DNA from: Tubulanus polymorphus
Taxonomy: Eukaryota > Nemertea > Palaeonemertea > Tubulaniformes > Tubulanidae
Length of the DNA stretch: 64,000 nt
Direction of reading: 5' to 3'
NCBI RefSeq assembly: GCF_964204645.1
Contig: NC_134030.1
Location: 4,317,855-4,381,854 of the forward strand
Shown here one piece after another: positions 1-64,000 of this stretch. Made by a program: the position numbers and the translations under genes. The notes under the pieces were generated by a model. The model worked only from the letters and a program-made list of their open reading frames with translations, was not told the origin of the DNA and did not search any database. Within the stretch, counting starts at the first letter, position 1, and the number at the start of each line of letters is the position of its first letter.

Positions 1-608
1 GAATTTTAACATGGATCAAATTATTCTTCCGGTAGATGATATTACTTACCATTCGGAGCATGATGTCTGAAACTGGGTCCCATTCTTTTGATCAGTAGAA
101 CTAATATTTCCATCCCACCGATACTAATCTGGAAGATGAAAATATAGCAACCGATTTATTCATCTTTTCAGGTGACAATTCATGGAGCCACAGACATGTG
201 AGCTAGAGAACATAAACACATTGATTCCGGAAAACATTTTAGCCCTTTAGGCCTACCATAAAACCTGCATCATTCGGATCAGTCCAATCCGCATTTTGGT
301 CTGTCCCAATATATCTAATTGATAATATCCATTAAAAAAATCCATAAATTAATATATCTAAAATATGATGATTTCTCACAAACCAGATGAATATTTATCA
401 GCCAAATAGAGAGCTACGTTTGCAGCTACTGTCTGGACAGACTGAGTAATGAGCACTCAGTCTTACACTGTCATAATAAGTTTATCATGAATCAACACTG
501 AATTTTCTAGGTTCCAAAATAGCAAAGCTCTACCACAGCAGCTTCATCAGTTCCTCGTTAATCGAGTTCTATTGTATCCTCGATTTAGAGAAATGTTGAT
601 TAGCCTAC
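1..608. other. Intron of the CLASP gene, no recognised exon
   Basis: AT-rich sequence downstream (on the minus strand) of the CLASP exon donor at 608. I searched it for the next TOG-domain exon and found none, so the next exon should lie outside the window. Confidence 0.5.
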
Positions 609-2330
609 CTTGAAGTTACTGCTGCTAATCCAACCTGAAATCCCATCGACGAAGCGATCGATTCCATAATCCGTTTGTAAAGAACAATTCGGTTGGCTTA
701 AATACACGACGATATCCTTCAGACTTTGACTGCGTTTGTGAATGTCCTGTGACAGGATCGACGGCATACACTCGTCTAAACTTTCCATTTTATCGGCCGT
801 TTCAACTTGAAAGGTAGAAAGCGGATGTTCCTCTCGGCGGAAGGCGGGCGGGGTTAACGATGATTGACGGCGTGGGTGGGGGGGGGTTAACGATGATTGA
901 CAGCGATGATCTATGCGTTTTGTTGTCCGCGTTTCGTAATATCACATGTTTCAATTCCGTTCCAGAAATCGTCCTGAAATGTTGATAAGAAGAGTTAGCT
1001 TAGGAAACGATGTACAGTAATCCTAGAATAGACAGGTGGTTGCACAATGGGTGAACGCAAATGCTTATGTAGCTAACGAAGTCAGCGCCTTAAAAAATCT
1101 CAATACTCCCAAATCCCTTTCTTGAGATGTGTATGTAACCACCATTACTCTGATATCCGCTTGTTTCCATCTCGAGATTTACTACAACCAACTGTATCCA
1201 CCTAATGTCTATTTATTAATTGATGAGACCTGTTTTTCTGGGATATTTTGCTTACTTTTTGGGATACATACCTCATTTATGTCTTAACAGAATGCCAAAA
1301 ATCGCGGACAACAACTGAATATCCGATATATTTCCAGTTCAGTACCAATTAGATGGATTGGCAAAAAGACTCCTTATGTCCAATTGAATGAGAGAGAAAA
1401 TCCTCCATTTTGTCAAATTTCTTGGATTTGAACATTGTTACCATGCCTACGCCACCCTGATTTAGTTGTTGAGACCCCACAAGAAAAATAACTTCATTTC
1501 GTAGGCATGGTGACAATGTAAAAATTCAAGAAATTTCACAAAATGGAGGATTTTCTCTCTCATTCAATTGGACTTAAGGAGTCTTTTTGCCAATGCATCT
1601 AATTGGTACAGAACTGGAAATATATCGGATATTCAGTTGTTGTCCGCGATTTTTGGCATTCTGTTAAGACATAAATGAGGTATGTACCCCAAAAAGTAAG
1701 CAAAATATCCCAGAAAAACAGGTCTCATCCATTAATAAATAGACATTAGTAGTAATGACTGAACTGTCTCTTTTTTCTTCACTTTTGGCATTGTGAGGCA
1801 AGGGATAACTTTAAGTCAACATTGAGCCAAACAGAGTGAATATAAGCAGCAAGCCTGGCAAAAAGTGGCAGGACTGGGTATGTTTTGAAAGACGAAAAGG
1901 AGCCCGAGAAAAGGTTAGGCATTATTCCCTTTTTTGTTTACTAACTGGGTATGGCCGGGACGATATGTTGAGATATGTAATGATGCATCTACTATGATAG
2001 CTGTTGTTTGAACCACTGATTGTTCATCTAATGCCGTGGTGCTAGGAGTGAGTACTCAAGCGGCGAGATGCTGGGATGCCGGATGCTGGGCCGGGTGTGT
2101 GGGATGGGGCAGCGCAAAAAAATGAAGTCTGCTGCTGATTCGATTTGCATGACCCAACAAAATACTGCATTGGATGACTTAACCTTTTCAATAAAACTAT
2201 CATCTGCGTATATAAATAATCTGCCTTTAACTGAGTGCAATTCAATAATGTAAGAAAACGTTTATCTCTTACCTGCAGCGGCAGCAAGTGCTGAGAATCG
2301 TAAACCTAAAACCGAGGAGCCGTCCGCCAT
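609..2330 (-). CDS. CLASP: CLASP (CLIP-associating protein), N-terminal part, first two coding exons; gene continues off the left edge
   Basis: CLASPs bind microtubule plus ends through TOG domains and promote rescue. Two exons are joined: 2273..2330 (begins MADGSSVLGL, start context AAAGATGGCGG) and 609..805, frame kept across a 1.47-kb GT-AG intron. The second exon carries MESLDECMPSILSQDIHKR and, near its end, FVDGISGWISSSNFK. This matches the first TOG helices of animal CLASPs (human MESC...KDVGKR and LVDGLATSWVNSSNYK; fly Orbit ends similarly). The exon stops at a GTAGGC donor at the same place as the vertebrate exon. An internal Met (786..788) lines up with the conserved MES start, so initiation could be at either Met. 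No following exon is recognised in 1..608, which reads as intron 2. Family assignment is firm; the short alanine-rich exon 1 is inferred from phase and splice signals only. Confidence 0.78.
1203..1748. mobile_element. Fold-back element in CLASP intron 1, arms about 245 bp
   Basis: The stretch 1205..1452 is repeated almost perfectly in reverse complement at 1500..1746 around a spacer of about 50 bp. The outer ends read ATGTCTATTTATTAAT and its complement. Each is bordered by TA, which fits a Tc1/mariner-type duplication, although a 2-base duplication proves little. No coding frame is present. This looks like a non-autonomous fold-back MITE inserted in the intron; the near identity of the arms suggests it is young or under conversion. 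Confidence 0.7.
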
Positions 2331-2349
2331 CTTTCTTTTTTCAAATTCA

Positions 2350-2357
2350 TGACGTCA
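2350..2357 (-). promoter_or_regulatory. CRE-like TGACGTCA just upstream of the CLASP first exon
   Basis: A perfect palindromic CRE/ATF site lies about 20 bases upstream of the putative CLASP start codon (2328..2330), followed by an A-rich leader and the AAAGATGGCGG start context. A housekeeping promoter without an obvious TATA box is the likely setting. Function is inferred from sequence only. Confidence 0.4.
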
Positions 2358-2619
2358 CATATTTATAACCTCTTACAAAATAAATTCACGTTTGTTTTTG
2401 CCCGTAATCGTATTAGAATAAACCACTGTAAATCCAATTTGTGAATAGATGTTCATTTATCAAAGATTACAATTCAGTAATTTTAGTATCTTTGTTGAGA
2501 GTATGCGTGGGTTAATGCAATAAAATATTAATTGGATTTGTTAAATAAAACCCGGAATAGGATTCGGATTGAGGATCGGAAGTGAAAGAATGGAATCAGA
2601 ATCGGAAATGAAGACTGGA

Positions 2620-2740
2620 ACTATCGTGAAGTGAGCCCGTCATTCCAGCCTCGTATTCAGATATAGTGTGTACACACTGAACAGCTGCATGTAGATACTG
2701 GTTGATGTGAAATGTATAACCTAACGCTTTGACCTGACGA
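2620..2740. repeat. Dispersed repeat, inverted partner at about 20529..20640
   Basis: The stretch containing CCTCGTATTCAGATATAG and GATACTGGTTGATGTGAAAT recurs in reverse complement near 20.53-20.64 kb with a few changes. It has no coding content. It is an interspersed repeat of unknown class, with ends not determined. Confidence 0.55.
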
Positions 2741-2924
2741 AACGACGATCATTCAATGAAGTCACCGGGGGCAGTAGAGTGCTCAATAATTGTTTTATAT
2801 AATTCATTATTGTTTAATAACAATATGAATGATTTTCGTAAATTTCATAGATTCTCATCGAAATGTATCTTACATCAATAATGCCTGTTATTTCAGTACG
2901 ATTGCGTGACAGGGTGCGTTATTT

Positions 2925-3650
2925 GAATTTTAAAATTACGCGTATTTCAACGCACGATTGTATCATGATTCAACATTTAAAATTAAAATTCAAAATCAGA
3001 TTTCTCTAAAACTAAAACCTGAGGCTTTCTGAAAATTGAGTATATTATTTAGGAGACTCTATTCTTCAGGTCGATGTAATGCAGATGTCTGTGCATTGAT
3101 TTGATCATAGTTAAAATACGCGTCATTTCAAGAGAAGTTTGCACCATGGCGCGATATTTAAATATTAAAATTCAAAATCAAATTTCTCTAAAACTAAAAA
3201 CTGAGGCTTCCTGGAAATCTAGTATTGTGAAGGACACTCTATCCTTTAAGTTGATTTAAGGCAGATGTCTGTGCATTGATTCATAGTAAAAACGCAATAT
3301 TGCAATACACGATTGCATCATGGCGCGGTGTTTAAAAATTAGAATTAAAAATCAAATTTTTCTAACACTAAAACCTGAAGCTTTCTGAAAATTTAGTATA
3401 TTATTAAAGAAACCCTATTCTATGAGTTGATTTAAGGCAGATGTCTGTGCATTGATTTGATCATAGTTAAAAACGCGTCATTTCAATACACGATTACATC
3501 ATGGCGGGTTATTTAAAGATTAAAATTCAAAATTAAATTTCTCTTAAACTGAAACCTGAGGCTTTCTGAAAATCTAGTATATTATAAAGGAAACTATATT
3601 CTTTAATTTGATTTAAGGCAGATGTCCGTGCATTGATTTGATCATCTTAC
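2925..3650 (+). repeat. Four tandem copies of a ~178-bp repeat
   Basis: Each unit contains the signals TTTCTCTAAAACTAAAACC, TGAGGCTTTCTGAAAAT and GCAGATGTCTGTGCATTGAT. Copies begin near 2930, 3115, 3290 and 3465, diverged by substitutions and short indels. No ORF runs through the array. It is a small local satellite. Confidence 0.75.
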
Positions 3651-5270
3651 TTGGGGAACACAAAGTGTTGTCCCAAGTAGGCTACCTGTGTATTGATTTT
3701 ACTTTTCGTCAAGAACGAATGATGTTATTGACACGATCTTGATATTTTGTTTATGGCATTGATTATGCCTGCTACGCAAGTGTATTGACATTCCTAAAAT
3801 TGGATGAGGCGTTGATAATTTTATGAGATACCCACACGATTGATTGGGGGAAAACTTAGGTCATTTCTCAAACATTTGTTATTCATAATTTACAATTTGT
3901 CATGGTACTAGTTTTGGGAATTTTTTGAGACGGATTGGGAAAACATTCAGATAATGATTGAGAAAATTGACGACTCATGTAGGCCTAAGGCCTACGAATG
4001 GCTGTGAACGAAAAATATGGCCTTAGCTCGGCTGGGTCATATTTGTAAAATATGAAAAAATTTGTTAAAAGTTCATTTCTACAGCGACCGGGTCTGTAAT
4101 GGTAAAATTGATCACGGTTTTAAAAAAAAAAGTCATGTACAGGGACAGGGTAGATAGGCGGCAGGCCGGGTCTACTTTAAAGCTCGGCAGAGCAGAGAAA
4201 CAAGGTTCCAAATCAATTTTTTTTAGCCTTAAGACATGCTTGCAACTGCTGTGATGATGAGGTAAGCTATTTAAACGAAAAAGCACCTTTCACATTTTTC
4301 GGAAGGCATTAGAGAGGATGGCTAGCCACCCTAACCCCCTAGATCCGCCCCTGCTACAGTAAACCGGCCGCCCTACTGGAACTAGAGACCCGCTAGATTG
4401 GCACTAGTTGTGCAGTGAATATCCGAGTGAGGTTTACTGTAGTTTTCTATCACCTAATGTATCAATAAACTGGAAAATATAATCCCAGGGACTATCAAGT
4501 TTAAATGTGCATGAGTAGACCGAGTTCTAACTAAAATCTATTAAAACAAGTGAGTACAGGTGATTGTACAGACGATAGATTGAGTTTGAAAGTGTCTGAG
4601 TCCGAGTCAATACTATAATTGATTAGTGTGATTCGAGTTAATTAAAGAGCCGAGAGCTGAGTCAACTGTAGATCACAGAAAAATAACACAAACAATTTGT
4701 AGTGAACAACTAAACCACGAATAGGTTTTTAGTTGTGATTAATAGTTCAATATGTATTTACATGCAAACAAAGGTCAACCAATTATCAAACACCAATCAC
4801 AAAGCCCTTTAAATCAATTAAGCACCACAAAATCAATATAATTCAGCAATGTAACAAATAAAAGACAACATAAACTGGTAACGTAAGTACTTTCCACCTC
4901 GTTTACTATTCTACAGCAAGTTGAGAATACAGCTCCTCTACGAATCGATCATGTCATTTCATAGAAATAAATATGGTATTCACAAAAACAAACTAGTTAA
5001 AATGTATTGTAATTAACCAAAACCGACAGAAGTCAACACGAAGAAATCAAGGTCAGTCATCATGTCATGTCGATATTCAAACACACTACGGAACTGACTG
5101 CTGCATTTCATTTCGACCTCAAAACAACATCAACAATTCTTTAGAAGCGATCAAAGATATTCTAACTGGTTTTATTTAAATCAAAATAAATAAATAAATA
5201 AAAAATCTCAAATTGAACACATATGTTCATACACACGGTCAGTTGCACACACAAGAATTCTCAAAGTCTT
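3651..5270. other. Intergenic stretch without recognised gene
   Basis: AT-rich sequence with only short chance frames on both strands. No splice-supported exon, RNA gene or clear repeat was recognised. Confidence 0.45.
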
Positions 5271-5274
5271 AACA

Positions 5275-5600
5275 CGCAGAAGAGTTGTCCAAGTTCCAGC
5301 AACGCATTAAGAGTTCTCCAAGTTCGAGCAACGCATTCGAGTTCTCCAAGTTCCAGCAACGCAATAGAGTTCTCGAAGTTCCAGCAACGCGTTAGAGTTC
5401 ACCAAGTTCCAGCAACGCATTAGAGTTCTGGAAGTTCCAGCAACGCATCAGAGTTCTCCAAGTTCTAGCAACGCATAAGAGTTCTCCCAAGTTTCAGCAA
5501 CGCATCTCGAAGTTCCAGCAACGCGTTAGAGTTCTCTTAGTTCCAGGAATGCATTAGAGTTCTCTAAGTTCCAGAAACGCATTAGAGTTCTCAAATGATT
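5275..5600 (+). repeat. 28-bp minisatellite, about 11 copies
   Basis: The consensus unit is close to GTTCTCCAAG followed by TTCCAGCAACGCATTAGA, with copies carrying small indels so the period drifts between 25 and 30 bp. The short open frame across its left part is a by-product of the repeat. Confidence 0.85.
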
Positions 5601-5699
5601 AACAGGCGCCATCTTATTATTAAATTAGATGTATCACACATTTTTTCACCTAGAAGACAAATCAAACAAACATTAAAGGATATTTTAAACAATCAATAA

Positions 5700-7080
5700 A
5701 ACATTTCAAGTCGTTTTTCTATTACAATATACCTGATTTATAGTCTGTTCAGATTCATGACTCATCCATTCTTTCATCCTTTCAACTTTGGAAGAATATT
5801 CATGTAAATCCCTGCAGGTATTTTTCCATCTTGTAGTAACATAACATCTTTAGATATTTCCTACTTACAACACAAAAACTCAAAATATGAATAATTTTTG
5901 AATAATGTCAGATATGAAAATTGATTCATGTAATTTCAAAGTTATACCTGATTTAAAGTCAGTTCAGACTAATAATTCGACCTTCCTTTGCAACTGTTCA
6001 CTTTGTGACACTACTTTGTTGTTGACTAAGGCAGATAACTCAGTACTACTGATCTCAGCAGTGACATTCATCTAACTGATGCCTGGTGATTATCTCATCT
6101 ATAGTGACTCAGTTCTGTGGACCTCTCATTATTTGCTACAAGAAAACACAAAATATGAATACCGGCAATTTTCAATTTTTGAGATTTTTATATAAATTCA
6201 ATATTATACCTGATTTATTGTCAGTTCAGACAAATGACTCGACGTTCGACTGGGACTGTTAACGTGTGACTCTTAATTGTTACTTCGTTCCTGACTTAGA
6301 GGCAGATACAGCACAGCGCCACTGATCTCATCTCACTTGTGATCCTCTTATCTCACTGGAGACGCCCAGATCTTACCACTTGGATAAACATAGTTCTGTA
6401 CTGATCTCACTGGTGATATTCTCATCTCTGGTGACACTCAGTTCTGTGGTAAACCTCTCAATATTAGCTAAAAGAAAACAAAATATGAATAAATTTAGAT
6501 TTTGACACTTTGATCTATAGTCAGTTCAATGACTGATCCTTCCTCTGGTATTGCATGTCTAATGATTTGCTACAAGAAAACATGTAACAGACCATCATAA
6601 CGTTTGAGACTTTCCTAACAACAAGAAATCCATGTCTATCTAACTTAATATACCTCATTTATAGTCAGTTCAGACGAATGACTCGACATTCCTCTGGAAC
6701 TAAAAACCTTCCTTGCGACTCTGTAACTCTGTTGCTGACTTTGACGGAGATGAATCAGTACTACTTATCTCAGTGGTGACATTCATCTAACTGATGCCCG
6801 GTGATTGTCTCATCTCTGGTGAGACTCAGTTCTGTGGTAAACCTCTCAATATTTGCTACAAGAAAACACAAAATATGAATACTTTTTTCAATTTTGAGAC
6901 TTCGAAAATTGATTTATACAATTTTCAATATCCATACCTGATTTAAAGTCAGTTCAGACTCATGACTTGATGTTCCTCTGGAACTGTGAACTTTCCCTGT
7001 GACTCGTGTCACTTTGTTCCTGACTTTGAGGGAGATAACTCAGTACAACTGATCTGGCTGATCTGACACTACAATCTCTC
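5700..7080 (+). repeat. Diverged 210-330-bp repeats sharing an ACCTGATTTATAGTCAGTTCAGA core
   Basis: The motif ACCTGATTTA-AGTCAGTTCAGA recurs near 5731, 5947, 6209, 6652 and 6938, with a partial copy near 6510. It is usually followed by an ATGACTCGACATTCCTCTGG-like block, then GACTTTGA and CAGTACTACTGATCTC blocks, and finally an AAAACACAAAATATGAAT block. Copies vary in length and have internal gaps, so this is an old local tandem family. Confidence 0.7.
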
Positions 7081-7744
7081 TATAATCACTGCGACTTAAT
7101 CTTCACTATATTATTTCAGACATTGATAATTTCACATTTCATTTTTTTCCATTTTACAATTAATCATTAACCTTTTATATTTTTTTCTACAAAATGGGTA
7201 TCTAAGATTATTTGTACAATTAATGCTTTTCAATGACAAATACTGAAATATTATCACAAATTATTTCCACACACGAACAAAGAAAGATAGCACGCTACAT
7301 GGACCCGCGGGTGTGCATGTGTATACCCTGAAATATACATAAACACAATTTGTGTGTCTTTATGTATTTAGTGCCATTTCATGCAAGTGCGTTAGTGCAT
7401 GGATGCATCAGTGCAAAATGAGACGTCAGGTGCAAAGTGAGACGTCAGGTGCTTAGTGAGGAGACGTCAATTGTTTTCACCGGTGTTTATGATGATCGAT
7501 CTTCACTTTATAGGCTATAATGGATAAGAGTTGACTCCAATGTTTTGAAGTTTTATCAACTCAGGTTTAGAGTTTATCAGCATTCATAAAACGCTCTGAC
7601 CCAGTTTAGCTGATTCAAGGGCTATCTAACACCTAGGCTATCAAGGGCTATCAAGCAATAGCATCTTCGAATGTAACAATCTTAAAACGCAACTCCGTAA
7701 TGTGATAATAAGTTGCTGATACAATATATAAACAGTACTAACAC
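7081..7744. other. Intergenic, with a short GAGACGTCAGGTGCAAAGT triplication
   Basis: Near 7415..7470 a unit of about 20 bp containing GAGACGTCA is repeated three times. The rest is AT-rich sequence with no recognised gene. Confidence 0.5.
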
Positions 7745-10700
7745 CAGTGAAATTTCAATGATACAACCACCACAAAGCTATCAATGGATAGCTGTGTTGA
7801 ATATTTATAAATTTAAACGTAAAGTCGCGACAAGGGAGATCAGAAAACATAACAATCAATCCCAATTCACCGACTTAAATTAGAATTTATACACTGAACC
7901 AACACCAGCGACATTTCAATGATACAACCACCACAAAGCTATCGATGGATAGCTCTCCTTTCGATGGATAGCTCTCTTTTGAATATCTATACATTTAAAT
8001 CGTTAAGTCATAATAAGGACGATCAGGAAACAAAACTCACCAAAACTCAATATCACCCAAAAGCAGAGTGTATCAATTAACACCACCAGCGAGCAGGAGT
8101 ATTAATGAGGTCATCAGTGATGTAAGACACTGAAAATTCAGTTTGTCACGTTTCTACATGACAGTTGAAGATGGAAGGAGAAGACTCCTGAACTCAATAT
8201 CACGTTTTAATTAACAAGCACCAGCAAGCAGCAGTATTAAAGGTGGCCATCAGTGTTGTAACACACTGACAATGCAGTTTGTTTGTCACGTTTCTACATG
8301 ACAGTTGAAGAAGGAAGGAGAAGACTCCTTAACTCAATATCACCCCAAAACAGAGTGTTTTAATTAACACCACCAGCAAGCAGCAGTATTAAAGGAGGTC
8401 ATCAGTGTTGTAACACACTGACAATGCAGTTTGTTTGTCACGTTTCTACATGACAGTTGAAGAAGGAAGGAGGAGACTCCTGAACTCAATATCACCCCTA
8501 AAAAGGTGGAATAATTAACATGGAGAAGGAACTTGCCAGCTTTTTAGATGGCCATAATGTGTAATTTGATAATGTAATTATGTAACAATTCATGATGTAA
8601 TAATGTTTAATGTAATAATCTTTATTGTTATAATGTTTAATGTAATAATTCATGAAGGTAAGGGAAGGAGGTAAGAATTAACACCCAGCAGCAACGAGCA
8701 GTATTAAAGGAGCCCATCAGTGTTGTATCACACTGACAATTCAGTTTGCCACGTTTCTATGTGACAGTTGGAGAAGGAAGGAGGAGACTCCTGAACTCAA
8801 TATCATCCCAAAACAGAGCGTTTTAATTTACACGCACCAGCAAGCAGCAGTATTAAAGGAGGTCATCAGGTAAGACACCAGGAGGACAATTCAGTTTGTC
8901 ACATTTCTACATGACAGTGTTGAAGAAGGAAGGAGGAGACTCCTGAACTCAATATCACCCCAAAACAGAGTGTGTATCAGTGTTTTGTAGCACTTAACTT
9001 TCATCACCAACAATTGATTGAGCAGTAATTAACCCAGTGTTTTTGAACACTAAACAAGGAATTTCAATGATACAACCACCACAAAGCTATCGATGGATAG
9101 CTCCTTTGAATATCTATACATTTAAAACGTTGTCGCAATAATGACAATCAGGAAATATAAGAATCAATCCCAATTCATCGACATATATTACAATATATAC
9201 ACAAAACCAACACCAGCGACATTTCAATGATACAACCACCACAAAGCTATCGATGGATAGCTCCTTTGAATATTTATACATTTAAAACGTAAAGTCGCAA
9301 TAAGGACGATCAGGAAACAACAATCCCAATTCACTGACATATATTACAATATATACACAAAACCAACACCAGCAGCATTTCAATGATACAACCACCACAA
9401 AGCTATCGATGGATAACTCCTTTGAATATTTATACATTTAAAACATTAAGTCCCAATAAGGACGATGAGGAACATAAAAATCAATCCCAATTCACCAACA
9501 TATTTTACAATATATACAAAAAACCAACACCAGCGACATTTCAAAGTTTCAACCACCACAAAGCTATCGATGGATAGCTCCTTTGAACATTTATACATTT
9601 AAAACGTTAAGTCGCAATAAGGATGATCAGGAAACATAACAATCAATCCCAATTCATTGACATATATTACAATATATACACAGAACCAACACCAGTGACA
9701 TTTCAATGATACAACCACCACAAAGCTATCAATGGATAGCACCTTGAATATTTATACATTTAAAACGTTAAGTCGCAAAACTGAGTGTTTTAATTAACAT
9801 GCACCAGCAAGGAGCAGTATTAAAGGCCCTCAGTGATGTAACGCACTGACAATTCAGTTCGTTTGTCACGTTTCTACATGACAGTTGAAGAAGGAAGGAG
9901 AAGACTCCTGAACTCAATATCAACCCAAAACAGAGTGTATCAATCAACACCCAGCAGCAAGCAGCAGTATTTAAGGAGGATGATTCATGATGTTATAATG
10001 TTTAATGTAATAATTCTATTGTAATAATGTTTAATGTAATAATTCAAGAAGGTAAGGGAAAGAGAAACAATTCTCAATATCACCTCTAAATCAATGAATT
10101 AACACCCAGCAGCAAGCAGCAGTATTAAAGGAGGTCATCAGTGTTGTAACACACTGACAATTCAGTTTGTTTGTCACGTTTCTACATGACAGTTGAAGAA
10201 GGAAGGAGGAGACTCCTGATCTCAATATCACCCCAAGACAGAGCGTTTTAATTTACACCCAGCAGCAAGCAGCAGTATTAAAGGAGGTCATCAGTGTTGT
10301 AACACACTGACAATGCAGTTTGTTTGTCACGTTTCTACATGACAGTTGAAGAAGGAAGGAGGAGACTCCTGAACTCAATATATCACCCCAAAACAGAGTG
10401 TTTTAATTAACAAGCACCAGCAAGCAGCAGTATTAAAGGAGATCATCAGGTTGGACATCAGGATGACAATTCAGTTTGTTTGTCACATTTCTACATGACA
10501 GTTGAAGAAGGAAGGGGGAGACTCCTGAACTCAATATCACCCCTAAAAAGGTGGAATGATTAACATGGAGAAGGAACTAGCCAGCTTTTTAGATGGCCAT
10601 AATGTGTAATTTGATAATGTAATTATGTAACAATTCATGATGTAATAATGTTTAATGTAATAATTCTTATTGTGATAATGTTTAATGCAATAATTCAAGA

Positions 10701-13700
10701 AGGTAAGGGAAGGAGGTAAGAATTAACACCCAGCAGTAACGAGCAGTATTAAAGGAGGCCATCAGTGTTGTATCACACTGACAATTCAGTTTGTCACGTT
10801 TCTACGTGACAGTTGAAGAAGGAAGGAGGAGACTCCTGAACGAAGGAAGGAAGGAGACTCCTGAACGAAGGAAGGAAGGAGACTGTTGAACTCAATATCA
10901 TCCCAAAACAGAGTGTATTAAATAACACCCAGCAGCAAGCAGCAGTATTAAAGGAGGTCATCAGTGTTGTAACACACTGACAAGTCAGTTTGTTTGTCGC
11001 ATTTCTACATGACAGTGTTGAAGAAGGAAGGAGGAGACTCCTGACCTCAATATCACCCCAAAACAGAGTGTATCAGTGTTTTGTAACACTTAACTTTCAT
11101 CACCACCAAATGATTTAGCAGTAATTTACCCACAGTGTTGTGTAACACTTAAATTTTATCACCACCAATTTAGCAGTATTTCACCCACAGTGTTTTTGAA
11201 CACTTAACGAGGAATTTCAATGATACAACCACCACAAAGCTATCGATGGATAGCTCCTTTGAATATTTATACATTTAAAACGTAAAGTCGCAATAAGGAC
11301 GATCAGGAAACAACAATCCCAATTCACTGACATATATTACAATATATACACAAAACCAACACCAGCAGCATTTCAATGATACAACCACCACAAAGCTATC
11401 GATGGATAGCTCCTTTGAATATCTATACATTTAAAACGTTAAGTCGCAATAAGGACGATCAGGAAACATAACAATCAATCCCAATTCACCGACATATTTC
11501 ACAATATATACACAAAACCATCACCAGCGACATTTCAATGATACAACCACCACAAAGCTATCGATGGATAGCATCTTTGAATATTCATACGTTTAAAACG
11601 TTAAGTCGCAAAACTGAGTGTGCTAATTAACATGCACCAGCAAGCAGCAGTATTAAAGGAGGCCCTCAGTGATCTAACGCACTGACAATTCAGTTCGTTT
11701 GTCATGTTTCTTCATGACAGTTGAAGAAGGAAGGAGAAGACTCCTGAACTCAATATCAACCCAAAACCGAGTGTATCAATTAACACCACCAGCAAGCAGC
11801 AGTATTAAAGGAGGTTATCAGTGTTGTAACACACTGACAATTCAGTTCATTTGTCACGTTTCTACATGACAGTTGAAGAAGGAAGGAGAAGACTCCTTAA
11901 CTCAATATCACCCCAAAACAGAGTGTATCAATTAACACCACCAGCAAGCAGCAGTATTAAAGGAGGTCATCAGTGTTGTAACACACTGACAATGCAGTTT
12001 GTTTGTCACGTTTCTACATGACAGTTAAAGAAGGAAGGAGGAGACTCCTTAACTCAATATCACCCCAAAACAGAGTGTATCAATTAACACCACCAGCAAG
12101 CAGCAGTATTAAAGGAGGTCATCAGTGTTATAACACACTGACAATGCAGTTTGTTTGTCATGTTTCTACATGACAGTTAAAGAAGGAAGGAGGAGACTCC
12201 TTAACTCAATATCACCCCAAAACAGAGTTTATCAATTAACACCACCAGCAAGCAGCAGTATTAAAGGAGGTCATCAGTGTTGTAACACACTGACAATGCA
12301 GTTTGTTAGTCAGGTTTCTACATGACAGTTGAAGAAGGAAGGAGGAGACTCCTTAACTCAATATCACCCCAAAACAGAGCGTTTTAATTTTCACCCACAT
12401 CAAGCAGCAGTATTAAAGGAGGTAATCAGTGTTGTAACACACTGACAATGCAGTCTGTTTGTCATGTTTCTACATGAAAGATGAGGAAGGAAGGAGGAGA
12501 CTCCTTAACTCAATATCACCCCAAAACAGAGTGTATCAATTAACACCACCAGCAAGCAGCATTATTAAAGGAGGTAATCAGTGTAGTAACACACTGACCA
12601 TGCAGTTTGTTTGTCATGTTTCTACATGACAGTTGAAGAAGGAAGGAGGAGACTCCTGAACTCAATATATCACCCAAAAATAGTGTTTTAATTAACATGC
12701 ACTAGCAAGCAGCAGTATTAAAGGAGATCATCAGGTTCGACACCAGGAGGACAATTCAGTTTGTTTGTCACATTTCTACATGACAGTTGAAGAAGGAAGG
12801 AGGAGGCTCCTGAACTCAATATCACCCCTTAAAAGTGGAATGATTAACATGGAGAAGGAACTTGCCAGCTTTTTAGATGGCCATAATGTGTAATTTGGTA
12901 ACGTAATTATGTAACAATTCATGATGTAATAATGTTTAATGTAATAATTTTTATTGTGATAATGTTTCATGTAATAATTCATGAAGGTAAGGGAAGAAGG
13001 TAAGAATTACTACCCAGCAGCAACGAGCAGTATTAAAGGAGCCCATCAGTGTTGTTTCACACTGACAATTCAGTTTGTTTGTCACGTTTCTACGTGACAG
13101 TTGAAGAAGGAAGGAGGAGACTCCTGAACTCAATATCATCCCAAAACAGAGTGTATTAAATAACACCCAGCAGCAAGCAGCAGTATTAAAGGAGATCATC
13201 AGGTTGGACATCAGGAGGACAATTCAGTTTGTTTGTCACATTTCTACATGACAGTGTTGAAGAAGGAAGGAGGAGACTCCTGACCTCAATATCACCCCAA
13301 AACAGAGTGTATCAGTGTTTTGTAACACTTAACTTTCATCACCACCAAATGATTTAGCAGTAATTCACCCACAGTGTTGTGTAACACTTAAATTTTATCA
13401 CCACCAATTTAGCAGTATTTCACCCACAGTGTTTTTGAACACGTAACGAGGAATTTCAATGATACAACCACCACAAAGCTATCGATGGATAGCTCCTTTG
13501 AATATTTATACATTTAAAACGTTAAGTCACAATAAGGACGATCAGGAAACATAACAATCAATCCCAATTCACCAACAGATATAACGATATATACACAGAA
13601 CCAACACCAGCGACATTTCAATGATACAACCACCACAAAGCTATCGATGGATAGCTGCTTTGAATATTTATACATTTAAAACGTTAAGTCGCAAAACTGA

Positions 13701-14645
13701 GTGTGCTAATTTTACATGCACCAGCAAGCAGCAGTATTAAAGGAGGCCCTCAGTGATCTAACGCACTGACAATTCAGTTCGTTTGTCACGTTTCTACATG
13801 ACAGTTGAAGAAGGAAGGAGAAGGCTCCTGAACTCAATATCAACCCTAAACAGAGTGTATCAATTAACACCACCAGCAAGCAGCAGTATTAAAGGTGGTC
13901 ATCAGTGTTGTAACACACTGACAATGCAGTTTGTTTGTCACGTTTCTACATGACAGTTAAAGAAGGAAGGAAAAGGCTCCTGAACTCAATATCAACCCAA
14001 AACAGAGTGTATCAATTAACACCACCAGCAAGCAGCAGTATTAAAGGTGGTCATCAGTGTTGTAACACACTGACAATGCAGTTTGTTTGTCACGTTTCTA
14101 CATGACAGTTAAAGAAGGAAGGAGAAGGCTCCTGAACTCAATATCAACCCAAAACAGAGTGTATCAATTAACACCACCAGCAAGCAGCAGTATTAAAGGA
14201 GGCCATCAGTGTTGTAACACACTAACAATGCAGTTTGTTTGTCACGTTTCTATATGACAGTTGAAGAAGGAAGGAGGAGACTCCTTAACTCAATATCACC
14301 CCTTAAAAGTGGAATGATTAACATGGAGAAGGAACTTGCCAGCTTTTTAGATGGCCATAATGTGTAATTTGATAATGTTATTATGTAACAATTCATGATG
14401 TAATAATGGTTAATGTAATAATTTTTATTGTGATAATGTTTCATGTAATAATTCAAGAAGTTAAGGGAAGAAGGTAAGAATTACCACCCAGCAGCAACGA
14501 GCAGTATTAAAGGAGGCCATCAGTGTTGTATCACACTGACAATTCAGTTTGTTTGTCACGTTTCTACGTGACAGTTGAAGAAGGAAGGAGACTCCTGAAC
14601 TCAATATCACACCAAAACAGAGTGTGTCAGTGTTTTGTAAAAGTT
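7745..14645 (+). repeat. Large composite satellite with higher-order organisation (A, B, C and D units)
   Basis: Four unit types alternate. A (~160 bp) carries TTTCAATGATACAACCACCA and CAAAGCTATCGATGGATAGC. B (~150 bp) carries AGCAAGCAGCAGTATTAAAG, CAGTGTTGTAACACACTGAC and TGTCACGTTTCTACATGACA. C (~200 bp) carries ATGGAGAAGGAACTTGCCAG and TAATAATGTTTAATG runs. D carries CAGTGT-TTT-AACACTTAA. A-runs start near 7751, 9061, 11215 and 13455; C units start near 8512, 10555, 12840 and 14310; D blocks near 8965, 11070 and 13305 each precede an A-run. The order B-C-B-D-A repeats at about 2.0-2.3 kb. All open frames inside are short and not conserved between copies. Confidence 0.9.
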
Positions 14646-14647
14646 AA

Positions 14648-15905
14648 CTTTCATAAAGAGGCAGCAATCAGAGTTTTAAATCACTGACGACGATTAATGT
14701 CGACGATGATGCGAATTGGAAATTCATTTCAGCAGTAATCAACAGTATTTGGAAGTGACAGCAATCAGTGTTTTGAGTCACTGACAATTAACGTCGATGA
14801 TACTGCGAATTGGAAATTCATTTCAGCAGTAATCAACAGTATTTGGAAGTGACAGCAATCAGTGTTTTGAGTCACTGACAATTAACGTCGATGATACTGC
14901 GAATTGGAAATTCATTTCAGCAGTAATCAGCAGTATTTGGAAGAGGCAGCAATCAGTGTTTTGAGTCACTGACAATTAACGTCGATGATACTGCGAATTG
15001 GAAATTCATTTCAGCAGTAATCAGCAGTATTTGGAAGAGGCAGCAATCAGTGTTTTGAGTCACTGACAATTAACGTCGATGATACTGCGAATTGGAAATT
15101 CATTTCAGCAGTAATCAGCAGTATTTGGAAGAGGCAGCAATCAGTGTTTTGAGTCACTGACAATTAACGTCGATGATACTGCGAATTGGAAATTCATTTC
15201 AGCAGTAATCAGCAGTATTTGGAAAAGGCAGCAATCAGTGTTTTGAGTCACTGACAATTAACGTCGATGATACCGCGAATTGGAAATTCATTTCAGCAGT
15301 AATCAGCAGTATTTGGAAGAGGCAGCAATCAGTGTTTTGAGTCACTGACAATTAACGTCGATGATACTGCGAATTGGAAATTCATTTCAGCAGTAATCAG
15401 CAGTATTTGGAAAAGGCAGCAATCAGTGTTTTGAGTCACTGACAATTAACGTCGATGATACTGCGAATTGGAAATTCATTTCAGCAGTAATCAGCAGTAT
15501 TTGGAAAAGGCAGCAATCAGTGTTTTGAGTCACTGACAATTAACGTCGATGATACTGCGAATTGGAAATTCATTTCAGCAGTAATCAGCAGTATTTGGAA
15601 GAGGCAGCAATCAGTGTTTTGAGTCACTGACAATTAACGTCGATGATACTGCGAATTGGAAATTCATTTCAGCAGTAATCAGCAGTATTTGGAAAAGGCG
15701 GCAATCAGTGTTTTGAGTCACTGACAATTAACGTCGATGATACTGCAAATTGGAAATTCATTTCAGCAGTAATCAGCAGTATTTGGAAGTAGCAGCAATC
15801 AGTGTTTTGAGTCACTGACAATTAACGTCGATGATACTGCGAATTGGAAATTCATTTCAGCAGCAATCAACAGTATTTGGAAGTGGCAGCAATCAGTGTT
15901 TTGAG
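14648..15905 (+). repeat. Homogeneous 94-bp tandem array, about 13 copies
   Basis: The period is exactly 94 bp (for example the GAGGCAGCAATCAGTG block at 14943 and again at 15037). The unit holds CAGTGTTTTGAGTCACTGAC, then ACGTCGATGATACTGCGAAT, then CAGTAATCAGCAGTATTTGG. Copies are nearly identical in the middle, with diverged first and last units, as expected from unequal exchange. The segments CAGCAGTATT-GAGG and CAGTG-N8-CACTGACAAT resemble the B unit of the neighbouring satellite, so the array probably arose from it. Confidence 0.92.
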
Positions 15906-16849
15906 TCTCTTGTACTTGAAATTTCAAGAACGAGTAGATAGGAGATCCCAAATCTCAACATCATCCCTAGGATGGAGGAGGAGGAGAAAATTCATAATTC
16001 TTTTAAGTATACCTTATTATTTCATACCTACTATTCATTTAAAATATCTGTTAAAAGAGTGAAGAAGGTCATATCAACTAGCCAGTATCATAGTTATTGA
16101 TTATTCGTCAACATCGGACAATAATTGTAGGACAGGTAGTGATTTAAAAAGTTTACAAGCGCCACCCGTACAGTGCCCCCTAGAGATCAAATTGGGAAAA
16201 TGGCTCTGTAACTTTTTAGCCCTTGGCCCATAGAATCTACATACCAAGTTTCGTCAAGATCAGAAAAGAACTGTAGCACTAGTAGCAAATTGAAGCATAA
16301 GTTGACGGATGGACAGACCGACGGACGGACAGACGACGACGGGTAATCCCCTAACCCATCAAAACCCATAAAAACTCATTGGAAAGCGGGTTTCATTGAA
16401 TATCCCTTCCCCAAATATACCAATTTCAAATTTCAATGTAATACGGCTAGCATCAGGCTTAAAAATGTTTTTTGCGGCATAAATACCCACAAGAAAGCCA
16501 TTTTGTTTCTGATCAAAAAATGTTTTTGAGATGGTGAAATAAAGGGTATTATAAATGTATAACCAAAAATCAAGACGAGAAAAAATATGCAAAATGTACT
16601 TATTTTGACCGAGAAACAACAAAGGCTGGCAGTCCGTTATCTTAATTCTGATAAGGGCCAATACTTAAGATTTGTTTACTGAATATTGAATTTCAACTAA
16701 AAAAACTATTCTGACAATTCTGATTTCTCAATGTATCATTTTATTGAAGTATTCACAGAAACCAAAACCAATAGAAACCGAACAATCAACAATCAGCAGT
16801 TTGTAGAATAACCAGACAGCGCCTACAGTTAACAATAATAAGTACTGTG
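15906..16849. other. Spacer with a GACGGACGGACAGACG-containing interspersed repeat
   Basis: Around 16180..16370 lies an ACCAAGTTTCGTCAAGATCA block followed by GACGGATGGACAGACCGACG and more GACGGACGGACAG. I recall this arrangement as the end of interspersed repeats common in lophotrochozoan genomes. The rest of the stretch has no supported gene. Confidence 0.5.
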
Positions 16850-17195
16850 CGTGGATGCGCTGGTATCACTGGTACTGGCTTGATGCACTGGTATCACTGG
16901 TACTGGGATGATGTACTGGTATCACTGGTACTGGGATGATGCACTGGTATCACTGGTACTGGGATGATGTACTGGTATCACTGGTACTGGGATGATGCAC
17001 TGGTATCACTGGTACTGGGATGATGCGCTGGTATCACTGGTACTGGGATGATGCACTGGTATCACTGGTACTGGGATGATGCGCTGGTATCACTGGTACT
17101 GAAATGATGTAGTGGTATTACTGGTACTGGGATGATGCGCTGGTATCATTGGTGCTGGCTTGATACGCTGGTATCACTGGTACTGGGATGATTAT
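16850..17195 (+). repeat. 28-bp minisatellite, about 12 copies
   Basis: The unit is GATGATGCACTGGTATCACT followed by GGTACTGG, with variants TGCGCTGG and TGTACTGG. Within each unit the motif ACTGGTAT-CACTGGTACTGG is itself a near duplication. No coding frame is preserved. Confidence 0.9.
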
Positions 17196-18730
17196 ACACT
17201 GCAACTGGGTTGGTGTGGGTTGATAGTACTTAAACTGTAGTAATGAAGAAGGCGGCCAATCTCACTACTGACTACCTAGTATCAGGTGCTGAACTCAGAA
17301 GCGGTGCTGCGACGTAGCATAACCAATTCATAGCCGGCTTCAAACAAATTCATTCTTAATAGAATAAACACATTTTCATCTACGTCGTCATAAAAAAACC
17401 AATATAAATCATTAAATAATGAATAAATGAGAGATCGATTATACTTACATTTAGTACATTGTTATTGTACGTTGCGCAATTATTCAAACTTTCTCCCACA
17501 ACCAGGTGACTTCATATAAATCAATCAAATCCATTTACTACAGAATATCAAATATATTTTCATTCAATCATAAAACAAAACATCATTAAACAGTGAATAA
17601 TGAATAATAATTGGAATCTAGGCCTATTTCACAAATACCGATATTTACAAGATATTTCAAATGAATCACTACTTACCCCTCGAATATTGAATCCATCACC
17701 GGAATAATTCACTGACACTGTCAATATAATGACAGCTACTTCCCCGCAGGAAAAAATGCTCATAGGCTGGAAAAACACTAGGCTGGGGTTGCTAGGCTTA
17801 TGAATGGATAAATATTTGGATCCGGTACCTACCGTAGCTTTTTAGGCCTAATTGAAAATAATTCTTTCAACAAAATAGAAACCTTTTCTAACTTGCAATA
17901 TAATGAGTTTCATCAATTAAACAGTTTCAAACTGTTTATTTGCCGTTTTCTGAAAGGAATTAAACAGCATCAATGATACATGCTTGGAGCGCATGATGGA
18001 AATTCTTTACAAACGGCACGTCAAATTTGGACCCGGAAATAGGTTTTTACATCATTATAATAAATCCCATCCATCAGAGTCACATTCTATTAAATTCAAT
18101 TCAATTTTGTTCCGTGAATATTTGTGTCGAGAGACGGAAAGGAAATTCTATGTCGAGACATCAAGGATAGTTTTATCGTTATTACTTCAGTTAATTTACT
18201 GTTTTAATGCAGATATAGAAATAATTGTCTTTCCTTATTGAATGTTTCTAAATTTTTTACTTTTCAATAGAATAATTTAGATTCTACCTAGAATGAAATA
18301 TTTAAGATCAGTAAAATTGAAAAAAAAATATATATTTGAGATATTGAAACGCCGATATTTTTGTGATCACTTTTGAGATTAAGAGTTGAAATAATTGAAC
18401 TTTCAAAGTGACTGAGGTATTCAAATGAATAGAAAAATTATCTGAATAGAATTGGATAAGTCAGTTTAGATATTCTAGTTTAAGATTTCGGATTTGAGAA
18501 ATATTTAAATGAAATTTCAGAGATTTGTGCTAGATATGTTGTGTATTTGATATAACCAAGATAAGTATATTTGAGGCATACTAATTGAGATAAGGTAATG
18601 AGTAAAAACTTACTTAAATTGAGGAACAGGTCGAGTGCCCCGCCATTTTTCAGCACCTCGACCTGTACGGATTTCAGCACGTCGAATAAAAAGTTACATG
18701 ACATGATTGTTGTAGTTTTTGTAGTAAGTT
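17196..18730. other. Intergenic stretch without recognised gene
   Basis: AT-rich sequence. On the minus strand near 18614..18706 an ATG (MSCNFLFDVLKSVQVEVL) is followed by a good GTAAGT donor, but no homologue is recognised and no partner exon was found. Confidence 0.4.
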
Positions 18731-18734
18731 GTCG

Positions 18735-18955
18735 ACGTTGTTGTAGGTTCCGTAGAAGGTTCTGTTGTAGAAGGTTCTGTTGTAGAAGGTTCTGTTGTAG
18801 AAGCTTCTCACGGTTGTCGAAGGTTCTGTTGTAGAAGGTTCTGTTGTCGAAGGTTCTGTTGTAGAATGTTCTGTTGTAGAAGGTTCTGTTGTAGACTGTT
18901 CTTCTTGTTGTAGGTTCTCTGATTGCTGCTGCTGCTGCTACTGCTGCTGCAATAT
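18735..18955. repeat. 15-bp minisatellite (GTTCTGTTGTAGAAG) followed by a CTG-rich microsatellite
   Basis: About ten copies of the 15-bp unit run to about 18915, followed by CTGCTG repeats at 18927..18950. Because the unit is a multiple of three it stays open in several frames. On the minus strand one frame reads Ser-Thr-Thr-Glu-Pro repeats. An in-frame TAG precedes that frame just inside the possible acceptor at 18947, so it is not supported as a protein. Confidence 0.8.
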
Positions 18956-19093
18956 TGATAAAAGAAAATAATTAATACCAAGATATCAAATCAAATCAAT
19001 CAAGAAACATTTCATCGACAGGAAAAAATAAAATGGACGCAGTTAAGCATACCGGAAAATGGCCGAACTGGAAAGAGTGACCCCGTGACCGGG

Positions 19094-19122
19094 CCTTATA
19101 TACCGACACCGGTGTGACGTCA
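19094..19122 (-). promoter_or_regulatory. Candidate minus-strand promoter: CRE plus TATA box
   Basis: Read on the minus strand, a perfect TGACGTCA (19115..19122) is followed 12 bases later by TATATAAGG (19094..19102). The spacing and order are those of a classic CRE-TATA promoter. Transcription would start near 19065..19075 and run through the CTG repeat and 15-bp minisatellite. A pyrimidine-rich acceptor (CAATATTGCAG) lies at about 18947. No convincing protein follows, so the transcript could be non-coding or its exons may be unrecognised. Confidence 0.4.
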
Positions 19123-19134
19123 TATTACACAATA

Positions 19135-21780
19135 CTGACCAATGACAAGTAACTTGACATTCCCGCCGAGAAGTCAAAGAATGAAATTATTGCCACCGAA
19201 TTGCCATTAGATTCGAATCCTGCAAACGGAACGATGGTTGATTTTCTATTAAGGGGTGCCTTCACGTTGGAAAGCGCCGATGCCCGGGCCACACCAGTCT
19301 ACTTAGTTTTGTGGCCAATTTAACACACCGTAAATCGGGGTGACTTGAGACGCTTATTTATGATTTTTTCATATGCAGCTCGAGGACCTACTAACAATCT
19401 ACCCAAATGATGATTATTTGAACAACAATTGGTCCCTCTTCAGTTCTAGGCGTGATGAAAAAATGTGTCTAATGATTTTCTAATTTTTTTTATTCAGAAA
19501 CAACTGTCTCATGTCACCCCAAATTTGCTGTAAATAAAAGTCTGTTTGATTTTACGCCGATAATTTGATTCTGTTTGTTCACCAGTTGCAGACTTTAAGC
19601 AGCTTATACAACTGTGGAAATATTGGATTCAAAACTCAGTAGAACTGGATCCAGTGTAGAACTGAACCGCTGACTACGGCGTATTATTAGAAATCAAATA
19701 AGGCCAGAAAATTTGAAGGAACTCGCTGCTTTTGCTTTTGATGGCTGATCGGGTCTTATCTAAAGGTCGTACTCAAGCTGGTCAGGGATCGAGTTCAACT
19801 AATACACCTTTAACCTGTGGAAACAGTAGGATATTATGTACAGCCTTGCGCCGATAATCAAGTCTTTTTACTTTGGATCATTTAACCAATCCGTGAAATT
19901 GATTGTCCGACAACTATTTCCTAAAAATGTTGAAAGTCTCTTAAACTCTCCCAAGACCGACTGATGTGCATGGAATGTATGGTGACATTTGAAATTACCA
20001 CAGGCAGCCGTTATCAATATAACTTTTTGAATTCATCGTGGGGAAAAAACCAAACTTTTTGAATTCTGGATCTTAGGTAGAGAGTCTAGATAATTCAAGA
20101 TCCATAGCGTATTTGCTAAGGTCCAAATTTTGTTGAAAATAACCCCTCTCGCCTAAAACATCACGCTGGCCATGCTTAACAATGCAGGCCCAACTTAAAA
20201 GAATAGCTCTTAAGAAAGAGTTGCCTTATCAAAATACTCAATTTTGGAATAAGTCGAAATCATTTTTCAATGAATAGGCCTAATTCCAAAATATTCAGTA
20301 TTAATGGAAATGGAAATTTATTCGAAGACTAATGTTTCAGTCCACTGGAAATCCACTGCCAAATTTTCCTTGAGATCTGAGAGTAGGGTATAGGCTAATA
20401 TTTTCATTAGATAGAATAGGTTTGCGGATTTCTACTTCATCATATTTAGAAATATTCTGGGAAGGATTAGCCATGCATTTACATTATCTGATGCTGTACT
20501 ATATATACATCATCGCTCCGTCATGCCGAGTTATACATTTCACATCAACCAGTATGCAGCTGTTCAGTGTATACACTCTATATCTGAATACGAGGCTGGA
20601 ATAACATGCTCACTTCACGTAGACTGGACTCACTAGATAAGATTAGAATCAGAATGACAAAAATACAACTGAATACGAATTTCGACATCCTTTAATATCG
20701 CTATCTCTCAGAAGATAAATCATTCATAGCGAACTACGGTCTCAACAGAATGTCAACACGAATTACAACAATCCTGTTCTTGGCAAAATGAGAGTTGAGA
20801 AAGTCTTGGCCTCCGTTAAACCACAAAAGCAACGAAGACAATTTTGTTTTAAAAATCTGTATTTCCCAATGTGACTTTTGATATAATTTTTCGTTGTTAT
20901 CGAAAAGAAACGACAAAATTTACACCATAAACAAAATTTGACACTAAGTTCCAAGATATGATTCAAAAGTAATAAAAAATAAACTACTAAGATTATATTA
21001 GCACATATTTTCCTCATTGAAATATGACCTACAAACCAATCAACCCAAACATTTCATTTTGCGAAAACTTTCGGTACATGTCCTTGATGCATGCAATACT
21101 TGGTTGAATTCATCAGTTCATCAGTAGAACACACTTGGATTTAAGTGAATAACGTTACAAAAAATAAAATTATACTGTGGAATACTTTAACAGCAGTCTT
21201 TATCAAAGCCTAAAGTTATTTATAGCACACAAATAGATTCACAAAATACATTCGGAAAAATACACGAAATTCAGCATCTTAACAATTAGCAATGGGAAAA
21301 CAGAACATTACTATACTTCATACAGAACCAAGAATTTTGTAAGATTCCTCTGAAAAACATTGACACTAAACAAGATCGCTAATAACACCGGTAATAAGAC
21401 GGTTGAAAATACTGACAATTTTTACCATAACCTCTCATATCGGACAAGTGTAAGATTTTCAATTACAACATAACTTATCTACTCAATGCACAGAACACCT
21501 TACTACATAAAGAAAACACCTACAATAGTCTAACTGGTTTTACTATCAGATACGGAACAGATACGGATGACCAGGAAGAACCACGGCAAGAAAACCTTGC
21601 TCATAATGCAGCCAAATGAAGACACAATATTCCACAAAAATCAACAGAAACATTTGAAACATTAGTATCATGTGAATTGGACGAGGTTTTGAAAAGCGAA
21701 ACTACCGAACCATTAGTAAACTTATTGATATATCTTAAGTGAACTCTGCCATCAGATCTTTTCATTTGTTGGTGTGTGAT
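19135..21780. other. Intergenic stretch, no recognised gene; 3' flank of CBS
   Basis: Only short chance frames are present. The dispersed repeat partnered with 2620..2740 lies at about 20529..20640. The stretch from about 21100 to 21781 is probably CBS 3' UTR and flank, though I saw no clear minus-strand AATAAA. Confidence 0.45.
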
Positions 21781-21781
21781 A

Positions 21782-26340
<4,559 letters not shown>

Positions 26341-26347
26341 GTCTTAT

Positions 26348-26825
26348 CTGAAATATAAAACAATAATGCAGATTTTCAACAGGATATGTAAATTCACAAT
26401 GAACTTAATTTGGCAAACAATGACCACAATGAATTATTTATTATTTGAGCAAATGCCAATAGGCTTATAGAAGCCTATTGGCATTTGCTCAAATAATAAA
26501 TAGTTCAGAAAACCAGATTTGAAATCCCTTCAGATAGGTCATTTACGAGAAATTTTTGTTCACCAGAATGAATTTCCTATATGTGTGTGGTTCACGCATG
26601 AATGGATGAATGATTGGCGAAAGGTTAAAGGCCACAGCCTGCCTACACTTACAGCCAAGCAGAAAATAAAGCACTTGCATCAGGGTCGACAAAGTTAATG
26701 TAAATTTCAGAGGGCCACAAATTGACCGAGGTAGAGGTCGTGAACAGAAATAAAACGATAAGATTAAGAACGACCTCCAGACACAACAATCACAATTGCA
26801 AGGAAACACACGTCAAACACACGAC
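26348..26825. other. CBS upstream region, likely untranslated exon and promoter
   Basis: A splice acceptor (TATATTTCAG on the minus strand) sits directly before the CBS start exon, so a 5' untranslated exon should lie here or beyond. A 30-bp inverted repeat around 26447..26505 (GAGCAAATGCCAATAGGCTT and its complement) is visible. I could not place the transcription start. Confidence 0.35.
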
Positions 26826-26833
26826 GACGACAC

Positions 26834-27992
26834 GTCCACAGGGGCTCGTTACGATAGCTGGGGGTCCAAAATCAAAGATTTGACCCAGTATCCTAGGTAC
26901 CACCTATAAAAAAAGAAAAGGGAGCTAACATTTTGACATACTAGAATTGACCTTCTCATTTCAATCGCTCATAACTTCGTAACCCATCGACCGATTCGCT
27001 CGAAATTGGTTTCGTTTCATTCCTAAGAGGTTACTTTTTCGTTTGAGACCTTCCGCGACAAAATCGGATAAGAGACACCCGAGAAATCACGACTCAAATC
27101 CGAAAAAACGAGTCAAAATGGCCAAAGCCGGAATTACTAGGACGTCTCGGAGTAGTCGATTCCCAACGAAAAACGATGAGTTGACGCGGTTCCCGGACGT
27201 TAATCTTCACATATCATACATCGCTGGAAAGCTTATGAACTGACCTTATTGAAAAATGCGTTTATTTGATAATCCGTTCCGAAACCGGCGACAAGCGAGG
27301 TGATAATACGCACCGAACCGATAAATACGCACTTTAAGCGTCACTGAACCGCCATTGAGGGTGTGACGTCACGGGCTCTGAGGACTGATAAATTCGCGAT
27401 ACGTGATTGGTCGACTGAATATGTCAATTATCTAGCGTTGCATGCTGGGATTTCTCATGACGTCACGCAGTTAATGGCGGCCGGAATACACTTGGAAATC
27501 GTATTTATCGCATCAATCTGGATTATCAGCTCGCCAGTCGCGGGTATCGGAACGGATTATCAAATAAACGCGTCTGTCAATAAGGTCAGTTCATAAGCTT
27601 TCCAGCGATGTATGATATGTGAAGATTAACGTCCGGGAACCGCGTCAAATCATCGTTTTTCGTCGGAAATTGAGCACTTCAAGCCGTCCTAGTAATTCCG
27701 GCTTTGGATATTTTGACCCGTTTTTTCGGATTTGAGTCGTGATTTCTCGGGCGTCTCCGGTCCGATTTCATCGGGGAAGGTCTCAAACGAAAAAGTCACC
27801 TCTTGGGAATGAAACGAATCTAATTTCGTGTAAATCGGTCGATCGGTTACGAAGTTATGAGGGGTTGAAATGAGAAGGTCAATTCTTGTATGTCAAAATG
27901 TTAGCTCCCTTTTCTTTTTTTATAGGTGGTACCTAGGATACTGGGTCAAATCTTTGATTTTGGACCCCCAGCTATCGTAACGAGCCCCTGTG
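26834..27992. mobile_element. Non-autonomous fold-back DNA transposon, hAT-like, with perfect 8-bp target duplication
   Basis: The 1159-bp element starts CACAGGGGCTCGTTACGATA and ends with its reverse complement. It is flanked on both sides by GACACGTC (26826..26833 and 27993..28000), an 8-bp target-site duplication. The inverted arms run about 540 bp each (26834..27372 and 27457..27992) around a spacer of about 85 bp. Arms differ by scattered substitutions but keep the same order. Eight-base duplications with CA-GGGG-type ends are the hAT signature. No transposase is encoded. It lies between the divergent CBS and PP2A-A genes. Confidence 0.88.
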
Positions 27993-28546
27993 GACACGTC
28001 AGTCAGTCAACTGAATTCATGTTTCGTGGTTGATTGACGGAATGTCATGGATACATTTTATAAATACGCAAGAACGAAATAAAGATTAGCATACAAAATA
28101 GATAATCAGCAAGTTCACTAACGTATTTAATGCATTTTTAGTGTATTTACAGAAGACAGACCTGTCGAATCGTGTTTACTCTTCCTGGTTCTGTTAAAAA
28201 GGGTCCATGGTCATGCCTAATCATTGGACATCGGCTTCGGGCATCGGAGTAAGCACTCTTCCCCGATTCGGGTATTATCGGAGTCACCCATTTCTGGACA
28301 ATTAAGTGTAGCAAATTAACTCCAGGCGGGGTTCGAGTCCCATTTAAACATTTTATCAGCTGTGACTAGCAATGGCACCCGGTCATCGACAATCTGTGTG
28401 ATAACTCGAGTAAACCATGATATTTTAAAAATATAATGGGTATTACCATGAGGATATCTAAAAAAAATCAATATACTGCGACAATTGGTGGTTTTGCAGT
28501 AATTTAAAAATTTCATTGAATTTGCATTGAGCTGTCAAATTTCAAA

Positions 28547-31500
28547 ATGGCGTCAACAGAAGCTGGTTCTGATGATTCCCTCTACCCGATCGCGGTGTTA
28601 ATTGATGAATTGCGGAATGAAGATGTTCAAGTAAGTTGATCTATCGCAAGTGCTCGTTTTAAAGCTCGTTCTGGCGAAGTAACGTAGCGTATCACCGCCT
28701 AGAACAGCTGTAATCAGTGTTTCGATTGAAAAATTACGCACTTGTCTTTCATTTTCACCTCTCTCGCGTCCTTGTCGATCTCGCTACGTTCCTCATTCCA
28801 CGGGATGGCACTGGACAGTCAAAAGAAACAATTTTTTTTTCCAATTTCGTTGCAGCTGAGATTGAACAGTATCAAGAAGCTGTCAACTATAGCATTAGCC
28901 CTGGGAGTGGAGAGATCACGCACTGAACTCATTCCATTTCTAACTGGTAAGGCATTTCTGTTTTTTTTTGTGATCTGTTGAATTAGGTTTGGCTGATATG
29001 TAGACTTGCCAGCTCTCATGATAGTGTTAATATAACAAGCAAAAAACCTGTGAAAATCATATTTTTTTAGCCCAGGCACTACAGAGCTTTGTGTTTGAAT
29101 TTAATACATTTTCGCGATTTATTGAGTGATGCATTTATGTTTTCAACTAACAAAGCTAGTTCATCATATCCATGCATATAGCTACTATCAAGATACATAC
29201 AGTAACCATTGACCTTTCTTGTTTTAGCTATTCATAAAGATTGATTGAGTTTGTTCTACTTTACCTCTCTTGACAAATGATAGTCTAACCGCAAAGTTCC
29301 ACAATTCTAGGAATATTGTGCTTTATGCATTATCAATGTTATTATTTTTTTAATTCTCCGATATTCAGATACAATCTATGATGAAGATGAAGTGCTTTTG
29401 GCCTTGGCCGAACAACTCGGACAGTTCACGCCGCTGATCGGAGGACCTGAATATGTTCACTGCCTTCTCGTTAGTATTATTCTTGATTTCGAATCACCAA
29501 ATCTGTGAATTTCAGGGTTTGTACTAGTCAGTAGAAATTTGGATTAGTATTTCTCTAGGCTTGGAAAATTATGAACCACAGAATATGAAACACTGCAAAT
29601 AGTACGGCGAACCCTGGGATTGATTTAGTTTTAGGGGGTTGTGAGCTGCCTGGTCTTATAATGATTTATTTTCTAGCCACCGTTGGAAAGTTTGGCTATA
29701 GTTGAAGAGACAGTCGTGCGCGATAAAGCCGTCGAATCATTACGGATCATCGCCGGACAGCATTCTCAGAGCGATCTCGAGACCCACGTCGTTCCGTTGA
29801 TTAAACGATTATCGAGTGGAGATTGGTTCACGTCGAGGACATCTGCTTGCGGACTTTATTCCGTCACTTATCCCAACGTTTCCTCAACTCTGAAAGCAGA
29901 ACTCAGACAGTAAGTAACGCGCACACACAGAGTGTGACATTACTTTGAATTTCAGATGAACTTGGGTCTTTCTTTCTAGGGTCCTCTTAACAGCATTTTC
30001 ATGATTGGTAGACTGATATTAATCTCATTATTTCAGAGCTGATGAGCAAAACCAACAGTTGATGATTTAACAAATTATCAAGTCATCATCTGTGGGTTTG
30101 CTCAGATTTTCATATTGAACATGATATAAGTCAGGGAATTAAGAGAGTCTGAGAGTCTTGGAATTTTTTGTGAAAAACCAGGGAAAAGTCCTGGAAATTT
30201 GTTGAGATTGCTAGATCGCTCGTAAAATCGGACAGTTTCCTTGTATGTTTTATGAAATCGACAACTTTAATTAATTGGATTCTAAGTAGATCAAGTTAGG
30301 GAAATGACGCGCACGTCAGGGAATAGCCAGGGAAAACCAAGTCAAATAAAGCAAGCAACCCTGATGAATAGATTGTTCACAATTACGTTTCATGTTTTCT
30401 TGTTTTAATCAGGATGTTTCATACTCTGTGCGGAGATGATACGCCGATGGTTCGTCGCGCCGCTGCTGATCGACTCGGAGAACTCGCTAAAGTCGTTGAA
30501 CCCGAATATCTCAAGTCGGATATCGTGCCATTATTCGCTTCGTTGTCGCAGGATGAACAGGTAATAGAAATACTCCTATCACAATGAGGGGCTCTCTGTG
30601 CTGTATTTGCTATCCGACTAGATGGTGTGCATGACAATAGGACAACTCGGTCAAAGATTAGTTAATTTTACATTGGACTTTCTACTTGAATTCAGTTGGC
30701 GGGTGGCGCATGTAACCTCTTGGTAACAAACAGCCCCCACTGAAAATATCTTAATATGATTTTATCAGGAAATTTTTGCTCAAGGTTTATGGAAAATCAT
30801 GGACATATACATGTATCAGGATATTTTAGGATACCCTGATTTGTACGAACCCCTGGACCTACTTCCACAGTTGTGAGTTAGAGAGTAGTATCTGTATCTG
30901 TTGTTTTCATTGATGAAACCACTTCTGATATTAGCTGTCAATGGCGGAGAGTTAACTCTTCAGTGAGTAGTTAAACTGAACTGAAGATCTGAATCCTGAA
31001 GATGTTATTTCTGTTTGTTACAGGATTCAGTGCGTTTATTAGCAGTGGAAGCATGTGTGCATATAGCGTCATTGTTATCACATGATGATATTGATCAGTT
31101 GGTAATGCCGACTTTACGACAAGCGGCTGATGATAAATCGTGGAGAGTGCGATACATGGTCGCTGATAAATTCACTCAGGTTCGTCGTAATCACAATTAT
31201 CGTTTTCGCGTCTTGTCATCGGCTCGAAATATGACGTAATTTTCTTACGATTGCAGCTACAGAAGGCGGTCGGTTCTGAGATCACGAAGAACGATCTCGT
31301 CCCGGCATTCCAAGGTTTATTGAAAGATTGCGAGGCTGAGGTTCGCACCGCCGCGGCTGACAAGGTTAAAGGTGAGCCTGTCTTTCCATTTCAAGAGAAG
31401 TTGTTGGACATGTTAACCTGGGCTCGGTTTCCTTGCGCGTAGTCCTTGTATATGTATTAGTAGTGAAAGTTCATATCTTTGATAAAATCAAATTAACCTT

Positions 31501-33675
31501 CTGTGAACTACCAGTCTTCAAGTTTACTCATTTCAGTGACAACATTTTGATTTTGTGTGACATAGTAAAAAATCGATTGTTTTTGATGTTTGCAATTTTA
31601 TTGCCAGATTTCTGTATGAATCTTGACGAGGCGTCGCGTGAGGCAACTATCATGACGAGCCTGCTGCCGTGCATTAAAGATTTAGTCACTGACCCCAATC
31701 AGCATGTCAAATCAGCATTAGCCTCGGTCATCATGGGACTATCGTTGCTCCTCGGAAAAGAAAAGTAAGGAAGCCTTGACTGCAATTGATCCCGTTATTT
31801 ATTCTGAAAATGAAGTATATAATGTTCTGCCATTTATTTCAGCACTGTTGAACATCTTCTGCCAATGTTCCTCGTTATGTTAAAAGATGAATGTCCCGAA
31901 GTTCGTTTGAATATCATATCAAACCTGGACTGCGTCAATGAGGTTAGTTTCGAAACAACTGCACTGTCCTGAAACTCAAAAGAAATTACGGAGCTGTTCC
32001 TGATTTTCAGTATGTTGTCTTGAGAAATGTGTAAGATGCTAATGAAGGTCTTGCCATTATTGATTACGTTTTGATTAATTTGAATATTTTCTTTCATATC
32101 TCAATGAACAACTTGATGCTACTGATAGCGCTTTTCATAGGTCGGCAGCCCTGTAAATATTTTACTTTACCTTCTAGTTATCAATTTTTTGTTCAGGTTA
32201 TTGGAATCAAGACGCTGTCGCAAAGTTTGCTGCCGGCGATTGTCGAGTTAGCGGAAGATTCGAAATGGCGCGTACGCTTGGCGATCATTGAATACATGCC
32301 GTTGTTGGCTGGTCAGCTGGGCAAGGATTTTTTCGACGAGAAGTTGAACTCGCTGTGTATGACGTGGCTTGTTGATCACGGTATATCGATTTTACTGAAT
32401 AAAATGAGCACACAGGGTTCTTAGAGATCTAAGAAATCAGGAAATTCGGGATTTTTTTCTATGCACGGAAAATCAGGGAAATCTAGACATCTTGAAGATC
32501 AGGGAAAAGTCAGGGAATTTCGAATTTCTGTTAGTTGTTGGTGATGACTAAGGAGCAGCTTGAGAAACACTTCCCTCTCAGGATATCTATTAATCTAATC
32601 ATATTCTTGGAATCATTGGTCAAGGTTCAGGGAAATATCTCGGATATTTGGATTCCCTGATCAGTAAGAACTCTGATTTCATCACTCTTGTTTTGATAAA
32701 ACCAAAATTTCAATTTCTGGATATCTGTTTTCAGTTTACGCTATTAGAGAAGCCGCTACTTTGAATTTGAAGAAACTCGTTGAGAAATTCGGCAATGATT
32801 GGGCACTACAGCAAGCAATTCCGAAGGTTATCCTGATGTCATCGGATCATAATTATCTGCACCGATTGACCTGTTTGTTCTGTGTCAATGTAAGTTCTCA
32901 TTATATGTTTCAACTGTTATTGATAACATGATAGAAAACAGGACTCGGTTCCACAGTTGTAAGTTATGGAGTTTTAGGTCTATTAGTGCTTAAGATATGC
33001 CATGAATAACTCTTCAAAAGATTGATCGCTATAAATTGTTGTTTAGCTGTTAGCTGACGCGTGCGGCGCAGAAATGACCGTCAGAGATTTACTGCCGACC
33101 GTTCTACGAATGGCCACCGATTCTGTCGCCAACGTTCGTTTCAACGTGGCTAAAACATGTCAAAAACTCGGACCACGGTTCGATCAAAGGTGCGTATAAT
33201 AATGGTTCGACTTTTCAAAGGAATCTTTAAATAATGTAAACTATACCAGCCCCTGAGTAGAAAAATTCATTCAATGAACATTTGGTCGGTCTTGTGATAA
33301 ATATATGGATTCGGTAGCCTAAAAATTCAAAGTCGATTGATATAAACCAATTTTGACAACCTGCTCATCTGGCCTTCAGGCGCGATAGCTAATGTTGCAG
33401 TTTCCCTTCGTATTTCAAAATCTAAATACACATAATATGTATATTACAGCGTAGTTGTACAACAAATAAAACCGGTTTTGGACAAGTTATCCAAAGATCC
33501 AGATGTTGATGTTCAATATTACGCATCAGAAGCTCTAGAAGGTAAAGGCCTCTGTTGTGACTAGTTTTCATTCTATGCTCGAGTTTCGTCATGACGCATA
33601 ACCCGAAAATTACTGTAGTATTCTATTCGAATTCATGAAAATTTTATTTTTCTTACAGCTCTTAAATTAGTGTGA
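28547..33675 (+). CDS. PPP2R1A: PP2A 65-kDa scaffold (regulatory subunit A), complete, 14 exons, 591 aa
   Basis: The A subunit is the HEAT-repeat scaffold that joins the PP2A catalytic C subunit to a variable B subunit. Exons: 28547..28630, 28856..28946, 29369..29469, 29677..29909, 30413..30560, 31024..31179, 31257..31371, 31608..31764, 31843..31942, 32197..32380, 32735..32889, 33047..33189, 33450..33541, 33659..33675. They total 1776 nt in frame; human A-alpha is 589 aa. Near-identical blocks include [63 protein letters not shown] and [19 protein letters not shown], spread over about 15 HEAT repeats. The start context is CAAAATGGCG. The last coding exon is only 17 nt. It is equally close to PPP2R1A and PPP2R1B, being a probable pre-duplication single gene. 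Confidence 0.97.
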
Positions 33676-36566
33676 TATGATGGCCCTAGCGCTCATTTAA
33701 AAGGTACCTTCGAAATTCTAACCGTTGATAACCTGAAAGAGCTACATATTTGATTTAACGAGAAATTATTCTGTTATATTTCCAGCTTGCTTGTGATGTT
33801 GCTTTTTGATGGCGAATAAATGATCCCGATAATTCAGCCCTCTAAGATAATCTTTGCGCACGTAATTTTGCCGTAAGACTAATACACAGAGACATCCGAT
33901 GTATCTAGAATTCACTTCATTCATGGAATGTATTGTTAAATCAGTTTTAAATACTTTCAAGGACTGCCATGCCAGTATAAATATGAATTAATAGCAAGAA
34001 TTGTCTTGAAGGAATCTGTTTTTGTACCGCTACAGTAGACTCCGCCTTACTTGGTCAACTCGGAAAACCGCTCAAGTCGGGGAATTTTCCAAAAATGTTG
34101 ATTGGAAAACCTATTTCTTTTCACACTGATTCTCAACTCGGTGAAATATTTCAGTCGGAACGGTACCGAGAAAGGTGCAGTTTACTGTATATACGCGTAC
34201 GTACGGTATATGATGGAAGAAGTGATTGTATGAATTAAGTGTCAGTGATGAGAAATTTTATACCCATGACTATGAGGATGTATCTAGTGTTCTATAGTAG
34301 AGGAGCGACGTATATACAAATATATATAACTTGCGTATAGTAAATTTAGATAATTGATGAATCTAGAAATGATTTCACCGAAAATACGTAATACGTATAC
34401 ACGTCATGAACTGATTATTCATTGATTTAAACAAGAAATGTTAGTTTTTTCGTCGCTTTCAATAATGTAAGAATGATAAAGACTTGTTTTTATCGCTGGA
34501 CTGAGTTTCTTAGCTGAAAAGTATTCGATTAATTGGCGTCCATTTATTCAGATTTGACGGATAAGAGTTTATAGAACGATAGCTTGAAGAGCGTGATAAA
34601 GTGCTAAGCAGTGGTAATCGTAGAGCATTTAATGATAATTTTGCCTGAGAAATTATATAGACAAATTTAATGCGGTATTCTGCACTTCAGAAATCTTAAT
34701 TTCTGACCTATACGGATGTCTCACGTTCGTGCTATTATTGTTCAAATGCTCTCACTCGTTATTTTCAGTTTTTATGATTATTGATTCTTGGTTTTAACTC
34801 TTGTTTGTTAGTTGAATTTTTATTGCTATGAACATAACGAATCTGATTGAGTCGTAATGGAAAATCTCTAGCCATTGTCCTTTGCCTTCGAATTCTTCAA
34901 ATGTACATAGACTATTCGAAGCTTCGATTCGTGCGATTTTGCCGTGAAATTATTTGCAATATATCAAAAATCACCTCGTAGAAAACGTAGTAGAACTTGT
35001 TTTATGTAGATGATGTCTGCGTTCAGATGCAAGTTGAGGGAGATTCTTCGAAAGGATAATCTCTATTAATATGATCTGGACTAGCAGAACGGTCGCGTTT
35101 ATGCTATCTTACTTTCTACTGTACATTCCCAGCTATTATCTTTATATACAAAACCGTATTTATGAATAATACATGTATTTGAAATTAGATTTTTCGGAGG
35201 TGTATGTTCGCCTAAGGTATTATTAGTATAATCTACTGATTGCACAACAATATTGAATGTAAAATTCATAGCCTGTTCTATAAATAATTATATGATTGGT
35301 GTACTGCATCAGCGTAACGGTGAATTGCTATTTGTAAAAGTAAGCTGTCGGTATTTGTTGTCAGTGATGTATTTCTTCACAATCGCCAAACGTGATTTAG
35401 CTATTTCTCTCGCCGCTATGATGTGCTGTGTTCGGTTTGAATACTTTGTAAATTATATCACTTGTAAATATTCCTTTCAAAACATCGATGATATTTGACC
35501 AGTTAAATTCTAATTTCAAGCTATGTCGATTTTTAAATCAAATGTAAGAGGGATTTCACTGAAATTTCAAAAAAAAAAGCTTCATGAAAGTTGTTTCAAA
35601 AAGGGATTCACTACAAAAATTACGGTGAAAGATATTTCCTTCTAAGCTTTGATCAGAAATATTTCCCTGAGCAGAGACTATATAAGTTCGCCAGTATTTT
35701 GAGGCCAGTTCTGTGGTAATTTTTTAACCTGCTGGTTGATTCTAAATACTTCAACGCTTAGTAATTGCTAAGATATTCCCTATTCTCAATACTTACTAGA
35801 ATCATGAACAGGGGCGGATTTAGATCGTCGCTGCAGATGCTTGAGCGACAATCAGATATTTCTGAACTTTTTTAAATGACACTATTTTGCAACTGCAAAA
35901 ATAATTGTCTTGGAATGGAATGCCATAAAATGCTCTTAAAATTGCAAATCTTCATGGTGTAGGACCCCTCACCCTCCAGCACCTAGACATGACCTAGGAT
36001 TGACCTCTGAATCCACCCCTGATGAATGATGCCCCACTGAAAATGTTCCAATCGTCTGTATTTAGGAGAAAAGCATTTTTCAATTCTCTTAATCTCATAT
36101 TTCTTGCATTCTAATGAAAACTTTACGAATTTTACCCAAGATAAATCTTTATATGTACATGAAATGTACTACATTTTAAATGATTGTTTTATCCGATGAT
36201 TTTATTACCGCGTCATCTGTCTCAGAAACTGCTTTACACGACTAGATGTGTATTTTGTTTTATTGTGCCAAAACCTGTTATGAAATTCTGTTAATATCGA
36301 GAGCATCTCCCTTGTAAAGAATTAAGAGGGATACAGGTCCCACTAATAATTCAATAGTCGACTTATATAGGAATATTTTTGCTAATAAACGTATCAAATT
36401 TAATTTGCGTCATTAAAAAACTTGGACGATGTTTCTGTGCTTTAGTGTATTTTACTATCGGTACCAGCTTCTTCAATATATTATATTTTGTATTGCTACA
36501 GATTGTAAATGACATCTATGAAAGGATGGTGTTTTATTTTCAAAAAATTTATGCTGTTTCAATAAA
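33676..36566 (+). other. Putative long 3' UTR of PP2A-A with poly(A) signal at 36561..36566
   Basis: No gene or recognisable repeat array interrupts about 2.9 kb after the PP2A-A stop. AATAAA occurs at 33816..33821 and, in a better setting before a T-rich stretch, at 36561..36566. The far end of the transcript is an inference. Confidence 0.35.
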
Positions 36567-37566
36567 AACGAATCTGTATTTGAAATTCTTTTTTTGTTGT
36601 TTGTTTTCGCGCAGAACATCACTGCGTTTTAAGTTAATTCTTACATGAACGTTGAAATCTCAAGGCCAGAAAACCAAAAAATGCCACCAGATCGGGTATT
36701 AGTACATCTTACTGGAGGAGGTAGGGATTGATGATGTACAAGATTAAGCTGTGTGAGGATTGATGCCCAGTTTTGCCGACACAGTTCGAGTGTAGAATTT
36801 GTTCTCAATAGCAGTACTTCAAATAATTAAATATGCATTAACGAAAGATTTAATTTCAAAAATTCCATTTGTTGATTTTATAAATCGCGTATTATTACAA
36901 TATTTACAACAATATTCGCTTAATCTTAATTCTTAAAGTCGCTTTCAAGCCAGTTACCTCTCCTTTAACAAATTATTCATGGCAACTGAGAATAAATATT
37001 AAGAGAATGAACATTTATGATTCGAAAAGTACAAGACATGAAATATAAGTAAGTAAAACATTACTCAGCACATTCACAATAACAACAAGTCAAAACCACG
37101 CAAATGTGAAAATTGGGCTCATCATTATTTCACTAACAGATGCAATTTTCTTATGCACACAGGAATTAGAGCGAAAATCCATAAAATAACAGGCTTTCCA
37201 AAGTCACCTGGGGCCAGCTACGTAGTCATGGCTTAGATTTAAAACCAGTCTAGGACAAACTTAGTCAATCTAACAACCTCAGACTACCAGGTAGTCTATA
37301 GATCTAAGACCACTTTTGAACTGGGGTAAGACTGAAACTGGGCCCTGAATAGTAGCACATTTTAAGTATGAATTTTCGGGCAACAGTGATATAGATCATA
37401 ATACAAATTCCCTGAATTTTTCATTGTAAATGTAATTGTTTCCATGATACAAAAGCTTCAGTTGATCAGATTCAGAAATTGTTTCAATCAAATGTCCAGA
37501 AAAAGTTCCACAATCAGCGAGACGTGTGCACACAAAATATCTCATCTTGATGCGTAACAGGAAAAA
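36567..37566. other. Gap between PP2A-A and REXO2 3' ends
   Basis: AT-rich sequence with no recognised gene. It presumably contains the minus-strand REXO2 3' UTR; I found no clean minus-strand AATAAA. Confidence 0.35.
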
Positions 37567-39383
37567 TTAGCCAGATTTTTCATCGAAGCTATTTTGCGGA
37601 TTGTAAGGTTTGAATATGGCTTGTCGATAGTAATTCAGTTCCTTAATGCTCTCTCTGATATCCTGCATTGCTCGGTGCGCCATACTTTTTCTCGGGGTGC
37701 GTTCATATTCATCAGGATACCAGCGTCTGAAATATAAAACCCGAAACTATATCTAACGGCTACATAAGTTGCGAAGGAGAAAGTCCACCAAAAACATTTT
37801 AAACATAAACAAAATGAATTAGTTATTCTGAAACTAGTGATTCACCCCAGAATTTCATAGATCAATTTGATTTAACAAATTTATTATACCCCCGGTAGTC
37901 AATCACGCTTTGTTCGGATCATTTGGGACTATAGAAATTCATCCAATTTATCAGAAATCCAGATTAAATATACTTTTAGGAGGAGTTAAATAAATAATCC
38001 AATAGGGTTAGTCTTGGGAAACCAAGATCCAAGCGACGTAAAACCAAACAAACAAAACAAACAAACAACTATAGGCTACACATGATATGGGTATTATTTT
38101 CTACTGGTTTAAGATACTCACTTGCAAAGTTCTTTGATAGTGCTGACATCTATGATACGATAATGAAGATGATTCATGAATTGCGGCATGTATTTATCGA
38201 GGAATCGTTTATCGGCGTGAACTGAATTTCCGGCTAACGGACACTTTCCACGCGGTGTGTGTAGTCTGATGAATGAAAGCATTTCTATTTCAGCTTGTTG
38301 AAGAGAGATCTTACTTTTACGCACGGCGTCTGTCAATCCAGACTGAAATAAAGGAACGCATAAACAAATTATTTGAATTCAGGGATTGTTTAATTTTCTA
38401 ATTTCAATTTGGGACCCAGAATCCAGTTCCCCAGTTAGGCCTTTCGTGAGCACTCTTCAGTGAAAAGTTCGTTATGAATGAGTCTTAACAGTGGAGCTGG
38501 ATGATTGACTTTACGTACCTCACCATGATGCTCCTTACACCAATCATTCATGCGATCTAACACTGAATCTGGTTGATTAATGATCAAATTTGGTCCCTAC
38601 AATTGACAAAATTCATCAACTCTAGGATCAATAATAATCTGGTCTAGGCCTATAACAAACAGAATTCACTCAGTTCGTTTAGTTAGTGAATTCTTACCTC
38701 AGCGATTACTTCCATATCAGGATTCGTGATGAGACAAGCCATTTCAATGATGTGGTCAGTGTCCACATCCAATCCGGTCATCTGAAATTAAAAAAAAGGT
38801 CAAATGAAACGCAATCTAACTATAATTACCATTTCAATTTATTATAATAATAATGTGGCATTTAGGCCTACGTACTACAGTGAAATAATACATGGTGCAG
38901 CAATATCATTGTCACAGTCCACAGAATCAAAACTGAATTGGTTTTAATAAGTAGGCTTTCAGTATTGAATTATTCAGGGTTTCGTACACCACAGGTTTCT
39001 TCGCAGTCTTATTTTCAATTCCCCATACCCAGATTATAAATTCTCAATACCCCTAAGTTACACGTCGCCAACCTAGAACAGGCAACATAGGCCCATTTAA
39101 AGTAAATACGTACGTAGTAAGTGCCAATTATCAATACCGTCTTTGGGAGACAAGTTTTTACAAATGCATTTGATTTGTATTGAATTCTAAGAAAAATGTA
39201 ATTTCGTCTCAATAAGCCGGCATGTCAGCCATTGATACATACCTCTAAATCAACCCATACCACTCTCTCGGTGTCTGGAACATTTCCAATGCAAAACTTT
39301 CTTTTCTTAACAACGGACATCGTTCGATAAAGGGCAAATTTTAAAATTTCCCGGAAATTTCTTCGCGGAACCAGGAAATGCAT
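37567..39383 (-). CDS. REXO2: Oligoribonuclease (REXO2), complete, 5 exons, 227 aa, two in-frame starts
   Basis: A 3'-5' exoribonuclease that finishes off 2-5-nt RNAs (nanoRNAs), mitochondrial and cytosolic in animals. Exons: 39243..39383, 38698..38781, 38519..38596, 38122..38342, 37567..37726, total 684 nt in frame. The DEDDh motifs are present: VWVDLEMTGLD (Asp and Glu), then the Asp of [18 protein letters not shown], then His and Asp of AHRAMQDI. The usual HRALDD reads HRAMQD here, keeping the catalytic His and last Asp. The first Met (39381..39383) opens a basic, acid-poor stretch, [20 protein letters not shown], typical of a mitochondrial presequence. A second in-frame Met (39318..39320) 21 codons on would give a cytosolic form. 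Human REXO2 is 237 aa with a similar arrangement. Confidence 0.96.
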
Positions 39384-40145
39384 GCGGGCGTCTATTTCGC
39401 AACCGTCAGATCCAGAATGTCAAATATTAGAAATAACATCCATTCACAAAAATCATTTGATTAAAAACAGAAAAGCATCTTGAAATGTATGCTAGTAACG
39501 TGCGAGAACTATCAATTAATTCATGAAATGATATTTGATAATTATGAAACTAAATTTGATGGCAGCACCGTATAGTCCCCTCGGACAACAGCAGAATTTT
39601 TCAAACTAATAACAATATCAACAATATTGCTAAAATTAGTATATCCATAGTGTAAAAACTTTTTTAAAATGAATTATTTATCAAATGTAATAATTTATTT
39701 TTATGGCCTTATTAAAGTTCCACGATTGATCTGACAGTTTCGAGTGGTTAATGAGTGTTTCAAGTGCTTACAACGATGCTTATTACTTCGTGGTACATGG
39801 TGGTTTAAAAAAAAATTTCATAATAATACGCTCACCGCGTGGGCTTCGTAGAAAGACCACTGCCTGTGGCCTTCCCAAATTTTAATTGTCCTGTCCGATT
39901 TGGTTTCGTCCAATTGAGAGACTGCCTTTTCCAGTTAGGGCATTTTTGGATCACATAACTCAGGAAATGACTTACGCTTTTGGGCCCATTCGTCGGTTCC
40001 ACATGTTTCATTTGAGCTATAGACCTAAATGGTGACACCATGATGGTCAGAAACTGACCAATTGAGATATCCCCGAGTCTGACCACTTGACTTCGAATTT
40101 CGGAAATTTTTCAAGTCATGTCTGTTTTCAAACTACTGAAGAATC
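39384..40145. other. REXO2 upstream region, no recognised gene
   Basis: AT-rich sequence. No TATA box or other firm promoter element was recognised upstream of the REXO2 start. Confidence 0.35.
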
Positions 40146-40380
40146 ATTGCAAATTCATAAACTGACCATCACTGACCACCACTGACAAATTCAAACTCCT
40201 TGAATTTGAAAACTATATACCGCGTTATGGTGTCAAACTAGAAATGATTCGCCATAAATATTGAGAATTCATAAATTGACCATCACTGACCACCACTGAC
40301 GAATTCATGCTTCACGAATATGAGAACGATATACATGTACCACGTTACGGTGGTGTCAAACTAGAAAGGATTCGCCATCA
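40146..40380 (+). repeat. Two tandem copies of a ~118-bp repeat
   Basis: The block beginning AATTCATAAACTGACCATCA, containing CACTGACCACCACTGAC and ending CTAGAAATGATTCGCCAT, is duplicated head to tail with small differences (about 40154 and 40269). Confidence 0.75.
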
Positions 40381-41100
40381 GGACACCCCTGTACATCCTC
40401 TATATATTCAGCATCAGGACCACTCTGAATCAGCATCAGTAATTACTGGGTTCGACCCCGGTACATCCTCCATTAAGCATCAGGGCCACTCGTTCAAACC
40501 CAGTAATTGCTGATACTGATTCAGAGTGGTCCTGATGCTGAATGGAGGATGTACAGGGGTGTCCCGGGTTCGAACCCAGTAATTACTGATGCTGATTCAG
40601 AGTGGTCCTGATGCTGAATATATAGAGGATGTACAGGGGTGTCCTGAATCTGTTATCAGTTATTACTTTTGTTAAGATATCAACATTTTACCGTACGGTG
40701 CTGTCTCTATGCTCATCGTTAGCGGGATTTTTATACACTAACGTTAGTCAACTCTGGCAAGCTAAGGTCACGGACTATAACTGGACAGCACGTCGATTGC
40801 CAGAGCTGACTTTAGTTAGTGTATGAAAATCCCGCTAACGATGAGCATAGCGGCAGCACTGTACGGTCTGGACACCCCTGTACATCCTTTATTCAACATC
40901 AGGACAACTCTGAATCAGTATCAGTAATTACTGGGTTTGAACCCAGGACACCCCTGTACATCCTCTATTCAGCATCAGTACCACTCTGAACCAGTATCAT
41001 TAATTACTGGGTTCGAACCTGGGACACCCCTGTTCATCCTTTATCCATCACGACCACTCTGAACCAGTATCAGTAATAACTGGGTTCGAACCTTAGAGAC
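40372..41100. repeat. Nested palindromic repeat cluster built on a ~75-bp unit
   Basis: A unit running from GACACCCCTGTACATCCTCT through CAGCATCAGGACCACTCTGA to ACTGGGTTCGAACCCAG occurs forward at about 40380..40460, inverted at about 40490..40645, and forward three times at 40868..41095. ACTGGGTTCGAACCCAGT is a perfect 18-bp palindrome that also contains a Pol III B-box core. Several arms can pair, so the whole can form a branched cruciform. Confidence 0.75.
40692..40868. mobile_element. Hairpin element with ~70-bp inverted ends
   Basis: ACCGTACGGTGCTG followed by ATGCTCATCGTTAGCGGGAT is mirrored by ATCCCGCTAACGATGAGCAT and GCACTGTACGGT. The pairing extends inward through GTCAACTCTGGCAAGC and GCCAGAGCTGAC. 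It sits exactly between opposite-facing copies of the 75-bp unit. It could be a small MITE, with no target duplication identified. Confidence 0.6.
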
Positions 41101-42880
41101 GATCAGGAGGTCATCGGCTACATTTACCGAACGCATGAAGAAAATAAAAACAATGATTTTTACAAGAGAAACACAAATCTCATGTAATTAATCATGTAAT
41201 GTTAACACCAAAAGAAGGATACTGGGTGTCACTTTTAAAGGCAAAGTTAACTATTCAGGACTCTGCTTCTGTATATAAAAATCAAACCGATCATCAGTGG
41301 ATATATCAAATTAGCGGGTGGTGAAATATATATGCCGTCACCAAATATTGCCGAAGGGCACTTAAATTTTAGACCGTACGAACAATGTATTGGGCAATAC
41401 GGTCTGGATCCGCCCCTGAGTGCTTTAGTGACAATCAAAAAGATTGCTAATTTCGTAATTACTCTTCGGCAGCTCAACACTCGCTTCTAACCGGTCAACA
41501 AGTGTTAGTGTCCGGGTTGAAGGTAAGCTGTATTGCCAATATTCGATTATCATGTTTTCCGGACATCCTCGTCTCCGCACAATGTTGGTGGGAATATTGG
41601 TTTGAAAAAAAGAGGTGGATTGCAAGATAACAAAAAAACCACTGACTGGTGAACTAACAAAGTTCAGACAGAGTAGCTAAACAGATAAAGAATTTCAATC
41701 ATATTTATTCTCATACAGTGTACAACAATCATACAAAATGCCAGGTTTGTGCTCGAGGAATTATAACGTAAGCTCCTCAAACACGTGAACTGTATTTCAA
41801 AAACAGTCCAAACATGGATGTATAAACTATAAACTAGAGTTTATACATCCATGGTCCAACCATAGACTCTAAAACAGAAACGTCTATGGCCTACAACCAT
41901 GGACTCTCGAGTCCATGGCTCCCCGCACTTAAACCAGAGATAAACCTGGCCAAATACTCTGGAAAGCGTAGGATTAAGTAATCAATCTGATTTACATTTT
42001 TACATCATTTTATTTTCACATATCATATTATTAACTTTTAGCTTATTTTCTCAAATTTTAATAGTAATTTTATTTCTATTACTATGAATGAAATTGTAAT
42101 AACTCTAAACCACAAAAGTAACATGTAAAGTATTTCGAAGTTTTAATATACAATACATCTCCACCACTACTGATTTTATACAATTTGCATCAATAGGAAA
42201 ATAACAAAAATACACAAAGAATTATAAACTTATATCCATAAAACACAGAAAATTGGACTAGTCTGAAAGTCTAAGATTATGAATTTGACAATTCATGAGG
42301 TCAATATAACTGACACTTTGTTATATTTCATGAAATATGAATCTACCGTGTCAACTTTTCAAATGACACTTAATAATCAAGAAAAAGCTCAACTAAAATC
42401 GATACGACCTTAATTCAGCGTTTGAAGAACAATTGACATTAACATTTCGTTTTTGATTTTAAACAGTCTTTGATTTAATTTTCAATAACATTATTCTAAA
42501 AGATAACTAGAGTTTTGCCACCTTTGCCTTGTCTTTAAGAGATTTTCAGACATGATCAAATTGGTTATTTTCTCAAATGTTACATTTAATGCAAAGTATT
42601 TTGGAGGCATTCTCTTCTATGCATTCAGCAAGATAAATCGAGTATATAAATATTGTTCAACTGTCAATTTTAACACAGCTAGGTCAATTACTACATGTAA
42701 TAACTTATTGCTTAGATATCTACAATTAAGTTAGATTCAATAATTTTTTGAGGTGCTTCTCGTGCAGATATTTCAGGACCCATATAGACATATTTAAGCC
42801 ATGGTTTTAGAGTCCATATATAGCAAGCACAATTTACTGATTAATACTGTTCATATATCCTCATTAATCAAGAGAATGCT
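41101..42880. other. AT-rich intergenic sequence
   Basis: No gene supported. The start of a repeat related to 43.7-44.0 kb (AAACACGTGAACTGTATT block near 41780) is present, showing that this part also belongs to the local repeat family. Confidence 0.4.
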
Positions 42881-43990
42881 CCTCTATTTTGCTCCTCCAT
42901 TTTCCATAAGGACCTTAATAAAAATAGTATTTTATGAACCACTGAAAAGCACCACAGTGAAAAAGTTGCAATACACGTAACTGAACAATTGAAAAGTTTT
43001 AACATGAATGACGAACATGAGTTATTTAAAAACAGTTGAGAATCAAAACATGAATACATTACACCTACAAATTCACTCACACTCTGGAGAGCGTAAGGTT
43101 AACTAATTAATCTTACTTATTACAAGAAAACTAAAAACATTGCCAAATTTTCCTTGTCTTTAAGAGATTTCTTCAAACATTATCAACTAGCTTATTTCAC
43201 AAATGTTACATTTGAAATAAAGCAGGGTCTGATCTAAGCACTAGTTCAATTGCCCGGGACAAGTATATTTTCATTAGGGCAAGTAGGTTATCATTATCGC
43301 TCATCCACCGGGCTTGTGTAATTCTATATCTCAAAGCTTTTATCCCACTCGATGCAAGGGATGATTGTGTCACAATCGGACTGCTCATGTAGGGCACGTT
43401 GAGGGGGCAAGCGATATTACATATTATGCTTGCCCTGCGATCGAATGGCATTTATTCCTTAGATCAAACCCTGCAAACTATTATAAAGGAAATTCTTCTT
43501 GTCCAGACATTACAGGCCCCACACAGACGCGGTTAAACCGATAATCAAAAACAAAGCTTGGACGATTGACCAATTAGCACTGCATCCACAAGTTATCCTC
43601 TATTTTCAACAGGGCCTTAATTAAATCAGTATTTTATGAACAACTGATAAGCACCAAAGTGAAATTGTTGCTACAAAACTTAACAACTGAAAAGGTTCAA
43701 CATGAATGATGAAAATGTACATTGTTTTATTCACACAACAATAATATCTTAATCGAGGAATCATCATGTAAGTTCCTAATTTACAAACACGTGAACTGTA
43801 TTACAATAACAGTCTCTAACATAAAGCGTTAAAACTAGAGATGAAACATACTGATTCACTCCAGAAATCTTGGAGTATCAATTTATCATTCTTAATTTCT
43901 TTTTCGTAAACATTACTTTCACTTGATTACTAGAATTTTGCCAACTTTGCCCCGACTTAAAGATTTTCAAGCACCTTGGCATTAAATACT
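42880..43990. repeat. Left arm of a large inverted repeat (partner 51603..52790)
   Basis: From GACCTTAATAAAAATAGTAT through AAAGCAGGGTCTGATC, CACCGGGCTTGTGTAATTCT and TCACTCCAGAAATC to AGAATTTTGCCAACTTTGCC, the order of blocks matches the reverse complement of 51603..52790. Similarity is roughly four in five bases by eye. No gene is encoded in either arm. Confidence 0.8.
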
Positions 43991-44405
43991 AACTATTCTG
44001 ACGTTTTTTCTTCCAGTTTCGAAAACATCAACATAATTATACAATCGGTAACTAATCGATAACATCAATAACTTAAGTTTATAGCTGTTTTAAATTCTTT
44101 CTAAAAAGTAAAATGTATGTACATGATTTTAGATAGTAAGTCTGCCCCGTAAGTCTACCCCAGTATCAACAACTATTTTCATACTCCATTCCACGCAATC
44201 AGGTAAATTTTTTAAACTATGTTACCTATCAGACTGGTCTGAAAAAGGGTGATATTAGTAAAAAAATCAATACTTTACTACAGAGGTCTTTGCCGCTGCT
44301 AGATCTCAACCATTGTCTTTGCTGCTTCGGTGTTTATCCTGAATCAGATTTTATAAGATAATCCATTGTCTTTGCTGCGCGAATCAGTGTTTATAAGATA
44401 CACTA

Positions 44406-44602
44406 TCATCTCTGCTGCTCCTGATAAAATGTTTTATAGAAATCAACCATCGATTGTAGAAGATTCCATCGTTGAGTGATTAATCCGTAGCTGGCTCCTA
44501 AACTTCTCATCTGGGCTTCTGCAGTTTTCATCAGCAAATGGGTCAATGGGTATTTGTCTACTTGTGTCTTCTTCAGGCCATTATTTCCGGGATGTAGTTT
44601 GA
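44406..44602 (-). CDS. Orphan candidate terminal exon, 64 codons, product unknown
   Basis: On the minus strand an acceptor (TTTGTTTCAG) at 44603 opens a frame of 64 codons to a TGA at 44406..44408. It reads KLHPGNNGLKKTQVDKYPLT, later MRSLGASYGLITQRWNLLQS, and ends DFYKTFYQEQQR. The composition is protein-like and clearly different from the AT-rich chance frames nearby. I do not recognise the family; the W-N-L-L-Q then D-F-Y pattern is loosely like the last helix of a spectrin repeat. It sits in about 1 kb that interrupts the left arm of the large inverted repeat and has no equivalent in the right arm. It may be a last exon of an undetected gene to the right, a captured exon, or chance. No upstream exon was found. 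Confidence 0.35.
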
Positions 44603-44989
44603 CTGAAACAAAGTGAAGAAAGCAAAACATTTTAGACAGATTTATCATAACTTACATGTCATTTCAAATTACAAGCCACCGTGTTTTTCACTTAGTTAAT
44701 ATAGTTATTTCCAAAATCAGAATTAGGTTCATTGACGTCAATTGCCGATTTAAACCCCAATAAATAATTGCAGTAGTAGGACTAGTTCATTAATGTTTAA
44801 GCTTGGAGTAATCATTTGAAAAATTTATTACTCCAAGGTGCAAGACTAGTAAAGATAAAAGTTCTAAGATCAGCCATGTGGACAGGTAAATAGATTTCGA
44901 TGATAATCACTTATCAAATGATATTCATATGAGGCCTGAAATTTCTATATACCGGTAATTTCCATCTAATGAGTTTGATTCTTCTGTGG

Positions 44990-45135
44990 GTTGTTCAAAT
45001 CCGTAGATTTCAGATGAGTAGTTGATTTTAAGCTGGTCTCTTTCTTATAGTTGAAACTTAGCTGCAATGAGTAAATAAATATATCCTGTAATCACGACAT
45101 TTAGAAATCATCGTAATAACTCCATGTATATCAAG
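44990..45135. repeat. Inverted counterpart of the 50.93-51.60 kb units
   Basis: The reverse complement contains AACTATAAGAAAGAGACCAG, GCTTAAAATCAACTACTCAT and an AATCATAAAAGGTAACTTGA block further on (to about 45165). These correspond to each of the three units at 50.93-51.60 kb. Confidence 0.65.
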
Positions 45136-45499
45136 TTACCTTTTATGATTGCTGGTTTCATCATCGACGAGGATCTCCTAAGTCGGTTGGTTTCTGTGCA
45201 CTGTTTTCTCTAATTGTCAGATTTTTTATGAGTTGTTGACCTCAAGCTCTTGTTTGACTTTTCGAGTTGGTGTCCCTTACAAACCTACCACACCTGGCGG
45301 GAGCGATACGGCGGTTTTTTTCAAAATCGGAAATCGAAGTACAGATATAGTTGCGTGATCGGCGGTCGTTTTTACAGATCTTTTTTTTTTAAGTTCAAGA
45401 ACATAATTGGTAATTCGGTTCCGGTTCATTCAAACAATCTTTTATTCTGCCCAATTCTGATTTTGGAAATAACTATATTGTTGAAGATAATTTTACAAT

Positions 45500-45900
45500 A
45501 TTTGGCCTTTTTTTAATGTAACTAGTCCGAAAGTTTACAATGTTTAATAATTTTGTCTATATTTTTTTGGTCGTTTTCACCGTTTAAATAGTCGAAGCAC
45601 ATATTAAGTGACTGATTGGGGTTAACTTTTTTTCTGCCTAATTTAATACATCGAGATTTAGGAAATAACTATATTTTACAATATTTGGTCTTTTTTTCAT
45701 GTAACTAGTCCGAAAGTTTACAAGGTGGGAGAATTTTGTCTAACTTTAATTTTTTTGTCATTTTCACCGTTTAAATTTGTCTAATTTTTTAAAGTTTATT
45801 GTCGTTTTTCTCGAGTATGTCTGAAATCGAAGTACATAATTGGGAAATTCGATTCCGGTTCATTCAAACTATCTTCCAATCAGTCTGAAACGGCAAGCTG
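45500..45900 (+). repeat. Diverged ~180-bp tandem duplication
   Basis: GTAACTAGTCCGAAAGTTTA followed by a T-rich stretch and TTTTCACCGTTTAAAT occurs at about 45519 and 45701. The preceding GAAATAACTATATT and ACAATATTTGG blocks are also duplicated. Confidence 0.65.
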
Positions 45901-45999
45901 AAGAAAAGAGCAGAACCTTTTGAGCAGAAAATCCTTTGGAATATCACTGATCATAATTATCATGTCAGTTCATATATAAGATCAGCAACGTGGATCGAT

Positions 46000-48710
46000 A
46001 CGTAGATTTTAATAATAGTCTTAGATGATATTTATGAAATTCAACTCATATAGTAATTCATCTATATTCTAAATATCTAAGCAATGGTTGATTATTATAG
46101 TTTAATAACAATTCAACTAAAGCATCTATAGTCATCTCTAGGAATACCAGAGTTACAACAAATTAAGTAATGCATAATCAATCTTATCAAATCGTTTTTG
46201 AACTGTTTTCTCTTCTATCTTCTTGAAATTCTTGATGTGTCTTTTATTGAAACCCAGGCCCATCATACAGTGCAAACCTGCTAGTTATATTGGCCTATAT
46301 ATATTTCGATTGTCAGCTAAACCATATTCGTATTATCAAATTTACTTCATCGTCAGTTAATAAACTTAAGATATGTTTTCTACCCACAGATGGCGACATC
46401 TGTACCCAGTGAATGGTATTCTAATCCATTTCATTAATTCTAAATATTGCTCCTAATATATACAATGATTTTGTAATTATGATAATATAACTAACTGAAG
46501 AGTGAGTGCGCTGCCAGCATTGAGCACACTGATCCTATAAGTAACATGGTTCTACAGATTTAAGAAACCTCGAATCATTCCCACAACTTGGCAAATCCAG
46601 AATTCTGCAAAGCCTTAAAGATTCAATAAATCCCACGCACAAGAGACAGAGTTAAAACATACCCAGTATTTTTTATATATCAACCAATATTGAATTATAC
46701 TTATCAACCCCTATGGTTTAGATTTGAGCACTTTTACCTTATATGAAGATGCTGAATTAGATACCTAATCTATAAGTTAATTGATAATGTCCTAGCTATA
46801 ATTGAAATTGTCTCGGACAATATTTTATATGGGGCTTGAAATTTCTACACGAGAAGAATTTCAGATCCGGTACGAATTTGAATGAATCACTATTTGAACT
46901 GCTAATTTTGCATCAGAGCTTTTGATACCTAGCTTAACTAACCCAGAATCCCCCAAAACCTAACTGATTCAACAGATCCCACACACACATGTGGCCCAGT
47001 TAGACGCAGATGACATTGCGCGATACAGTCGTCTCATCCACTGTGCAATTTTGAATAAGTTTCACTTATATTCATCACATTGAATTAATTTGAATTAAAT
47101 TCTAGGTATCTAAGCGAACCATTAATTAGTAATCATACTAGCTATATTTTAATTGTCAGTTGAACAATATTTATATGGAGCCTGAAAATCTACATGAGTA
47201 GAATTTCAGATGTGGTGAATTCGTCACTATTTGAATTCATCAGAAATTAAAGATAAAAAAGCATATTTTTAGTGGTAAATTAGAAATTCCCTTAGCCGAA
47301 TGGCTATATAATCTTTATTTCCCTTATATAGTACACTGTGTATAAGGACCAAAAGACCTTGTTATGACCGGACCTCCCTGGTGCGGTGCGAGTCATGATG
47401 CTAGAAAATAGTTTGAAGGAGAGGGGTTAGTAAAAGAGAGCTATTAGCAAGAGGAATAAGACCTAAGTTTAGGATATCCTGTCAGAATAAGGCTTTCAAT
47501 CTGACATACACAGTGAAATTGAAATATTCCCCCTTCCAAATCCAGGAATGTATTTGTGCACAGATTCGATCGGAAGTAAATCTGCGTTAAATGATTTTGC
47601 CAGTATGTATCAAAACTAATACAGCTGTGTGAAGACACCATAGGATCACTTAGATACAGATAAATAAATGTGCTCAGATACACATGTATCAGCTACATTT
47701 TAAATGTCCATGGAATTAGAAATAATTTCACATAACAATTGAATTAACCTTAATCGATCTAAGTAATACGTTAATGAGTAATTCATCTTAGATTCTAATT
47801 TTCAGTTAAACTATATCTAATATGCGTCACTTGACACACAGTATGGCTTTTAGATATTAATTGAATCAGTTAGGTTTGAGTAAATTTCGCCAATAATGAA
47901 AAGCATGGCTAGTCGTCGTAAGCGCGGCAGTTGGCGATACAGAACTGATCAGTCAATGAGACTGATTCACTTATAGATGTGCTCAAATATAATATATATT
48001 TCAGCTATATTTCAATAAATATTTATGATATAAAAAGTTTTTGATCTAACATCAAATATTGAATTCATCTTAATTGTGAATATCTAAGCCATTTTTCCTG
48101 GCTGTATGCTAATTGTCAGTCAAACAACAATTATCATGCGTCGCCCAAAACAAGACGCAGTGTTTCAGGAATGAATTAAATCAATTAAAGCTTTGGTTTA
48201 TTCTGGATTTATCAAAGTGTTGAGACCAAATCACTGTTTCATAAAGACCTGTAGTCCATAGTTTTCCCCATATAACACCAGACCTCGATCCCTAGACACT
48301 ATCTTATGAAATTCATAACTGTTATGTGTGAGGCAGCACATAATATATATCGTAAAGTATGGCCTCAATGGTAATAAATTTATCAATATATTATTTGTAA
48401 AGAAAAATCTATCAACCAACGATAAAGTTTAATTGATATATCTTTTAGTAAAAATTGTCCTATCTAGATCTTGATTGTCAGTTAAACAATAGTCATATGA
48501 GGCCTGAAATATCTACGGTACATTCGAATAATTTCAAATGTCACATAAGATATTGAATTTACCTTAATTGTACGTACTTACAAAATCTTTTAATCAATAA
48601 CTGACCAATCTACATTTTAATTATCAGACCAAAGAATATTTAAAGGACCTCACTCAATCATTTTGTCTAATATTGTAAATATTCAAGCAATCATTGCCTA
48701 GCTATATTTC
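46000..48710. repeat. Old, diverged repeats with a GGCCTGAAATTTCTA core
   Basis: The series CTAGCTATATTTTAATTGTC, AGTTGAACAATATTTATATG, GGAGCCTGAAAATCTAC, AGAATTTCAGAT and then AATATCTAAGC recurs near 46780-46900, 47140-47240, 48060-48160 and 48470-48540, with a related copy at about 44920. No gene is supported anywhere in the stretch. Confidence 0.55.
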
Positions 48711-49174
48711 AATTTACTACCGGCCACAGAGCCTCAATAAAGTAGTGTGGAGATGGTGAGCTTGACCAGTGCCTATGCATTCTACCCCAGATATGAAAAA
48801 TCAACTTAGCTTTATGTATGTATGTTTTCCTGTTGCCATGCAGGATGAGCCATGCAAGACTGCCAGGTTCGGTTGCGACAGGTCTTTGCGACAGGTGTTT
48901 GGTGGTACTTCAAGGTGGAGTCTTTTGTAGGCACTTCTGGTGGGCAGATTTTAGATGGGCCTTTCCGGATTAACCTGAAATGAGTGAAAGAACGATATTC
49001 TGTAGTTACACAATCCTTTCCGTATCACGCATCGTAATTTACATGTGTATCAACTTAACTTTCAATATTGCTGAGTTCAGTGTTCTTTTTTGGCATCGTC
49101 TTCATTGTAGTCACCTTCAGCATCTTCTTCAACTTCTTGGGAGTCCTGAAATGAAAAATAAAGAGAAGAGCGAT

Positions 49175-49372
49175 GAAAACCTGGTACGGAACAAAACTAA
49201 TGTTCGAAAGCTTTTCAGCTCTCCATCGCTGGTCACATGCCGAGAACACCAGACAATGAGCCAGCCAGGAATATACTGCCCTCTACACGCCCTCACACAG
49301 AACGCGAAAACCAGAATGACAACGCCTCACATTCCCCATCTCACTGCAGGATGTACTGGGCGACGTCAGTAA
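49175..49372 (+). mobile_element. Decayed non-LTR retrotransposon (LINE) 3' end fragment
   Basis: The frame reads NKTNVRKLFSSPSLVTC in one phase, and after a shift LYTP and RKPG. This is the RKRRLxFAGHxxR...LYTP...RKPGRP arrangement near the C-terminus of RTE-type and related LINE reverse transcriptases. Frame changes and a stop show it is dead. It pairs in inverted orientation with 49795..49970. Confidence 0.55.
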
Positions 49373-49449
49373 CTGACAAACCTGTAAAATTGCACGAAAC
49401 ACAAATAGCACAGTACAACCAGCTTGACCGGGTTGAGATTCAGGATCTC

Positions 49450-49600
49450 AACTAGCACTCAAAAGCGTGACAAGAGACTTCATCCACTGACCGAGGTTGT
49501 CACAAGGACACAATGAAACTAGCACTCACAAGCCGACAAGAGACTTCATCCACTGACCGGGGTTGTCACAAGGACACAATGAAAACTAGCACTCAAACTA
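49450..49600 (+). repeat. ~65-bp tandem duplication plus related partial copies to 49735
   Basis: ACTAGCACTCA, GACAAGAGACTTCATCCACT, GACCG-GGTTGTCACAAGGAC and ACAATGAA occur twice in a row. GAGCGTGACAGTAGAATCAT is then itself duplicated at about 49611 and 49661. Confidence 0.7.
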
Positions 49601-49794
49601 GAAATCAAAGAGCGTGACAGTAGAATCATCCCTCAGCCGACTCAGAATACCAGAAACAAAGAGCGTGACAGTAGAATCATCCCTCATCCGGGCGGTCACA
49701 AGGACCAATGAATGCTAGTAGCGTGACAATCCAGTATAACCGCTCCATTTGTATCCCGCGCAATCCCGCAGATATGTCCGTCATTGACATCACT

Positions 49795-49970
49795 CAGCAC
49801 ACTTTGTAGATAGGTGGGGGCAGTGAGGCCTCATCATCCTGGTTTTCGTGTTCCGTATGAGGGCGTGTAGAGGGCAGAATTTCCTGACCGACTCTTTGTC
49901 TGACATCCTCGACACATGACCGGCGAAGGAGAGCTGACGCTTTCGGACATTAGTTTTGTTCCAGCAAACG
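49795..49970 (-). mobile_element. Second decayed LINE 3' end fragment, opposite orientation
   Basis: On the minus strand the frame reads NKTNVRKRQLSFAGHVSRMS then DKESVRKF. In the next phase it continues LYTPSYGTRKPG before a stop. The FAGHVSRM and LYTP...RKPG motifs are those of LINE reverse-transcriptase C-termini. A frameshift and stops make it a pseudogene. The hydrophobic N-terminal part of the long frame here (to 50227) is not part of this homology and has no recognised relative. Confidence 0.6.
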
Positions 49971-50929
49971 TTGAAATTCGACAGAGAAATCGGCCCTGAA
50001 AAACAAAACGGGTTAATTGCTGAAAAATAGAACGGATTAATTAACACAGAACAGTACAGGACAGCACAGAGACAAACAGTAACACATAAAACATTAAGAC
50101 GTCGTTCCTCAGGAAGCAGGAACAGGAGCAGGAACGGGAGCGCAGCGAAAATCGCCAGGAGGAGAATCCACGGTAGCATGTTCACAGTGTGAGTAAGCTG
50201 AGGTGAATGGTCTATGCTTGTGTACACCGTGGTCAGCCGGTGACGTATTCAATAGCGCGTGTCAGAATGATATCAACAACTCTGAAAACCCGCAATTGTG
50301 TCTCTATTGTTGAATGGATTTACATTATGAGGTTCCACCGCCGGGTTGAGTACGCGCCAGTAGTCAGCTGAACAATATAGTGGAGGAAGTTTAATAAGGC
50401 CATGAAATTACTTGATTCCCAACAGCTACTTCCGAATTTATAAGCATCCGCCTGTTTTTTTTTTCTTAAATTCTAGAATAATTTATAAATTATACCGACC
50501 GATAGCACTTCCAGTTCAGATTCACACCAACACAGGTCTTCCTATCATAGAAACCGCGTAAACATTTACTAATGAAATTAGTTTATTAGTCACGGATTCA
50601 CCAAGAACCTTAGTGTCTGATGTAGGATCGTGTAGAGCGACGGAGATCACTGGTGGAGACAACCACTGCCAGTGCTGGGTGAAGTCACGGACAGTTCATG
50701 CACCCCGAGATAACTACCTCACATCACAGGCACTTGAATATGGGCTTTGATAATGGATAAATATTTGATAATTTACCAGCGATACGTTAATCCTACTTTA
50801 ATAGATCCGCCATGTTTTATAATAAATTTACCCATTTAAAAATTAAATTTACCCATGATGCAACGCGCGCCGGTCGTTTAGCTATACTATACAGCTATAC
50901 TAATAGGATTATCGCATATAACCAAGCAA

Positions 50930-51600
50930 TCATAAAAGGTAACTTGATATACATGAAATTATTTCGATAAATTCTAATTGAAATATTTTTTTATTACAAG
51001 ATATCTTCTTTTAATCATTGCAGCTAAATTTCAACTATAAGAAAAAACCCAGCTTGAGATCAACTACTCGTCCAAAATCGACCAACTGGAACAGTGCACA
51101 GATGAGGCCAACTAGAATCAACGCATTAACTAACCAATTAATAAGATAATCGCCGATAATGAAAGGTCAACCAGCGATCATAAAAGGTAACTTGATATGT
51201 GTGGAATTATGTCGATAAATTCTAAATGAAATATTTTTTCATTACAGGATATCTTTGTTTGCTCATTTCAGCTAAATCCTATCTATATGAAACTGCCCAG
51301 CTTAAAATCAACGACTCATCAAATATCTACAGATAAGCTCCGCCCACTGAACAATCCAAGCTTGAATCAAATGCATCAAACAATTGTTCTAACCGATACT
51401 GAACCCAGCAAACTTGAAATGTAAGTTGATTTTTTATGGAAATTATTATGTTAAATTCTAAATGAAATATTTTGTCATTACAGGATATCTTCTTTTAATC
51501 ATTGCAGCTAAATTGCAACTTCAAGAAAAACTCAGCTTGAGATCAACAACTCGTCCAAAATCGACCAACTGGAACAGTGCACAGATGAGACCAACTAGAA
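50930..51600 (+). repeat. Three tandem ~240-bp units ending in AACTGGAACAGTGCACAGAT
   Basis: Each unit has CATAAAAGGTAACTTGATAT, an AT-rich 110-bp stretch ending ATCTTCTTTTAATCATTGCA, then GCTAAATTTCAACT and CAGCTTGAGATCAACTACTC. The ordered GTAACT and TTGCAG signals look like a repeated mini-intron, which is noted but not proved. The units form the inner part of the right arm of the large inverted repeat. Confidence 0.6.
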
Positions 51601-51602
51601 TC

Positions 51603-52790
51603 CAACTTTAAGACAAGGCAAAATTGGCAGAATTCTAGTTTTCTAGTGAAAGTAATGATTGATTGATACTAAGAGTTCCAGAGTGAATCTGAGTTTCTCA
51701 TCTCCAGTTTTAATGCTTTTATGTTGGAGACGGTTATTGTAACACAGTTCCAGTGTGTGTAAATTAGGAACTTGCATGACGATTCCTCGGTTAAGATATT
51801 ATTGTTGGGTGAATAAAACGATGTACATTTTCATCATTCATGTTGAAACTTTTCAGTTGTTAAGTTTTATAGCAAAAATTTCACTTTGGTGCTTTTCAGT
51901 GGTTCATAAAATACTGATCTAATCAAGGCCCTGTCGAAAATAGCAGGAGCATAGAATAATTGACCTAGCTTTGTTTTGAATATCAGTTTAACCGCGTCTG
52001 TGTGGGGCCTGTAATATCGGGACAATAAGAATTTCTGATCTTTATATAGAGTTGTATTTATATCTACTATCAAGTTGAATAATATAATTAAGAAGTTACC
52101 ATAGCTTCGTCAGTCAAACCATATTTGTTTGAAGATACTCGCTTTATCTTGAATTATCATGAAGAAAAACCTTTATGATAGTTTGCAGGGTTTGATCTAA
52201 GGAATAAATGCCACTTGACCTTGGGGCAAGCATATATGTTATATCACTTGCCCCCTCAAAAATCACCTTGTCCTACATGAATAGTCCGATTGTGACACAA
52301 TAATCCCTTGCATCGAGTGGGATAAAAGCTTTGAGACAGAATTACACAAGCCCGGTGGATGAGTGATGATGATAACCTTCATGCCCTAATGAAAATATAC
52401 TTGTCCCGCGCAATTGGACTAGTGCTTAGATCAGACCCTGCTTTGTTTCAAATGTAAAATTTGTGAAAAAAGTAGTTGATAATGTTTGAAGAAATCTCTT
52501 AAGACAAGGAAAATTTGGCAATGTTTTTAGTTTTCTAGTAATAATTAAGATTAATTAGTTTACCTTACGCTTTCCAGAGTGTGAGTGAATTTGTAGGTTT
52601 AATGTTTTTATTTTGAACTATTTTGAAATAACTCATTAAGCCACCAGGGTATAATTGTTGTGCAAGAATAAAACGACAGGCATGTTCGTCATTCATGTTA
52701 AAACTGTTCAATTGTTTAGTTACGTGTATTGCAACTTTTTTATTGTGGTGCTCATCAATGGTTCATAAAATACTATTTTCATTAAATGTT
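51603..52790. repeat. Right arm of the large inverted repeat (partner 42880..43990)
   Basis: Reverse-complement counterpart of the left arm, including CTTGCATCGAGTGGGATAAA, GAATTACACAAGCCCGGTGG and TTAGATCAGACCCTGCTTTG. The two arms enclose about 7-8 kb of repeats and LINE debris. Confidence 0.8.
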
Positions 52791-53179
52791 TTTCTTTCTA
52801 TGGTGTCTTTACATACAAGGCGTTTTCTCTCATCCAATAGGAAATTGATAATTTTTGGTTCAAAGCTACATAATACATTTTCCAGAATTGGAAATGTTGC
52901 GGAAGTGTAAAAGGGGAAATATGAAAGAGTTGAAAGATGATAACCTTTTTTTACCGTGTAAAGTAATAATTAATAATAAAATGATAAGTAATAATTTAGT
53001 TTGGTGACAAAGATTTAGTAATCTAAAACGCTCAATTAATGATTTCGAATTCCTACGTATGTTGTTTATGTTTAAATATAAATAATAGTCTTCGAATGTA
53101 ATATGGTTTACAGATTTTGATAAATAAATAACTGAGCATCATTTCACATAATATATACGATTTGTTCATGCTTTAAGGG

Positions 53180-54290
53180 GACTCATACCGATAGCCTCTC
53201 ACGAGACAGTATTAAAAATCGGGTCTTCTCAAAGGAAAGTATTAGAAATCGGGTCCTTTCAAGGGGCAGTATGTTGAATCGGGTCCTCTCACGGGACAGT
53301 GTGTTGAGTCGGGTCCTCTCACGGGACAGTGTGTTGAACGGGGTCCTCTCACGGGACAGTATCAAAAATCGGGTGCTCTCAAAGGAAAGTATTAAAAATC
53401 GGGTCATCTCACGGGGCAGTAAGTTGAATCGGGTCCTCTCGCGAGTCCTCTCACGGGACAGTGTGTTGAGTCGGGTCCTCTCGCGGGACAGTGTGTTGAG
53501 TCGGGTCCTCTTACGGGACAGTGTGTCGAACGGGGCTCTCTCACGGGACATTGTGTTGAGTCGGGTCCTCTCACGGGACAGTGTGTTGAGTCTGGTCCTC
53601 ACGGGACAGTGTGTTGAACCGGGTCCTCTCACGGGACAGTGTGTTGAGTCGGGTCCTCTCACGGGACAGTGTGTCGAACGGGGCTCTTTCACGGGACATT
53701 GTGTTGAGTCGGGTCCTCTCACGGGACAGTGTGTTGAGTCTGGTCCTCTCACGGGACAGTGTGTTGAGTCGGGTCCTCTCACGGGACAGTGTGTCGAACG
53801 GGGCTCTCTCACGGGACAGTGTGTTGAATCGGGTCCTCTCACGGGACATTGTGTTGAGTCGGGTCCTCTCACGCGACAGTGTGTTGAGTCGGGTCCTCTC
53901 ACGGGACAGTGTGTTGAGTCGGGTCATCTCACGGGACAGTGTGTTGAGTCGGGTCTTCTCACGGGACAGTGTGTTGAGTCGGGTCCTCTCACGGGACAGT
54001 AAGTTGAATCGGGGTCCTCTCACGGGACAGTGTGTCGAACGGGGCCTCTCACGGGACAGTGTGTTGAATCGGGTCATCTCACGGGACAGTGTGTTGAGTC
54101 GGGTCTTCTCACGGGACAGTGTGTTGAACCGGGTTCCCTCACACGAAACAATGTGTTGAATCGGGTCCTCTCACGGGACATTATTTAGAATCGGGTCCTC
54201 TCATGGGACAGTGTGTTCGAGTCGGGTCTTCTCACGGGACAGTAAGTTAAATCGGGTCCTAGTCTCACGGGACTGTCAATTGAATCGCCG
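53180..54290 (+). repeat. 30-bp minisatellite, about 36 copies, open in several frames
   Basis: Consensus GTGTTGAGTCGGGTCCTCTC followed by ACGGGACAGT, exactly 30 bp in most copies, with variants (AGTAAGTTGAATC, AGTATTAAAAATC) at the left end and indels at the right end. Because 30 is divisible by three and the unit has no stop in some frames, decapeptide repeats of 168-243 codons open on both strands. These are by-products: composition is unlike the genes here, and no splice signals or homologues were recognised. Confidence 0.95.
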
Positions 54291-54539
54291 GCGCGGGTCC
54301 AATACCTGCATGGTGAATTTTTTTTATCCCTATTGCCCCCCCTGGCCCTGCAGTAAATAAGAATTTATCGGTAGAGGCCTTTATCTATTTGTAGATGAAA
54401 TCAAAATGGAAAATGTAATAATTACAATTGATAGTTGAATTTATTTATTTATAATCGTACAAGTGCAGAATACATAAGAATATTGGGACTCGAAAACGCT
54501 AGCAGTGGAATCGACGTTTCATGTAAGAATTCTACATTT

Positions 54540-54600
54540 GTCCCGTGAGGACCCACGTCCCGTCACAGGCCCGTATCATCTCACGGGACGCTGCAGTTTA
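54540..54600. promoter_or_regulatory. RBM7 upstream region with inverted GTCCCGTGAG/CTCACGGGAC pair
   Basis: About 70-125 bases before the RBM7 start, the minisatellite core CTCACGGGAC appears once forward (about 54587) and once inverted (about 54541), with CACGTCCCGTCAC between. These look like stray copies of the neighbouring minisatellite inside the RBM7 promoter or 5' UTR. A role in expression is untested. Confidence 0.4.
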
Positions 54601-54665
54601 ACTCATACGAGAAAAAGAAACTTGAAATAAATCATCTTGGGCATATAAATGTGTAACGAAAAATT

Positions 54666-55773
54666 ATGATGAATGAAAAAGAGAAGTGTTTGTTTGTTGG
54701 CAATGTTCCGGACGATACTACTGAAGAACTTTTATACGAATTGTTTCTACAGGTAGGTAAAAATAATTCAGACTCTATTAGTTAGTTACCTACTGTATTA
54801 TTAGTATAGGCCTACTAATCGTTGGTGGTGGTAAGCTTTTTATAGTCGGATGGGCTTACCACCAACGGATGTGGTGGTTTGTGAAAATATCCGATCGTGA
54901 AACTAAACCACAGACAGGTTACTGACTAACTTACGAGGTAAACAACAGCTAAACTGAAACAAGCAATATACTGCGTTACATTTGTTTTTTTTTCACTTTC
55001 AGGCAGGGCCATTAGAAAAAGTCCACATTCCTATCGACAGAGAAAGTGGCAAAAAAAAGCGATTCGCATTCGTCAATTTCAAACACGCGGCGTCCGTGCC
55101 ATACGCGATAAACATTTTAAAAGGTGTTAAACTGTTCGACAATCCTCTCGATCTGCGAACGAAAAGTGGAGCATCCCACAGCCAGCTGCACAGTCCGGGT
55201 TTGGGATTGTTGCCTCATCCGAACGTCGGCACCGGTGTCATACCTCCTAAAGCCGTACGAGAACAGCAGTCGAATACGAACTCTAAACGAGGAAGTGTTC
55301 AAAATACGAACATTTCTATACCGGCGAGGGAAAACGGACATCAGGAAAAACTGAGGCTTCTCGAGCTACCACAACAACCGATCGTACAGATGATGGCGCC
55401 ATCTGGGCAGCCGTATTCGAACTCGATGACGAATCGGTCTCTATCGTGCCCGGGATTACCGTTGAATATGTTATCTGCGGCTCCGGGTTTTCTGATTCCG
55501 AATAATTTCCCCGCGCAATTCCCGCCGTCGTACAACGGACAACCGTATTCTCCTCAACCGGTGCCGAATAGTTTCCTCGATAAACTACGCGTTTACGATC
55601 GAATTCAACCGATGCCGTCGAGACACGGCGGTAATAACGAGTCACATCGGCGTAATCACGGTAATCATCGCGGGGGTAACGAACAGACGCCGTATAGTCG
55701 ACACGAGCGATCGTCCTCATATTCAGCGTCGTCGAGCAGACGTTCACGAGATCATCGCAGCGCACGATACTGA
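54666..55773 (+). CDS. RBM7: RBM7-like RNA-binding protein, complete, 2 exons, 285 aa
   Basis: RBM7 is the RNA-recognition subunit of the NEXT complex (with ZCCHC8 and MTR4), which feeds promoter-upstream and other short nuclear transcripts to the exosome. Exons: 54666..54752 and 55003..55773. One RRM fills residues about 7-85, with RNP2 LFVGNV (9-14) and RNP1 KRFAFVNF (48-55). The linker AGPLEKVHIPIDRESGKKK and the block following RNP1, including SVPYAINILKGVKLF, closely match human RBM7 (AGPVIKVKIPKD, SVPYAMNLLNGIKLY). The C-terminal 190 residues are low-complexity, rich in Pro, Ser and Asn, ending in an RS-type tail RSSSYSASSSRRSRDHRSAR. Two consecutive Met codons begin the frame. The vertebrate paralogue RBM11 is the main alternative. 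AATAAA at 57185..57190 is a likely poly(A) signal. Confidence 0.93.
54778..54929. mobile_element. Short (152-bp) copy of a TTAG-ended MITE inside the RBM7 intron
   Basis: Begins TTAGTTAGTTACCT and ends AGGTTACTGACTAA. Two internal stem-loops are visible: GGTGGTAAGC with GCTTACCACC, and GTGGTTT with AAACCAC. The same two blocks form the ends of the 848-bp element at 61830..62677, so this is an internally deleted relative. No clear target duplication is seen here. Confidence 0.65.
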
Positions 55774-57190
55774 CGAGTAATTAACGAGTCTTATTTTGAA
55801 GCAATAATTAGTGTTCTTACAGCTTCAACCAACTTACGAGCAACTGGCCCCGATTTTCAAGAAATGCGTCTGGAGTCTCGATTCCCTTATTACCCCGAAT
55901 AATTTATGATTCAGCTGGTTTTGATTGAACGGATTTGCTTTTCAGGAATAATAGCAATTCATGAGGTGTAAAGGAAATCTGGATTAAAAACTTGCGACCG
56001 GCTTTTATGAAGTTATTCCGTAATCGGAAACCTGTGTTACAGTCAGACACTGTGGAATAGAACAATAACCGCAATCTTCAAGATTTCTCTTTGTATGACT
56101 TCTTTCTATGGATTTTATTTTCTTGATTTGAAATATTTTTAGTCTACTCTTTGTGTTCATTTTAAGCTCTATTTTGGTTTTCTTCTCGTCTTATATAGAA
56201 CCATAATGAGGACATTCAAACATTTAGTATGGCGAGTTTAGTAGTTAGTTTATAGTTTATAGCGAGGAAAGTATTTTATCGTGCTTTTATGGAAAAATCT
56301 TAATGCATTATTTTTCAAGATTTATATTGATTTCGTCTTGAAATGTGAAACTGGTGCTGGGCTCCAGTAGATGATGGCAGTGTCTAGACTTCAGAATCAG
56401 AATCAAAAACTGAGGAAGTTCATGGACTCTGAAAAGTGTTAATATTAAATCAATACTTAGGAAGTGAAGACACTGATATCATCTACAATGTATATAATTG
56501 TGAATGCCTGTTAGTATTTAATTCAAGCTGCTGTTTTTGTAAATTATTTTAGTATTCACACAAACAAGCCATCACGCCTAGCGATCAAAACAAAATTTAG
56601 TTTTAGTTAAGTGTCGTGTTGATGATTATTTCCTTCATATTCACCTCAATATTCATCGCTTCAGGAACCGAGGAGGCCGATTCTTACTTCGGAATCTCCA
56701 CCATCTCCAATATCAGATGGAACGCTTGTAATCTCCAGCTATCACTTATGTAAAAATCTTATTAACCTCATTAGCTATAATTAATACTATGAATAAGGTT
56801 TTGGAAATAGAACAATCCTGGAATGTACTGTTTCTTTGGAATGAATTTCTGCTATCTTCGCATTTGTTACTTATTTGACTGAACTATTCAATTGTGGATC
56901 GCAATATTGTGTTCTCCAAAATTATGAGTGAATTATTCTTGTTGCAGTGGAACCGTTTTTCCTGGCAGCTAATAACCAAATTTTGCAAATACTGGCAAAA
57001 ATAGAATGAATGTACATAAATTGATACATATGTTTAAAGTAGACTGAACAATGAATATATCTAATGATAGTTAATCTGTTTAATGATATTGTATAGTAGA
57101 TATTATTTTGATCATTTTATTACACACATTGTAATTGTAATTCTTACAATGAAAGTTTTTATAATTTAGAACTTGTAATGAATGAATAAA
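55774..57190 (+). other. RBM7 3' UTR, ending at poly(A) signal 57185..57190
   Basis: AT-rich sequence with no gene. AATAAA at 57185..57190 is followed by a GT/T-rich stretch and faces the convergent CENATAC gene. Confidence 0.5.
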
Positions 57191-57716
57191 ATAGATGAAG
57201 AAATATGTACGACAATATTGTGGACTTGGGTGAATTTCTATGGTTGTAGAATGGAATCTTGTTACAATGAACTTCAGGTGATGTAAAAATCAGTTACTAG
57301 ATGAGGCAGATCATTTTCAACTGAAAGGCAACACCATTTTTCAGAGTCCTGTCTTTATTGCCTGGAAACCACGTCTCAAAGCAGTTAATTTTCTAGAAAG
57401 CACTTTGCACAGGAAATTGTACCAAAAAGCAGTAAATCTTTGAAACTTTCTGTGAGGGAAGACCCTCAGAAATCCCTTATTTGTCATGGATCATGCCCTT
57501 TTACGCAAAGTGTGCTACCCTCAACAGTGGTCCCTGAACTGCAACCAGTGAGGGGGAATTATACCTCAAAGCGGTTGCTTGTAGTGATAGATTTAAACGA
57601 GATTCCACTGCAGCATCTAACAGTATGATTCCCTGCCACTGTATGCGAGGACAAGATGAACCATTTCCAAGTACACTTACATGAAAAAGAATATCGACTT
57701 AAGAAAATAAATCAAT
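57191..57716. other. Gap between convergent RBM7 and CENATAC ends
   Basis: No supported gene; only chance frames. Contains the ends of both transcripts. Confidence 0.4.
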
Positions 57717-57722
57717 TTTATT
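57717..57722 (-). terminator. CENATAC poly(A) signal
   Basis: AATAAA on the minus strand, only 22 bases past the CENATAC stop codon, implying a very short 3' UTR. Confidence 0.55.
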
Positions 57723-57744
57723 GGAAAATTTCAAGATTAAAAAG

Positions 57745-60700
57745 CTACGTCAGATGATTGTAAGGTCGTCTGTTATGAATAGGTAAATGTGTTGATAGAT
57801 TGACACCAGTTTCTGCTGCTAATTGTTTCACTGATGTTCGCTTTAATTCGGGAATCTTCAGGTTCTTTATGTCGCGCTTGATTTGATTCTTGAAGGCTTT
57901 CCTGCAATAAATATCGACAAAATTCTACAGCCTGGAACTCTGCTCATGGCCCGGTTTCATAGACATAAAGTCATTCGATGTTTTGCTCATTACCTTTTGA
58001 TGCCATCATTTTTATTCCAAACCCTTTCTAACATCGGCATAAATGAGGGTTTATCGACACGAGGACAGGTTTTAGCATCATTCTTTTTACTTCTGTTTCT
58101 TTCAGCTAAAAGTTGAGTGAAAAATGTGTACACATATCATAATAAAGGATTCATTCAGATAAGATCGTCACAAGTGTGCAGGAACGAGACACCAAAAATT
58201 AAAATACTTTTGACTTCTCAATGGTTCAGTTCCACAGTTCGGAGTTAAAATTTGACCCTGAGTTAACTCATTGAAAATGAACTAATTTTAACTCAGAGTT
58301 AACTCTAACTCACATCTGTGAAACTGGGTCCATGATCTTTAGGGAAAGAGTCTTAATTTTCCTGATTCTCCCAGCAGGCAAGACTAAATCCGGAATTCCC
58401 TGATCTGTATAGAACCCTGTTTTATAAGGTTAACAGTTCTCGGAAGTAACTCCCTATGACAGTCAAGAGATAGAAAATGTTTCCTCTAGTATGAAATTCT
58501 TATTTACCCTGCTCATAGTAGTCATCAATATTTGGACGCATTTCAGTTGAGATTCCATCATCTACAGCTGCCGTCAATGAAAAACTAGATGAAGACGTGA
58601 CACCATTCGAACAAGAAGGCTAAAATGTCAAACGATTGGTACATAAAATAGTTGGAATGAATACTCATTCAAATGAACAACTGCATCAGCTGGCCTCTTA
58701 GATTAGAAAATCCAAAATTCGTTGACTTGACCAGACATTCCTGATTAAATCCAGTAGGGGCTCTTTTTACAGCCATTCTTTGTACCCTGGACCCAGTTCC
58801 ACAATTCTGAGTTAAATTCAACTCTAGAGTCAACTTATTGAAAATCAACTAACTTTTAACTCAGAGTAGAGTTAACTCTAACTCACATCTGTGGAACCTG
58901 CTTTTACCTAATTTTCAAGAAAGGAGTCGGAATTCCCTGCAGGGAAAAATAACTCGGGAATTCTCTGAATTGTAAGACGAATCCCGAGCCAGAACATCAT
59001 AAGTACATACCTGTGGATTCGAAAAAGTCATCAGTCTTTCTTCCGTTCGACCATTCGGGATATTATTTTGTGACTAACAATTCAGGAAAAATCAACATAG
59101 TAACATGAAAAGTATACTGGCTAATTCATGAATGATGTAGCCAACAAACATTTCACAAAATGGTAGAAAAATTATGTTTTACAAACGAAACAAAATTTTA
59201 AATGTTTTATCCCATAATTTTTGAAAGTTTGTTTAATAAAATATTTCTAGTATTCCAAATAAACTGTTAAAGACTTTCAATAACTGTGGGGTTTCATCAC
59301 GGTTATTGTGATCTTACTGATTCTAGGCTCATGAAATTTAGTTCGGTATAAGATATGATAAGTATGAAATGATAAATTCATGAATTGAATTTCTGAGGTT
59401 GGATACATTTTTGAGACACGAACCTCAGCAGCAGAAGCAGCAGTAGCAGCAGCAGCAACCTGTTGATGTAGAGCTGTATGAATCACTGATTGTTGATGCT
59501 GCTCTGTTTCGATTATTTTAGCCCCATCCTGAAAGGAAGCACTGATTGAATAAGGAAAACTCAAGGTATTATTACTCTGCAGACTGTATCATCAGATACA
59601 GGGTCATATTTAACAGAGGGAGTCATCTTTTTCAGAACAGTGCATATATGTCAATGTTTTCATTATCCACTGAAACCTACCTGTTGTAAACTTTGATATT
59701 TAGCTGTTTCATAACGCTGGACAGCTTTCATAGCGGCTACTTGAAAACTGGTGGAAAGAAATAATGTCCATCAAATAATCATAATCTTTCATCTGGGGCT
59801 TCTACGACTTGAAAAATGAAAAATAAACCTACGATTCATATTCTTCTTCAGATAGTATGAAAATCTTTTTTTCGGTTACATGCAGCTTATTAGCGCCCCA
59901 GAATCCATCAGTAGAACTAACATGACCTGAACTTCAAAATAGAAAGAAAATGTTCAATTCATTTTGACAAAATAAAACAAACAAAATGATCAGACTCGAA
60001 TAAACCTTTAATACGTGAAGAGTGAAATACCTCTTCAGATGTTCCAGTAGGTTCCCGTATCTCACTGTCGATGTCAACATCTTCAAATGAACTTCAAATT
60101 CCTCCTGACAAAAGTAACACCAAAACTTGACGCCGTTCCCCCAACATAAATCCTCGATGATCGGTCTGTCCAGCGTCTTCAATGCTTCATTTACCTTAAA
60201 ATATGCAATACATATACTATATGTAATCTGTCTTGAAGGATCGATTATCATTACGAGGTCACTTTCTTTGTCGCTCCACAGTTTTAGCTGCGCCTCTGAC
60301 TCTGTTCTTGTCTTTCTCGTATTTGTAGTTTGGGGTGAAATGTTGCTTAGATCATCCAATATCCAAGGTACTATAAAAAAGATATATAAAGTACCTTGGA
60401 TATTGGATGATCTAAGCTACAGTTCACCCCCAAACTTAAAACTTCAAATACAAGCCCCTGTGGCTGGCTGTCGTTTCACTCAGTCCTGGCAGTGTGGCTG
60501 TCTCCACAGTGTATCTACGTTGCTCTACGATCCTGTGTAACCACCCACCCAGACACGTTCATTCAAATTCGTATGACTTTTGCCGACAGAACTACTGTCA
60601 GCATTTTTGCCTGTGTTTAAACTGCGATATCTCAGCAAATAAACAACCGATTTTGATAAATAAACTATCTACACTAACCTTATGACGTTTTGTGTTTGTT

Positions 60701-61521
60701 CATTATATTTGTTTGAGGATAAAGCCGATTTTAGTACGATTACAAAAATGATGCGCTGTTTAGCGATGAGACACGCATCGCTCAAGTTGTCTTGTTGCTA
60801 ACGAACTACGTGTTACAATGCCTAGTTTCAAAGTGAAAAAATGGAGTCATTTTTGCTATTTCTGTATTTATATCGCATCAAGCACAGACTATGATGAAGG
60901 AACCTCCGAATGAATATAATAATAAGAAAACTGAATGTTTGAGGTTTGTAAAGAGAGTTTATTTTTCACAATCGGTTTAGTGAAACTGGATTTCTGGTGG
61001 TTTAAAGCTGCAGTGATCTAAAAGTATCGAGAAAATTTCGTTCGCATCTTAGTGTCTTTGGTGGTTAAAGTGCATATCCGCACCTCTCCGCGTAAACGGT
61101 TCAATCAATTATGTTCAATATCATTGTTTCAGATTCAAAATGTCATCAGCAATTCAGTAGCCTACATTGCCATTGGTTAATTTTAAGATATCTTCACTTA
61201 GAGAGAGTAGAAAGATTTTAGACAGGATTCTGTCAGTGTCATTCAGCAGATTGCGTCAATCACGAGAGGTGCGGATCTGCACTTTTACCTCTGTGGTACA
61301 TCAGACACTAAGGTTCTTGGTGAAGCTGTCGTGTGCTTTCTTCGTTTTCAGACAGTTAGGTTACAGTTCAATACCTTTATTTCAAATTTTCTCAGCATTC
61401 TTTTCAATGTCTCCTGGTGGTGTTTCGAGTATACGTGCTTCTTGCCTTGATTGTGATTCCTACGACAGAGTACGCATCGCTGGAACTGCACAAAACTCGT
61501 ATTTGAGCTGGATTTATCCAT
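57745..61521 (-). CDS. CENATAC: CENATAC (CCDC84), complete, 9 exons, 336 aa
   Basis: CENATAC is a zinc-finger subunit of the minor (U12) spliceosome, needed especially for AT-AC introns. Exons: 61375..61521, 60031..60194, 59833..59916, 59681..59747, 59424..59528, 59011..59073, 58508..58619, 57994..58105, 57745..57901. Total 1011 nt in frame; human is 332 aa. Exon 1 holds the first finger, C16VLC19 with His29 and His35, in RCVLCRRNHNQGKKHVYSKHH (human RCPLCRQ...GHVYSRKH). Exon 2 holds the second, WCYFC(75,78) with His85/His101 and GNLLEHL. FWGANKLHVTEKKIF and EEEYESF follow, as in human FWWENKAEV. An Ala/Gln-rich stretch lies in exon 5, and a conserved C-terminal SFMPMLERVWNK block in exon 8. 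Intron 1 (1.18 kb) holds two inverted repeats. The TTAG acceptor of exon 3 was chosen over a nearby CAG because only it avoids a stop. Confidence 0.93.
58225..58335. mobile_element. Small hairpin MITE in CENATAC intron 7
   Basis: Ends GTTCCACAGTT-GAGTTA and TAACTCACATCTGTGAAACT are complementary, with TGAGTTAACTCA and ACTCAGAGTTAACTCTAAC inside. A sister copy lies at 58785..58900, and fragments of the same ends are seen in PP2A-A introns near 30860 and 32945. Confidence 0.6.
58785..58900. mobile_element. Sister copy of the hairpin MITE, in CENATAC intron 6
   Basis: CCCAGTTCCACAATTCTGAG at the left faces AACTCACATCTGTGGAACCTG at the right with paired GAGTTAA/TTAACTC blocks between. Same family as 58225..58335, inserted in the adjacent intron. 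Confidence 0.6.
60315..60452. repeat. Inverted repeat in CENATAC intron 1, arms about 57 bp
   Basis: GCTTAGATCATCCAATATCC followed by AAGGTAC is perfectly mirrored across a 19-base AT-rich loop. Weaker pairing continues outward to TCGTATTTG and CAAATACAAG. Confidence 0.75.
61048..61312. repeat. Second inverted repeat in CENATAC intron 1, arms about 45 bp
   Basis: CTTAGTGTCT...GTGCATATCCGCACCTCTC (61048..61088) is mirrored by GAGAGGTGCGGATCTGCAC...AGACACTAAG (61264..61312), with about 175 bp between the arms. Confidence 0.65.
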
Positions 61522-61820
61522 TTTTTCAGAACCCGGAAATTAAAAATAAATCTTTACCGGTACGTGCTGCCTCGAGGTGGTGGTGTTGAGAATTAAACAA
61601 CAGTATACGGAGACGTCATGTGTCCGCTAGTACCCAGTCCGTCTCTGTACCTGTCTCTCGTACCCACTCAAATTCTAATGAAGACTTTATTGAACATTTT
61701 ATTGCTATCGATTTCGGCGATTAATATTCATACGATTTCTATTTCTATTCTATATATATGGGTTCGGTACCCAGTTATAGAATAACCATGTTTTTCGCGA
61801 CTGATGCCTCTAATCAGAAT

Positions 61821-62685
61821 AGATCTGGGTTAGTTAGTTACCTAATCGTTGGTGGTAAGCTTTTTATAATCGGATGGGCTTATACCAACGTTAGGGATGA
61901 CAAGGACCAAAACACGGTTGAAAAAAGTAACACTTCAAAAATATACTTTCTATCCACTTCAGTCCACAATAAATGGCTTAATTCACAAACTAACACAGGT
62001 ACCTTTCGAAATAATCCAATTCTATGTATGTTTCGAGTGATTAATCAACATTATTTTGAGAAATTAATTAATTTCCTTACAAATTTCGCCATTGGCCGCC
62101 ATTTCTCTGTATTGCACATGTGGCATGATAAGACAAGGGGACCTACAAGGATTTAGATAAAACTTTCAAGACGAAACGACAATTTTTATTTTTGATGGTT
62201 TTCCAACCTATATTTCAAATCTTCGTGTTTTCCATTATAAATAATGAAATAATAAATTCTGGTAAAAGAAAAATGTGAATAAGTGTTGATTTCTTAATAT
62301 TTTTCAATTTCGTCGTTTCGCTTCGTTAGTTTGTGCTGTAGTCCTGGCCTCAGTCCACAGGTGCCAGCACCTCCAGTAATTTTCAAAATGGCAGCTGTTG
62401 ACTCTACGGAAATTTACTCTCACTTTACGGCCGATTTGCACATGGATTAAGATCGTCAGGTGAGGTGTTATAGGTATCAGACAAACTACGAATCTGTTGT
62501 GTGTCGATTACAACAAAAATTTGACGGATATCTTAAGAGACAATGAAATGCCAGGCAAATTACTCGTCAGTCAAATTGGCTGACGAAGATTTCATACAAA
62601 AATGACCTTCCCATTCCTGACTGTGGTTTGTGAAAATATCCGATCGTGAAACTAAACCACAGACAGGTTACTGACTAGATCTGGG
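61821..62685. mobile_element. 848-bp non-autonomous TIR element with AGATCTGGG flanks
   Basis: The element starts TTAGTTAGTTACCT (61830) and ends AGGTTACTGACTA (62677). GATCTGGG, preceded by A, flanks it on both sides (61821..61829 and 62677..62685), an 8-9-bp target duplication. Its two ends match the halves of the 152-bp copy in the RBM7 intron. The 720-bp middle encodes no recognisable transposase; the 132-codon frame crossing its left half starts outside the element and is a chance frame. Confidence 0.7.
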
Positions 62686-64000
62686 TATACTATGACGCAG
62701 TACTTGAATCCCGGCCAACATCAACCAAAATTGTTGCTTGTTTGATTTTACATTCTTCGGGAAACCCCGGAATCCCGTAACACTAAATCACACAACATGG
62801 AATTACAATGAATAAATCATGGACATTGGACTCGGGAACTTGAGTCTCGCATCGCCGGCTCGTTTCACTGAGTCGCGCCGGTCCTTGGAAGGTATAAGAG
62901 GTGGCTGCCGTCCAGGACAGGCTTAGCCCATAGTCAAAACAATTTAAAACAAATTATTCATTGTTCATTTATTTTAGAAACAATTTGTATGTTGTAAAAT
63001 AAGAGTGAGTTTCAGAAAAAGGCAAGGCTTGTCGGTGACTGACGAAAAAGGAATGTTAGAATAAATGTAGTAGTTGGTTAATAAAGAACTAAGTTAAAAA
63101 TATAACTACGATAAATATTTGGATTATGGAAATACAACACACTCAATATGCTACATGAATATGACAGTTTGGAATGGATTTCAAAGAGGATTATAAATTA
63201 ATAAGTAAATAATGGCGTTTCATCCTCGATTTGAAAATATTCAAACTTTAACTGTATTTTATAGTGTGACTAATTTGATTCCAAAGTTTAGGACCTCCTC
63301 TTCAAGCTCAAGTGTAGCCTGTTCATCGAAATTCGTATTATGGTCTCATTCAATAGATAACTAAACCCATATATGCCAGAACAAAAAGTTTAGGACCGTT
63401 TAAGATTTTATTACGTTAGTATTTCTATTAACGACAAAATGGCGATTAGTCCTCGATGGTGATGCATTGACCTCAAAAAGATCAGGCGAACGTGCAAGGT
63501 AGAAGGTTAAGTGAATGACAATGATACATCTACCCGAGACGAATTATCAAAGAGCCAATGGGCAGGAAGGAGATGAATTCACCGAAGGTCCTATGTTATT
63601 CTAATAAGCCTGTTTTATGATTAGAAAAACGAATAACTACAATCAAAGTTTACACAGTTTACAATTTACCGACACAACTACAGTCGGAATGTCGGAATTT
63701 AAATGCTAATTTCCAATAAGATCACACTGCATATTTTTCATCTCCAATGTATTACGTTTTGTCATCACTCAAGTTAAGCGTTGAACAAAAAATCGCTCCT
63801 GTCAAATTAGAAAATCCCTGTCCAATACAACGCTCAGTTTAAGGGCCAGCTGTATCAGTCGTTCTTAAGTCCATTAGTAATCTTACATTTTAAGACTATA
63901 TAGTCTTAGTCAGTTGACCACATATAACGTTGGTAAATTGGCCACATAACTAAAGTCGGTTTTAGACTAGTGTTTAATGACTGTGCAACTGGCACATGGG
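62686..64000. other. No recognised gene
   Basis: AT-rich sequence with scattered short frames and no splice-supported exon, RNA gene or array. A GGTATAAGAGG near 62890 resembles a TATA box but has no supported transcript. Confidence 0.4.

Follow-up and report, generated by a model that had tools for sequence, protein, structure and literature searches.

The tandem arrays in the window, i.e. the whole stretch of 64,000 nucleotides from the nemertean Tubulanus polymorphus that was analysed, are internal sequence of a dispersed giant transposon with terminal inverted repeats (TIRs) of about 100 bp and 9-bp target-site duplications, of which the window region was shown to be a part. The original prediction had seen here a composite chromosomal satellite in place. 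This reading was given up: a chromosomal satellite is ruled out by the transposon ends and the shared flanks, and no long satellite array independent of the mobile element was found, the 94-bp arrays (at least 10) all having shared element flanks. The best explanation of the whole, and a likely one that is held with considerable confidence, is a giant non-autonomous transposon inside which a 94-bp monomer was born and by which it was spread. The features of the window copy, in window coordinates, are the following.

2612 to 2619, plus strand: left target-site duplication AGACTGGA, one base short of 9 (read from the flanks)
2620 to 20620, plus strand: giant TIR transposon, internally deleted copy of about 18 kb, its 5' end placed by convention at 2620 (TIR pair, shared flanks)
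2620 to 2721, plus strand: 5' TIR, ACTATCGTGAAGTGAGCC...ATACTGGTTGATGTGAAATGTATAAC (inverted-repeat search, genome TIR comparison)
2938 to 3645, plus strand: subterminal array of 181-bp units, akin to the 183-bp arrays near the ends of the transposase-bearing sister element (Tandem Repeats Finder)
5274 to 5592, plus strand: 28-bp array inside the element, common to the C2:3.47M copy, L045 (Tandem Repeats Finder)
7720 to 8036, plus strand: A units, first block (unit search)
9061 to 9778, 11214 to 11611 and 13453 to 13694, plus strand: A units, other blocks (unit search)
8060 to 8497, plus strand: B units (unit search)
8676 to 8960, 9776 to 9979, 10094 to 10542 and 10721 to 11058, plus strand: further B blocks (unit search)
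11609 to 12827, plus strand: longest B array (unit search)
13014 to 13297, 13692 to 14301 and 14479 to 14610, plus strand: further B blocks (unit search)
8498 to 8701, 10543 to 10746, 12831 to 13030 and 14305 to 14504, plus strand: C units (unit search)
8973 to 9060, 11069 to 11213 and 13308 to 13452, with a fragment at 14623 to 14654, plus strand: D units (unit search)
14656 to about 15909, plus strand: 94-bp array, last unit partial (Tandem Repeats Finder, unit search)
15910 to 15968, plus strand: tail of a B-type unit, adjoining the 94-bp array on its 3' side (B 100-152)
16100 to 16104, no strand: deletion junction, where about 16.4 kb of the C1:2.9M copy is missing
16854 to 17192, plus strand: 28-bp array, 3' part of the element (Tandem Repeats Finder, copy comparison)
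18752 to 18918, plus strand: 15-bp array, 3' part of the element (Tandem Repeats Finder, copy comparison)
20529 to 20620, minus strand: 3' TIR (inverted-repeat search, TIR comparison)
20621 to 20628, plus strand: right target-site duplication AGACTGGA (read from the flanks)

Decomposition of the window, by Tandem Repeats Finder and by searching for each unit in turn, bore out the four predicted unit types, A (about 161 bp), B (about 152 bp), C (about 204 bp) and D (about 145 bp), which fill 7720 to 14654, as well as the homogeneous 94-bp array directly 3' of this block, with 13.3 copies and 97% matches. The predicted order B-C-B-D-A recurs, but its period of about 2.0-2.3 kb holds only for the two middle repeats, with D units starting at 8973, 11069, 13308 and 14623 and the long A blocks at 9061, 11214 and 13453; the first A block lies only 1.3 kb ahead of the second, and the last higher-order repeat is truncated by the 94-bp array. 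The region had been placed correctly, but the true unit is larger, extending from 2620 to 20620. The claim that the 94-mer retains pieces of B was likewise upheld: the two have one contiguous block of about 59 columns in common (positions 72-94 followed by 1-36 of the 94-mer, against B 26-80), whose score of 41 compares with a best score of 29 in 2000 dinucleotide-preserving shuffles, so that the similarity is far greater than chance would give. In the same unit comparison, A and C showed no similarity to the 94-mer and D a weak one. Small palindromes in the units were considered as conserved functional sites and dropped, since their conservation ranks (130/136, 37/134 and 56/143 in B, 12/77 in the 94-mer, 17/144 in A) gave no clear excess. 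An Rfam search of the window returned no match.

The 8-bp direct repeat AGACTGGA stands at both sides of the window element and scores 7/9 in the canonical comparison, with terminal decay. Alignment of copies gives the window copy as the fuller C1 copy minus 16.4 kb, with a 3-bp filler at the join; it is a deletion derivative of a fuller element. A Helitron, suggested by a CTAG near 16079, was ruled out by the TIRs and target duplications, and in other copies the shared sequence runs past that point. The fuller copies measure about 30-38 kb and contain many tandem arrays in fixed order. One of them (C1:2.88-2.91M; L076, L077, L048) has extra arrays that are absent from the window copy; the extra arrays of fuller copies comprise 38-bp, 36-37-bp, 32-bp and 159-bp arrays and long polypurine (AGAGGG) tracts.

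The genome (268 Mb, 77 contigs) was searched for further copies by scoring the best candidates, so that all copy numbers are lower bounds. The 94-bp array is present at at least 10 loci; each time it follows an A/B/C/D block on the 3' side, orientation and subsequent flank being the same. At an eleventh place, C2:25.8M, one contracted 94-bp unit is kept. In the comparison between copies, which covered parts of each copy, the shared sequence around the arrays reaches kilobases on both sides, and the order of the arrays is identical at 10 loci. A genome scan with the inner 26 bases of the TIR in inward-facing pairs placed TIR pairs around the arrays at C1:2.88-2.92M (36 kb), C1:28.54-28.58M (38 kb), C2:29.69-29.72M (33.5 kb), C5:4.23-4.27M (32 kb), C2:25.82-25.85M (30.6 kb), C2:3.43-3.51M (75 kb) and in the window (18 kb); by this pattern, four of the 10 94-bp loci (C11 twice, C4:2.75M and C2:1.93M) gave no pair. 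Exact 9-bp target duplications abut the TIRs in five copies, namely the 33.5-kb copy, the 30.6-kb copy and three copies of a sister family, compared with an agreement of at most 6/9 in a control with deliberately mismatched ends. At C1:2.88M, C1:28.5M and C2:3.4M such duplications have decayed or are missing, and in the copy at C5:4.2M one TIR no longer has its outer portion. Among the matches listed, sister-type TIR matches (TTGACATG) are often contig-interior.

The original prediction had further taken the 94-bp array to be young at this spot. This did not hold, as 10 copies have the array at one and the same position and its divergence between loci (10.6%) is on a par with that of the B units (10.3%). 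On these two grounds, the 94-bp array predates the dispersal of the element, an age that is relative (array against element) and not absolute. The window 94-mers differ among themselves by 3.4%; this homogeneity is the result of local turnover.

With respect to the origin of the 94-mer, its predicted birth from B is retained as far as a B-type source is concerned, on account of bridging units and a tail, but not as a birth from the B arrays now adjoining. Single B'-type units occur in sister elements at C6:2.07M, C1:1.33M and C6:4.02M, loci with A/B/C/D arrays at which no 94-bp array was found. Against the 94-mer they score 75-76, compared with 48 for the B consensus, and their homology to B extends through the whole of that unit or the greater part of it. 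The stretch from 15910 to 15968 aligns with B 100-152 at a score of 29, reached by one of 5000 shuffles, and in elements on C3 and C8 without the array (L080/L081) a single B-type unit aligns unbroken across the array edge and flank. Homology between the tail of the 94-mer itself and the B tail was considered and dropped (P 0.83); the 35 bp specific to the 94-mer match the tail of B' weakly (P = 0.04). In the unrooted monomer tree, which draws on no more than about 60 informative bp, the 94-mers group as one clade (100/100) and the present B-array units another (100/98), with the B'-type units between them. The expected nesting of the 94-mers in B-unit diversity is thus ruled out for the present B arrays, and since their clade lies outside these units, the B arrays that adjoin the 94-mer today are not its source. 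As the tree is unrooted, the case for the direction of descent is made from the full-length homology of B' and from the tail. Judged on these sequence relationships, a B-type unit older than the present B arrays is very probably the ancestor of the 94-mer. At C1:1.33M, a separate array of 97-bp repeats has been built from the other half of a B'-type unit, which is an independent birth.

In the simplest reading of the bridging units and the tail, the first 94 bp or so of a B-type unit (B') would have been tandemly duplicated in an ancestral element, the remainder of the founding B' unit staying behind as the 3' flank of the array. Transposition would then have carried the array to at least 10 loci, at each of which it would grow, shrink and homogenise alone; the pattern of divergence is observed, and slippage or unequal exchange would be the cause of the local change.

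Three other explanations have to be weighed against this one. That an older composite chromosomal satellite begot a young 94-bp satellite in place, from the adjoining B units, agrees with the real homology of B and the 94-mer and with the homogeneous array of the window, but becomes highly improbable in view of the same array at the same place in 10 dispersed copies of deep divergence, of 94-mers that do not nest in the B arrays, and of transposon ends with target duplications. The B' units could, on the other hand, be recombinants of 94-mers and B produced by gene conversion, in which case the 94-mer might be the older one or both might go back to a third common source. The unrooted tree, with B' between the two clades, and the mere 60 bp or so of informative sequence speak for such recombinants; their occurrence at loci that yielded no 94-bp array (L078, L079, L090), their homology to B along all or the greater part of that unit, and the B-type tail flanking the 94-bp array make this unlikely.

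Finally, the copies might be segmental duplications of chromosome-end regions instead of products of transposition. Of the A/B-array loci listed, nearly all fall within a few Mb of the ends of long contigs, and three B-array loci at C6:2.07M, 2.11M and 2.15M are 36-38 kb apart, possibly as tandem copies of whole elements. Two contig ends that were inspected had no telomere motif. As a general account this is hardly credible, for exact 9-bp duplications stand at the TIR ends of the 30-33 kb copies, within unrelated flanks; it was shown to be false for the copies with target duplications, and may apply to the C6 trio. The preferred explanation remains birth of the 94-mer within a transposon that was then dispersed.

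No transposase was found in the window family. The 3' 21 kb of the C1:2.88-2.92M copy contain no ORF of more than 274 codons, the longest being of low complexity or without a Pfam match, and among the matches listed in a genome search with the sister protein, none falls between paired TIRs of the window family. The sister family has the same TIR and a subterminal repeat of about 183 bp; in its member at C4:26.3M, the 183-bp array ends about 0.2 kb from one TIR, with a shorter array near the other. This member has an intact ORF of 1758 amino acids with a PHD finger (323-370, E 7.5e-6), a ubiquitin-specific protease (UCH) domain (USP) and a C-terminal Ulp1 (C48) domain, and a protein of 1758 amino acids with 100% identity to this version is encoded at C2:24.2M. 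Between USP and Ulp1 lie the candidate D/D/E motifs IYYDATGS, ISxDRS and TQGxxExxWKDxKG, which are kept among genome relatives at roughly 36-52% identity. In the literature searched, no paper described a transposase that combines Ulp1, ubiquitin hydrolase and PHD; such proteins may nevertheless be on record elsewhere. As the two families have TIR ends in common, the transposase of the sister family is probably the mover of the window family, acting in trans; Pfam transposase models gave no match to the DDE-like region, so the argument for mobilisation in trans is built on these shared TIRs.

By structure the elements are Rehavkus/MULE-like, a likeness drawn from published structural descriptions. 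Rehavkus, a group of DNA transposons in Repbase and an outgroup of MULEs, is tabulated with a 9-bp duplication, TIRs of 26-400 bp, a single ORF with a PHD finger and a minisatellite before the 3' TIR (PMC6446971). A host in Arthropoda or Annelida also belongs to the description of the group. The elements described here agree in the 9-bp duplication (exact in five copies), in TIRs of about 100 bp, in the PHD finger of a single ORF (that of the sister element, no such ORF having been found in the window family) and in a minisatellite adjoining the TIR (the sister 183-bp array, and the related 181-bp array near the 5' TIR of the window copy). They differ in the USP and Ulp1 domains of the sister protein, neither of which is in that table, and in size, 26-38 kb compared with 9.5 kb for Rehavkus-1_TC (PMC10218199). 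Satellite repeats of 164 bp, TCsat23, are carried in the termini of that flour beetle element (PMC10218199), a point of likeness; in Tubulanus the element is non-autonomous and much larger, and its interior is taken up by many different arrays. Birth of satellite monomers within MITEs is a further parallel, an example being miDNA4 of Xenopus tropicalis (reviewed in PMC9659126), where, as here, a monomer arises and amplifies in a non-autonomous DNA transposon and then homogenises; in the present case the source-type unit, the bridging unit and the array are all visible in one element family. Complete arthropod MULEs, reported to reach about 10 kb, have TIRs and long target duplications as well (PMC13359780); the present elements are longer and gave no Pfam MULE transposase match.

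Elsewhere in the window, a 30-bp array and an ORF that matches RRM (E 5.4e-6) adjoin each other at 53195-54260 and 54958-55773. At 31376-31768 and 32035-32424, ORFs match HEAT repeats, once in PPP2R1A-like form (E 1e-14) and otherwise weakly; they probably represent exons of a host gene for the PP2A A subunit. Long inverted repeats with closely set arms were noted at 26829-28000 (501-nt arms, 91%) and 1202-1749 (250-nt arms, 96%).

Precedents exist in the satellites of Rehavkus termini and in the monomers born in MITEs; the present case stands out by its size, by how many arrays it contains and by intermediates that can still be seen, in an array-rich TIR transposon of 30-38 kb in which no transposase was found and which was inserted as one unit. 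Tentatively, and with rather less than even confidence in the combined proposal, these Rehavkus-related giant transposons may be viewed as a nursery of tandem repeats, in which monomers would repeatedly be cut from one ancestral unit of about 150 bp (one branch taking a piece of 94 bp, a second branch an overlapping piece of 97 bp), amplified and spread, the elements reaching 30-38 kb largely through arrays and being driven by a new PHD-USP-DDE-Ulp1 architecture. The origins of satellite monomers are usually inferred from end products; with the source-type unit, single-copy bridges, the amplified array and the founding tail in one family, the steps and their order become testable.
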